Shown here: positions 1 through 64,000 of the stretch, one piece after another | Position numbering within the stretch: position 1 is the first letter of the stretch | Layout of the letters: every line of letters starts with the position of its first letter | Program-made: the position numbers and the translations under genes | The notes under the pieces: generated by a model | Database searches by the model: none | What the model saw: only the letters and a program-made list of their open reading frames with translations | What the model was told of the DNA's origin: nothing | Assembly: GCA_036874045.1 (NCBI GenBank) | Contig: JAZBRI010000011.1 | Location: forward strand, 1,364,001-1,428,000 | Direction of reading: 5' to 3' | DNA from: Cymodocea nodosa | Taxonomy: Eukaryota > Streptophyta > Magnoliopsida > Alismatales > Cymodoceaceae | Length of the DNA: 64,000 nucleotides

Positions 1-1854
1 AGGGGGGTGAATGGAGAATAGTGTGAATTTATGCCTATTTTTCACTTTACTAACTAATTTGATTAATCAGTTTGCACAAGTAATAATCAAATAAAAATAT
101 CATGCACAGCGGAAATAAAGGTAAGAAACACAAGAGAATTTTAGGTGGTTCACGAACTCGGCTAGTCCACCCCTAAGGGTCACTTGGGCTTCACTAAGTG
201 TCTCAACACTTATACACTTGCTTTTAGGTCGAAGCAAGAACCGACCACACAGAAGTTTTCAGTTATAAACTCCAGAAAACCAACCTCTTGAGTTTTCAGG
301 TCAAAACTCAAACCAACAACTGAATGTAGCTTTTAAGTTGAAGCCACGAACCAAATGATCCTTCTTGGATCAGACTTTCAACACATGGAGAGTTTTAAGA
401 ATCTTCTTGTAAATCTAACTTTCAATCGATTCTTTGTTGAACTAAATTTGAGCTTTCTTCTATATCAGTAATTGATCTGCAATGTATATTGTATCTCTGT
501 ATGTATATGAGCAAAAAGCTATCTAAATCCGTTGTTTGTATCTTGTATATATACCTGATATGTACAACGATCATATTTTCTTCCAACGGATGTATTCTGC
601 TATACTTACTAAATAATCAGACCTAAATATGGTAAGTTACCATTTTGTCTGATATTCAGTAAATAACCTTCCGAAAATCTTAGGCTTTCGAATGGTTATA
701 AAAATAACTTACCGAAAAGTATCCATAACTTGCCGATTCATCACTCATGTTCTATTCTCTGAGTCACGTGAGGATTTTAAGTTGCTCACGTGTAAAGTTA
801 AGTGTTCAGAGTCTTGTATTTAACTTACCAAAAGAGCTCCTGATTTTCAGATAGTTAACTACTGTAACTTACCGAACTTTCATTTAAGCCTCTAACAACT
901 GTTCCTTCAAAACTGCACGTGCATAAAAACATAACTTAAGTTTTAGATAGTTAAGCCATAACTCACCGAAATTCTCTTGAGATTTTGGATAGTTATCTTT
1001 CTAACTCTCTAAAAAACCCATCTGAACATCTATCTGGAATTCTACACATGGGAAAATCATTAACTTAAGTTTCGGATAGTTAAACCATAACTCACCGAAA
1101 TTCTCTTAAGATTTTGAATAGTTATCTTTCTAACTCTCCGAAAACTTAAATGATCTTCTTTCTAGAATTCTGCACGTGGCAATTTCATAACTTAAGTTTT
1201 GGATAGTTAAACTGTAACTTATCGAAACTCTCTTTGAAATTTCGGATAGTTAACTAACTCTCTGATTTTTCTCTTTTAATCTTTGAACTTCCGACATCAC
1301 CATTTTGCACGTGCATAATAAAATGACTTAAGTTCTAGAAAGTTAAGCCTGTAACTTACCAAAAAACTCGAATAGTTATCTAACTCTCCGAAAAGAAAAC
1401 TTAGATAGTTATCTAACTCTCAAATAAGTCCTTTAAGCTTCCGTTCTATATTTCTGCATGTGATTTATTGAATGACTTAACTTTCAAATAGTTATACTTG
1501 TAACTCTCCGAAAAGTCCTTTAAGCTTCCAGATAGTTAACTCTTTAACTATCCGATCATTCAATCAACTTAACTGTCTGATATAATAACTCTCCGAAGGC
1601 TTTGTAAAATTCAGATAGTTATCCTTCTAATTGTCCAATAGTCTTGCTTCTATTTTAAACTTACTCTTCAGACCTGTAACTGTTCGATTTTCCTGTAAGT
1701 TTAAGGCAGTATTATCTGGAAACTTCTCCATCTATTCATCTGCATGGAATTTGTTCTATCTACCTTCTGATCTAATGCTGCACTGACTTAACTGTGAAAT
1801 ACAATATGTTTCCTCACATAGGTTTTGCATTATCAAAATACTAGGGTCCTAACA
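1..1854 (-). mobile_element. Copia-A LTR, minus orientation, cut by the window edge
   Basis: Same family as the LTRs at 6598-8013, 10975-12602 and 12726-14335. The right end (CTAGGGTCCTAACA) is the LTR 5' terminus read on the minus strand; the left end starts at the G-run seen about 25 bases inside the 12726 copy, so only a few bases are missing. At about 1.85 kb it is longer than its relatives (about 1.6 kb), mainly through extra copies of the TCGGATAGTTA / TAACTATCCGA inverted repeats between about 600 and 1700. No polypurine tract lies beyond its 5' end, so it is a 5' LTR or a solo LTR, not a 3' LTR. Seen: sequence match. Inferred: status. Confidence 0.85.
600..1720. repeat. Inverted-repeat module array inside Copia-A LTR
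   Basis: About ten imperfect blocks, each with a TCGGATAGTTA-like arm, a short spacer and a TAACTCACCGA- or TAACTCTCCGA-like arm. CTTAAG and CACGTG (for example near 766, 786, 915, 1174 and 1309) lie between blocks. Copies elsewhere in the family carry the same blocks in different numbers. Repeated binding sites or RNA hairpins are both possible. Confidence 0.75.
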
Positions 1855-2807
1855 TGGTTACCTAGCATGACACTAGAAAACTTGTTTGGATCTCCAGCAA
1901 CGCATTAGAAAAACATTGATTTGATAACTTCTGTTTTTACTTAGTTAATTTAACTTTATGCCTATTCCTTTTTTAGAAATAAACAAACAACCTTTCTCAC
2001 AAATTAGATATTAATTCAAATTTGTATTTTAACTGCAAGTGCACAGTGTCTATTGTATTAGTGTGCAAGTACAGGTCGATCCCATAGGGAATTGCTTAAG
2101 AATTAAGAACTGTTCCGTTTTTAATAATCAAATTTATATATTCAATAAGCCCTTCGTTGAATTACAGTTAACTCAACGGACAAAGTTTGTTGAGTTATGG
2201 CTAACTCAACGGACTAACCTCGTGGACTTAAGTTAACTCCACAAGCCTGCATTTCCTATTTAATACTGCTATTTACAGAGGAATTCAGCCAACCATTAGG
2301 CAATTCCACAGATTGTAAATGACATCAATTAAGCTATTTAATGTTAGTAAATACTAGATTTATCATTAGGCAATACTAACATTCAGACAATTCAAACAGT
2401 AACCATTAAAATATTTAAGTCTTTTGAACGAACCAATTTCAGTAAACTATAAAACTAAAACAAACATAAAACAATCACAACACTGACAAAGATAACATTA
2501 ATCACGATACAACGCAAACAATACAACACTCAAATACAAAATACAAACACAGATAAGTTGTTTTTGGTATTTTTGTTTTAATATGAGCATGGAAATGGGC
2601 AAAAGGTGAAATGTAAAGTAATCTCAGTCGACAGTAAATACTTCCGTTACTACATGCGACGCGATTACACCACTGAAAATTAAACCACTTACAATTTTGT
2701 CTCCTCTCCCTATATAATCGTAAGTCCAGAATTACAAGATAATCTCCTCTTCAGCATACAAGCATCAACCCAAAGCCAAGGCTAGAAGCTTTACGATCTC
2801 CTGAGAT

Positions 2808-3155
2808 ATGAGTCGGCACTTGGTGAAAATGGCTTCCCTTCCTATGACGTAATCACTCCTCACAGTAGTTGTGAGGCACTGTGTTTGGCTCGAAATCGAC
2901 CCAACATCAGGAAAGTATCCTCACAAACCTCCGATGGTTGGTGATTATGGTGGTGGTGATGATGGTTGGTGTGGTACTTTAGAGAATTGCCGACGCTACC
3001 TGCAGAGAGCTCGGTGCTCCTCCTCTGTACACATTGGCCATACCCATCGATCACACCCCTTTCTTTTTCTTTTTTTTCTTTTATATTTCTTCAATGGTAA
3101 CTACTTCTGCTTGAATGGTCGATTGGATTTCCTTCATTCATATCAACGACGATGA
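2808..3155 (+). pseudogene. LTR antisense ORF (copy in inverted LTR), one stop
   Basis: This LTR is inverted, so its antisense ORF lies on the plus strand. It starts at ATG 2808 (MSRHLVKMASLP) and has one stop at 2850-2852. It then reads through the conserved stretch WLEIDPTSGKYPHKPPMVG, a Gly/Asp-rich segment, WCGTLENC and a hydrophobic Phe-rich C-terminal part. I do not recognise the product. Similar reading frames occur antisense in at least six other LTR copies here. The part ending at 3155 is one of the longest versions. It could be a fossil gene or only a by-product of conserved LTR sequence. Confidence 0.35.
3078..3085 (-). promoter_or_regulatory. LTR TATA box
   Basis: TATAAAAG read on the minus strand, at the position where every G LTR carries it, just upstream of a purine-rich stretch. 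It is the likely core promoter of this LTR. Confidence 0.5.
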
Positions 3156-3318
3156 TTTCTTCTCCCTGTGCGATACGTGCGATCGTGGTTTTTCCTTCCA
3201 ACTGTCTTGTTTCTACAACCGTTACAATGGCATATTAGAAAATAAATAGTCTGTGGAGTTACAGATAACTCAACAGACTTACCTTGTTGATTTAACTATA
3301 AAACACATGCATAAATTT

Positions 3319-3528
3319 AACTATCTGATGCTCAGGTGCATTTCGGATAGTTACAAACTTAACTATTCGATGCCCAGATGCATTTCGGATAGTTACAAAC
3401 TTAACTATCTAATGCTCAGATGCATTTTGGATAGTTACAAACTTAACTATCTGATGCCCAGATGCATTTCGGATAGTTACAAACTTAACTATCCGATGCT
3501 CAGATGCATTTTGGATAGTTACAGATAA
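3319..3528. repeat. 42-bp tandem array, about five units
   Basis: Five near-identical 42-bp units, each containing AACTATCTGATGC, then TGCATTTCGGATAGTT, so each unit is itself an inverted repeat with roughly 10-bp arms. The unit is a multiple of three, so a 14-residue peptide repeat is open on the plus strand, but this is a consequence of the array and not evidence of coding. Other G LTRs have only one to three such units at this place. Confidence 0.85.
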
Positions 3529-4040
3529 CTCACCGATATATAACTTAAGTTAATCTTCCAAATCACGACACATGTCATTAGTAGTTTAATAATAAAAGAA
3601 ACATTTCGAAGAGTTACAGGTATAACTATTCGATGCTCAGATGCATTTCGGATAGTTATAGATAACTCACTGAAAGTTCACTTAAGTCATGCATTGTGGT
3701 TTTGACACGTGTACTTCAGGAAATAATAAAATATTCTTTTAAAACATAACTGTTCGGTAATTTAAACATAACTCTTTGGTACATTAAACATAACTGTTCG
3801 GTACGTTAAACATAACTATCCAAAATATTAGAAAATTTGGATACTTAAGAATTTCACAACCTACAATTTACCGACAGTTCAGAAATGTACTAAATTAACA
3901 TTAATTCCCCAAAATTAAGTAGATTCTTTAATTAAAGCATATTACAATGCAATTATAACATAATGGCTTAATTCTCATATGATAAGCTAAATATTATGCA
4001 ATTAACCATTATTTAACCATTAATAATATGCACTTTTTCA

Positions 4041-4869
4041 TTCTGAAGAGTATGCAATTCTTTTACCTGATATTTTGATTAGAAATCCTCTCACAAGAGA
4101 AGAATGGAATATAGGAAGGCCCAATAGATATAAAGTACCAACTAAAAATTGTGGGTCATCTTTAATATTTTCTGATAATAATTTGACCATTCCTGAAAAA
4201 TTATATTATTGGAGACCTATTGGAAATTGGGATGAAGATTTATGCTTAAGTGTGTATAATTTTCTAGATAGATCTTGGACTGAAAACAATATGATATATC
4301 TAGGATAGAAATCATTAATTAACAACATGCATGTCATACTTGATAGATATATATATTTAGTCATAGATATATCAGTTGCATTTAGATCTGATTTGTACAT
4401 AGTAAGTATAGATAGTTATGATGATTTTATAGAAATATTACCTATACCAAGTGATATAGCTAAACCACCATCTGCAGAATATGATAAAATTCAATTAGGA
4501 ATGTGGTATAATGAATATGATGATCCTACTTTATGTCTAATAAGATGGTGGGATGAATTGAAGAAATTTTAAATATGGATTATAAAAGACCTAAATGAAT
4601 GGAAGTGGGAAGAGGAATATATTGAAATAGATGTAGAAATAGAAACAGCTACACTATATTGGAACAGAAGAGAATCTCTTTCTGCATTTCATTTCATTAA
4701 TGGAAATACACTTGTATTTAGTATTGATAACATACTGCAAGTTTACAAATTAAAAAGGAAAATAGACTACATTAAAAAAGAATTAATAGCAAGAAGAATT
4801 ATGCCAAAAAAGTTTGCTTGGACTAACATGTTTATTCCATTTGTTACTACTTTTCAATCATGTTCTTAA
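4041..4869 (+). pseudogene. F-box protein remnant, G copy 1 (C-terminal three quarters)
   Basis: Collinear with the full-length copies at 39146-40282 and 57836-58975, beginning at the residues before PDILIRNP. The N-terminal F-box is lost at the LTR junction at 4040. What remains is the F-box-associated type region, including the NPLTREEWNIG strand and a Trp-rich segment (RWWDELKKF, EWKWEEEY). There are two in-frame stops: TAG at 4306-4308, shared with copy 3 but CAG in copy 2, and TAA at 4570-4572, which is CAA in copy 2. Frame is kept to the normal end (QSCS, then TAA) with no indel. It is a dead fragment of a retroelement-borne gene. Confidence 0.85.
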
Positions 4870-5187
4870 AGTATGATTCTGTGTTTTTAATGTTGTGTGT
4901 AGTCTGCATTTATTTTTAGAAAAACCAAAAAACAAAAATATCAATCTAGTTTATTGGTATCTATTTTGGGAAACCAACTGGCTTGCTTGTGAGCCACCAA
5001 AGGCATAGGAGACTAGGTTCCACACAAGACACTGATTAAAAAATTATGTTTTGTTGTTATATATTCTGCTTTTAATTGTGAATGAAAAGTTTTTCAGAAA
5101 AAAAAAAAGGCACGGAAGATATTGAAGGAGATACAAAAGAACAAGGTATGTGATTAATTACTTATCCTAAATTTACATTTAAACTCA

Positions 5188-5253
5188 GTTCGTGGAGTTA
5201 TTCATTAACTCAATGAATTAAGTTCGTTGAGTTAGGTGCTAAGTCAACGAAAC
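5188..5253. repeat. Hairpin cluster in tail, copy 1
   Basis: Arms TTCGTGGAGTTA / TAACTCAATGAA followed by GTTCGTTGAGTTA / TAAGTCAACGAA, separated by 4-5 bases. It is the same arm family found at the other intercistronic positions of the G element. Confidence 0.7.
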
Positions 5254-5323
5254 AATATTCATGCCTACTGCAATTACTGTATTTACTGAAAAATCTTTTA
5301 CATTGAGGACAATGCAAAATGTA

Positions 5324-5338
5324 GGTATGGGGGGGAGG
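5324..5338 (+). promoter_or_regulatory. Internal polypurine tract
   Basis: GGTATGGGGGGGAGG directly after the ATTGAGGACAATG block. In Athila/Tat elements a similar purine tract lies downstream of integrase; here it is more than 1 kb before the terminal tract. It may prime internal plus-strand DNA or be a relic of the ancestral post-integrase region. Confidence 0.5.
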
Positions 5339-6549
5339 TAATTAAAGTAACAGCCATGTAAATTTTGTTAGTAGAAGAATTAAAATAGAATTGCAAAATT
5401 TTTAAAGAACTATAACTGCTGAAATGTTATATTTATAATCTAATATAAGATGCTACCAATTTTACTACTCATACAAATCTAGATATAGTATCTTATGTTT
5501 TTGCTGAAATTTATGAGTTTAACAATTTCACGATTTTAAAAAAGAAATCAAAATGTTTAACTGAAACTCAGTAAATTATTTGAAATCCTGAAATAGTTGA
5601 AATGCTGATTTTTGAATTAAAGGAAATACATATGATCAATGATACATTTAATTTGATTGATTAAACTTGTAGAATGATTTATATGTAGATCTTATTAAAT
5701 TACAAAAAAAGTATGAGCTTATTGATATAGATTCATATTTTCAGTAAATAATAAGAGTAGGAATATACGAGATTTGTGTTTTATTGCATCTATATTAATG
5801 AAATACGTACATATACTAAAGAAAAGAAAAAAAAAATTGAGAGTTTATGGACTTGTTTGATCACAAGCCTTTTATACTTAAGTAGATAGGTATGTAATGA
5901 TTGTTGACCTGAAAAATGACTCTTTAAATCTGGCAACCTAAGATCCTGATCAGATCTGAGATTGTTGACAGAAAGCTCGATACATGGGTACACTAGAAAG
6001 CTCTTGTATGATTCAAGCTTGTCAAATTAACTTTTGAAAGTACAAATATGCATATACTGTTTTGAAAAGATACAAGTGTTTTGTGAAATAAAGATATCTT
6101 TTGAATCGAGTATATTTTCTGTTATCTAAAATTGTTGAAGTATGAATTTAGATTTGACTTTTGAAGTTGTTTATTTGAGATACAATTCTTTATTCTACTT
6201 GTCTAAATCATATTGAATTAGATTGTGTTTTGATTTGAATGTACTTGAAATTTATTCTGGAAATCATATTGGAAAATTCAGGATGACAGATGCTGAAAAG
6301 AAAAAAATGATAATATAATTAACACCTAAGTGATGCTAATATATTTTGTATGAAATTTACATATATTCTAAATATATTTGTAGGTTGAAGAGGAGAAAAC
6401 AAAGTTAAAACAGATTACTGAAGCATACAAAATATATATATAGTAATATAATTTATTATTCTGAAGAAGAGCGAAATGAAGAATTAAGTCTAGCACTTTA
6501 GAAAGACTAATTAGTTAAATCTTAGTTTGCTAAGGGACTAGCAAGATTT

Positions 6550-6563
6550 AAGTATGAGGGTAG
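6550..6563 (+). promoter_or_regulatory. Terminal polypurine tract, copy 1
   Basis: AAGTATGAGGGTAG immediately before TGTTTAG of the LTR, a slightly mutated form of GTATGGGGGAAG found in copies 2 and 3 and at 63403-63415. Expected role: plus-strand primer in reverse transcription. Confidence 0.65.
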
Positions 6564-6597
6564 TGTTTAGAATGAAAAAGTGCATAATAAATGGTTA
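6564..6597 (+). mobile_element. First ~34 bases of G 3' LTR, copy 1
   Basis: TGTTTAGAATGAAAAAGTGC follows the polypurine tract, then the LTR breaks off at GGTTAATGCTTTAA, where it joins a truncated Copia-A LTR. GCTTTAA occurs in both families at this point, so a deletion through microhomology is likely. The missing end of the same LTR reappears at 14336. Confidence 0.75.
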
Positions 6598-8013
6598 ATG
6601 CTTTAAGGTTTAAGTAAGAACCAACCAACCATTCACTTGAGCTTCCTTGTCGAAGCTTCAATCAATCCTTTCTCTGAAGTTTTGATCTGTGTACTTCAGT
6701 AAACACTAGCTTGTGAGCAACAGAGTTGAGCGCGTGATGAGCTTCTAAAATTCAGTCTGTAAATGTTGAAGATGATTTGATCTTTAAAGCTTTTCTTCTG
6801 TTGAGCTTGGTGTAAGTATGTATATGAGCAAAAAGCTATCTAAATCCATTGTCTGTATCTTGTATAAATACCACACATGTGTAACGATCATATTTTCTTC
6901 CAACGGATGTATTCTACTGTACTTGATTAGACTTCAATCCCAAATACGGTAAGTTACCATTCAGAAAGTTATTTCAAGATGTCCTTCCGATTTTGTTAAC
7001 CTTTCAGATAGTTAGTTGTGTAACTCCCTAAAGAATATCTGTAACTCACTAAAAGATCACTTAAAACTTTCTGCCATGTAGGATTCCAGAATATATACTG
7101 TGAGCTGTCATTCAATTGAATACTTATAACTGTAACTTACCGAACAGTTATTTAACTATCGGATAGTTGGCTACAATAACCCTTTGTTAACTTTTCGATT
7201 GCTTTAATTTAGCACGTGCATAAAAGACTGACTTAAGTTTCGAATGGTTATCCCTATAACTCACCGAAACGCTTCAGGATTTCAGATAGTTATCTTTCTA
7301 GCTCTCCGAAAACTTATTTGAGCTTCTCTCTAGAATTCTGCACGTGGGAAATTCAATGACTTAAGTTTCAGATAGTTAAACTGCAACTCACCGAAACTCT
7401 TTTTGAGATTTCAGATAGTTATCTAACTCTCTAATTTTTCCTTTAAGCTTTTGACTACCGGCTTCTCCATTCTACACGTGCGTAATAAGATGACTTAAGT
7501 TCTAGAAAGTTATACTTGTAACTCTCTAAAAAACTTGAATAGTTATCTAACTCTCCGAAAGAAAACTCGGATAGTTATCTAACTCTCCGAAAGAGTCCTT
7601 TAAGATTCTGTTTTGTATTTATACACGTGGTTAATTGAATGACTTAAGTTTCGGATAGTTAGCCTTTCTAACTTTTTGATTTTCCTTTTTCTTTCAGATA
7701 GTTAACTCCATAACTCTACGATCATTCAACTAACTTAATTGTCTAATTAAATAACTCTCTGAAGGCTTTGTAAAATCGGGTAGTTATCCTTCTAACTGTC
7801 CGATGGACTTGCTACTATTTTACTCTTTGTACCTGTAACTGTCCAATTTTCCTATAACTTTAAGGCAGTATCATTTGGAACCTTCTCCATTTGTTCGTCT
7901 GCATGGAATTTGTTCTATCTGCCTTCTGATCTAATGCTGCACTAACTTAACTGTGAAATACAATATGTTTCCTCACATAGGTTTTGCATTATTAAAATAC
8001 TAGGATCCTAACA
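6598..8013 (-). mobile_element. Copia-A 3' LTR (minus), outer end deleted
   Basis: Matches 12726-14335 from AAGAACCAACCAACC onward; the first ~270 bases (LTR 3' end) are missing. On the plus strand it ends GGATCCTAACA next to a polypurine tract, so it is a 3' LTR. It carries the same inverted-repeat modules and CACGTG sites as the other Copia-A LTRs. Confidence 0.85.
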
Positions 8014-8027
8014 ATCTCCCCCTTTTT
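8014..8027 (-). promoter_or_regulatory. Copia-A polypurine tract
   Basis: Reads TCAAAAAGGGGGAGAT on the minus strand, directly before TGTTAGGATCC of the 3' LTR, the standard arrangement of copia plus-strand primers. Confidence 0.8.
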
Positions 8028-9500
8028 GATAATGACAAAATCCTTTACATTAAATTACATGTATTTCACTCTCTAGAATGTTGCTATACATTCAATCACA
8101 TAGAAACTAAGTAAAGCAAAAAATTACAATGAATATAATACAATGAAGTTAATTTCTCGCCTTGTTTGTGTGCTGGGAAAGCTCCCCCTGCCTTCTATGT
8201 AATTTTCTATATTCCTCTCCTCCCTTTTGTCATTAGATAAAAGGAGTTCCATAATTTTCTTTTGCTGAATTTTCTTCTCCCCTTTTTGTCATTAAATTTG
8301 TATCTGATGATATACCAATTTTCTGATCTCTATAATCCTGTCAGATATCAAGTTGTGAAAAGAATCAAATGCATCAATATCTTCAAATACCAATTTTTGA
8401 TTTTCCATCAAATGTAGACCGTTAGTGTGTAGATCTCAATTGTTAAGATATTTTCATCATTGCAGTCTATTTCTTCTTTTCCTTTGATGTTGTGTTGCTT
8501 TTCTTCTTTCTTATTCGAGCATAATATCAATTGAAGTGTCAATTTCCTTAATCCTTATCTAATGCCAGTTGTTGACATTCTATCATCTGAGAAGTCAGTA
8601 ATTGCTCTCCTGATTTGTGATATTTCTTCCTTTGTTTTCATGTAATTACTACATCATCTGTAAAAACTGAAAATAGTGAAATGCCAATAGTTAATGTAGC
8701 AATTTATAAATATGCAGTTAATATTTGTAATTTCTACCACATGCACTCCCCTTATCTGTATGGAGGTTCTCTGATTTATAATAGCAAGCTATAGACTCTC
8801 CCCCTATATGCATGCCCCCTTTATATACTTTCTTTTTGCACTAACACAGCATTCTGAATTTCCTTCATATAGTAGGTTCTCCCCATACTTATATGCTTTT
8901 CCTTGTAGACAAATTTGCTGCACCTGTTCTGCAAAATGACATATAGAATACCAATTGAACTAGGTATCAATTGTTAATCAAAAACATCATAAATGATTCT
9001 CAATCATTTAGCTTCTGATTCCAATCCGTTTCTCTTCTCTTAGATCTCTATTTCAAGAGATTCTTTCAATTTGCAGAAGATAATTTGAAGACTGTAATCT
9101 GTCTGCTGCAAATTTTGGTTGTCCTATGATAAATCTGATTTGTATACATTCATCCTGGCTCATGCAGATCTTATTTCCTTTAAAGAACAGAATTCAATCA
9201 ATGATACCACTTTGATACTACTTGTTCATTTCAGAATATCATAGCTGATTCTTAACTGATTATCAACTGTTTGGCTTCTTAAAAAAAATTTCTCTTCACG
9301 AGATTCTGCTTATTCTGATAACACTTGTTTCTAACTATTGCACATTTTGCACTCCTTGAGCATTAAGATTTTAGGCACGATTTTCACTCAGTCTAAGTGA
9401 GCACTTTCTACCAATTTATGGTACCTCTTGTAATACCAAATTTTTACTATTATAACTGGTTTGGAGCTATAGATCAACTACTCCCCCTAAATAATATAAT
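8028..9500 (-). other. Copia-A non-coding 3' region in place of pol
   Basis: Between the end of the gag-derived frame and the polypurine tract I find no conserved protease, integrase or RT sequence in any frame, only AT-rich DNA. On the minus strand several extra purine tracts of the GGGGGAG type occur near 8185, 8755, 8802, 8881 and 9481. The short plus-strand ORF at 9397-9609 has no support. This is the typical look of a non-autonomous element whose pol was deleted and replaced by filler. Confidence 0.6.
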
Positions 9501-10974
9501 CCTGCAATTCAAACAGAAAGAGATTTTGGTACCCATACTTTCTTGGGTCCATAAATGTTACTCCTTACAATATTTAGTTTATTGCCTTTTGGCAGCCACA
9601 TTGAACTAGATCTTCTTTTGATGGAAAACACTGTTGTACCATCTCTATAAGATCGGATAACACCATTACGGTAGGGTATTTCCTATGGAGTAGCATGCCC
9701 TATGCCAAGTTTATTAGAACTGTATCTTTGAGAACCAATGATTTAATCTAATCCTTTTTGTCCATTGGTAAATTTATGCACATTATTTTTCAGATCAGTG
9801 ATTTAAGATTTCAATTTTTCATTTTCATTTTTCAGTTCATCATTATAGCATTTCCTATCTTCAACATGTAGATTTTCAAGTTTAGTATGTGCTTCTTTTA
9901 AACATGTAGTTAAATGCTTAATTTCCTTTTTATACTTTTTGCATTTAACATATAAACTGTCAACAGTAGACAAAAGAATATTTACATCTAGATTATCATT
10001 GTTTACATCAGAATCACTTTGAGATAAAGTGGAACATACCTCTTGTGCTATATAGCACACGTTTACTGGTACCTCTTCATCTGAACTGGATGAGCTACTA
10101 GAAGAACTACTGTCATCTCAAGTAGCCTTCAATGCCATTTTCTTTTTGTAGCTCCTCTTCTTCTTCTTCATTTCTTTTTCTTCTTCTTGTTGCAATGGAC
10201 AATCAAGTTGTATATGTCTTTGCTTCTTACATTTAAAGCATATTGGTGCATTGCTTTTTGATGTGCTGGCTTGGTTCTTTTTCTACATCCATTTTCTAAA
10301 CTTTCTAGCCAATAGCACAACTTCATGATCATCCGAGCTTTGAAGTTCCTGTGTTAATGGAAAGGCTAGTTCTTTCTTTGTTTCAGTTTTCTTTTTACCA
10401 CTACCTTCCTCAACTTTCCATTCCTTCATTTGAACTTCATGGGCCAGCAGGTTGCCTATTAGATCCTCTACTAAGTATTTGTTGAGGTCTTTGGAATCTT
10501 GTATCAATGTGGACTTTTGCTTCCATTCCATAGTTAAGCTTCTGAGGATTTTCTATACCTATTCACGGATAGAAAATTCCTTTCCCAAACCTCTTAAGCC
10601 ATTAATAATCTCAATGAATCTTGAAAACATATCAGTGATAGTTTCATCATCAAGCATTTTAAATAATTCAAGCTTTTTGAGTAAAATGCTTATTTTAGTG
10701 TCTTTCACTTGGTTGGTTCCTTCAAAGGTTATTTGAAGAGTGTTCCAAGCCTCGTGAGCAGATTTACAAGCTACAACTTTATTATATTGTTCAGCAGGTA
10801 AGGCACAGTAAATAATATTTAGCCCTTGAGCATCCATTTGGATGATTCTCTCATCCTCCTCAGTTCAATCATCCTCATGACTAGGTGGAATAAGTGTTCC
10901 TAGAACAACCATTTTCCATAAACTCACATCTAAGCCTTTGAGGAAACATTCCATCCTGTTTTTCTAGTAATTAT
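9500..10974 (-). pseudogene. gag: Copia-A Gag, C-terminal part and linker
   Basis: Read leftward from 10974: copia Gag core of the UBN2 type (MDAQGLNIIYCALPAEQYNK, then TFEGTNQVKDTKISILLKK), a conserved KILRSL segment, a Lys/Glu-rich linker and a CCHC knuckle with the Gly changed to Arg (CFKCKKQRHIQLDCP). A Ser run, a coiled-coil stretch (about 9803-10060) and the pre-protease segment GPKKVWVPKSL follow. Stops (two TAG after SIRE at about 10553-10561, and others) break the frame. Protease should follow but does not. It is interrupted upstream by the solo LTR at 10975-12602. It would package element RNA if intact. Confidence 0.8.
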
Positions 10975-12607
10975 TGTTAGAACCCGAGTATTTTGATAAT
11001 GCAAAACCTATGTGAGGTAACATATTGTATTTCACAGTTAAGTTAGTGCAGCATTAGATCAGAAAGCAGAAAGAACAGATTCCATGTAGATGAACAGATG
11101 GAGAAATTTCTAGATAATATTGTCCTAAACTTACAGGAAAATCGGACAGTTACAGGTCTGAAAAGTAAGTTTAAAACAGCAGCAAAACTATCAGACAGTT
11201 AGAAGAATAACTATCCGAAATTGTAAAGCCTTCGGAGAGTTACTTGATCAGACAATTAAGGGGATTAAATGATTGGATAGTTAACTCCTTAACTATCCAA
11301 AAGATTAAAGGACTTTTTGGAGAGTTACAGGTATAACTATCCGAAAGTTAAGTCATTCAATAAACCACGTGTAGAAATACAGAATGGAAGGACTTGTTAG
11401 AGAGTTAGATAACTATCTGAGTTTTCTTTTCGGAGAGTTAGATAACTATTCGAGTTTTTCGGTAAGTTACAGGCATAACTTTCCGGAACTTAAGTCATTT
11501 TATTACGCACGTGCAAAATGGAGAAGCCAACAGTTGCAAGCTTAAAGGGGAAAATCGGAGAGTTAGAAAGATAACTATCCAAAATTTCAAAAGAGTTTCG
11601 GTGAGTTACAGTTTAACCATTCAAAACTTAAGTCATTGAATTTCCCACGTGCAGAATTCTAAAGAGTGGCTCATATAAGTTTTTGGAGAGTTAGTAAAAT
11701 AACTATCCGAAATCTTGAAGCATTTTGGTGAGTTACAAGGATAACCTTTCGAAACTTAAGTCAGCCCTTTATGCACGTGCTAAATTAATGCAATTGACAA
11801 GTATATAATTGTTCGGTAAGTTACAGTTATAAGTATCCGATTGGATGACAGCTCACATTTAAATATTCTGGAATCCTACCTGGTAGAAAAGGTTAAGTGA
11901 TCTTTCGGTGAGTTACAGAAATTCTTCGGAGAGTTACATAGCTAACTATCCGAAAGAATAGGAAAATCAATAAGATATCTTGAAACGATTTTCTGAACGG
12001 TCACTTGCCGTATTGAGACTTGAGGCTAATCAAGTACAGTAGAATACATCCGTTGGAGAGAAATATGATCGTTGTACATATCAGGTATATATACAAAATA
12101 CAAACAACGGAGATACTTAGAGAGCTATACTCCAAATTCCATTTACACTCAAGTCTGCAAATAGTGAAGCATATTCCAAAGATCTACTGTAGAAAAAGCT
12201 CTATGTGCAAAACTCTGATTGAAGGATTAAAGTTGTTGGTTCGTAGTTTCAACCTAAAAGCTACATACAGTGTTGGTTTGAGTTTCGACCTGAAAACTCT
12301 AGAGGTTGGTTTACTGAAGTTTTTACCTAAAAACTTCTGTGTAGTTGGTTCTTGCTTTGACCTGAAAGCAAGTGTGTAAGTGTTGAAACACTTAGTGAAG
12401 CCCAAGTGAATCTTGGGGGTGGACTAGCCAATTTGGTGAACCACCTAAAAATTTGCTGTGTGTTTCTTATCTTTGCTGATTTGCATTCTCTTAGTTTTAG
12501 TTCATTACATTTCTATTGAATCATTCGATTCAACATCAAAAGAATTTTAAAACTACACATGATCACCATTCACCCCCCCTCTAGAGTCTATCGATCCTAA
12601 CAATTAT
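10970..12607 (+). mobile_element. Solo Copia-A LTR with ATTAT target duplication
   Basis: LTR 10975-12602 (1628 bp) starts TGTTAGAACCC and ends GATCCTAACA; ATTAT flanks it at 10970-10974 and 12603-12607. It interrupts the gag frame of a Copia-A element lying in the opposite direction: the Gag start is at 12608-12671 and resumes at 10969. A clean 5-bp duplication with no internal region shows a solo LTR left by LTR-LTR recombination after insertion into its own family. It contains the full set of inverted-repeat modules (11150-11990). Confidence 0.92.
12086..12094 (+). promoter_or_regulatory. Copia-A LTR TATA box
   Basis: TATATATAC downstream of the inverted-repeat array, in LTR sense direction; the same sequence occurs in the other Copia-A LTRs. 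Likely core promoter. Confidence 0.45.
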
Positions 12608-12671
12608 AATTAATACTATCAAACAAGGGAGGACGATAGATGTTCTGACCCTCTTTGTGAAAAGATGCCAT
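12608..12671 (-). pseudogene. gag: Copia-A Gag N-terminus (split by solo LTR)
   Basis: ATG at 12671 read leftward gives MASFHKEGQNIYRPPLFDS, the usual start of this copia Gag type (compare the Copia-B gag at 32415, GQNLNRPPLFDG). The frame is cut after about 22 codons by the solo LTR and continues at 10969. The start lies 40 bases beyond the primer site, as expected for a copia leader. Confidence 0.8.
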
Positions 12672-12710
12672 GATCTCAGATGGTTAAATCTATAAAAAAA
12701 GAGATCAACC

Positions 12711-12723
12711 TACTCTGATACCA
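12711..12723 (-). promoter_or_regulatory. Copia-A primer binding site (tRNA-iMet type)
   Basis: Minus strand reads TGGTATCAGAGTA two bases after the LTR end, complementary to the 3' end of initiator tRNA-Met. It marks 12726-14335 as the 5' LTR. Confidence 0.85.
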
Positions 12724-12725
12724 AT

Positions 12726-14335
12726 TGTTAGGAACAAATGGCTTCACTAGAGGGGGGGGTGAATGGATAATAGTGTAAATTTAAGCCTATTTTTCACTTT
12801 ACTACCTATTTTGATTAATCAGTTTGCACAAGTAATAATCAAATAAATATATCATGCACACCGGAAATAAATGTAAGAAACATAAGAGAATTTTAGGTGG
12901 TTCACCAACTCGACTAGTCCACCCCCAAGGGTCACTTGGGCTTCACTTAATGTCTCAACACTTACACACTTGCAAACTTACAATCACTTGCTTTAAGGCT
13001 AAAGCAAGAACCAACCAACCATTCACTTGAGCTTCCTTGTCAAAGCTTCAATCAATCCTTTCTCTGAAGTTTTGATCCGTGTACTTCAGTAAACACTAAC
13101 TTGTGAGCAACAGAGTTGAGTGCGTGATGAGCTTCTGAAATTCAGTCTGTAAATGTTGAAGATGATTTGATCTCTAAAGCTTTTCTTCTGTTGACATTGG
13201 TGTAAGTATGTTTATGAGCAAAAAGCTATCTAAATTTGTTGTCTGTATCCTGTATATATACCACACATGTGTAACGATCATATTTTCTTCCAACAGATGT
13301 ATTCTACTGTACTTTATTAGACTTCAGTCCCAAATATGGTAAGTTACTGTTTAGAAAGTTATTTCAAGATGTCCTTCCGATTTTCTTAACCTTTCGAATA
13401 GTTAGTTGTGTAACTCACCGAAAGATCACTTAAAACTTTCTACCATGTAGGATTCCAGAATATATATTGTGAGTTGTCATTCAATCGGATACTTATAACT
13501 ATAACTTACTGAACAACTATTTAATTGTCGGATAGTTGGCTACAGTAACCCTCTGTTAACTTTCTGATTGCTTTAATTCAGCACGTGCATAAAATACTGA
13601 CTTAAGTTTCGGATGGTTATCCCTGTAACTCACCAAAACGCTTCAAGATTTCAGATAGTTATCTTTCTAACTCTCCGAAAACTTATTTGTGCTTCTCTCT
13701 AGAATCCTGCACATGGAAAATTCAGATAGTTAAATTGTAACTCACCGAAACTCTCTTTGAGATTTCAGATAGTTATCTAACTCTTCGATTTTTCCTTTAA
13801 GCTTTTGACTACCGGCTTCTCCATTCTGCATGTGTGTAATAAGATGACTTAAGTTTTGGAAAGTTATACCTATAACTCTCCGAAAAACTCAAATAGTTAT
13901 CTAACTCTCCGAAAGAGTCCTTTAAGATTCTGTTTTGTATTTCTGCACGTGGTTAATTAAATGACTTAAGTTTCGAATAGTTAGCCTTTCTAACTTTCCG
14001 ATTTTCCTTTTTCTTTCGGATAGTTAACTCCATAACTCTCCGATCATTCAACCAACTTAATTGTCTGATTAAATAACTCTCCGAAGGCTTTGTAAAATCG
14101 GATAGTTATCCTTCTAACTGTTCGATGGACTTGCTGCTGTTTTACTCTTTGGACCTGTAACTGTCCAATTTTCCTATAACTTTAAGGCAGTATCATCTAG
14201 AATCTTCTCCATCTGTTCATCTACATGGAATTTGTTCTATCAGCCTTCTGATCTAATGTTGCACTGACTTAACTGTGAAATACAATATGTTTCCCCATAT
14301 AGGTTTTGCATTATCAAAATACTAGGGTCCTAACA
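12726..14335 (-). mobile_element. Copia-A 5' LTR (minus)
   Basis: 1610 bp, TGTTAGGAAC to GGTCCTAACA on the plus strand. It adjoins the primer site on its left and a G LTR on its right. The G sequence after it starts TATAT, matching GAATATATAAATTTC in intact G LTRs, so TATAT is the probable target duplication. Its modules (13350-14150) are the same inverted repeats with CACGTG as in its sister LTR. Confidence 0.87.
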
Positions 14336-14571
14336 TATATAAATTTCATTATTAAAATTGGAACAGTACATAGTTCTTCCTCAATTCTCTATGGGATCGA
14401 CCTGTACTTGCACACAAATACAATGTACATTGTGCACTAGCAGTTAAAATACAAATTGGAATTAATATCTAATTTGTGTGAAAGATTGTTTGTTGACTTC
14501 CAAAAAGGAATTACTAATAAGCATAAAGATAAATTAACTAAGTTACAAATAGAAGTCAACAAGCCCAAACA
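14336..14571 (+). mobile_element. Remaining 3' end of G 3' LTR, copy 1
   Basis: Matches the last ~236 bases of intact G LTRs (43699-43934), including the GGGATCGACCTGTACTTGC block, and ends CCCAAACA. With 6564-6597 it is one LTR split by Copia-A insertion; most of the middle was deleted. Confidence 0.8.
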
Positions 14572-14629
14572 ATATGAATGAAGGAAATCTAACCGATCAT
14601 CTAAGTAGAAGCAATTACCACTAAAGAAA

Positions 14630-14637
14630 TATAAAAG
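14630..14637 (+). promoter_or_regulatory. LTR TATA box, unit 1
   Basis: TATAAAAG followed by a purine-rich stretch, as in the full G LTRs. The tandem duplication therefore doubles the core promoter. Confidence 0.45.
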
Positions 14638-14694
14638 AAAAAGAGAAAAGAAGAAGAAAGGGTGGTCAGTGTGTGTGGAGGAGGACAAACCAAG

Positions 14695-14904
14695 CTATTT
14701 GCAGGCAGCGTAGGAAGTTCCCTGAAGTACCACACCAACCACCACAACCACAACCATCACACCATAATCACCAACCATCGGAGGTCTGTGAGGATACTTT
14801 CTTGATGTCGGGTTGATTTCGAGCCAAACACAATGCCTAACATCCATTGTAAGGAGTGACCGTGACGCGAGAAGGGAAGCTGTTTTCACCAAGCACTGAC
14901 TCAT
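14695..14904 (-). other. LTR antisense ORF, unit 1
   Basis: Intact 69-codon frame starting MSQCLVKTASLLASRSLL and containing WLEINPTSRKYPHRPPMVG, then a Val/Met-rich end caused by a frame change relative to the longer version at 22875-23309. Product unknown. Conserved across LTR copies, but not necessarily translated. Confidence 0.3.
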
Positions 14905-15791
14905 ATCTCAAGAGATCGTAAAACTTCTAGCCTTGGTTTCTGGTTGATGCCAGTATGCTAAAGAGGAGATCATCTTGTAATTCTGGACTCGTGATTCTAT
15001 AGGGAGAGGAGGCAGAATTGTAAGTGATTAAGTTTTCAATGGTGTAATCGCGTCGCATGTAGTGACAGAAGCTTTTCTTTACTGTCAATAGAGATTATTT
15101 TTTACATTTCACCTTTCGCCCATTTCTACGATTATATGAAAACAAAAATACCAAAAACAACTTATCTGTGTTTATAGTTAGTATTTGAGTGTTGTATTGT
15201 TTGTTTGGTATCATGATTGATGTTATCATTGTTAGAGTTTTGAATGTTTCGTGTTTGTTTAATTTAGAAAATAGAAAATAGTTTTACAGTTTACTGAATT
15301 GAATCGTTCTTGATACTTAAAGATTTTAATGGTTACTGTTTGAAATATCTGAATGTTAGTGTTGTTGAATGATAAATCTAATATTAACTAGCATTATAGA
15401 GCTTAATTGATGTTATTTACAATCTGTGGAACTGCCCAAGGGTTGGCCAAATTCCTCTGTAAATAGTAGTATTAAACTAGATAAATAGCTTACTCAATAT
15501 ATAAATATCATTATTAAAAATGGAACAGTACACAGTTCTACCTTAATTCTCTATGAGATCGACCTGTACTTGCACACAAATACAATGTACATTGTGCACT
15601 TGCAATTAAAATACAAATTGGAATTAATATCTAATTTATGTGAAAGATTGTTTGTTGACTTCTAAAAAGGAATTACTAATAAGCATAAAGATAAATTAAC
15701 TAAGTTACAAACGGAAGTTAACAATCCCAAACAATATGAATGAAGGAAATCTAACCGATCATCTAAGCAGAAGCAGTTACCATTAAAGAAA

Positions 15792-15799
15792 TATAAAAG
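15792..15799 (+). promoter_or_regulatory. LTR TATA box, unit 2
   Basis: TATAAAAG at the same relative position as in unit 1. Confidence 0.45.
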
Positions 15800-15856
15800 A
15801 AAAAAAGAAAAGAAGAAGAAAGGGTGGTCAATGTGTGTGGAGGAGGACAAACCAAG

Positions 15857-16066
15857 CTATTTGTAGGCAGCGTAGGAAGTTCCTTGAAGTACCACACCAA
15901 CCACCACAACCACAACCATCACACCATAATCACCAACCATCGGAGGTCTGTGAGGATACTTTCTTGATGTCGAGTCGATTTTGAGCCAAACATAGTGCCT
16001 AACAACCACTATGAGGAGTGATCGCGTCGCGAGAAGGGAAGCTGTTTTCACTAAGCACCGACTCAT
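15857..16066 (-). other. LTR antisense ORF, unit 2
   Basis: Intact 69-codon frame, MSRCLVKTASLLATRSLL at the start, nearly identical to unit 1. Unknown product. Confidence 0.3.
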
Positions 16067-17739
16067 ATCTCAAGAGATCGTAAAGCTTAGCCTTGGTTTC
16101 AGGTTGATGCCAGTATGCTAAAGAGGAGATCATCTTGCAATTCTGGACTCACGATTCTATAAGGATAGGAGGCAGAATTGTAAGTGATTAAGTTTTCAGT
16201 GGTGTAATCGCATCGCATGTAGTGACAGAAGTTTTTCTTTACTGTTAATAGAGATTATTTTTTACATTTCACCTTTCGCCCATTTCTACGATTATATCAA
16301 AAGAAAAATACCAAAACAACTTATCTGTGTTTATAGTTAGTATTTGAGTGTTGTATTGTTTGTTTGGTATCGTGATTGATGTTATCATTGTTAGAGTTTT
16401 GAATGTTTCGTGTTTGTTTAATTTAGAAAATAGAAAATAGTTTTATAGTTTACTGAATTGAATCATTCCTGATACTTAAAGATTTTAATGGTTACTATTT
16501 GAAATATCTGAATGTTAGTGTTGTTGAATGATAAATCTAATATTAACTAGCATTATAGAGCTTAATTGATGTTATTTACAATCTGTGGAACTACCCAAGG
16601 GTTGGCCGAATTCCTTTGTAAATAGTAGTATTAAACTAGATAGATAGCTTCGTTGAGTTACTTCAATTTCACGAAGTTAGTCCGTTGAGTTAGTTATAAG
16701 TCAAAGGAGTGCTTACTGAATTCATTATTAAAAATGGAACAATACACAATTCTAGCTCAATTCTTTGTGGGATCAACCTGTACTTGCACACAAATACAAT
16801 GTACACTGTGCACTTGCAGTTAAAATAGAAATTGGAATTAATATCTAATTTGTGTGAAAGATTGTTTGTTGACTTCTAAAAAGGAATTACTGATAAGCAT
16901 AAAGATAAATTAACTAAGTTACAAACAGAAGTTAACAAGCCCAAACAGCTTGATATGTTTTAAAGTTATATTTTCTGTATCATGAACAGTGCACGTTTAG
17001 ATAACTCGTTAAGTTAGAGTTTTGTTCATATAGAGGTCATGTGAGAACTCATTAAGTTAGAGGCTTAAAGGTTAAAATAGGTCACGTGAGAACTCGTTAA
17101 GTTAGTGAGTAAAAGAAGAGACGAACTCGTTAAGTTAGTGTTGTACACGTGGTGAAATTATAAGTTACGAATGTTATATTTATCACGTGAGGTGCACATG
17201 TTTAACTCGTTAAGTTAACATAACTAAGTGCGTTGAGTTGCTATATTGAACACTAAGGCAACGTGTTAGGTTAGCGTTATAAACTTAAGTTGTTATTTTT
17301 GCACGTGGTAAAATTCTTATTATAAAAACATTTGTTTATTACTAGTTCATTGAGTTATCTGTAACACAATAGAGATGGTTCATTGAGTTAGCGTTACACT
17401 ACGGTGATAGTTCGTTGAGTTAGCTACAGTACTTGTCACGTGAGTTGGCACATGAATAACTCATTAAGTTAGAAACATTAAGTTTTATATCTATTTGTGT
17501 TACTCATTTAGTTAACATTAAAGTAATGACTTCTTATTATACTTGATGAAAAATTTTGGAAGAGAAAGTTTATTTTACAGGAAATTTTTTAGAGATCCAA
17601 GATTAATGATTAAAGAAAATTCAAAATGTAAATGTGGGTCAGAACGTGTGCATTTCGATGAAGGAAAAAGAAAAGACGTGAAGAAGTGGAAAACTGGTTG
17701 TGATTAAACGTGGAGGATATACATGAAATGAAGATATAG

Positions 17740-17747
17740 TATAAAAG
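17740..17747 (+). promoter_or_regulatory. Copia-B LTR TATA box
   Basis: TATAAAAG in a context also conserved at 31649. Confidence 0.5.
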
Positions 17748-18205
17748 GCATAGAATTCTCGTTGATCAGTTTTCCCTTCACACTAAAAGAAAAATCTTTT
17801 TAGGGATCAAAAACACCTCTTCGAGGAAAAGCTCTCAAGTGGAAGAAAATTCAGTAAAGCATAAAAAGGTAAGATATATGTCACTAAAGATTTGAAGTAT
17901 CAGATGGAAGAAAATTCAGTGAAGCAGAAAAAGGTAAGATATATGTCACTGAAGATTTAAAATATCAGAAGAAAGCAAATTCGATGAAGTAGAGAAAGAC
18001 AAGATATTCGTTACTGAAGAATTACTAAAGAAGAAAGAGAAGAAGAAGAAGAAAGATCTCAAACAGGGAGAAATATTTTAAATTCCGCAAATTAGTTTTC
18101 TCTGTTTGTAGTTATGAAATTGTATAGATGAAACATGGTATTGATATATAATTGCATCTACAATTTCTAAGGAGAATTGAATTGTATATTGTAATTGAAA
18201 CCTTG

Positions 18206-18211
18206 AATAAA
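18206..18211 (+). promoter_or_regulatory. Copia-B LTR polyadenylation signal
   Basis: AATAAA about 120 bases before the LTR end, conserved at 32090 in the other LTR copy. Confidence 0.4.
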
Positions 18212-18327
18212 AATGATTTTATGAAAACAGTGTCTCAACTTGTTTTTGAGTTTTAAAGTTTCAATTATATTCGAAAATGTTGAAAAACACAATTCACCCC
18301 CCTCTTGTGTAGCTGTATGATCCTACA

Positions 18328-18865
18328 CCCTAGAAGGGAATTCTCTAATTGTGAGTAGGTACAAAAGATCCTAAGAAGTCTGATAGTGGAATGAAAACAG
18401 AAGTCTACTTCCATACAAGACTCAAAGGATTTGAACAATTATTCAATAGAAGATTCGTTGGGAAATATTCTTGCTCATGAAGTCCAAATGAAAGAATTGA
18501 AAGAAGAAGAGGGAGCCATTGATAGAAAAATTGAGAAGAAGAAAGAATTGGCTTTTCCCTCAATAGAAGAGCAATTAAGCTCAGATGAAGATGAAGTTCT
18601 ACCGCTAGCCACGAACTTTAGAAAGATAATAAGACAAGGTGGCAAAGGTAGCTCCTCAAGATCAAAAGTCCCCACATGCTACAAGTGCAAGGAATTAGGA
18701 CACATTCAACTTTACTGTCCTTTCTAGAAGGAAGAGGATAAACAAAAATGGAGGAAGAAGAACAAAAAGAAAATGGCATTGAAAGCCACATGGGATGATA
18801 GCAGCTCATCCAGCAGCTCATCAGATTCAGAGCAAGATGTCTTTGCAAATGTATGCTTTGCTGCA
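18328..18865 (+). pseudogene. gag: Copia-B Gag, C-terminal half
   Basis: Starts inside Gag at a segment equivalent to LGKEFSIRE and KILRSL, then the Lys/Glu-rich linker (open from 18431), a good CCHC knuckle CYKCKELGHIQLYCP (18678-18718), a TAG just after it (PF then stop at 18724-18726), and a Ser run with an acidic tail. The N-terminal half is deleted at the LTR junction. It is interrupted at 18865 by a solo G LTR and continues at 20862. Clearly homologous to the Copia-A gag at 9500-10974 but a separate lineage. Confidence 0.82.
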
Positions 18866-20861
18866 TGTTTAGAATGAAAAAGTGCATAATATTAACAGTT
18901 AAATGATGGTTAATTGCATAATATTTAGCTTATCATATAAGAATTAAGCCATTATGTTATAATTGCACTGTTATATGCTTTAATGCAAGAATTTGCATAA
19001 TTTCAGGGAATTAATGTTAATTAGGTATATTTTTGAACTATCGGTAAGTTGCAACTTCGATATTCCTAAGTATCTGAATTTTCCGTTATTTCGGTGAGTT
19101 ATATTGCATGTACCAAACAGTTATGTTTTTAACAATAGAAGAATATTTTATTATTTCTTAGAGTACACGTGTTGAAACCATAATGCATGACTTAAGTGAA
19201 TGTTCGATAAGTTATCTAGTAACTATCTGAAATGCATCTGAGCATCGAATAGTTAGATTTTTAAGTATCTGAAATAGCTTTTTATCATAAAACTACTTGA
19301 GGACACATGTCGCGTTCTAGAAACTTGACTTAAGTTATCTTTCAGAAGGTTAGGTGCTAACTATCTGAAATGCATATAAGTTTCAGATAATTAAGGTTTG
19401 TAAGTATCTGAAACATCTAAACTAGTTATTTCTTTATTGCACGTATTTTATAGTTAAATCAACGAAGTAAGTCCATTGAGTTATCTATAACTCCACAAAC
19501 CATTTATTTTCTAATATGTCATTGTAGTAGTTGTAGAAATAGGACATTCGAAGGAAAATCATGATTACACGTATCACGCAGGAATTCACTTGTGGAATGA
19601 AGAAGAAATCACCATCATTAATATGAACGAAGGAAATCCAACCAATCATCTAAGCAGAAGCAGTTACTACAGAAAAAAATATAAAAGAAGAGAAAGACGA
19701 AGAAAGTGTGTGTGTAGAGGTGGAGAACCACACTAACTACAGGAAGCGTCGGAAGTTCCTTGAAGCTCCACACCACCACCAAAATCACCAACCATCGGAG
19801 GTTTGTAAGGATACCTTCTTGATGTCGGGTTGATTCCAAGCCAAATATGGTGACTAACAACCACTATGAGGAGTGATCGCATTGTGGGAAGGGAAGTCAT
19901 TTTCACCAAGCACCGACTCATATCTCAGGAGATCATAAAGCTTCTAGCCTTGGTTTCGGGTTGATGCCAATATGCTGAAGAGGAGATCATCTTACAATTT
20001 TGGATTCATGATTCTATAGGGAGAGGAGGCAAGATTATAAGTGATTAAGTTTTCAGTGGTGTAATCGCATCGCTTGTAGTGATAGAAGTTTTTACTGTCA
20101 ATAGAGATTTTTACATTTCACCTTTTATTCATCTTCAGGAACATATCAAAACAAAAATACCAAAAACAACAAATTATCTATGTTTACATTTAGTATTAGA
20201 GTGTTGTATTGTTTGTTTTGTATCGTGATTAATGTTATCATTGTTAGTATTATGAATGTTTTATGTTTGTTTGATTTAGAAAATAGAAAATAGTTTTATT
20301 GTTTACTGAAATTGATTTGTTCCAAATACTTAAAGATTTTAATGGTTACTGTTTGAAATATCTGAATGTTAGTGTTGCTTAATGATAAATCTAATATTAA
20401 CTAACATTAAAGAGCTTAGTTGATGTTATTTACATTCTATGGAACCGCCCAATGGTTGGTTGAATTCCTTTGTAAATAACAGTATTTAACTGGAAAGATA
20501 AGCTTGCGGAGTTAACTTAAGTCCATGAGGTTAGTCCGTTGAGTTAGCCATAACTCCACGAACTATGTCTGTTGTGTTAACCTTAACTCAACGGAGTGCT
20601 TAACTGAACACATATAAACTCCAATATAAAAATCGAAACAGTACACAATTCTTACTCAATCTTTGTGGGATCGACCTGTACTTGCACACAAATACAATAT
20701 ACATTGTGCACTCGCAGTTAAAATACAAATTAGAATTAATATCTAATTTGTGTGAAATGTTGTTTATTTACTTCTAAAAGTAATTATTGATATAAGCATA
20801 AAAGCAAATTAAACAAGTCTTCTGGTGCCGCTAAACAAATAGAAGTTCACAAATCAATACA
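18866..20861 (+). mobile_element. Solo G LTR with CTGCA/CTACA duplication
   Basis: Starts TGTTTAGAATG at 18866 and ends AATCAATACA at 20861, flanked by CTGCA (18861-18865) and CTACA (20862-20866), one transition apart. The copia gag frame continues across it (NVCFAA before, EVCSTSPHYS after). The LTR contains TCGGTGAGTTA / TAACTATCTGA repeats, a TATA box and a broken antisense ORF. Confidence 0.85.
19680..19687 (+). promoter_or_regulatory. Solo LTR TATA box
   Basis: TATAAAAG at the conserved LTR position. Confidence 0.4.
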
Positions 20862-21242
20862 CTACACAAGAGGTATGCTCTACATCTCCTCATTATTCAA
20901 AAAATGAAAATAATGACGTAGATGTAGATAGTCTTCTTTGTACAATAGATAGTTTATATGTAAAAAGTAAAAACAATAAGAAAGAAATTAAAAGTATGAA
21001 TTCTTGTTTAGAAGATGCATGTACAGAATTAGAAAAAGCCCTAGTTGATAATAGGGAATTAAAAACAAAATTTGATAACTATAGTTGTAAAAATTTTGAT
21101 TTGAAAGAAGAAAACAAAAACTTATTATCTAAAATTGCTGATTTGGAAAACATTGTATGTAAGTTCACAAGAGGAGAAAGTAGTCTAAATAAAATTCTCA
21201 AATCTCAAAGAATAAGAATGAATAAATTTGGCCTAAGGTATT
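20862..21242 (+). pseudogene. Copia-B Gag-Pol linker coiled coil
   Basis: Continuation of 18865 after the solo LTR: EVCSTSPHYSKNEN, an Asp-rich patch, then a Glu/Lys/Leu heptad-rich segment (NSCLEDACTELEKALVDNRE onward), ending NKFGLRY just where a further insertion starts. The same coiled coil precedes the protease in Copia-A (9803-10060). Not an independent gene. Confidence 0.75.
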
Positions 21243-21667
21243 TGTGAACATTCGAAAAATCAGGGATGACCCAAATGCCCACGAATGACATTAACACCCC
21301 ACCATCATGAACCTAAAAGGAGTCCACATTGGTGAAGAAGGAGTCACCACCTAATCCATTAAAGGGAGACTAGGAAAACTTGCACTATTGATCTCTTGTG
21401 TATCAAGAGATCAATAAGAAAAGCCCCCAAGACTTTAGGCAAGTCTCTCGGGTACAAGTAGGGAAGGTGTGAGGCACCCTACTCACCTAACTGAAGCCAA
21501 CCTCTCTAGAGGGTCGTGCAAATGTCCTATCAAGCTCTAAAGCACGAAACAAGAGATTATAGGACAATTGAAAGGTTTCCCCTTAGAAACCATAGGCCCA
21601 TAAGGCTTATGTAAAGACTACAGGTCCTTAGTAAAAGTAGGGGAAAAAATCAAAAGTCAAGTTGACT

Positions 21668-21691
21668 TTGACTTTGATCGATCAAAGTCAA
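21668..21691. repeat. Perfect 24-bp palindrome in W-box cluster
   Basis: The half-site TTGACTTTGATC is followed directly by its reverse complement. Around it (21650-21730) TTGAC or GTCAA occurs about eight times. TTGAC is the core of plant WRKY binding sites, so the cluster could respond to stress factors; this is inference. Confidence 0.6.
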
Positions 21692-22874
21692 CCATGTGAC
21701 TTTGACCAAGGTCAACTTAGTTGACCGAATCTGCTAGGGGTGACCTATGTGTGGGATCACTCAAAAGATCTATCTAAACACAAGTCTGGAAAGAGTAGAA
21801 ACCTTAGGCTTAAAAGGCCTAAGTAAAGGCAAAAGCATTTGGGGTTGACTTTTTATAAAAGTCAACCAAGGGTAGAAAGGTCATGTAGAAAATATGCATG
21901 ACAAGCCCTAGATATCAAAGTCATGGACTTGACATCTCCCCTTGGGGAACCACAAATCAATATTATGGTCGAGCTGCCTTGAGGGGTAAAAAGGTCCAAG
22001 GTAAAATTGTCCTTAAGGGCTTTTATACAAAATGTACAAAGGGAAATTGTTTAGAATGAAAAAGTGCATATTATTAACGGTTAAATGATGGTTAATTGCA
22101 TAATATTTAGCTTATCATATAAGAATTAAGCCATTATGTTATAATTGCACTGTTATATGCTTTAATTTGGGGAAATTAATGTTAATTTAGTACATTTATG
22201 AACTGTTGGTAATTTGCAGGCTATGAAATTCTTAAGTATCCGAATATTCTGATATTTCGGACAGTTATGTTTAACATATCGAATAAATTCAGACAATTAT
22301 GTTTAACAGACCGAATATGTATCGGATAGTTATGTTTAAATTGCTGAGCAGTTATGTTTTGAGAGAATATTTTATTATTTCCTGAAGTACACGTGTCGAA
22401 ACCATAATGAATGACTTAAGTGAACTTTCAGTGAGTTATCTATAACTATTCGAAATTGCAGCTAGGCATCGGATAGTTATCCCTGTAACTCTCCAAAATC
22501 TCTTTTTATTTATAAAATAGCTAAGGACACGTGTCATGTTTTTGGAAATTGACTTAAGTGGATTTTCGGTGAGTTAGCTGTAACTACCCGAAATGCATCT
22601 AAGCATCGGATAGTTAGACCTGTAACTTTCCAAAATGTTATTTTTATGATTAAACTACTGCTGACACATGTTGAGATCTGGTAGATTTACTTAAGTTATA
22701 TATCGATGAGTTATTTATAACTATCCGAAATGCACCTGAGCATTAGATAGTTAATTTTATAAGTATCCGAAATGCACCTAAGCATCGGATAGTTAAATTT
22801 ATGCACGTGTCTTATAGTTAAATCAACGAAGAAAGTCCGTTGAGTTATATATAACTCCACGGACTATATATTTT

Positions 22875-23309
22875 CTAATATGCCACTGTAGCGGTTGTAG
22901 GAACAGACAGTTGGAAGAGAAAAACCACGTTTGCATGTATCACACAGGAATTCAATCGCACAGGGAGAAGAAAGCATCGCCGTTGATACGAATGAAGGAA
23001 ATCCAACCGACCATTCAAGCAGAAGCAGTTACTACTGAAGAAATATAAAAGAAAAGAAAAAAAAGAAGAAGTGTGTGATTGATGGGTGGACAGTGTGTGC
23101 AGAGGAGGATCGACATCACAATTCTCTGAAGTACCACACCAACCATCATCATCACCATCATCACCACCATAATCACCAACCATCAGAGGTCTGTGAGGAT
23201 ACTTGCCTGATGTCGGGTCAATTCCGAGCCAAACACAGTGCTTGACAACCACTGTGAGGAGTGATCGCGTCGTGGGAAGGGAAGCCATTTTCACCAAGCG
23301 CCAACTCAT
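22875..23309 (-). other. LTR antisense ORF, longest intact copy (144 codons)
   Basis: Open from the MSWRLVKMASLP start through WLGIDPTSGKYPHRPLMVG, a Gly/Asp-rich stretch, WCGTSENC, then a hydrophobic Phe/Leu segment (about residues 84-100) that could be one membrane span, and a Cys/Val-rich end. I recognise no family. Shorter or broken versions are antisense in the LTRs at 2808, 14695, 15857, 19733, 42843, 47072 and about 61640-61830. Tat-lineage elements such as Retand are known to carry antisense ORFs, but those lie outside the LTR. Coding status is open. Confidence 0.35.
23044..23051 (+). promoter_or_regulatory. Solo LTR TATA box
   Basis: TATAAAAG at the conserved position, followed by an A/G-rich run. 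Confidence 0.45.
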
Positions 23310-26300
23310 ATTTCAGGAGATCGTAAAACTTTTAGCCTTGGCTTCGGGTTGATGCCTATATGCTGAAGAGGAGATCATCTTGCAATTCTAGACTCGCGAT
23401 TCTATAGGGAGAGGAGACAAGATTGTAAGTGGTTTAATTTTTAGTGGTGTAATTGCGTTGCAAGTAGTGTCGGAAGTATTTACTGTCAAGTGAGATTACT
23501 TTACATTTCACCTTTCGCCCATTTCCATGTTCATATTAAAACAAAAATACCAAAAACAATTTATCTATGTTTGTATGTTGTATTTGAGTGTTGTATTGTT
23601 TGTGTTGTATCGTGATTAATATTATCTTTGTCAATGTTGTGATTGTTTTATGTTTATTTTAGTTTTACAGTTTACTGAAATTGGTTCGTTCAAAAGACTT
23701 AAAGATTTTAATGGTTACTGTTTGAATTATCTGAATGTTAGTATTGCTTAATGATAAATTCAATGTTAACTAACATTAAAGAGCTTAATTGATGTTATTT
23801 ACAATCTGTGGAATTGCCCAATGGTTGGTCGAATTCCTCTGTAAATAGTAGTATTAAAAAGAAAAGTCAGGCTTGTGGAGTTAACTTAAGTCCATGAGGT
23901 TAGCCCATTCAGTTAGCCATAACTCAATGAACTTAGTCCGTTGAGTTAACTATAATTCAACGGAGAGCTTATTGAATATATAAATTTGATTTTTAACAAG
24001 CAAACAGTTCTCAAGTTCGTTAGCAATTCCCTGTGGGATCGACTTGTACTTGCGCACTGATACAATAGACACTATGCACTTGCAGTTAAAGTACAATTGG
24101 AATTAATATCTAAATTGTATTAAAGGTTGTTTGTTTACTTCTAAAAGAAAGAATAGGCATAAAGATAAATTAACTAAGTAAAAATAGAAGTAACAAATCC
24201 AAGTTTTTCTAGTGTAGTGCTGGGAAAACCCAAACAGAAATCTCCATTGAGGTAAAAATGGCATAGAATACACCCAAATAGGTAATATTCCCCCTTTGAA
24301 GTATCACATGGGAAGGTGATTGGACCCCTTCAAAGGGTTTGCATGAATTAATCTGATTCAAGTAGTGTTGACCTTAGTAGATGGAATGCTGATGTTAGCA
24401 AATGGTGTAGTGACGTTATGACATTAGCCTCTGAATCGACTACATTAACTAGCCTAGCCGATCTCCCAACTTGGATTAATTAGCTATAACTGGTTAATCC
24501 AAGTTGGAGGCCTAGATTAATCCTAGGCTAATCGGTAACCCAGGTTTAATCCACCAACCCTAGATCTACTATAATTGGATCCAACTACCTGACCTAGATT
24601 TGGGTAAACTTTAAGTTTACCCGAATCTGCACCCTTTGAGGACATGTGTACAACCGAGGTATTCTCAACTATCGAAGATTAGATGACCAAGGGGGCCATC
24701 AAAGGGACGACGATAGTGTCATCTTCTTTGACAATGTCACCAGAATCCAACAACCCACGAATCTCAATCCTAACATCAAATATGTCCTCATCCTAACATG
24801 TCCTCTCACCCCCAACTATCAATGTTGACATGCATATAGCACCAATGAAGGCCCAACGGCGAAGCACTAGTGGAGACACTAAGCACGACCGTAGTTGCGA
24901 ATGCATGGTGTTGTGTAGGAATGACGATGCAACACTACACCTAAAAAGCATGCAAGCTAGCGTGACGAAGTAGTAGGAAGCCTACTTCATTCGTAGTGAA
25001 GTAGTGAGAGGCTCATGGTGGGCGGCTCACGATGGAGGCAGCAGAGTAGTGGTGGCGTAGTAGGGTGTGTCGGGACGGCGATGCGTGTTGGAGCAACGGT
25101 GGCATAGTGGGGTGTGTCAATGTAGCGGAGCATGCATCGCCAATAGTAGGGCTCACGGCAAGACCGTCAGATCTGAATTTGACAATTAGGATTGGATGAC
25201 TTGACGAACCCTCAGATCTAGATCTAACGATTCTCAATAGATCAATGTAGCGATCGAGATCAAACATCATGATCTTGAGCGAACAATCGAGATCAATCAG
25301 ATCTTAAATGTGATTGAATGACGTGGATGCATCGCAATGATATCTAATGGTTGTATCTCACATGATCAAAAGAAAAGATCAAATAGTTAGGACTTAACCA
25401 ATGCGATCGGACAGACCAGATTTCGCCATTGCAAGATTGAATCGTCTAGAAGAACCCCAATGCTCGTTGGAACTCGATGAGTCTTGTAGCTAAGGCAACC
25501 ATCATCTCTAGCAATGGCTACCTTTTTCGATAAGCTAGGGAAAAGCTAAATCGAGCTCGCACACCTCAGATGAAGGTCGTAAATGTCAAGGTGTGACCTC
25601 CTAAGCTCAAAAGCACCTCAATCTCGATTAGAGGAGGTCAAACTAAGGTGGAAAATCTATAAAACCCACGTGGGAAAAATGATCAACAACAAGGTTTATT
25701 GTTGACCATAAAAAATAGCATGCATTCTAAAGAAAATGCTAGAAAATGAAAGTTGGAACTTCACAAATGCATAACTAGTCATCTAGGTGAGTACATGCGC
25801 ATGTAGGAATGAATGTAGGATGGTTGGAGACGAGTAGCTTTCATGGGGGTTGATGGTGCAGTTTTACAACGAGAGAAAAGCAAATTCATGGTTTTGCATG
25901 AATCCCTAGGAGGTTTTAAGGGAGAAATCCAAATTCGGATCTGAATCCAAATCTAGGCAGATTTGGCATCAACGAGTCTATGAGATGTTGACTACCACAT
26001 GGCAACGTGAGAGGGCAACACATGGTAGTTGTGCCATGTGGCCAAATTTGTGGAAGGGTCCTTCCTAGGTAATTCGAGCATGCTGAGTCCGAATCCAACC
26101 TCTGTTTTGGTAAATTTGACTTCTAATATGCCAAAATGGCCTTGAGAAGTTGAATCTTCAAATGGACAGCTTGGATTATCCGAGTTGATTTCAAACAATT
26201 CGAAGACCCAATTGATGATCCAATTGAAGGGCTGGTCAATCAGGGAGGAGATGAGCCTCATCCTACGATTGAATTTCTTGATCATTAGTTAGATGAGTGA

Positions 26301-26932
26301 GATTCTCATTCCTCACCCAAATGAAGGCTTAGGATTCCCTAGAGTTAATTTGGGAAGATCAAGGGTGCGATCTATGATCCAATTGAAGGATCAGTCGACC
26401 TGAGAGGCACTAATCATATCTAGATGATCAGAAGTACCCAATGGCAGACAAGATGGATTCAAAGTCAAAACACCTTGTATAGACGACCATGATCGTCTAG
26501 GGTAGAATTGGGCGATCGACATGCATCAACATCAATCGAATAGTGTATCTATATGATCCAAGGTGCTCCAATCATGAATATGTGATCAAATGACTAATTC
26601 AACATCTTGAGATGTGCCAATGAAGATAGGGGTCGAATGGACGGCCTAGATTGCCTAAGGCTAATTTAGACAATTAGAAGCTTCGATTGACGATTCGACC
26701 AAAGGATCGATCAATCGGAGATAGGGAGGTCCTAACCATAAGGTTAGATGAAGGAAACTCCACCGAGGGACTAGTAGTGATCACATACCCGAAAAAGGGC
26801 CAAGGCCATATAGTACTACTCTAGATAACAAAGATGCACAGTTGTATAAGCACAATGATAGTGTACACCTCAAGGGTTTGCAATGGTGAAAAAGGTAGTT
26901 CTTAAGAGGGGGTCGAGATTTGGGTGTCTACA

Positions 26933-27345
26933 GTATGTTATACCATAGGAAATTCCTTACTATGATGGAAAAATTAGATCTTACAGAGATGACACAACTA
27001 TTTTTTTCATTAAAAGAAGATCTACTCATATATGGCTACCAAGAGGCAACATATTTAATATGCTAAGGACTAACACTAGTGGACCCAAGAAAATATAGGT
27101 ACCAAAAGCCTTAATTTCAACATAATTTGCAAGATTGCAAGGACAAGGAAGCTCAAACGTCAAAGTGGATCATTGACATTAGATGTTCAAAGCAACAAAT
27201 AGTAAGAAAATATTTTTGGAATCTATTAAGTCCATAAATTCAAGATTAGTTAAGTTTGGTAATAATGAAAAATGTAAAATTACTACCGTAGAAAATGTTG
27301 CATCTAAAAATGGGATAATAGAAAATGTCTTGCATGTTGTAGGAT
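26933..27345 (+). pseudogene. pol: Copia-B pre-protease and protease fragment
   Basis: Resumes the Copia-B reading: a basic segment (SYRDDTTIFFIKRRSTHIWLP in one frame), GPKKI then a stop then VPKAL, then the aspartic protease start KWIID followed by IRCSK where active copies have DSGCSK, so the catalytic Ser-Gly is lost. After a frame change LESIKSINSRLVKFGNNEKC and ENVLHVVG follow. It is cut at 27345 by the Copia-D LTR; no integrase or RT follows. Confidence 0.75.
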
Positions 27346-28436
27346 TGTTGTATCACAAGAGAGTGGGTGAATTGTGTCTTTAGTAATTAAAATTACCAAC
27401 AGATAAAACAAGAGCACAAAACACTCATAAATAAAATTCTATTCTTTATAAACTTTAAAGAAAGAATTTACAATATTTTTTCAGCTCAATTCCCTTCTTG
27501 TCGATTTTGATACAGTAATGTCCGATATACAATTCAAATAGAAAATGAAGCCCTTATTGAAAGCTAATTTTGAATTGTATGAAACTTGATCTTTATGCAC
27601 GTAGCTCATTTTCCTTCTTTTTGCTTAGTTTCTGTATCTCTTCTCTAGTTGTCGAATTTCCATACTTTCTTGCATTTGCAACTCCTTTTCTAAAATTGCT
27701 TGGAATTCTGAACTTCTTTTGATGTTGGAGAATTTTTTTGGATTTGATATGCAGTTGAATATTTAGATTTGATATTTGAGATTTGGGATTGAATATTTAG
27801 ACTTGATCTTGATTTGGAATCAGGATGATCGTAATGCAGCTCGTACTCTCTATTTTTAGTAGTCAAACTCTAACTTCACGTTCAACATGTTCATCCACTC
27901 AATCCATAATCCATAATCCATAATCCACATACTAATTTCGAATTCAAAATATCCATGATTTCCACTATCCTTTTGAATTTCCACTATCTCCACTATCATT
28001 TTGAATTTCCATGATTTCCACTTATCTATAACTCTTCGAGTTTTTGCACTTACAAAATACGTGACAGAAAAAAGAAAACTTATCTATTCATTAGTCACTT
28101 TATAAAACTCAAATAGTTATCTATCCATGCATATAAAAACTCGAATAGTTATCTAACTCTTCAATTTTCATTACCGAACGCACATGGAAAACACGTGACA
28201 ATTTAAAACATTAAAAATACACGTGTAGATAACTTAACTATATGAGTTTTTAACATAACTCTTCAACTAAATCCAAACGTTAACTATTCAAAAGTTTAAC
28301 TATCCGAAATTTTAAATGAAACTTTCCGATAACTTGTCAACATTCAATTACGTGACTATTATACTTAGAAAATATTATTTAGACTTATTTAAAATGTTAA
28401 TAAAGCATTCATCATCAAAACAAAATTCCTAATAAT
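27346..28436 (-). mobile_element. Copia-D LTR (minus), 5' end lost
   Basis: Starts TGTTGTATCACAAGAGAGTGGGTGAATTGTG, the reverse complement of a copia LTR 3' end (a CACAATTCACCC stretch near the LTR end is typical here). It lies in the Copia-B protease. Its right part (28020-28360) has ACTCGAATAGTTA / CTAACTCTTCAA style inverted repeats and CACGTG sites, like the other families. The right end is abolished by insertion of the Copia-C LTR, so no target duplication can be tested. Confidence 0.65.
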
Positions 28437-29395
28437 TGTTAGGGCAAGTAGTACAGGTGTGGAGTATGCCACAAAAAGTCTAGGTTAAATCAGAGGCTTG
28501 CTAATAGTAAATATCCAGTAGATTTATTTTTCGGTAGGTTATCAGACCTAAGTATCCAAAAAATATAGATTTAGTTAAAGGCTTGAGCTAACTATCTAAA
28601 AGTTAGAAGATTTCGGAGGGTTACTAGCTGTAACCATCCGGAATGACTTAAAGGACACTTAAGTGGATGTTCGAATAGTTAAGAAGCCAAGTATCCGGAA
28701 AGCAAAAACTTAAGTGGATCTTCGGATAGTTAGGCAGTAACTATTCAAAAAATCATAAGTTTTCAGAAGGTTAACGGCAGAACCTTTTGAAATGACTGAA
28801 GAGACACTTAAGTGAGTTTTTGGATAGTTAAGACAATAACTATCCGAAAGACATGCAGTTTTTGAAGAGTTAACGGTAGAACCTTCTGAAAGGATAAAGA
28901 GAGAGAAGTAAGTGGGTTTTTGGATAGTTAAGTCTGTAACTATCTGAAATACCGAATCTCTTTGGACAGTTAGCCTGCTACAGTACTGCCCGTTAAAAAG
29001 AAGAATTTCTTTGGATAGTTAAGTTTGTAACTATTTGAAATATTATAAATTTCGGAAAGATAAGAAGTTAAGGCTCTGAAATTGAGAGTCCCTTCTCTGA
29101 AGCATTATTTCTCTACTGTAATGGCTTGTATGTAATTAAAGGTTTATAAACCCTAAGTTGGGTAGTATATAAACCTTTATGATGTTGTAAAACATTGCAG
29201 TTGATTGTGCCGAAGCTCATAGAAGAAACCTCAACTCTCTATGGACATAGTTTGTTGCTGAACCACATAAATCTTGTGTCTTCACTATGTTATTTCTTCT
29301 TTTACTCTTCACTTCTAGTTTCGGTGAGTTTAGAGGTGAGTGTTTCAGTATCATGCCATAGAAAGTAGACTGAACGATCCGTTCCAAAAGTAACA
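28437..29395 (+). mobile_element. Copia-C 5' LTR
   Basis: 959 bp, TGTTAGGGCAAG to AAAGTAACA, followed by a copia primer site. Its first 600 bases are an array of TTCGGATAGTTA / TAACTATCCGAA hairpins with CACTTAAGTG between them, without CACGTG. TATA box at 29166. Its 3' LTR is not in the window because Copia-B interrupts the element. Confidence 0.8.
29166..29173 (+). promoter_or_regulatory. Copia-C LTR TATA box
   Basis: TATATAAA between the hairpin array and the LTR 3' part. Confidence 0.5.
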
Positions 29396-29397
29396 AC

Positions 29398-29410
29398 TGG
29401 TATTAAAGCC
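29398..29410 (+). promoter_or_regulatory. Copia-C primer binding site
   Basis: TGGTATTAAAGCC two bases after the LTR, a diverged tRNA-iMet site (usual TGGTATCAGAGC). Confidence 0.65.
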
Positions 29411-29432
29411 GAAGGTTCTTTAGTTTAACAGA

Positions 29433-30461
29433 ATGGCAGACGATAGAAAGCTTAGGATCGAGAAGTTTGATGGTAAAGATTTCGAATACTAGAGCTCTCA
29501 GATTGAAGACTATTTGTATCAGAAGGATCTTCATCAACCTCTGTTCGAAAGAAAACTAGAGAAGATGGATCAGGAAGAGTGGGAGTTATTGGACAGAAAA
29601 GCTTTAGGTCTCATCAGGTTGTCACTAGTAAGGAACGTTCATTCTAACGTTGCCAAGGAGAAAACAATAGCTGACTTGATGAAAGCTTTGTCCAACATGT
29701 ATGAGAAACCATCAACCACCAACAAGGTATTTCTCATGCGTAGATTATTTAATCTGAAAATGAATGAAAGTAGAAATGTAACAGACCACGTTAATGAGCT
29801 GAATACTATTTTGAATCAAATACATTTAGTAGATATAGTATTTGATGATGAAGTCAGGACCTTGATTTTATTATCCTCATTACCAGAAAGTTGGTCTCCT
29901 GTTGTGACTGGTGTAAGTAGTTCACTAGGTCATGAGAAGCTCAAGATGAGTGACATCCGGGATAATTTTGAGTGAGGACATTCGCAGGAAAAGTGAATTG
30001 TCAGCATTAACTTCTACCCTTAGTATTGAAATTAGAGGGAGAAGTAAATCAAAATAATTTAAATTCAAAGGAAGGTCAAAGTCCAAAGGTACCAGTAAAG
30101 TGAGATTAGATATCAAATGCTGGAATTGCAATCAATGGGGGCACTTCAAGTCATAGTGTAAGGCTCCCAAGAAAGACAGCAGAGGGAAGGAATCAGAAGG
30201 AGCAGTTGCAAATGTTGTCTCCTACGATTTAGATGATGCTCTAGTATGCTATGTAGACAATTCAATTGACTCATGGGTACTGGACTCAGGAGCTTCATTC
30301 CACACTACCTACAGGAAGGATTTGTTGCATAGTTAACGTGCAACTCCTATGAAAAAGGTGTACCTAGCTAACAACACAAGTTTGGATGTGTTGGGAATAG
30401 AAGAGGTACACATAAAAACAAAACAAGGGATATGGAAATTGCAAGAAGTCAGATATGTTCC
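29433..30461 (+). pseudogene. gag: Copia-C Gag and protease start
   Basis: ATG at 29433 opens MADDRKLRIEKFDGKDFEY, then TAG (probably TGG in the ancestor), then a long Gag core (29514-29975: QIEDYLYQKDLH, NVTDHVNELNTILNQIHLVD, LSSLPESWSPVV). A frame change near 29970 follows, then a basic segment, a CCHC knuckle CWNCNQWGHFKS with a stop just before its last Cys (30118-30160), and the aspartic protease motif WVLDSGASFHTT (catalytic Asp-Ser-Gly intact, about 30277-30310). The frame ends at VRYVP, where a Copia-B LTR is inserted. It belongs to a different copia lineage from Copia-A/B. Confidence 0.85.
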
Positions 30462-31648
30462 TATAGAGTAATTTTGTTTTGATGATGTGTGCTGAATGAA
30501 AATAATCATATTTGCTCAATTACTATTGCTTGTGAAAAGAAATTAAAATCATCAATTAATACAGAAAAAGCTTACTGATATAAATACTTGTCTGTATTGG
30601 ATTTGAAGTTAATAACTAGTCGTTTCGTTGCATTAATTTCTCATTTAGCTAAACATTAAGTTAACATGTGTTTTTATTGAAAAGCATGATATGTTTTGAA
30701 GTTATATCTTCTGTATCATGAATAGTGCACGTTTAGACAACTCGTTAAGTTAGAGTTTTGTTTGTATAGAGGTCACGTGAGAACTCGTTAAGTTAGAGGC
30801 TTAAAGGTTAAAATAGGTCACGTGCTAACTCGTTAAGTTAGTAAGTAAAAGAAGAGACGAACTCGTTAAGTTAGTGTTATACACGTGGTGAAATTATAAG
30901 TTACAAATGTTGTATTGTATCACGTGAGGTGCACATGTTTAACTCGTTAGGTTAACATAACTAAACGCATTGAGTTGCTATATTGAACACTAAGGCAACG
31001 TGTTAGGTTAGCGTTATAAACTTAAGTTGTTATTTTTGCACGTGGTAAAATTCTTATTATAAAAATAATTGTTTATTACTGAATCAGTGAGTTAGAGTTT
31101 TTTTTTCGAAGACTTACAGTTGTAACTATCCGAAAGGTAACTTAAGTCATGTTTTCAGGTCTTGACACGTGTCTCACTAGTTTTATAATATAAAGAGTTT
31201 TTTGGTGATGTACATTCGTAACTATCCGAAACTTAAACTGTTTTTGGTGAGTTATCGTTAAACCTTCTGAAAGAAAGGTTAAGCTGGTTCGTTGAGTTAG
31301 CATAACACCACGGACTTAGTTCGTTGAGTTAGCTACAGTACTTGTCACGTGAAATGGCACATGAGGAACTCGTTAAGTTAGAAACGTTAAGTTATATATA
31401 TATACTTGTGTTACTCGTTTAGTTAACATTAAAGTAACGACTTCTTATTACACTGATGGAAAATTTTTGGACGAGAGTTTATTTTGTAGGAAATTTTTCA
31501 GAGATCCAAGACTAATGATTAAAGAAAATTCGAAATATAAACGTTAGTTAGAACGTGTGTGTTTTGATGAAGGAAAAGGAAAAGACGTGGAGAAGTGGAA
31601 AACTAGTAGTGGTTAAACGTGAAGGATATGCATGAAATAAAGATATAG

Positions 31649-31656
31649 TATAAAAG
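31649..31656 (+). promoter_or_regulatory. Copia-B LTR TATA box
   Basis: TATAAAAG in the same context as 17740; transcription of gag at 32415 would start shortly after. Confidence 0.5.
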
Positions 31657-32089
31657 GCATAGAATTCTCGTTGATCAAACCATCCTTGCACACAAAATGA
31701 AAAATCTTTTCAAGGATCAAACCATCCCTGCACACCGAAAGAAAAATCTTTTTCAGGGATCAAAAAGACCTCTTCAGGCAAAATCTCTCAAGTGGAAGAA
31801 AATTTAGTGAAGCAGAAAAGGTTAAATTTATGTCGCTAAAGATTTGAAGTATCAAGTGAAAGCAAATTCGGTGAAGTAGAGAAAGACAAGATATTCGTCA
31901 TTGAAGAATTGCTGAAGAAGAAAAAGAAGAAAAAGAAAGATCTCAAACAGGGAGAAAAGTTTTAAATTCCGCAAATTAGTTTTCTCTGTTTGTAGTTATG
32001 AAATTGTTTAAATGATAAATGGTATTGAGTTATAATTGCATCTACAATTTCTTAGGAGAATTCAATTGTATATTGTAATTGAAACCTTG

Positions 32090-32095
32090 AATAAA
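32090..32095 (+). promoter_or_regulatory. Copia-B LTR polyadenylation signal
   Basis: AATAAA about 120 bases before the LTR end, conserved with 18206. Confidence 0.4.
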
Positions 32096-32216
32096 AATGA
32101 TTTTATGAAAACACTGTCTCGACTAGTTTTTGAGTTTTAAAGTTTCAATTATATTTCAAAAAATATTAAAAATACACAATTCACCCCCCTCTTATGTAGC
32201 CATACGATCCCACAAG

Positions 32217-32228
32217 TGGTATCAGAGC
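32217..32228 (+). promoter_or_regulatory. Copia-B primer binding site (tRNA-iMet)
   Basis: TGGTATCAGAGC, a perfect match to the usual copia primer site, two bases after the LTR end. Confidence 0.92.
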
Positions 32229-32414
32229 TTTATTAATAATCTTTGATATAAAATCTATACCAACTTATTTAATATCATTGCTTATTCTACCTTCCTTGTT
32301 TTTAAACAGAAATTAATATCTGAGCATACATTTAACTTTCTTGATTTAAGGTTCAAGTTGTTTTAAAGCTTTTAGACTGTTTAAAATCAAATAGGTTGAA
32401 AAATCTAAGGTAAG

Positions 32415-32960
32415 ATGGCTACTGGAAATGGTAATTTTTCTTTATATGAAGGTCAAAATCTTAATCGTCCTCCTTTATTTGATGGAATACATTTTGAATA
32501 TTGGAAATATAGGATGACTGTTTTTTTTCAAAGTATAGATCATAAGTTGTGGTTCATGATTTCTAAACCATATACTCCGTTAACTACTCCTTATAATACT
32601 TGGACAATTACTAAAAAAGAAAATGAAACTCTGAATGCTAAGGGCTTAAATATTTTATTTTGTGCATTGAGTTATGAACAGTTCAGTAAAGTGTCGGCAT
32701 ATAAATCTGCTTATGAGGTGTGGCATGCATTAGAAGTTTCACATGAAGGTATTTCTCAAGTTAAAGAGACTAAAATAAACATGTTGATTCATAAGTATGA
32801 ACTCTTTAATATGTATGAAGACGAAAATGTTCTGAAATATTTTCCAGATTTCTTAATATCATAAACTCTTTAAAATGTTTAGGAAAGAATTTTGAATAGA
32901 AGGATTTGGTGAGGAAAATTCTCAGATCCCTAAGTTCTAAATGGTCTTAGAAAGTAACAA
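32415..32960 (+). pseudogene. gag: Copia-B Gag, N-terminal half, truncated
   Basis: ATG 32415 begins MATGNGNFSLYEGQNLNRPP, followed by FDGIHFEYWKYRMTVFFQS, LNAKGLNILFCALSYEQFSK and QVKETKINMLIHKYELF: the UBN2-type copia Gag core, open for 149 codons. After the TAA at 32862 it continues in another frame (SLKCLG) with further stops. At about 32960 it passes without break into a Ty3/gypsy integrase. The C-terminal half with the CCHC knuckle is missing. It is the best preserved copia Gag N-terminus in the window. Confidence 0.88.
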
Positions 32961-32961
32961 T

Positions 32962-33720
32962 ATAATTGCCAGATTTGGAAAACCTAAAGCTATTATCAAT
33001 GATAGAGGAACTCATTTCTGTAATAGAAGTTTTGAAGCCTTAATGAAGAAATATGGAGTAACCTACAAAATTGCAACATCATATCATCCGCAAACTAGTG
33101 GATAAGTAGAAAGTGCAAACAAACAAGTTAAGTTAATCTTAGAGAAAGTAGTGAATCCTACTAGAACAGATTGGGCTAATAAATTGATGGATGCACTTTG
33201 GGCTTATAGAACTGCTTATAAGACAAGCTTAGATATGTCACCTTTTAGGTTGGTATATGGAAAAAGTTGTCATTTACCAACTGAAATTGAACATAAAGCT
33301 TATTGGGCATTAAAAACTCTGAACACTATTTTGAATCAAGCTACTAAAAATAGGAAATTACAATTGATTGAATTAGAAGAATTTAGGAATGAAGCTTATT
33401 CAAAAACTATAAGGGAAAAAGAGAAAATGAAGTTCTAGCATGACAAGAAAATTATTCCAAAAACATTTGAAATAGGACAAGGAGTATATCTTTATATGAC
33501 TAGACTCCATAACCATCATAGAAAATTAAGATCTAGATGGGTAGGACCTTATATAGTTTGAAATATTTTTCCCTATGGAGCTATTGAAATTGAAAATCTT
33601 AAAAATCAGAACACATTTAAAGTAAATGGACAAAGACTTAGACCTATTTTGAAGATACCAAAAAGTTCATTTGGAATTATAGAAGAAGTAAGAGTAGAGG
33701 ACTACTCGAGCTATACTTAG
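32962..33720 (+). pseudogene. pol: Ty3/gypsy integrase C-half, G copy 2
   Basis: Starts within the catalytic core just before the second Asp (here INDRGTHF), contains ATSYHPQTSG then TAA where copy 3 has Gln, then VESANK with the catalytic Glu, and the Athila-type signature [19 protein letters not shown]. Other stops: TAG 33436 (TGG in copy 3) and TGA 33559. It retains the C-terminal segment (GAIEIENLKN...VNGQRLRP) of which copy 3 has lost 40 bp. It ends at TAG 33718-33720. First catalytic Asp and zinc-binding domain absent. Confidence 0.88.
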
Positions 33721-34427
33721 TAAGAAATCATTTTATTTTACTATATAAAAAAAAATTATTTAAACATAGTTATAGTTAAACCGAAAGTAGTTATCGATTT
33801 TATCGAAGCACAAAAAAAATCGTTGCAGTTCAACCGACAGGATCCATCGATCTGACCGAAACATAAAAACATAAAAAAATCTATATATTATTAAGTAAAA
33901 ATGTCAGTTTTACCGAATCATAGTATCGGTTCAACTAGTAAAAAAAAAATTGAGGAAGGAAAGAAAATATTTAATTTCGGTTCAACCGAAAAATATAACG
34001 GTTTAACCAAATTATTTTTAAATATGGAAAATTAAGAGCGGTTAAACTAGAGTTTTTTAGTCTTGACCAAAGAAAAAAATTATTCTCTTAAGTATTTTTT
34101 ATTAGATATAACTTTACGAGAAGTCCGTTGAGTTACGCTTAACTCAACGAACTTACTCCGTTGAGTCTAGGATAAGTTAACGAACTTACCCCGTTGAGTT
34201 AACTATAACTCAACGGAGTACTGTAGTTAAGTCCATGGACTTAGTCCGTGGAGTTAACTATAATTCCACGGATGAGAGAGCGAGAGTTAGTGTAGGAAAT
34301 GACTCGATTACCCGCCTAAACTTAGGGCTTATTTATCTTAAACTTAGGGTTTTGGGGGCATTATCTGTAGAATCATTTAGGACTTAGTAGAGATCAGAGT
34401 GACTCCGTGCTGTTGCATAAATCCACG
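33721..34427 (+). other. Integrase-ORF X intercistronic region, copy 2
   Basis: No gene seen. First half: A-rich DNA with repeated TCGGTTCAACCGA-like palindromes and CCGAAAC boxes (33780-34025). Second half: a hairpin cluster (next entry), then a block GATTACCCGCCTAAACTTAGG conserved at 53340 and the short leader of ORF X. Confidence 0.6.
34124..34272. repeat. Intercistronic hairpins, integrase/ORF X, copy 2
   Basis: Three short hairpins: CGTTGAGTTA-cgct-TAACTCAACG (34126-34149, perfect), CCGTTGAGTTA-acta-TAACTCAACGG (34191-34216, perfect 11-bp arms) and TCCGTGGAGTTA-acta-TAATTCCACGGA (34245-34272, one mismatch). Loops are all 4 bases. Copy 3 keeps one at 53261-53284. Confidence 0.9.
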
Positions 34428-36638
34428 ATGATGAAGTTGACACCCAAGTTCTGGGAAGATGTTGTTGACACATCAAAATTTCTGAGAGAGTTAGAGGAAT
34501 GGCATATGTGATAGAAAATCAGGAATACAACAAGAGAAAAAGAGTTACAGAAGGTAGAATCCGAACTTTTTAAATTAAGAAGATTTTTAGTAGATTTCGG
34601 TATACAAATACCCCAAATAATGGAGACAAGAATCAGAGTAGCAACAGAAATTGCAGTTAGTAAAGAAAGAAAAATCAGGCCGAATAACGAAGTAGCCCTA
34701 GAGCTAATCCAGTGCAAGGCCAGATTATGGTTCAAAAGGCGCATTGCTGGTCGTGGATGGGGTGAAATAAGGCAGCAGCAACAAGCAGAAGAAGAACAAG
34801 AGGAACCAACTACTGAAAGACCTGTTCCTGAGGAACAACAGTCAAGACCTCTAGTTCAGCCAACAGAGCCATTGTCACGAGTAGCATTTGCTTGGCCGAG
34901 AACTGAAGAAGAAGAGAAAGAGTTTGCAAGCTTGGTCAAAACAGCAAGAGACCAAGGTGATGAAGAAGGGATAGCTATAGCTAAGGCACATATTTTGTAT
35001 GATGCCATTAAGAAAAGAAGGGCTAAAGAAAAGTTGAGGGCCCAGTACAAAATTAAGGTTGAATAGCATCAAGCAGCAGCTAAATCAAGTGCTGCAAGAG
35101 AAGCTGAAGCTGGTCCTTCGAGACCAGTAATTATAGAGATAATTAAATAGGAAGAGCCAGTACCTATGGCTCGAAGGCCTGTAGAGCCTACTTTTGTAGA
35201 TTTAATTTCAGATGATGAAGAGAAAGACCAGGAACAATTAATCAGAAAAAGGAAAGGAAAGGAGATAGTGCCTGAATATCGAGAGGAAATTAAATATGAA
35301 GTTCCAATATTAAGAGGGCCTACAAAGCCAATTTTTGTAAACCTGCTATCCAAATCTGAAGAGGAGCAGGAGCAGCAGTAGCAAGAGCCTATGGAAGAAG
35401 AAAAATAGGCTAAAACTAGTCTGCAGCCTGTACAAATAGAAGAAATAGAAATTAGGGCAGAAGCTGATTTGCTTGTAACTCCATCCCAATCTGCCACTGA
35501 ATCAGAAAGAACAATGACAATGCAGATTGGTAGTCAGGAGGAAGAAGAAATTGAACAAGAGGCTGAACAAGTACAAATAGAAAGGAATGACTCTACAGAT
35601 TCCACTGAAGAGCAATTAACTCTTTAGGAATTTATGAAAAGTATTCAAGACAGAGTGGAGAGTTCTACTAGCTCACCACCACAAACAGAAGTAAATGTTC
35701 AGGAATCTGCAGAGCATTTTCAGCAAGTTCAGCCTATGGAAGAGGAACATCAAGAATAAACCCCTCTAGAACAACAAAGTCACATTTCTGACTCGACAAA
35801 AGCAATAGTTCTGAATGAAGTACACTTTTGGAGTCAGGAAGCTTATCATAAATACTAAGAAATTAGGGGTTATGATGTTATTTACAGTAGACCAGTAAAT
35901 TGAGACGAAATGCAAGAAATGAAGGAATTATTTGAGTTCCAAGGTCTACTGCAATTTATTCCTCAGTAAAAAGGGCATGCATTATATGAAAATCTAGTGC
36001 CCTATTTCTATGCTAATTTAAGAGAGGAAGAAGGACAATTAATTTCCAATGTAGAGGAAGCTGATATACAGATAACACCAGAGCTTCTCGACAACATTTT
36101 TGAATTGAAGAATGAAGGAAAAGAAATTTTGGAAAGCACAACTATCGTTGAATGAACAGAACAGGAAATCAAGGATAGTTTGGCTATCAATCCTGGTGTG
36201 CCATTATTAAATAGACTGAAGCATTTAAATGGTAAAGCACACATGATAGCTAACATTTTGATTAAAAATGTCTACCAACGATAGGGTCATGACATTGAAC
36301 TGAGTCAATTTGTCAAGTGGGCCACTTATGCAGTTGTGAACAAAATTCAAGTTAATTGGTGTCAAGTCTTCCTATCCAAAATGAAGTCTGCAAAGAAGAA
36401 ATTACTTTATGGAGATTTGATACCTATACTGATGGTAGACTGCATTGATTTCACGAAATGGACATCCAAAAGAATAAGATGAAGAACCATTTCAGTGAAA
36501 TAATACAGAAATTATGTTGCAACTGAAGTATCTGTACCTACTGGAGGCATTATTGGAGTTGTAGAAAGGATAGAACAATTAGAGCAACAAATAGAAAAAC
36601 TCCAGAAGGAAGTAGATGAACTTAGGAAGAGAGATTGA
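34428..36638 (+). pseudogene. ORF X, G copy 2: coiled-coil/plant-transposon-domain protein
   Basis: One frame from ATG 34428 (MMKLTPKFWEDVVD) to TGA 36636, 737 codons with no frameshift but about 15 in-frame stops. Regions: basic N-terminus; Glu/Gln-rich low-complexity middle with two related PTFVDLISDDEE / PIFVNLLSKSEE repeats; then a folded part from about 35810 (NEVHFWSQEAYHKY, NLVPYFYANLREEE, PLLNRLKHLNGKA, KKKLLYGDLIPILM), ending in a leucine-heptad coiled coil. From pattern alone the folded part resembles the putative plant transposon protein domain (PF20167-like) found in Athila-type elements. Function unknown; an RNA- or capsid-associated or nuclear role is speculation. Confidence 0.7.
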
Positions 36639-37581
36639 ATTGTATAGTTCGTGTACTTGTAATTGTATGAAAAATATCTGATTTGATTGTACTGTAATTT
36701 ATTCATATGAATGAATATATGTTTTTCAAATATATTTTTCATGCATGTTTATGAATGAATTATCTTGAATATTATATAAATTGTGAAATATTATGTAATT
36801 TGCTGAAGGACAAGAATAAAGGCACGATAATAGACCAAATGCCTAAAAATATCTACATGCTGCAAAGAAAAATTTAAATTTTGCATAACATGAAATGAAC
36901 TACAAGTTAAAAATTTATATAATGTTCAGACTTAAATGGGTTAAATTAGAACACTACATTAATGACATGTATTTAACTTTAATTAAGTTGACAGAATGTA
37001 GGAAAAATTTATATATAGAAGTTAATACGAGGAGTAAGTTTTAGAAAATCTGCTAAGTGTTAACTCAACGAAGTAAGTCCGTTGAGTTAACCTTAACTCC
37101 ACGAGGTCAATAATATAATATAAGGTCACTCCGTTGAGTTATCTGTAACTCAATGAAGTTAGTCCGTGGAGTTAGCAATAGTAACCGAAGCTATTCCATT
37201 GAGTTATATGTAACTCAACGAGGTTAGTTCGTGGATTAAGCTAAACGGTTATTCTTTTAGCCATGAACGAAACTTCGTGGGTTTAGCGGTTACTGAAATT
37301 TGAAATTAGAAGTGGCGCACGTACCATAAAAGTAGAAACCATATTACACGTTACAAGTCACGTTCTTGCAACAAGATTCATTTACTTTATGGACATGCAT
37401 TATAAATATAGAACAGAATGTTATTTACAAGTTACTAGCATTTGAGAAAAGAAAATTCATTGGGGAACTGGAAGGAGAAGCAACTGATTCAACTTCATCC
37501 GTCAACAACTATTTATTGAGTATAAAGCTTCAGACTTGTATGTAATTAATCTTCTGCTAACTTAATTTATGTTAAGAGTTT
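36639..37581 (+). other. ORF X-Gag intercistronic region, copy 2
   Basis: No gene seen. AT-rich DNA, the hairpin cluster at 37061-37245, then a stretch (37330-37580) with TTACAAGTCACGTTCTTGCAAC, a possible TATAAATA at about 37411, and the leader before ATG 37582. Collinear with 55360-56306. The possible TATA box would allow a separate Gag mRNA, which is untested. Confidence 0.55.
37061..37245. repeat. Intercistronic hairpins, ORF X/Gag, copy 2
   Basis: Alternating arms: TAACTCAACGAAG, TCCGTTGAGTTA / TTAACTCCACGAGG, TCCGTTGAGTTA-tctg-TAACTCAATGAA, TCCGTGGAGTTA, CCATTGAGTTA-tatg-TAACTCAACGAGG. The same succession stands at 55797-55990 in copy 3. Confidence 0.85.
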
Positions 37582-38928
37582 ATGAGCACATGGATTCGTT
37601 CTCCTAGCACTAAACAATTAGTAAGAACACGTACACAGGATTATTCAACATAGAGACGTACTGAAAAATTATCTGAATTAGACTTTAACGAAATCCTTAG
37701 GGGTGTAGCTAACCTTTCTTTAAAAGAGAACGAAGATATGGTTGCTCCAGTAGAGAAACCATTAGGGGAAATTCTATATCCTGAATTAGTTGATGAACCT
37801 TCATGTATTCGATTGCCAAACTTTGAGGGAGATAGGTTTGAATTGAAATCTAATTATATTAGTCAATTGCCACATTTTCATGGATTAGAAAGAGAGGATG
37901 CCTATTATTTCCTTAGAGAATTTAATGAAGTTTGTCAAATGATGAAAATGCTGAACATGAGTATAGATGCTATTAAACTTAGATATATCCCTTTTGCTTT
38001 AAAAGACAGGTAAGAGATGGTTATATACTTTGTCGCCTGATTCAATCTCTACATGGATTGAATTTTGCTCTATTTTTCTAGAAAAATATTATCCAACACA
38101 TCAAACAATTAAAAAGAAAAAGAAAATATTAATGTGTAGCCAAAAAAAGGGAGAATCATTCTAGAAATATTTTGAAAGATTTAAAGATTTACTAACTCAA
38201 TGTCCACATCATGCAATGAGTAAAGCACAAATAATAAGTATAATTTATGAAGGCATAGATGTTTTAACAACATCTCTATTAGAATCTACTTGTCAAAATG
38301 GATTTTTAAAATTGTGTAGTGAAGAAGCATAGGCATACTTAGAAAACTTTGCAAAAAGAACTACACAGTGGGAGAATTCAGTTGAAGTTATTGTAGATAA
38401 AAGAATATTACCAAGGGAAATGCATGAAATAGATTTAAGTACTATGCTTGAAGTTAAATTAACTGAATTAACAAAGAAAATAGAAGAGTTATCATTAAAA
38501 CAGAAACTAGTAGAAAAAGTGCAAACGTTAATGACTTAGATATTATTTATGTTAGAAATCAGAAAGATAACTTTGGAAATTCATATAACCCTAATTGGAG
38601 AAATCACCCGAATTTATCTTGGAGAAACAATAATTTCCAAGAAAGAGAAAATATAAATGACAAAAATATAAGTTATGAAGCATTGATTGAACAAGGATCT
38701 AGAATAGAGAAGTTAGAAAAGATAATTCAATAATTAAACAATCGTCTAGATTTTGTATTTGGAAATGCTGCAATTCAAAATCAAAATATAAATAGAAATA
38801 TACCCCCTAGATAGAAAGAATCAATAGAAGTTAGACCTACTAGAGGATTGCCAATGCAAGCAGTACCTAATCTTATTAACAGAACTATTAATGAGATTGA
38901 TACCTCCACTGGGAGGGTAATTGAATGA
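37582..38928 (+). pseudogene. gag: Gag capsid ORF downstream of integrase, G copy 2
   Basis: ATG 37582 (MSTWIRSPSTKQLVRTRTQD) leads through a TAG into the Athila/Tat capsid: RLPNFEGDRFELKSNYIS, LPHFHGLEREDAYYFLREF, a 2-bp loss at 38009 before the KRWLY helix, then IFLEKYYPTHQT, RFKDLLTQCPHHAMS and LLESTCQNGF. Then comes a coiled coil and the NWRNHPNLSW segment which in Athila Gags follows the zinc knuckle. No CCHC knuckle is present between them. Ends at TGA 38926. Canonical elements have this protein before protease; here it is 3.9 kb after integrase. Confidence 0.9.
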
Positions 38929-39033
38929 AACATCATAACTAAAGTAACTATGTATAATATAGTAAGTAGAAAAATATATATATAAAAAAAATGTAAGTTT
39001 AATTATAGTTAATAGTATCATAGAGTTATTACT

Positions 39034-39073
39034 TAACTCAATGAACTTAGTCCGTTGAGTTATGGCCTAACTC
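39034..39073. repeat. Intercistronic hairpin, Gag/F-box, copy 2
   Basis: TTAACTCAATG-aacttagtc-CGTTGAGTTA then TAACTCCATGAGG. Copy 3 has the perfect version at 57722-57772. Confidence 0.75.
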
Positions 39074-39145
39074 CATGAGGATGTGTAGTAGCTATGTTAA
39101 TTTTGTCTCTGTTAATTTTGTTTATGTCGTACAGAATTACAATAG

Positions 39146-40282
39146 ATGGAATTGATGAAATTACCCTAGGATGCACTAAGGGAAGTACTGAATAACTTGT
39201 CAGCTAAAGATCTGTGCAGATTGTGTTGTGTATCAAAGGATATTAAAGATTGCGTTAGAGAAAAATATTTTCATGGAATACAAGCTGCAAAAATGACTAA
39301 GATTAGAGAGGGATTTTTATGGAAGTCATTTAATCGTAGTTCAATTAGCTATGAATATCTAGATATGGAAGAAATTGCTAGAATTCCACCCAATACATTA
39401 GAAGGAATAGATCATATTATGAGGATGGATGAAGGATTAATTATATACAGAACTAAACCAAGTTATGCAATTATGTTACCTGATATTTTAATTAGAAATC
39501 CTATCACGAGAGAAGAATGGAATATAGGAAGGCCTAATAGATATGAAGTACTAACTGAAAATTGTGGGTCAGCTTTAATATTTTCTGATAAAAATTTGAC
39601 TATTCCTGAAAAATTATATTATTGGAGACCTACTGGAAATTAGGATGAAGATTTATGCTTAAGTGTGTATAATTTTCTAGATAGATCTTGGACTGAAAAC
39701 AATATGATATATCTAGGACAGAAATCATTAATTAACAACATGCATGTCATACTTGATGGATATATATATTTAGTCACAAATATATCAGTTGACTTTAGAT
39801 CTGATTTGTACATAGTAAGCATAGACAGTTATGATGATTTTATAGAAATATTACCTATACCAAATGACATAGCTAAACCACCATCTACAGAATATGATAA
39901 AGTTCAATTAGGAATGTGGTATAATGAATATGATGATCCTACTTTATGTCTGATAAGATGGTGGGATGAATTGAAGAAATTTCAAATATGGATTATAAAA
40001 GACCTAAATGAATGGAAGTGGAAAGGGGAATATATTGAAATAGATGTGGAAATAGAAATAGCTACACTATATTGGAATAGAAGAAGATCTTTGTCTGCAT
40101 TTCATTTCACTAATGGAAATACACTTATATTTAGTATTGATAACATACTACAAGTTTACAAATTAAAGAGGAACACGAACTGCATTAAAACAGAATTAAT
40201 AGCAAGAAGAATTATACCAAAAAAGTTTACTTGGACTGACACGTTTATTCCATTTGTTACTACTTTTCAATCAAGTTCTTAA
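39146..40282 (+). pseudogene. Captured F-box protein, G copy 2
   Basis: ATG 39146 to TAA 40280, 378 residues with two stops: TAG 39167-39169 inside the F-box and TAG 39641-39643 (TGG in copies 1 and 3). N-terminal F-box (residues about 5-45: DALREVLNNLSAKDLCRLC, then CVSKDIKDCVREKYF), then an F-box-associated-type region with LIRNPITREEWNIG and Trp-rich strands. F-box proteins bind SKP1 and target substrates for ubiquitination by SCF ligases. There is no intron and no other SCF gene, so this looks like a processed host gene taken into the retroelement. From 39644 to the end it is open. Confidence 0.85.
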
Positions 40283-40607
40283 AGTATGATTCTATGTTTT
40301 TAATGTTGTGTGTAGTCTGCATTTATTTTTTAGAAAAATAAACAAAACAACAAAAATATCAATCTAGTTTGTTGGTATCTGTTTTGGGAAACAAACTGGC
40401 TTGCTTGTGAGCCACCAAAGGCATAGGAGCCTAGGTTCCACACAAGACACTGATTAAAAAGTTAGGTTTTGTTGTTATATATTATGCTTTAAATTGTGAA
40501 TGAAAAGTTTTTCAGAGAAAAAAAAGGGGCGCAGAACATATAGAAGGAGATACAAAAGAACAAGATATGTGATTAATCACTCATCCTAAATTTACATTTA
40601 AACTCAA

Positions 40608-40669
40608 TTCGTGGAGTTATTCATTAACTCAACGAATTAAGTTCGTTGAGTTAGGTGCTAAGTCAATGA
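40608..40669. repeat. Hairpin cluster in tail, copy 2
   Basis: TTCGTGGAGTTA-ttca-TTAACTCAACGAA and GTTCGTTGAGTTA-ggtgc-TAAGTCAATGAA. Absent from the copy 3 tail, where the sequence passes directly from CTCATCCTGAATTT to GCAAAACTG near 59330. Confidence 0.75.
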
Positions 40670-40742
40670 AACAATATTCATGCCTGCTGCAATTACTGTA
40701 TTTATTGAAAATTCTTTTACATTGAGGACAATGCAAAATGTA

Positions 40743-40757
40743 GGTATGGGAGGGAGG
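40743..40757 (+). promoter_or_regulatory. Internal polypurine tract, copy 2
   Basis: GGTATGGGAGGGAGG after the ATTGAGGACAATGC block, as in the other copies. Confidence 0.5.
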
Positions 40758-41980
40758 TAATTAAAGTAATAGCCATGTAAATTTTGTTAGTAGAAGAATT
40801 AAAATAGAATTGAAAATTTTTAAAGAACTGTAACTATTGAAATGTTATATTTATAATTTAATATAAGATGCTACCAATTTTACTACTCATACAAATCTAG
40901 ATATAGTATCTTATTTTTTGCCAATATTTATGAGTTTAACAATTTCACGATGTTAAAAAGAAATCAAAATGTTTAACTGAAACTCAGTAAATGATCTGAA
41001 ATCCTGAAAGAGCTGAAATATTGATTTTTGGATTAAAGGAAATGCGTATGATCAATGATACATTTAATTTGATTGATTAAACTTGTAGAATGATTTATGT
41101 GTAGATCTTATTAAATTACAAAAAAAGTATGAGCTTATTGATATGGATTCATATTTTCAATAAATAATAAGAATAGGAATATACGAGATTTGTGTTTTAT
41201 TGCATCTGTATTAATGAAATACGTACATATACTACGTAAAAAAAGAAAAAAAAAAAGAAATTTTTTTTGAGAGTTTATTGACTTGTTTGATCACGAGCCT
41301 TTTGTACTTGAGCAGATAGGTATGTAAGGATTGTTGACCTGAAAAAGGACTCTTTAAATTTGGCAACCTAAGATCCTAATCAGATCTGGGATTGTTGACT
41401 GAAAGTTCGATACATGGGTACACTAGAAATCTCTTGTATGATTTAAGCTTGTCAAATTAACTTTTAAAGTACAAATATGCATATACTGTTATGAAAAGAT
41501 ACAAATGTTTTGTAAAATACAAATATCTTCTAAATTGAGTAATGTTTTATTATCTAAAATTGCTGAAGTAGGAATCTAGAATAGACTTTTGAAGTTGTTT
41601 ATTTGAGATACAATTCTTTATTCTACTTGTCTTAATCATATTGAATTGGATTGTGTTTTGATTTATATGTACTTGAAATTTATTCTGGAAATCATATTGG
41701 AAAGTTTAGGATGATAGATGTTGAGAAAAGAAAAAAATGATAATATAATTAACACCTAAGTGATGTTGATATATTTTGTATGAAATTTACATATATTCTA
41801 AATATATTTGCAAGTTGAAGAGGAGGAAACAAAGTTAAAATAGATTACTGAAGCATACAGAATATATATATAGTAATCTTATTTATTATTCTGAAGAAGA
41901 GCGAAATGAAGAATTAAGCTAGCACTTTAGAAAGACTAATTAGTTAAATCTTAGTTTGCTAAGGGACTAGCAAAATTTAA

Positions 41981-41992
41981 GTATGGGGGAAG
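41981..41992 (+). promoter_or_regulatory. Terminal polypurine tract, copy 2
   Basis: GTATGGGGGAAG abutting TGTTTAGAATG of the 3' LTR. Confidence 0.85.
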
Positions 41993-42776
41993 TGTTTAGA
42001 ATGAAAAAGTGCATAATATTAATAGTTAAATGATGGTTAATTGCATAATATTTAGCTTATCATATGAAAATTAAGCCATTATGTTATAATTGCACTGTTA
42101 TATGCTTTAATGAAAGAATCTGCATAATTTCAAGGAATTAGCGTTAATTTAGTACATTTCTGAACTGTCGGTAAGTTGTTGGTTTTTAATTCTTTGGTAT
42201 CCGAATTTTCTATTATTTCGGAGAGTTATATTGCATGTACCGAACAGTTATGTTTTAAACGCTAAAAGAATATTTAAGTGAACAGTAACAACTCGTTGAG
42301 TTACAGGTTTAAAGGTATAAAAAGATCACGTGAGAACTCGTTGGGTTAGCGAGTAAAAATCTTAAGTGATATATATGAACTCGTTAAGTTAGATTTATGC
42401 ACGTGTTGAATTTAAATGCTTTATTATGTCACATGAGATGCACATGTTTAACTCGTTAAGTTAGCATAACTGTACACGTTGAGTTACAAGAATACACACT
42501 AAGGTAACACGTTAGATTAGCAACTTATTTCTTTATTGCATGTGTTTTATAGTTAAATGAACGAAGTAAGTCTGTTGAGTTATTTGTAACTCCACAGACC
42601 ATTTATTTTCTAATATGCCACTGTAGCGGTTATAGAAACAGGACATTCGAAGGAAAACCACAATTGCACATATCACGTAGGAATTCACTCGTGGAAGGGA
42701 GAAGAAATCACCATCGTTGATATGAATGAAGGAAATCCAACTGATCATCTAAGCAGAAGTAGTTACCACTAAGAAA

Positions 42777-42784
42777 TATAAAAG
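42777..42784 (+). promoter_or_regulatory. LTR TATA box, copy 2
   Basis: TATAAAAG followed by a purine-rich run, conserved in all G LTRs. Confidence 0.5.
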
Positions 42785-42842
42785 AAAAGGAGAAAAGACG
42801 AAGAAGAGTGTGGTCAGTGTGTGTGGAGGAGGAAAAACCAAG

Positions 42843-43052
42843 CTATCTGCAGGTAGCGTAAGAAGTTCTCTGAAGTACCACACCAACCACCACAACCACA
42901 ACCATCACACCATAATCACCAACCATCAGAGGTCTGTGAGGATACTTTCTTGATGTCGGGTCGATTCCAAGCCAAACATAGTGCCTGACAACCATTGTGA
43001 GGAGTGATCGCGTCGCAGGAAGGGAAGCTATTTTCACCAAGCATCGACTCAT
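42843..43052 (-). other. LTR antisense ORF, copy 2
   Basis: 69 codons, MSRCLVKIASLPATRSLL start, WLGIDPTSRKYPHRPLMVG core, Val-rich end as in the tandem units at 14572-16947. Unknown product. Confidence 0.3.
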
Positions 43053-43934
43053 ATTTCAGGAGATCGTAAAGCTTCTAGCCTTGGTTTTGGGTTGATGCTA
43101 GTATGCTGAAGAGGAGATCATCTTGCAATTCTAGACTCGCGATTCTATAGGGAGAGGAGGTAGAATTGTAAGTGATTAAGTTTTCAGTGGTGTAACTACG
43201 TCGCATGTAGTGATGGAAGTTTTTACTATCAATAGAGATTACTTTTACATTTCACTTTTCGCCCATTTCCATGATCATATCAAAACAAAAATACCAAAAA
43301 CAACTTATCTGTGTTTATAGTTAGTATTTGAGTGTTGTATTGTTTGTTTTGTATCATGATTAATGTTATCATTGTCAGAGTTTTGAATGTTTCATGTTTG
43401 TTTAATTTAGAAAATAGTTTTATAGTTTATTGAATTGAATATTTCCTAATACTTAAAAATTTTAATGGTTAATGTTTGAAATATCTGAATGTTAGTATTG
43501 TTGAATGAAAAATCTAATATTAGCTAGCATTATAGAGCTTAATTGATGTTATTTACAATCTGTGGAACCGCCCAATGGTTGGCCGAATTCCTCTATAAAT
43601 AGTAGTATTAAGCTGGATTGATAGCTTCATTGAGTTACTTCAATTCCACGAGGTTAGTCCGTTGAGTTAGCTATAACTCAACGAAGTGCTTACTGAATAT
43701 ATAAATTTCATTATTAAAAACGGAATAGTACACAATTCTACCTCAATTCTTTGTGGGATCAACCTATACTTGCACACAAATACAATGTACATTGTGCACT
43801 TGCAGTTGAAAATACAAATTGGAATTAATATCTAATTTGTGTGAAAGATTGTTTGTTGACTTCTAAAAAGGAATTACTGATAATCATAAAGCTAAATTAA
43901 CTAGGTTAAAAAAAGAAGTTAACAAGCTCGAACA

Positions 43935-44414
43935 ACTGTCAATAGAGAATTTTTACATTTCACCTTTCGCTCATTTTCATGAACATCTCAAAACAAAAAT
44001 GCCTAAAACAACAACTTATCTGTGTTTGTATTTCGCATTTAAGTGTTGTATTGTTTGTTTTGTATCGTGATTAAAGTTATCATTGTTAGTATTGTGAATG
44101 TTTTATGTTTGTTTGATTCAGAAAATAGATAATAGTTTTATAGTTTACTGAAATTGATTCGTTCAAAATACTTAAAGATTTTAATAGTTACTGTTTGAAA
44201 TATCTGAATGTTAGTATGGATTAATGATAAATCTAATGTTCACTAGCATTAAAGAGCTTAATTGATGTTATTTACAATCTGTGGAACCGCCCAATGGTTG
44301 GCTGAATTCCTTTGTAAATAGCAGTATTAAACTGGAAAGATAGGCTCGTGGAGTAAACTTAAGTCCACGAGATTAGTCTGTTGAGTTAGCCATAACTCCG
44401 TGAACTTAGTCTGT
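43935..44414 (+). mobile_element. Partial G LTR fragment
   Basis: Follows directly after the copy 2 LTR end and matches an internal LTR part starting at CTGTCAATAGAG, closest to the solo LTR at 18866-20861 (20096 onward). It breaks off near GTCTGTGCTAACTCAAC where an inverted Copia-B LTR begins; that motif is common to both, so the shared repeat probably served as recombination site. Confidence 0.7.
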
Positions 44415-45243
44415 GCTAACTCAACAAACCAGCTTAACCTTTCTTTCAAAAGGTTAAACGATAACTCACCGAAAATAGTTTAAGTTTCGGATAGTTATGG
44501 ATGTAAGTCACCGAAAAACTCTTTATATTATAAAACTAGTGAGACACGTGTCAAGACCTGAAAACATGACTTAAGTTACCTTTCAGATAGTTACGATTGT
44601 AAGTCTCCAAAAAACTTTAACTCACTGATTCAGTAATAAACAAATGTCTTTATAATAAGAATTTTACCACGTGCAAAAATAACAACTTAAGTTTATAACG
44701 CTAACCTAATGCGTTGCCTTAGTGTTCAATATAGCAACTCAACACGTTTAGTTATGTTAACTTAACGAGTTAAACATGTGCACCTCACGTGATACAATAC
44801 AACATTCGTAAGTTATAATTTCATCACATGTATAACACTAACTTAACGAGTTCGTCTCTTCTTTTACTCACTAACTTAACGAGTTATCACGTGACCTATT
44901 TTAACCTTTAAGCCTCTAACTTAACGAGTTCTCACGTGACCTCTATACAAAAAAAACTCTAACTTAACAAGTTGTCTAAGCATGCACTGTTCATGATACA
45001 AAAGATATAACTTTAAAACATATCATGCTTTTCAATAAAAACACACATTAACTTAACGTTTAGCTAAATGAGAAATTAATGCAATGAAACGACTAGTTAT
45101 TAACTTCAGATCCAATACAGACAAGTATTTATATCAGTAAGCTTTTTCTGTATTAATTGATGATTTTAATTTCTTTTCACAAGTAATAGTAATTGAGCAA
45201 ATATGATTATTTTCATTCAGCACACATCATCAAAACAAAAATA
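44415..45243 (-). mobile_element. Inverted partial Copia-B LTR
   Basis: Reverse complement of about 30467-31290, i.e. the first half of the Copia-B LTR, with all ACTCGTTAAGTTAG / CACGTG boxes inverted. It joins a G LTR piece on the left and a G tail on the right (at about AATAGATATTGAAGG). No target duplication visible. Confidence 0.75.
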
Positions 45244-46130
45244 CTCAATAGATATTGAAGGAGATAAAAAAGAACAAGGTATGTAATTGATTACTTATCC
45301 TGGATTTACATTTAAACTTAGTTCATGGAGTTATTCATTAACTCAACGAATTAAGTTCATTGAGTTAGGTGCTAAGTCAACGAAATAATATTCCTACCTG
45401 CTAACATTTACTGAATTTACTATAAAATCTTTTACATTGAGTACAATGCAAAATGTAGGTATGGGGGGGAGGTAATTTGATTAACAACCAAGTAATTTTG
45501 TTAATTAGTGGAATTAGAATGGTGCTGCAAAAGTTCTATGGAAATTGAAAATTTTTTATGAATTTGCTGTAACTATCTGATAATTGAGATTATCAAATTT
45601 TTAAGAACTGTAACTACTTGAATGTTATATTTTATAATCTTATATAAGATGCTACAAAATTTTACTATTCATACAAATCTATATAGTATCTTATGTTTTT
45701 GCTGAATTTTATGAGTTTAATAGTTTCACAATTTTAAAAGAAAATGCTTAACTGAAACTCAATAAATTATCTCAAATCCTAAAAGAGCTGAAATGTTGAT
45801 TTTTGGATTAAATGAAATACATATGATCAAGGATACATTTAATTTGATTGATTAAACTTGAAGAATGATTTATGTGTAGATGTTATTAAACTACAGAAAA
45901 AGTATGAGCTTATTGATATGGATTCATATTTTCATTAAATAATAGAAGCAGGACTATACGAGATTTGTGTTTTATTGCATTTGTATTGATGAAATACGTA
46001 TATATACTGTGTTGAAAAGAAAAAAGAGGAAAAAAAGAGAAAAACTTTGAGAGTTTATTGACTTATTTGATCACAAGCCTTTTGTACTTGAGCAGATAGG
46101 TATGTAAGGATTGTTGACTTGAAAAAGAAG
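45244..46130 (+). mobile_element. Tail of an outer G element, left part
   Basis: Matches copy 1-3 tails from GATATTGAAGGAGATA through hairpins (45325-45390), internal purine tract 45459-45472 and the AT-rich part, stopping at TTGACTTGAAAAAG. The tail continues at 62771 (GGACTCTTTAAATCTGG), so the complete element 46131-62770 lies inside it. The flanks (AGAAG left, GGACT right) are not an obvious 5-bp duplication. Confidence 0.8.
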
Positions 46131-46988
46131 TGTTTAGAATGAAAAAGTGCATATTATTAACGTTTAAATGATGGTTAATTGCATAATATTTAGCTTATCA
46201 TATAAGAATTAAGCCATTATGTTATAATTGCACTGTTATATGCCTTAATTGAAGAATTTTCTTAATTTGGGGAAATTAATGTTAATTTAGTACATTTATG
46301 AATTGTCGGTAAGTTGCAAGTTGTGAAATTCTTAAGTATCCGAATTTTCTGATATTTTGGACAGTTATGATTAACATACCAAACAAATTCAGATAGTTAT
46401 GTTTAATAGACTGAATATGTATCAGATAGTTAGGTTTAAATTACCGAATAGTTACGTTTTGAGAGAATATTTTATTATTTCCTGAAGTACACATGTCGAA
46501 ACCATAATGAATGACTTAAGTGAACTTTCGGTGAGTTATCTATAACTATCCGAAATTGTAGCTGGGCATCGAATAGTTAGACCTGTAACTTTCTGAAATG
46601 TTATTTTATGATTAAACTGCTACTGACACGTGTTGAGATCTAGTAGATTTACTTAAGTTATATATCAGTGAGTTATTTATAATTATCCGAAATGCACCTG
46701 AGCATCGAATAGTTAAGTTTATAAGTATCCGAAATGCACCTAAGCATCGGATAGTTAAATTTATGCATGTGTTTTATAGTTAAATCAACGAAGAAAGTCC
46801 ATTGAGTTATCTGTAACTCCATAGACTATATATTTTCTAACATGCCATGGTAGCGGTTGCAGGAACAAACAGTTGGAGGAGAAAAACCACGTTTGCACGT
46901 ATCGCGTAGGGAAAGAAATCATCGCTGTTGATACGAATGAAGGAAATTCAACAAACCATTCAAGCAGAAGTAGTTATTATTGAAGAAA

Positions 46989-46996
46989 TATAAAAG
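46989..46996 (+). promoter_or_regulatory. 5' LTR TATA box
   Basis: TATAAAAG; transcription of the element would start about 30 bases on, in the GAAGTGTGTGATCG region. Inferred from position and conservation only. Confidence 0.5.
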
Positions 46997-47071
46997 AAAA
47001 GAAGAAAAAAGAAGAAGTGTGTGATCGATGGGCGAACAGTGTGTGTAGAGGAGGATCGACATCGCAATTCT

Positions 47072-47254
47072 CTAGAGTACCACACCAACCATCATCATCA
47101 CCATCACCACACCATAATCACCAACCATTAGAGGTCTGTGAGGATACTTGCCTGATGTCGGGTCGATTCCGAGCCAAACATAGTGCTTGACAACCACTGT
47201 GAGGAGTGATCGCATCGCGGGAAGGGAAGCCATTTTCACCAAGCGCCGACTCAT
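47072..47254 (-). other. LTR antisense ORF, copy 3 5' LTR
   Basis: 60 codons, MSRRLVKMASLPAMRSLL start and WLGIDPTSGKYPHRPLMVG core, ending early. Unknown product. Confidence 0.3.
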
Positions 47255-48188
47255 ATTTCAGGAGATCGTAAAGCTTTTAGCCTTGGCTTCGGGTTGATGC
47301 CTGTATGCTGAAGAGGAGATCATCTTGCAATTCTGGACTCGCGATTCTATAGGGAGAGGAGACAGAATTGTAAGTGGTTTAATTTTCAGTGGTGTAATCG
47401 CATTGCAAGTAGTGTCGGAAGTATTTACTATCAAGTGAGATTACTTTACATTTCACCTATCGCCCATTTCCATGTTCATATTAAAACAAAAATACCAAAA
47501 ACAATTTATCTATGTTTGTATGTTGTATTTGAGTGTTGTATTGTTTGTGTTGTATCGTGATTAATGTTATCTTTATCAGTGTTGTGATTATTTTATGTTT
47601 ATTTTAGATTTATAGTTTACTGAAATTGGTTCGTTCAAAAGACTTAAAGATTTTAATGGTTACTGTTTGAATTATCTGAATGTTAGTATTGCTTAATGAT
47701 AAATCCAATGTTAACTAGCATTAAAGAGCTTAATTGATGTTATTTACAATCTGTGGAATTGCCCAATGGTTGGCCGAATTTTTCTGTAAATAGCAGTAAA
47801 AAAAAGAAAAGGTAGGCTCATAGAGTTAACTTAAGTCCATGAGGTTAGTCCGTTGAGATAGCCATAACTCAACGAACTTAGTCCGTTGAGTTAACTATAA
47901 GTCAACGAAGAGCTTATTAAATATATAAATTTGATTGTTAACAAACGAACAGTTCTCAAGTTCGTCAGCAATTCCCTATGGGATCGACCTGTACTTGCAC
48001 ACTGATACAATAGACATTGTGCACTTGCAGTTAAAGTACAAATTGGAATTAATATCTAAATTGTATTAAAGGTTGTTTGTTTATTTCTAAAAGAAAGAAT
48101 AGGCATAAAGATAAATTAATTAAGTAAAACAGAAGTAATAAATCCAAGTTTTTCTAGTGTAGTGTTGGGAAAATCTAAACAAGTTTTA

Positions 48189-48206
48189 TGGTGCCGTTGC
48201 CGGGGA
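48189..48206 (+). promoter_or_regulatory. G element primer binding site (tRNA-Asp type)
   Basis: TGGTGCCGTTGCCGGGGA, one base off the usual Athila/Tat site TGGCGCCGTTGCCGGGGA, seven bases after the LTR. It shows this LTR is the 5' one. A GAATT-rich run (48207-48235) follows. Confidence 0.92.
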
Positions 48207-48231
48207 ATTGAATTGAATTGACTTGAATTGA

Positions 48232-48996
48232 ATTAAGCAACTGTTAGAGTTGTTTCATTTTAATAGCCAGAGTTGTGTGTTTTCTTCTGTAATTGAGAAT
48301 ATAGCATATGCTTACGCTCAAAGATTTCTGAAACCTGTAATTAGCATATGTGAATTCTGCAATTTTGAAGGACACGACATTTCTGATTGTTTGAAATTGA
48401 AACGTTTACAGATTGTTAGATCCCATGAACAACAAATGAATTATCCTCAATATAATAGAGCTGAGTATGAGAATCCTATAGTTTACTCAACTAATGGTCA
48501 GTATAGAATGTGTAATATGATGAGAGACATTGAAGTTTGGGATAGCTACGACAGACTAGAGCATAGTATAGAGCAAAATTTGGACAAACTGGAATACTTT
48601 GTGTGTCAACAACAAGAAGTCAACCAATTAAACTATAAGGAGGCATATTCAGAACCTAAACAGGATATAATTTACGAAACTGAAAAAGCCATAAAGAAAA
48701 TTGATCAACAATTGAATGCAATGAAATTAGATGATCTGGAACAAAAATTAAAAGCATTAGACGAAAATGCAATGAAAATACAAGTTATGCAACAGAACAA
48801 TGAAAATTATAATGTTATAGACCTGCATAATTTGCAAAATATATAGCAAATAGAAAAGACTAATGCAAGAGAATTTAAAGAATGCACTTTAACACTAAAA
48901 ACAATTGAAGATCATAATCACATAAATGATATACAAAAACATCATGAAAGTAATGAAAATCTAGAAATTGTTTGTGTAACATTAAGATCTGGAACT
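48232..48996 (+). pseudogene. pol: Zinc-knuckle and linker, start of G Pol frame
   Basis: Open from 48232, right behind the primer site, with no ATG before the zinc knuckle. It contains CEFCNFEGHDISDC (48349-48390), an exact CX2CX4HX4C nucleocapsid knuckle, then a Gln/Glu-rich coiled-coil linker. TAG at 48844-48846 interrupts, but the frame continues to VCVTLRSGTDMPPR, the pre-protease signature of Athila/Tat Gag-Pol. No capsid domain lies upstream; it is at 56307-57645 instead. How this frame is started (non-AUG start, spliced leader or fusion by splicing) is unknown. Confidence 0.85.
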
Positions 48997-50910
48997 GATA
49001 TGCCACCAAGAACTCAAAATGAAAATGATATGAAGGTGGACAAGAGAAAAAATCAAAATGATAATGAAAATGCAATAGCTGAAAATCTAGAAATCACTGA
49101 AGAACAATTTGAATCGGCAAATGAAGCTAAAAATGATCAAACATATCAACTAAAAGAAAAAGAGTCTTTGAAATCAAAATCTTTAGCACCCTATCCTGAA
49201 AGATTACAACAAACAATACCTGAAAGACAAGAGAAAATCAGAGAAATTTTTGAAAAAGTGCAAGTTAACATTCCTTTGTTAGATCTATTGCAGAAAATGC
49301 CACCTTGTGCTAAATTTCTGAAGGATTGGTGTACTAAGAAAAGAGAGCGGAAAATTCTTAGAAATGTCTTTTTAGTTGAGCAAAGTAGTTCCCTATTTCT
49401 ACCACAAATTCCTAAGAAGTTATCTGATCCTGGAATCCCTGTTATATCATGCACCATAGGAAATACCATTTTAGAAAGAACATTAATAGACTTAGGTGTA
49501 GGTATAAATGTTATGCCAAGTGATATATTTGCATCCTTAGGATTAGAAGACTTAACTCCTACTAGTATGGTTATTCAATTAGCAGATAGAAGTATAAGAT
49601 ACCCTAGAGGAAAAATAGAGGATGTCTTAATTAAAATCAAAAATTTTATATATCCTATTGATATTGTAATTTTAGATTCCCAACAAATTAAGCATAAAAA
49701 TAGTGATACATCTTTAATTTTGGGAAGGCCATTTTTAGCAACATTAGGGGCTGTTATCAATTGTAAAACTGGAGTAATGAAGTTAGCATATGGTAATGAG
49801 GATACTCAATTAAATATTTTCAAACCAGAAAGGTTTAAAGAGTTAGAAATGTCCTTACATACCATAGACTTTTTAGAGGATGAAGGAGATATGCTAGATG
49901 ATGTAATTCAAGAAGAATTAAATAGGCAAATCAATTCTGAAATTTTAGAAGAAAGTGAAAGCATAAATATAGAAGGAGATCGGAAAGAAATTAATTTAAA
50001 AAATGATGATGTTCAGTTAGGAGCTTTAGCTTCTGATGGGCAGCATTTAGAATTAAAACCTTTACCTCCTGAATTAACCTATATATTTCTGGAAGATAAA
50101 CGAACCTGTCTAATCATTATTGCTTCAGATTTAAAAGAGGATCAAATAGCTAAATTAAAAGATGTAGTAAAAAGTTATAAAGAAGCAATAAGATGGACTA
50201 TGACTGATATAAAAGGGTTAAGTTCAACTTTATGCTGTCACCACATATATTTAGAAGAGAATGCTAAACCTGTTAGAATTCTTGAGAGGAGATTAAATCC
50301 AAACCTTAAAGAAGTAGTCAGGAAGGAAATAGTTAAATGGTTAGATAATGATATAATTTATCCGATTTTTGATAGCTCGTGGGTTAGTCCAATCCATGTA
50401 GTTCCCAAGAAATCAGGATTAACAGTTATTAGGAATGAAAGTCAAGACTTGATCCCTAGTAGAATTCAATCAGGCTAGAGAGTATGTATAGACTATAGAA
50501 AGCTGAATGCTGTGACTAGGAAAGATCATTTTTCCTTACCTTTTATAGATCAAATGCTGGAAAGATTAGGAGGGCAAGAATATTTTTGTTTCCTAGATGG
50601 GTATTCAGGGTATAATCAAATTCTAGTAGCATTAGAGGATCAAGATAAAACAACTTTCACCTGTTCTAATGGAACTTATGCTTTTAAAAGAATGTCATTC
50701 GGATTATGCAATACGCTAGCTACCTTTCAAAGGTGTGTGCAGGGCATATTTACTGGAATGACTAAAGATTTTTTAGAAATATTTATGGATGATTTTACTG
50801 TATATGACAACTCATATGAAGTGTGTTTAAGCAATTTAGACCAAATATTAAAATGCTGTGTGGAAAAAAAATCTGGTTTTAAATTGGGAAAAATGTCACT
50901 TCATGATTAA
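48997..50910 (+). pseudogene. pol: Protease and reverse transcriptase (N-part), G copy 3
   Basis: Open 49000-50478 except for the final TAG (TGG expected in SGWRVCIDYRKLN), then continuing in the same frame to 50910. Protease: VISCTIGNTILERTLIDLG with DLG at 49489-49497, the form usual in Athila/Tat where other families have DTG/DSG. RT: SSWVSPIHVVPKKSG, RKDHFSLPFIDQML, FLDGYSGYNQI, and the catalytic FMDD at 50782-50793. A run of eight A near 50862 looks like a one-base insertion that shifts the frame in the thumb region. It would copy element RNA into DNA in the cytoplasmic particle. Confidence 0.9.
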
Positions 50911-51478
50911 ACAAGGAATAGTCTAAGGGCATGTTGTTTCTAAGAAAGGGTTGGAAGTAGATAAAGCTAAAATAGAAGTAATTTCTAATCTACCAGAACC
51001 TAAATTAGTAAAAGATATTAGATCATTTCTAGGACATGCTGGTTTTTATAGAAGATTTATTAAAGACTTTAACAAGATAGCTAGACCTTTAACTAATCTA
51101 TTAAAAGATGTTCCATTTAACTTTGATAAAAATTGCAAGGAAGCATTTTTCAGACTTAAAACTAATTTAATTTCAACTCCTATAATTCAAGCACCTAATT
51201 GAAACCATCCATTTGAATTAATGTGTGATGCTTCCGATTTTGTTGTAGGAGCAGTGTTAGGACAGAAGATAGAAAAATCTCCTAGAGTGATTCATTATGC
51301 AAGCAAAACCTTAAATGATGCTCAAGTTAATTACACAACTATTGAAAAAGAATTATTAGCTGTTGTGTTTGCTTTAGAAAAGTTTAGATCATATCTAATT
51401 GGAGCTAAAGTAATAGTATACACAGATCATTCAGCTCTAAAACATCTAATAAAGAAAAAGAAATTAAACTTAGATTGA
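50867..51478 (+). pseudogene. pol: RT thumb and RNase H, G copy 3
   Basis: Second frame after the A-run shift: NLVLNWEKCHFMIKQGIV, a TAA, then FLGHAGFYRRFIKDFNKIAR (connection), TGA at 51200-51202 (TGG expected), then RNase H with the acidic residues in LMCDASD, TIEKELLAVV and YTDHSAL. The frame shifts again near 51465 before the RLIRW-type segment. All expected motifs are present in order, so decay is recent compared with the age of the fold. Confidence 0.88.
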
Positions 51479-52907
51479 TCCGATGGATATTATTATTACA
51501 AGAATTTGATCTAGAAATTAAAGATAAAAAAGGTTGTGAGAATGTAGTAGCAGATCATTTATCAAGATTACAAATAGAAAAATCAAATATTGAAATTAAG
51601 GATAATTTTCCTGATGAGCAATTAATGACCATTAACACAATACCTTAGTATGCAGACATAGTTAATTACTTAGTTACTGGTTTAACACCTAAGAATTGGA
51701 ATAGATAGGATAAGAAATTATTTTTCTCAAGAGTAAAATATTACTATTGGGAAGACCCATACTTATTTAAGAAATGTCCTGATCTGGTTTTAAGGAGGTG
51801 TGTTCTAGAAACTGAATATCCGAGCATATTGTCTTTCTGTCATGACCAAGCTTGTGGAGGGCATATTGGTTCAGGGAAAACTACTGCAAAAATTCTGCAA
51901 TGTGGGTTTTACTGGCCAACACTATTCAAAGATGCTCATAAATATTGCTTAAGTTGTTTAAGATGTCAACAAATAGGAAGAATATCAAAGAGGAATATGA
52001 TGCCTCTTAATCCTATTGTTGAGGTTGAAATCTTTGATGTGTGGGGAATAGATTTTATGGGTCCATTTCCTATGTCTAATCAATTTAATTACATATTGTT
52101 GGGGGTGGATTACGTCTCTAAATGGATAGAAGCTATTCCTACAAAAACTAATGATAACAAAGTGGTAATACAATTTATAAGAACAAATATATTTTCCAGA
52201 TTTGGAATACCTAAAGCTATTAACAGTGATGGAGGAACTGATTTCTATAATAGAAGTTTTGAAACCTTAATGAAGAAATATGGTGTAAACCACAAAATTG
52301 CAACATCATATCGTCCGCAAACAAGTGGACAAGTAGAAAGTGCAAACAAACAAATTAAATTAATCTTGGAAAAAGTAGTAAATCCTACTAGAATAGATTG
52401 GGCTAAAAGATTGATAGATGCACTTTGGGCTTATAGAATTGCTTATAAAACAAGCTTAGGTATGTCACCTTTTAGGCTAGTATATGGAAAAAGTTGTCAT
52501 TTACCTGCTGAAATAGAACATAAAGCTTATTGGGCATTAAAAACTCTGAACACTAATTTAAATCAAGCTGTTGAAAATAGGAAAATGCAACTAATTGAAT
52601 TAGAAGAATTTAGAAATGAAGCTTATTCGAAGACTGTAAGAGAAAAAGAAAAAATTAAATTTTGGCATGATAGAAAAATTATTCCTAAAAGCTTTGAAAT
52701 AGGATAAGAAGTATATCTTTATATGGCTAGACTCCATAACCATCCAGGAAAATTGAAATCTAGATGGGCAGGACCTTACATAGTTCAAAATATTTATCCT
52801 TATGGAGAGTAAATGGACAAAGACTTAAACCTATTCTGAAAACACCAAAAAGCTCCTTTGGAATTATAGAAGAAGTCAGAGTAAAGGACTACTCGAGCTT
52901 TACTTAG
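51479..52907 (+). pseudogene. pol: Integrase, G copy 3
   Basis: Linker from [20 protein letters not shown] (two TAG at about 51646 and 51706), HHCC zinc-binding part (His 51841 and 51862, Cys 51946 and 51955), then the catalytic core with Asp 52051-52053, Asp 52228-52230 and Glu 52336-52338: DD35E spacing intact. Open from about 51709 to TAA 52705-52707 (CAA in copy 2). The C-terminal part then has a 40-bp deletion after TATGGAG compared with copy 2. It joins element cDNA to target DNA. No chromodomain seen. Confidence 0.92.
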
Positions 52908-53466
52908 TAAGAATTCAGTTTTTATGTTTATAAATATATATATATATAAAAAAAACATTAAAAATATATATAAAACATAAAATTCATTACGGTTCAACCA
53001 ACTGGATCCATCAGTATGACCAAAACATAAAAAATATGTATATTAATTTTCAAAAAAAAAAATATATATTGGTATTACCGAAACATAGTATCGGTTCAAC
53101 CGAAAGAAAAATAACAAAAATAAAAAATACTTAGGTCTGACCGAAACATAGTATCAGTTAAACTGGTAAAAAAATAGAAAAACTATTCTCTATAATATTT
53201 TTATTATATTTGCTTGTACGGGGAGTCCGTTGAGTCTTTAGTTAGTCAACGAGCTTATTCCGTTGAGTTAACTGTAACTCAACAGAGTACTGTAGCTAAG
53301 ACCTCAGATAAAATAGTAATAGTTGGTTCGGGAAATGACCCGATTACCCGCCTAAACTTAGGACTTATTTAAACTAAAACCTAAGGTTTTGGGGGCATTA
53401 TCTGGCAAATCATTTAGAATCTAGAACAGTAGAAATCATAGCGATTCCGTGCTGTTGTGTAACTCC
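52908..53466 (+). other. Integrase-ORF X intercistronic region, copy 3
   Basis: No gene seen. A/T-rich start with a TATATA run at 52937, CCGAAACATAGTATCGGTT palindrome-like boxes (53020-53165), hairpin at 53261-53284 (CGTTGAGTTA-actg-TAACTCAACA), and the GATTACCCGCCTAAACTTAGG block at 53341. Confidence 0.6.
53261..53284. repeat. Intercistronic hairpin, integrase/ORF X, copy 3
   Basis: Arms of 10 bp with one mismatch and a 4-base loop; equivalent to 34191-34216. Confidence 0.8.
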
Positions 53467-55359
53467 ATGATGAGGAAGATGATGCTTGAATTCTAAGAAG
53501 AGGCAACTGAAGGACAAGAGGAGCCGACTGCTGAAAGACCTATTTCTGAGGAGTAGCCGCTTGGACCTTTAGTCCCACCATTTAAGCCGTTGGCACAAGT
53601 AGAAATGATGGGGCCTTCCACTGAAGAAGAAATAAGAGAATTTGTAGAACTAGTTCAAGTTAGGAAGAACCAAGGAGAATCAGAAGATTTGACAATGGCC
53701 AAAGCACACCTAGTGTTTGATGCACTTTACAAAAAGAGGGCTGCAGAAAAGTTGAAAGCCCAATATAAAATCAAAGTGGAACAGCATCACGCAGCTACTA
53801 CTAGAACTGTTGCCAAACCTGTTGCAAAAGGAGATGAAGCTGGTCCTTCGAGACTAGTAATTATAGGAAAAGTTAAACAGGAAGAGCCAGTACCTATGGC
53901 TCGAAGGCCTACAGAGCCTACTTTTGTAGATTTAATTTCAGAAGATAAAGAGGAAGAATAGGCACAACTAATCAGAAAAAAGAAAGGAAAAGAAAAAGTG
54001 CTTGAATATGAGGAAATTAAATCTGAAGTACCAATTTTTACAGGGCCTGTAGAGCAGATTTTTATTAACCTGCTATCCGATTCTGAGGAGGAGCAGAAGG
54101 AGCAAAGAAAAGAAAAGAATTAGGCTGAAATTAGTCTATAGCTTGTACAAGAAGAAATAGAAAGTAGGGCAAAAACTGAATTGCCCGTGACTCCATCCCA
54201 ATCTGTTACAGAATCAGAAAGAATAATAACAGAACAGATTGGTAGTCAGGAGGAGCAAGAAAGAGCAGAAAATGAAGAGGTTGAAAGAAGCCATTTGGAC
54301 AAAACTAATTTCAAAGATTCCACTAAAGAGCAAGAAACTCTTCAGCAAATTATGGAAAGAATTCAAGAAAGAGTGGAGAGTTATGCTGGCTCACCACCAA
54401 AGACAGAAGCAAAAGCAAAAATTTAGAAATTTGAAGAGAATGTCCAAATGCAGCCTATGCTAGAAGAAGATCAAGAACAAACCCCTTAGGAGAAACAAAG
54501 TCACCTTCCTAACCCGACTGAAACAACAATTTTGAATGAAGTACATTTTTGTAGTTAGGAAGCTTATACCAAATATCAAGAAATAAGGGGTTACGATATT
54601 ATTTACAGTAGACCAGTAAATTGGGATGGAATGCAAGAAATCAAAGATCTATTTGAATTCCAAGGTCTACAGCAATTCATTTCACAAGAGAGAGGGCATG
54701 TAGTATATGAAAATTTAGTGCCCTGTTTTTATGCTAATTTGAGAGAAGGAGAAGGAGGATTAATTTCAAACGTGGAGGAAGCTGATGTATAGATAACACC
54801 AGAGCTTCTCCACAATATTTGTGGTTTAAAGAATGAAGGAATAACAATTTTGGAAGATACAACTGTAGTGGAATGGACTGAACAGCAAATTAAGGATTGT
54901 TTAGCTATCAATCCTGGTGTGCCATTATTAAACAGATTGAAGCATTTAAATGGTAAAGCACACATGGTAGCTAACATTCTGATTAAGAATGTCTATCAAC
55001 GATAGGGCCATGACATAGAATTAAGTCAATTTGTCAAATGGGCCACATATGCAGTTGTAAATAAGATCCAAATAAATTGGTCTACAGTTTTCATCTCCAA
55101 GCTGAAAACAGTGAAGAAGAAATTATTTTATGAAGATTTGATTCCACTGCTGATGGTGGACTGTATCGATTTCACTAAGTGGACATCAAAAAGGATCAGA
55201 TCAAGAACCATTTTAGTGAAAGAATATAGAAATTTTGTAGCTGCAGAACTAGCTGTACCTTCTAGAGGAATTACAGGAGCAGTAGAGAGAATTAATCAAT
55301 TAGAGCTTCAATTAGAAAAACTCCAGAAGGAAGTAGATGAACTTAGGCATAGAGATTAA
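53467..55359 (+). pseudogene. ORF X, G copy 3
   Basis: Same frame from ATG 53467 to TAA 55357, 630 codons with about ten stops and no net frameshift; roughly 110 codons of the N-terminal part of copy 2 are deleted after FWEE-like residues. Longest open parts are 53590-53961 and 55111-55359. It contains the PTFVDLISEDKEEE repeat, the PLLNRLKHLNGKA and KLFYEDLIPLLMVD segments of the plant-transposon-like domain, and the C-terminal coiled coil INQLELQLEKLQKEVDELRH. Most stops in one copy are CAG, CAA or TGG in the other; TAG before GHDIEL (55003, and 36283 in copy 2) is shared by both copies. Confidence 0.7.
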
Positions 55360-56306
55360 ATTGTATTGTTCGTCTACTTATGTAAAGTTGTATGAAATTG
55401 TATGATGTACTTGTAATGTAATTGATTCATATTAATGAATATAATTTTTCAGATGCAATTTTCATACGTGTTTTGGATGTGAAATGAATGGAATTTATTG
55501 AATATTATGTCATTGTGGAACTTTATGAATGAATATGTAACAGATTTACAATTTGCTGAATGACAGGATAACTGCTTAAAAATTTCTGCATGTTATAAGG
55601 TAAAATGTAAATTCTTCATAACATAAAATGACCTGCAAGTTAAATCTTTATATAATGTTCAGATTTAAATGTATTTTAATCAAAATGATGCATTAATGAC
55701 ATAGATTTAACTTTATTACAGTTAGCAGAATGAAAAAGAAAGAAAAAAGAACAGAGAGGAACTTACGAGAGTAGAACTTAGAAGTTGCTAAGTATTAACT
55801 CAACGAAGTAAGTCCGTTGAGTTAATCGTAACTCCACGAGGTCAGTAATATAATATAAGGTCACTCCGTTGAGTTATCAATAACTCAACGAAGTTAGTCT
55901 GTGGAGTTAGCAACAGTAACCAACTATATTCTGTTGAGTTTTCTGTAACTCAACGAGGTTAGTTTGTGGATTAAGCAGAACAGTTATTCTTTTGACCACG
56001 AACGAAACTTCGTCAGTTTAGCGGTTACCAAAATTTGAAACTAGTAGTAGTACACGTACCCATTAAAACAGGAACCACGATGCATGTTGCAAGACACGTT
56101 CTTGCAACGAGATTTATTCACTTTATGGATGCGCAGTATATATATAAAACAGAATGTTATTTACGGGTACCAGCACTTTTAAAAGAAAGGAGAATGCATT
56201 AGAGGAACTAGAAGGAGAAGCAGCTGATTCAACTTCATCCGACAACCAATATTTATAGAATGGAAAGCTTTAGACTGGTATCTAATTAATCTTCTGCTAT
56301 TTATTT
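55360..56306 (+). other. ORF X-Gag intercistronic region, copy 3
   Basis: No gene seen. AT-rich, with hairpins at 55797-55990, then a conserved stretch with GACACGTTCTTGCAACGAG near 56092, a possible TATATATA at about 56139 and the Gag leader. Collinear with 36639-37581. Confidence 0.55.
55797..55990. repeat. Intercistronic hairpins, ORF X/Gag, copy 3
   Basis: Includes CGTTGAGTTA-tcaa-TAACTCAACG (55867-55890, perfect), flanked by TAACTCAACGAAG / GTCCGTTGAGTTA and by GTTGAGTTT-tctg-TAACTCAACGAGG. Same succession as 37061-37245. Confidence 0.88.
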
Positions 56307-57645
56307 ATGAGCACATGGACTCATTCTCTAAGCACTAAACGATTAGTAAGAACACCTACCTAGGAATTTTCATTGTAGAGGAGTACTGAAAAATTTTCTG
56401 AACTGAACTTTAACGAAATTCTTTACGGTGTAGCTAACCTTTCTTTAAAAGAGAACGTAGAGATGGCTGCGCCAGTAGAAAAACCATTAGGAGAGATTTT
56501 GTATCCTGAATTAATTGATGAACCTTCATGTATTCGATTGCCAAACTTTGAGGGAGATAGGTTTGAACTGAAATCTAATTATATTAATCAATTGCCAAAT
56601 TTTCATGGATTAGAAAGAGAGGAAGCCTAATATTTCCTTAGAGAATTTAACGAAGTTTGTCAAATGATGAAAATGTTGAACATGAGTATAGATGCTATTA
56701 AACTTAGATATATTCCTTTTTCTTTAAAAGACACAGCTAAGAGATGGTTATATACTATGTCGCCTGATTCAATTTCTACATGGACTGAATTTTGCTTTAT
56801 TTTTCTGGAAAAATATTATCCAACACATCAAACGATTAAAAAGAAGAAAGAAATATTAATGTGTAGCCAAAAACAAGGTGAATCATTCTGAAAATATTTT
56901 CAAAGATTTAAAGATTTACTAACTCAATGTCCACATCATGCAATGAGTAGGGCACAACTAATAGGTATAATTTATAAAGGCATAGATGTTTCAACGAAAT
57001 CTTTATTAGAATCTACTTGTCAAAATGGATTTTTAAAGTTATGTAGTGAAGAAGATGGGCATATTTAGAAAATTTTGCAAAAAGAACTACATAGTGGGAA
57101 AATTTAGTTGAAGCTGTTGCAGATAAAAGAATATTGCCAAGAGGAATGCATGAAATAAATTCCAATACTATGCTTGAGGTGAAATTAAATGAATTAACAA
57201 AGAAAATAGAAGAGTTATCATTAAATCAAAAGCTAGCAGAAAAGAATGCAAACATAAATGACTTAGATATTATTTATGCTAGAAGCCAAAGAGATAACTT
57301 GGGAAATTCTTATCATCCTAATTGGAGAAATCACCCGAATTTATCTTGGAGAAACAACAATTTCCAGGGAGGAGGAAATATAATGAGAACATAAGTTATG
57401 AAGTATTACTTGAACAAGGATCTATAATAGAGAAATTAGAAAAGATAATCCAACAAGTAAACAATCGTCTAGAATTTATATTTGGAAATGCTGCAATTCA
57501 AAATCAGAATAGAAATATATCACTTAGACAGAAGGAACCAATGGAAGTTAGACCTACTAGAGGATTGCCAATACAAGCTATACCTAATCCTGTCAATAGA
57601 ACAGTTAATGAAATTGATACCTCTTCTAGGAGGGCAGTTGAATGA
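56307..57645 (+). pseudogene. gag: Gag capsid ORF downstream of integrase, G copy 3
   Basis: ATG 56307 (MSTWTHSLSTKRLVRT), TAG after about 18 codons, then MAAPVEKPLGEILYPE and the capsid core: FELKSNYINQLPNFHG, FNEVCQMMKMLNMSID, KDTAKRWLYTMSPDSIS, YYPTHQTIKKKKEIL, a TGA at 56889 (TGG expected), FKDLLTQCPHHAMSRAQ. A 1-bp loss near 57050 and another change near 57370 shift the frame. The C-terminal part has coiled coil, NWRNHPNLSWRNNN, then a Pro/Arg-rich end with TGA at 57643. No zinc knuckle. It should form the particle shell; the knuckle to bind RNA is 8 kb upstream in the Pol frame. Confidence 0.9.
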
Positions 57646-57721
57646 AGTAGCATATCTGAAGCAACTATCTGTATGTATATATGTTTTTTATTTTTAGTTA
57701 TTAGTATTGTAGAGTTAATTT

Positions 57722-57772
57722 TTAACTCAACGAACTTAGTCCGTTGAGTTATGCCTTAACTCCACGAGGGTG
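57722..57772. repeat. Intercistronic hairpin, Gag/F-box, copy 3
   Basis: TAACTCAACG-aacttagtc-CGTTGAGTTA (perfect 10-bp arms, 9-base loop), followed by TTAACTCCACGAGG. Confidence 0.85.
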
Positions 57773-57835
57773 TGCAGTAGTTATGTTAATTTTTGTCTCT
57801 GCTAAATTTTTGTTTGTGTTTTACAAAATCGACAA

Positions 57836-58975
57836 ATGGAATTGATGCAATTACCATTGGATGCACTAAGGGAAGTACTAAGTAACTTGTCAGCTAAAGA
57901 TCTGTGCAGGCTGTGTTGTGTATCAAAGGAAATTAAAGACTATATTGAAGAAAAATATTTTCAGGGATTACAAGCTGCAAAAATGACTAAGATTAGAGAT
58001 GGATTCATATGGAGGTCATTTAATCGTAGTTCAAATACCCATGAATATCTGGCTATGGAAGAAACTACTGGAATTCCACCCAATGCATTAGAAGAAATAA
58101 ATCATATTATGGGGATAGATGAAGGATTAATCATATATAAGACGAGACCAAGGTATGCAAGTTTATTATTACCTGATATTTTGATAAGAAATCCTATAAC
58201 AGAAGAAGAATGGAATATAGGAAGACCTAATAGATTTGAAGCACCAACTGTAAATTGTAGGTCAGCTTTAATATTTTTTGATAAAAATTTTGCAATTCCT
58301 AAAAAATTATATTATTGGAGACCTACAGGAAATTGGAGTGAAGATTTACGCTTAAGTGTGTACAATTTTCTAAATAGATCTTGGAATGAAAACATTATAA
58401 TATATCTAGGATAGAAATCATTAATTAACCAAACACATGTCATACTTAATGGATATATCTATTTAGTCACAGAGATATCAATAGCATATAGATCTGATTT
58501 ATACATAGTGAGCATAGACAATTATGAAGATTATATAGAAATTTTACCTATACCGAGTGAAATAGCTAAACCACCATCTACAGAATTTAATGAAATTCAA
58601 ATAGGAATGTGGTATAATGAAGAAGATGATCCTACTTTATGTTTGATAAGATGGTGGGATGAACTGATGAAATTTCAAATATGGATTATGGAAGACATGA
58701 ATGAATGGAAGTGGGAAGAGGAGTATATTGAAATAGATGTAGAAATAGAAACTGCTACATTACCCTAGAATCAAAAAGGATCCCTTTCTGCATTAAATAT
58801 CATTAATGGTAATACACTCGTATTTGAAATTTATAATATATTGCATGTTTACAAATTAAAAAGGAACAAGAATTGCATTAAAACAGAATTAATAGTAAGA
58901 AGAGTTATGCCTAAAAAGTTTGCTTGGACTGATACATTTATTCCACTTGTTTCTACTTTTCAATCATGTTCTTAA
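57836..58975 (+). pseudogene. Captured F-box protein, G copy 3
   Basis: ATG 57836 to TAA 58973, 379 residues. The first 192 codons are open and contain the complete F-box (LPLDALREVLSNLSAKDLCR at residues 6-25, then CVSKEIKDYIEEKYF). TAG 58412 and TAG 58766 (TGG in copies 1 and 2) break the rest, which keeps frame to the end. The downstream region fits an F-box-associated domain (LIRNPITEEEWNIG, then Trp-rich strands). Comparing three copies, only substitutions and one-codon length differences are seen in 380 codons, unlike the Gag and Pol frames; this hints at former selection on the protein. It may have steered SCF ubiquitination toward a host defence factor; that is speculation. Confidence 0.88.
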
Positions 58976-59408
58976 GATGTGATTTTGTGTGTTTAATGTT
59001 GTGTATTCTGCATTTATTTAAAAAAAAAAAAAAATTGAAGTTTTCATGTTCATTTTATAAAAATAAAAACAAACAAAACAAAATATCAATCCAGTTTGTT
59101 GGTATCTGTTCTGGGAAACCAACTGGCTTGCTTGTGAGCCACTAAAGGCATATGAGCCTGGGTTCCACACAAGACACTAATTTATTAATATCTGTTAAAT
59201 GTTATTTTGTTTTATATTTTGCTTTTATCTGTGAATGAAAAGTTTTTCAGAATCAAAAATCAGAATATGCAGAAGGAGATACAAATGAAACAAGGTATGT
59301 AACTAATTACTCATCCTGAATTTTAAATCAAGCAAAACTGTATTCATGCCTGCTACAATTACTGTATTTATTGTCAAATCTTTTACATTGAGGACAATGC
59401 AAAATGTA

Positions 59409-59422
59409 GGTATGGGAGGGAG
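59409..59422 (+). promoter_or_regulatory. Internal polypurine tract, copy 3
   Basis: GGTATGGGAGGGAG after ATTGAGGACAATGC, in the same place as in the other copies. Confidence 0.5.
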
Positions 59423-60211
59423 GTAATTAAAGTAACAGCCATGTAAGTTTGTTAATTAAAGGAATTAAAATGGTACTGCAAAGTTTTGAGGAAATTGAAA
59501 ATTTTTATGAACTTGCTGTAACTATCCGATAATTGAGATTGTAAAATTTTCTATAACTGCTTGAATGTTATATTTAGAAGGCTATATAAGATGCTACTGA
59601 ATTTACTATTTATGCAAATCTAGATATAGTATCTTATGTTTTTCTGAATTTCATGAGTTTAACAGTTTCACGATTTTAAAATGAAATCAGAATGCTTAAT
59701 AAAAAATTAGTAAATTATCTGAAGTCCTGAAAGAGCTGAGATGTGAATTCTAGATTAAATGAAACACGTATGATTCAAGATACATTTAATTTGACTGATT
59801 GAACTTGTAGAATGATTTATGTGTAGATCTTGTTAAACTACAGAAAAAGTATGAGCTTATTGAGATGGATTCATATTTTTAGTAAATGATAGAAGCAGGA
59901 CTATATGAGATTGGTGATTACTACATCTGTATTAATGAAATATGTACATATATAGTACGTGATTAATGTTTTGTTTTGTGTGTTGAAAAAAAAAAAAGGA
60001 AAATTTTGAGAGTTTATTGACTTGTTTGATCACGAGCCTTTTGTACTTGAGCAGATAGGTATGTAAGGATTGTTGACCTAAAAAAGAACTCTTGAAATCT
60101 AGCAACCTAAGATCTTGATCAGATCTGGGATTGTTGACTGAAAGCTCGTTACATGGGTACATTAGAAAGCTCTTATATGATTCAAGCTTGTGAAATTAAC
60201 TTTTAAAGTAC

Positions 60212-60215
<4 letters not shown>

Positions 60216-60247
<32 letters not shown>
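60216..60247. repeat. TA microsatellite
   Basis: About 14 TA units in the copy 3 tail; other copies have only a single ATATGCATATAC there. Confidence 0.95.
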
Positions 60248-60250
<3 letters not shown>

Positions 60251-60706
60251 CTGTTCTGAAAAGATACAAGTGTTTTGTGAAATATAGATATCTTATGAAT
60301 CGAGTATATTTTCTGTTATCTAGAATTGCTGAAATATGAATCTGGAATTGACTTTTGAATTTGTTTAATGGAGATACAATTCTTTATTCTGCTTGTCTTA
60401 TTCGGATTGAATTGGATTGTACTTTGATTCGTATGTTGTTGAAATTTCTTCTAGAAATCTTATTGAAAAATTCAGGATGACAAATGATGGAAAGAATAAA
60501 CGATAATATAATTAACACCTATATGATGATGATATACTTTGTATGTAATTTACATATATTCTAAATATCTTTGCAGGTTGATTACTGAAACATACAGAAT
60601 ATATTTTTATGCTGAATAGAAGAAAAACAAAGGGGAAGAATTAATTCTAGCACTTTTAAAGACCAATTAATTAGATCTTAGTTTGCTAAGGGACTAGCAA
60701 AATTTA

Positions 60707-60719
60707 GGTATGGGGGAAG
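60707..60719 (+). promoter_or_regulatory. Terminal polypurine tract, copy 3
   Basis: GGTATGGGGGAAG abutting the 3' LTR. Confidence 0.88.
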
Positions 60720-62770
60720 TGTTTAGAATGAAAAAGTGCATATTATTAACATTTAAATGATGGTTAATTACATAATATTTAGCTTATCATATAAGAATTA
60801 AGTCATTATGTTATAATTGCACTGTTATATGCCTTAATTAAAGAATTTACTTAATTTGGGGGAATTAATGTTAATTTAGTACATTTATGAACTGTCGGTA
60901 AGTTGCAGGCTGTGAAATTCTTAAGTATCCGAATTTTCTGATATTTCGGACAGTTATGTTTAACATACCAAACAAATTCAGACAGTTATGTTTAATAGAC
61001 CGAATATGTATCGGATAGTTATGTTTAAATTGCCAAATAGTTATGTTTTGAGAGAATATTTTATTATTTCCTGAAGTACACGTGTCGAAACCATAATGAA
61101 TGACTTAAGTGAACTTTCAGTGAGTTATCTATAACTATCCGAAATTGCAGCTAGGCATCGAATAGTTAGACCTGTAACTCTCTGAAATGTTATTTTATGA
61201 TTAAACTGCTGCTGACACGTGTTGAGATCTGGTAGATTTACTTAAGTTATATATCGGTGAGTTATTTATAATTATCCGAAATGCACCTGAGCATCGAATA
61301 GTTAAGTTTATAAGTATCCGAAATGCACCTGAGCATCGGATAGTTAAATTTATGCACGTGTTTTATAGTTAAATCAACGAAAAAAGTCCGTTGAGTTATC
61401 TGTAACTCCACGGACTATATATTTTCTAATATGCCATGGTAGCGGTTGTAGGAACAGACAGTTGGAGGAGAAAAACCACGTTTCCATGTATCGCGCAGGG
61501 AAAGAAATCATCGCAGTTGATACGAATGAAGGAAATCCAATTGACCATTCAAGCAGAAGCAGTTATTACTAAAGAAATATAAAAGAAAAGAAGAAAAAAG
61601 AAGAAGTGTGTGATCAATGGGCGGACAGTGTGTGCAGAGGAGGATCGGTGTCGCAATTCTCTAGAGTACCACACCAACCATCATCATCACCATCACCACA
61701 CCATAATCATCAACCATCGGAGGTCTGTGAGGATACTTGCCTGATGTTGGGTCGATTCCGAGCTAAACACAATGCCTGACAACCACTGTGAGGAGTGATC
61801 GCGTCGCGGGAAGGGAAGCCATTTTCACCAAGCGCCGACTCATATTTCAGGAGATCGTAAAGCTTTTAGCCTTGGCTTCAGGTTGATGCCTCTATGTTGA
61901 AGAGGAGATCATCTTACAATTCTGGACTCGTGATTCTATAGGGAGAGGAGACAGGATTGTAAGTGGTTTAATTTTTAGTGGTGTAATCGCATTGCAAGTT
62001 GTGTCGGAAGTATTTACTGTTAAGTGAGATTACTTTACATTTCACCTGTTGCCCATTTCCATGTTCATATTAAAACAAAAATACCAAAAACAATTTATCT
62101 ATGTTTGTATGTTGTATTTGAGTGTTGTATTGTTTGTGTTGTATCATGATTAATGTTATCTTTGTCAGTGTTGTCAGTGTTTTATGTTTATTTTAGATTT
62201 ACAGTTTACTGAAATTGGTTCGTTCAAAAGACTTAAAGATTTTAATGGTTACTATTTGAATTATTTGAATGTTAGTATTGCTTAATGATAAATCCAATGT
62301 TAACTAGCATTAAAGAGCTTAATTGATGTTATTTACAATCTATGGAATCGCCCAATGGTTGGCCGAATTCCTCTATAAATAGTAGTAAAAAAAAGAAAAG
62401 GCAGGCTCGTGGAGTTAACTTAAATCCACGAGGTTAGTCCGTTGAGATAGCCATAACTCAACGAACTTAGTCCGTTGAGTTAACTATAAGTCAACGGAGA
62501 GCTTATTGAATATATAAATTTGATTGTTAACAAACGAACAGTTCTCAAGTTCGTCAGCAATTCCCTATGGGATCGACTTGTACTTGCACACTAATACAAT
62601 AGACACTGTGCACTTGCAGTTAAAATACAAATTGGAATTAATATCTAAATTGTATTAAAGGTTGTTTGTTTACTTCTAAAAGAAAGAATAGGCATAAAGA
62701 TAAATTAATTAAGTAAAACAGAAGTAACAAATCCAAGTTTTTCTAGTGTAGTGTTGGGAAAATCCAAACA
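60720..62770 (+). mobile_element. 3' LTR of complete G element
   Basis: 2051 bp, equal in length to the 5' LTR, TGTTTAGAATG to AAAATCCAAACA. It contains CACGTG 61079-61084 and CTTAAG 61104-61109 (19 bases apart), several TCGGATAGTTA / CTATCCGAAA pairs, a TATA box (61578-61585) and a stop-broken antisense ORF near 61640-61830. Confidence 0.93.
61578..61585 (+). promoter_or_regulatory. 3' LTR TATA box
   Basis: TATAAAAG, as in the 5' LTR; could drive transcription into the outer element's tail. Confidence 0.45.
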
Positions 62771-63415
62771 GGACTCTTTAAATCTGGAAACCTAAGATCC
62801 TTATCAGATCTGGGATTGTTGACTGAAAGCTCGATATATGGGTACACTAGAAAGCTCTTGTATGATTCAAGCTTTTCAAATTAACTTTTAAAGTACAAAT
62901 ATGCATATACTATTCTGAAAAGATAAAAGTGTTTTGTGAAATACAGAAATCTTTTGAATCAAGTATATTTTCTGTTATCTAAGATTACTGAAGTATGAAT
63001 CTAGATTAGGCTTTTGAAGTTGTTTATTTGAGATACAATTCATTATTCTACTTGTTTTAATCATATTGAATTGGATTGTGTTTTGATTTATATGTAGTTG
63101 AAATTTATTCTGGAAATCATATTGGAAAATTGAAGATAACAGATGTTTGAAAAGAAAAAAGATAATATAAATAACACCTATATGATGCTAATATATTTTG
63201 TATGTAATTTACATATGTTTTGAATATATTTGCAGGTTGAAGAGGAGAAAACAAAGTTAAAATAGATTACTGAAAAATACAGAATATCTATATAGTAATC
63301 TAATTAATTAGTTTGAAGAAGAATGAAATGAAGAATTAATTCTAGCACTTTAGAAAGACCAACTAGTTAGATCTTAGTTTGCTAAGGGACTAGCAAAATT
63401 TAAGTATGGGGGAAG
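62771..63415 (+). mobile_element. Tail of the outer G element, right part
   Basis: Continues 46130 at GGACTCTTTAAATCTGG and ends with terminal polypurine tract GTATGGGGGAAG before TGTTTAG at 63416. It shows that the complete element inserted into another member of its own family. Confidence 0.82.
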
Positions 63416-64000
63416 TGTTTAGAATAAAAAAATACATAATATTAAGGGTTAAATGATGGTTAATTGCATAATATTTAGCTTATCATATAAGAATTAAGCC
63501 ATTATGTTATAATTGCACTATTATATGCTTTAATGAAGGAATCTGCATAATTTCAAGGAATTAGCGTTAATTTATTACATTTCTGAACTATCGGTGAGTT
63601 ACAAGCTTTGAAATTCTTAAGTATCGAAATTTTTTGTTAATTCAGAGAGTTATGTTTAATGTACCGGACAGTTATGTTTTAAACGATAGAAGAAGATTTT
63701 ATTATTTCTTGAAGTACACATGTTGAAACTTCAATGCATGACTTAAGTGGATTTTCAGTAAGTTATCTGCTAACTATCTGAAATTCATCTAGGCATCGGA
63801 TAGTTAAGGTTTGTAAGTATTCGAAATATCTAAACTCATAAAGTTAGATTTATGCACGTGTTGAATTTAAATGCTTTATTATGTCACGTGAGATGCACAT
63901 GTTTAACTCGTTAAGTTAGCATAACTATATGCATTAAGTTACATGAATACACACTAAGATAATGCATTATGTTACTACCTTATTTCTTTATTACATGTGT
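63416..64000 (+). mobile_element. 3' LTR of the outer G element, cut by window end
   Basis: TGTTTAGAATAAAAAAATAC start, same subfamily as 41993-43934: it carries the Copia-B-like ACTCGTTAAGTTAG / CACGTG segment at 63840-63980. Confidence 0.82.

What the first reader, a model, noticed from the sequence alone, without database searches (positions are those of the whole stretch)
46131..62770. Retrotransposon family with Gag capsid placed after integrase
Seen: after the primer site comes a zinc knuckle, then protease, RT, RNase H and integrase (48232-52907); the capsid domain with clear Athila/Tat motifs is at 56307-57645, behind ORF X. Copy 2 (32962-38928) has the same integrase-X-capsid order, so it is a transmitted trait. 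Known: Ty3/gypsy elements have gag before pol. I know of no described lineage with capsid at the 3' side. Inference: capsid may be made from a subgenomic, spliced or separately initiated mRNA, which would separate Gag and Pol dosage without frameshifting.
Basis: partly seen in the sequence, partly recalled or inferred. Interest (0 to 1): 0.88.

Follow-up and report, generated by a model that had tools for sequence, protein, structure and literature searches.

The report
Retrotransposons with capsid gene after integrase
In this plant-like genome a group of related jumping genes carries the gene for its particle shell behind the enzyme genes instead of in front of them, which breaks a gene order that is treated as fixed in this kind of element.

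Summary
Confirmed, and wider than reported. The window element (LTRs 46131-48181 and 60720-62770, 95.1% identical) reads: primer site, zinc knuckle, protease, RT, RNase H, integrase, ORF X, Gag capsid, F-box ORF. Of the 150 scored Retrotrans_gag hits in the source genome I examined 30. In 23 integrase lies upstream of gag on the same strand, in 5 only ORF X was reached, in one neither was found, and one was not testable. Four divergent families share the order. One 14.2-kb element has paired LTRs and a perfect 5-bp target duplication, so the order was inserted as a unit. No capsid was found between 5' LTR and protease in the seven elements read there. The 3' capsids form one clade, as do the linked proteases, against outside relatives. 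Capsid codons are constrained (dN/dS 0.22-0.40), so this is not a dead rearrangement. The best reading: an Athila-like lineage split Gag from Pol, moved Gag behind integrase and left a zinc knuckle at the start of Pol. How the downstream Gag is expressed is unproven; in the window's family LTR-promoter repeats and a TATA box before gag favour a separate mRNA, in others splicing is as likely. Host unknown; no prior description found in the library searched.

The parts
46131..48181 (+). 5' LTR (TG...CA)
   Evidence: 95.1% identical to 60720-62770 over 2051 bp
48189..48206 (+). primer-binding-site-like sequence, 7 nt after the LTR
   Evidence: sequence; assignment to tRNA-Asp by resemblance to what is reported for Diaspora/Calypso, not tested against a tRNA
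48232..48843 (+). N-terminal part of the Pol ORF with zinc knuckle CX2CX4HX4C (about 48349-48390)
   Evidence: dN/dS 0.22-0.39 among family A copies
48847..50475 (+). linker and aspartic protease (Pfam match about 49450-49734), start of RT
   Evidence: (weak), motif LRSG before it
50479..50907 (+). reverse transcriptase core
   Evidence: RVT_1 3.6e-18
50927..51475 (+). connection and RNase H
   Evidence: RT_RNaseH 5.5e-32
51709..52704 (+). integrase
   Evidence: rve 4.9e-14, Integrase_H2C2 8.9e-12
52708..53556 (+). spacer integrase-X with 2 half-site repeats (53262, 53275)
53557..55359 (+). ORF X (interrupted), no Pfam family above its cut-off; in the place of env-like ORFs
   Evidence: dN/dS 0.15-0.20 copy 1 against four others
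55360..56306 (+). spacer before gag: 7 half-site repeats (55796-55954) and TATA (56137-56148)
56307..57645 (+). separate downstream gag ORF (capsid, no zinc knuckle), broken in this copy
   Evidence: Pfam pieces, profile of outside gags, alignment A1 of relatives
57646..57835 (+). spacer gag-F-box with 3 half-site repeats (57723, 57743, 57757)
57836..58975 (+). F-box protein ORF, broken by 2 stops in this copy
   Evidence: F-box 1.6e-10; dN/dS 0.44-0.57 with interval below 1 in 9 of 10 between-sublineage pairs
60709..60719 (+). polypurine tract
   Evidence: sequence
60720..62770 (+). 3' LTR
32959..43925 (+). copy 2: 3' part of a related element (integrase end, X, gag 37582-38925, F-box, LTR)
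   Evidence: about 80% DNA identity, tblastn, gag ATG
4051..6598 (+). copy 3: F-box end, 3' region and LTR start only
   Evidence: 93% identical to 39464-42029

Best explanation
A lineage of Athila-like Ty3/gypsy retrotransposons in this genome has split the usual Gag-Pol polyprotein and reversed the order of its parts. SHOWN: the first ORF after the primer site starts with a zinc knuckle (nucleocapsid-like) and runs through protease, RT, RNase H and integrase without a capsid; capsid Gag is a separate ORF behind integrase; the order is shared by four divergent families and was inserted as a unit in at least one element; Gag and Pol at these positions form matching clades; and Gag codons are constrained. 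INFERRED: full-length RNA makes Pol, a second RNA or initiation event makes the excess of Gag, and Pol, no longer fused to Gag, reaches the particle by binding the genomic RNA with its own zinc knuckle. In the window's family the second RNA most likely starts at an internal promoter in the X-gag spacer, which repeats the elements found next to the LTR's TATA box. In families B1-B3 splicing from the leader is at least as likely. INFERRED origin: a gag copy landed behind pol (recombination or template switching between elements), then the front copy lost its capsid and kept the knuckle, and in families A and B2 the rear copy lost its knuckle.
For: Order: 30 of 150 scored PF03732 hits examined (one search list; the first 8 by rank, 22 picked by hand over contigs and ranks, two of them for their long open frames); 23 have integrase and 5 only ORF X upstream on the same strand. 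Unit insertion: C9:340271-354480 (L013/L014) has LTRs 95.3% identical, TSD CTACA on both sides, primer site 6 nt after the 5' LTR, Pol, integrase and gag inside. Absence in front: two capsid profiles, one from outside gags only, find none between 5' LTR and protease in the window, L009, L011, L013, L015, L017, L019; the leaders of B1/B2 are about 1.1 kb without long ORFs. Intact rear gag: L020:1304-2665, 454 aa, Retrotrans_gag 2.3e-21; it aligns with a normal gag-protease protein (P0002) from the N-terminus to just before the LRSG-protease part. Zinc knuckle at the front of Pol, close after an ATG, in families A (L019), B1 (L011, L013) and B2 (L009). Selection: capsid copy 1 v copy 2 dN/dS 0.22 (223 codons), integrase 0.25 (171 codons); within families A 0.35, B1 0.29, B3 0.40 (one pair); between families dN 0.25-0.40 with dS saturated. 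Clades: capsid 20 rows v 6 outside, 100/99; protease 10 rows v 9 outside, 100/100. Promoter hint: 12 half-sites in the internal region against 0.18 expected (200 Markov resamplings, highest 2), all in the three spacers and none in ORFs or 3' region; a TATA word 164-181 bp before gag in the 10 copies with a recognised gag ATG, and at the matching place in the other 3; half-site block mean 88% identical between copies 1 and 2 against 66% in the 270 bp before it.
Against: No RNA, protein or particle data. The gags of the elements with paired full LTRs (window, L009/L010, L013/L014, L017/L018) carry stops or frameshifts; the intact rear gag of L020 lies in an element whose LTR match is only partial. 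The genome-wide searches by integrase, gag and F-box protein did not complete, so canonical helper elements in the same genome are not excluded. L023 had no integrase in the 3.3 kb upstream fetched. The half-site/TATA arrangement has no counterpart in B1/B2 spacers (no LTR-like sequence there; B3 not tested), so one expression mechanism does not cover all families. TATA-like words are common in AT-rich DNA; the 300 bp between the half-site block and gag is also 67-90% identical between copies 1 and 2, so the block stands out less from its downstream side; and the block could act as RNA (fold z -4.4). Within-family dN/dS includes decay after insertion, and the B2 value (0.13) is unsafe because 8 of its 36 pairs had saturated dS.
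Confidence: 0.78

Rival explanations
1. Assembly error or one dead rearranged insertion copied by segmental duplication.
For: The copies in the window are broken, and copies 2 and 3 are 3' fragments.
Against: Same order on many contigs in families about 60% identical in integrase, and perfect TSD in one element; selection and clade tests.
Confidence: 0.02
2. The elements are non-autonomous: the rear gag is a captured passenger or second gag, and particles are built from Gag of normal gag-first elements in trans.
For: Gag-less parasites are known (BARE2, PMC3735527 abstract; seven Retand clusters without GAG, PMC11963269 passages). I could not survey the genome by integrase.
Against: Rear capsid constrained as strongly as integrase since before the families split; 28 of 29 testable gag hits among the 30 examined are rear gags; gag and protease trees agree.
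Confidence: 0.14
3. Rear Gag is made from a spliced subgenomic mRNA, as in BARE and EVADE but joined to a downstream exon, rather than from an internal promoter.
For: Acceptor-like tracts before gag in most B1 (tgtttttcttagcag) and B2 (tatttcag) copies, and in the four B1 copies no in-frame ATG before the conserved W-R..RL start region. A donor-like GTAAGT lies in the B1 leader of L011 and L013, about 0.9 kb after the primer site. Spliced Gag mRNAs are known in plants (PMC3735527 abstract; PMC8892269 passages).
Against: The GTAAGT word at that place is lost in the third B1 leader read (L015), and the B2 (L009) and family A leaders show no such donor; some acceptor-like tracts are mutated (L012, L003, L024); in family A the gag ATG is open without splicing in L020.
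Confidence: 0.4
4. Rear Gag is translated from full-length RNA by an internal entry site or reinitiation, with the half-site hairpins as intercistronic signals.
For: Half-site clusters stand before X, gag and F-box, and in the 3' part of the LTR ahead of Pol; the gag cluster folds better than 100 of 100 shuffles.
Against: Changes among 13 copies are mostly single-base, often at CpG, with no covariation that I could use (read by eye); the same half-sites sit beside the LTR TATA box, upstream of the presumed transcript start.
Confidence: 0.2

Closest known systems
Athila/Calypso/Diaspora clade of Ty3/gypsy
   Same: Related Gag and protease sequence type, CX2CX4HX4C knuckle, primer site a few nt after the LTR, long LTRs, an extra ORF after integrase in most members (Diaspora passages).
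   Different: There gag and pol are one ORF with gag first; here capsid is a separate ORF behind integrase and Pol begins with a knuckle.
Plant elements with extra ORFs after pol (Retand, Grande, RIRE2; PMC7264820, part 1 of 3 of its text read)
   Same: Extra coding regions between pol and 3' LTR.
   Different: Those are env-like, antisense or unknown ORFs added to a normal gag-pol; here gag itself is in that place.
Foamy viruses (review PMC12789967, passages)
   Same: Works-like parallel: Gag without zinc fingers, an internal promoter, Pol not made as a Gag fusion (last point recalled).
   Different: Animal retroviruses with gag in front of pol (recalled); no kinship claimed.
BARE and EVADE (Ty1/copia) with subgenomic Gag mRNA
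   Same: Gag is favoured by its own mRNA.
   Different: Gag is at the 5' end; the separation is by splicing (and, in EVADE, early polyadenylation), not by gene order.

Membership tests
Ty3/gypsy LTR retrotransposon | Paired LTRs TG...CA, primer site, purine tract | tested here: met
   window and L013/L014
Ty3/gypsy LTR retrotransposon | Pol order protease-RT-RNase H-integrase | tested here: met
Ty3/gypsy LTR retrotransposon | Gag in front of protease | tested here: not met
   capsid only behind integrase
Athila clade | RT tree placement among named Athila elements | not tested
   no named RT references were fetched; the nearest protease and gag relatives are unnamed or generically named plant proteins
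Athila clade | tRNA-Asp primer site | tested here: inconclusive
   sequence looks like the type reported for Diaspora/Calypso (likeness recalled), not paired with a tRNA gene of this genome
Athila clade | Athila ORF-1 (PF03078), present in 16% of members (PMC6317226) | tested here: inconclusive
   the four pieces of X scanned matched no Pfam family above its cut-off
Tat/Ogre/Retand | additional RNase H (aRH) | not tested
   one RNase H seen; no dedicated search

The most novel reading that the evidence does not exclude
A retrotransposon lineage that has stably uncoupled Gag from Pol. Pol is the first gene and carries its own RNA-binding knuckle for packaging. Gag, ORF X and a conserved F-box gene are downstream genes, each behind the same punctuating repeat cluster and each expressed separately, as in a small multi-gene virus. 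The F-box protein may turn the host's ubiquitin ligase on a host defence factor.
Probability: 0.25. Interest if true: 0.92.

Novelty: new variant of a known kind. Interest (0 to 1): 0.8.

Why it matters
Gag in front of Pol is treated as fixed in Ty3/gypsy elements (PMC6317226 and PMC7879559, passages), and the Gag:Pol ratio is usually set by frameshifting, readthrough or processing (recalled). A multi-family lineage with Pol first makes the reason for that order testable: how Gag excess is set, and how Pol gets into particles without a Gag fusion. It also warns that annotation filters which discard unexpected domain orders can hide real lineages.

Tried and rejected
Assembly error or single dead copy: rejected (four families, many contigs, one TSD). 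Remnant of a primer site between integrase and gag, as expected from a simple tandem fusion: none with up to 5 mismatches in the stretch held before 21 gag copies. Remnant of an LTR there: none by blastn in B1 and B2; in family A the matches found lie around the half-site repeats; B3 not tested. A hidden capsid in the 5' leader: none. Compensatory changes for a hairpin role of the half-sites: not seen, so not claimed. A bacterial promoter/terminator scan of the spacer is not informative for a plant and was not used; PHROGs gave nothing. Host identity: not found. F-box homologues: none at E <= 0.001 among 965 candidates. Papers opened and not used: PMC2633040 and PMC9033089 (passages).

Outside comparison of the front ORF: 1431 relatives, 120 listed. 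Of these 120, 10 carry capsid-end sequence in front of the protease in the same ORF by the outside capsid profile, and 15 carry NHPN; the rest are ORFs that start later, so they do not speak either way. P0051 and P0059 begin shortly before a knuckle, but go on with the NHPN gag segment that the front ORFs here lack. Of the six outside gags in the capsid tree, P0002 is clearly followed by protease in one ORF; the others are cut short or not clear.

Rows dropped: for the capsid tree I used 20 of the 24 cores (L001, L002, L007, L008 are the same elements as L010, L012, L014, L016). For the protease tree, 9 of 67 outside proteins after removing near-identical ones; B3_L022 had 37% of columns, and the program warned of long branches meeting. 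For dN/dS the first 16 codons of each core were skipped. The capsid profiles were run before L031-L040 were fetched.
Full report
1. The observation. The window lies at G000:C11:1364001-1428000 of a 374.6 Mb, 28-contig genome of a plant-like host that is not named. The element is bounded by LTRs 46131-48181 and 60720-62770, 95.1% identical. Inside, in order: primer-site-like sequence, an ORF with a CX2CX4HX4C knuckle, protease (weak Pfam match), RT, RNase H, integrase, ORF X, Retrotrans_gag, F-box. Copy 2 repeats integrase end, X, gag and F-box at about 80% DNA identity.

2. Not a dead oddity. The eight top-ranked Retrotrans_gag hits of the source genome all have integrase about 0.5-0.65 kb upstream of the capsid match on the same strand. 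I then read 22 more of the 150 scored hits (the first look had 4640 candidates), picked by hand, two of them for long open frames. In all, of 30 examined, 23 have integrase upstream, 5 have ORF X upstream (integrase not reached), L023 has neither in the 3.3 kb fetched, and L030 had no upstream sequence fetched. They fall into four families: A (the window's), B1, B2 and B3. Integrase pieces match the window's at about 60% (B) or 90% (A), and the CA2 piece of capsid at about 50% or 90%.

3. Whole-unit insertion. In the B1 element at C9:340271-354480 the LTRs are 95.3% identical (L013 1772-4373, L014 4348-6981), the primer site follows at L013:4380, and both flanks read CTACA. Pol starts at about L013:5565 with a knuckle, integrase ends near L014:887 and gag follows at about 1150-2571. 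LTR matches between the two sides were also seen for L009/L010 and L017/L018 (the latter cut by the stretch end) and, shorter, for L015/L016 and L019/L020; no target duplication was established for these.

4. Nothing in front. A profile of five outside gags finds capsid in each gag-bearing locus held at that time, at E down to 3e-93, but none between 5' LTR and protease in the window, L009, L011, L013, L015, L017 or L019. The one extra hit, on the minus strand of L015, lies before that element's LTR. The B1/B2 leaders are about 1.1 kb with only short upstream ORFs.

5. What the rear gag is. An intact copy is L020:1304-2665 (454 aa; Retrotrans_gag 2.3e-21). Its alignment with outside gags runs from the W-R..RL start region through capsid to the last gag segment, and ends about where the normal protein P0002 goes on to LRSG and protease. 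Rear gags of B1 (L012) and B3 (L023) keep their own knuckle; those read of A and B2 lack it. The front ORF begins with a knuckle near an ATG in the better copies: M..CTKCMLFDHENDEC (B1), M..CFSCFANDHVTSEC (B2), M..CEFCNSEGHNISDC (A, L019); in the window copy the ATG is not there, the L015 frame was not recovered, and for B3 the front end was not fetched.

6. Selection and history. Copy 1 v copy 2: dN/dS integrase 0.25, X 0.38 (5' part) and 0.16 (3' part), capsid 0.22 and 0.25, F-box 0.48. Capsid cores within families: A 0.35, B1 0.29, B3 0.40 (one pair), B2 0.13 (unsafe, 8 of 36 pairs saturated); between families dN 0.25-0.40 with saturated dS. X 0.15-0.40; front knuckle region 0.22-0.39, two of its six intervals reaching 0.94-1.0; F-box 0.44-0.57 with intervals below 1 in 9 of 10 pairs between its two sublineages (the tenth, short, 0.72 with interval to 1.34), and not distinguishable from 1 in most close pairs. 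Capsid tree: the 20 rear gags are one clade (100/99) against six outside gags. Protease tree: ten linked proteases are one clade (100/100) against nine outside ones. Both trees split A from B1-B3. Long branches in the protease tree are flagged by the program and the root is unsure, but one origin is the simplest reading.

7. Expression. In family A a 9-base half-site (GT[TG]GAGTTA or its complement) occurs 12 times inside the window element, 0.18 expected, all in the three spacers before X (2), gag (7) and F-box (3), and never in the ORFs or 3' region. In the 3' LTR a pair (61390, 61403) stands directly before the TATA-like ctatatatttt; the matching pair of the 5' LTR is mutated. Another pair stands near the LTR end, ahead of Pol. 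In the gag spacer the block of seven sites is 80-97% identical between copies 1 and 2 (mean 88%); the 270 bp before it is 43-87% (mean 66%) and the 300 bp after it 67-90% (mean about 80%). A TATA word lies 164-181 bp before the gag ATG. This favours separate initiation for gag, but an RNA role is open (fold z -4.4). In B1/B2 acceptor-like tracts precede gag, the four B1 copies have no in-frame ATG before the conserved start region, and two of three B1 leaders hold a GTAAGT word about 0.9 kb after the primer site, which points to splicing there. None of this is proof.

8. Comparison with print. A large survey classed plant Ty3/gypsy elements as GAG-PROT-RT-RH-INT and removed elements with unexpected order as likely mispredictions (PMC6317226, passages). 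Diaspora has gag-pol in one ORF, and its paper says the same of the Athila and Calypso consensus elements (PMC1142308, passages). The family profile describes gag, pol and, where present, env after integrase (PMC7879559, passages). Searches for a gag-after-pol description found none (listings only beyond the papers named); the library is open access only, so this is not proof of absence. The label Athila-like rests on gag/protease similarity, the primer-site type and the LRSG/NHPN motifs (motif links to Athila recalled), not on an RT tree.

9. Outside relatives. Of 120 listed relatives of the front ORF, 10 carry capsid-end sequence and 15 the NHPN segment in front of the protease in the same ORF, as do P0002 and P0007; the rest start later and say nothing. 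No outside protein was seen with the arrangement found here, but protein records cannot show what lies behind integrase.

10. Verdict. The order is real, heritable, shared by four families and under selection. I rate it a new variant of a known kind, because the parts are homologous to known Ty3/gypsy parts and the arrangement, the ORF split and the placing of the knuckle are what is new. The main open points are how Gag is expressed, and whether gag-first relatives still exist in the same genome.

Noticed in passing
57836-58975; also 39146-40279, 4054-4866, L018, L020, L026, L029: An F-box protein ORF is carried between gag and the 3' LTR in family A copies and is mildly constrained between sublineages (dN/dS 0.44-0.57 in 9 of 10 pairs); no homologue was found in the protein search.
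   Followed up: partly
47865-47893, 53262-53283, 55796-55954, 57723-57765, 61390-61411: Palindromic half-site repeats stand beside the LTR TATA box and in the three spacers of the window element, and are absent from its ORFs.
   Followed up: partly
55003 and 36282: ORF X carries a TAG stop at the same codon in copies 1 and 2, although the other stops seen in the compared pieces differ between them.
   Followed up: no
L018:1232-3262: gag and the F-box ORF are fused into one 677-codon open frame, apparently by a deletion.
   Followed up: no
L036, L039, L019/L020: Family A copies with no or almost no ORF X between integrase and gag, so X may be dispensable or lost late.
   Followed up: no
B1 copies L012, L014, L016, L028 upstream of gag: No in-frame ATG before the conserved W-R..RL start region, next to acceptor-like tracts; suggests a spliced 5' exon.
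   Followed up: partly
L011:4630-5814, L009:4310-5364: About 1.1 kb AU-rich leaders with several short upstream ORFs in front of Pol, where capsid would normally lie.
   Followed up: no
window 1871-4047, 14335-24236, 41993-44414, 63409-64000: Many further LTR fragments of related elements, some inverted: the window is a nest of one element group.
   Followed up: no
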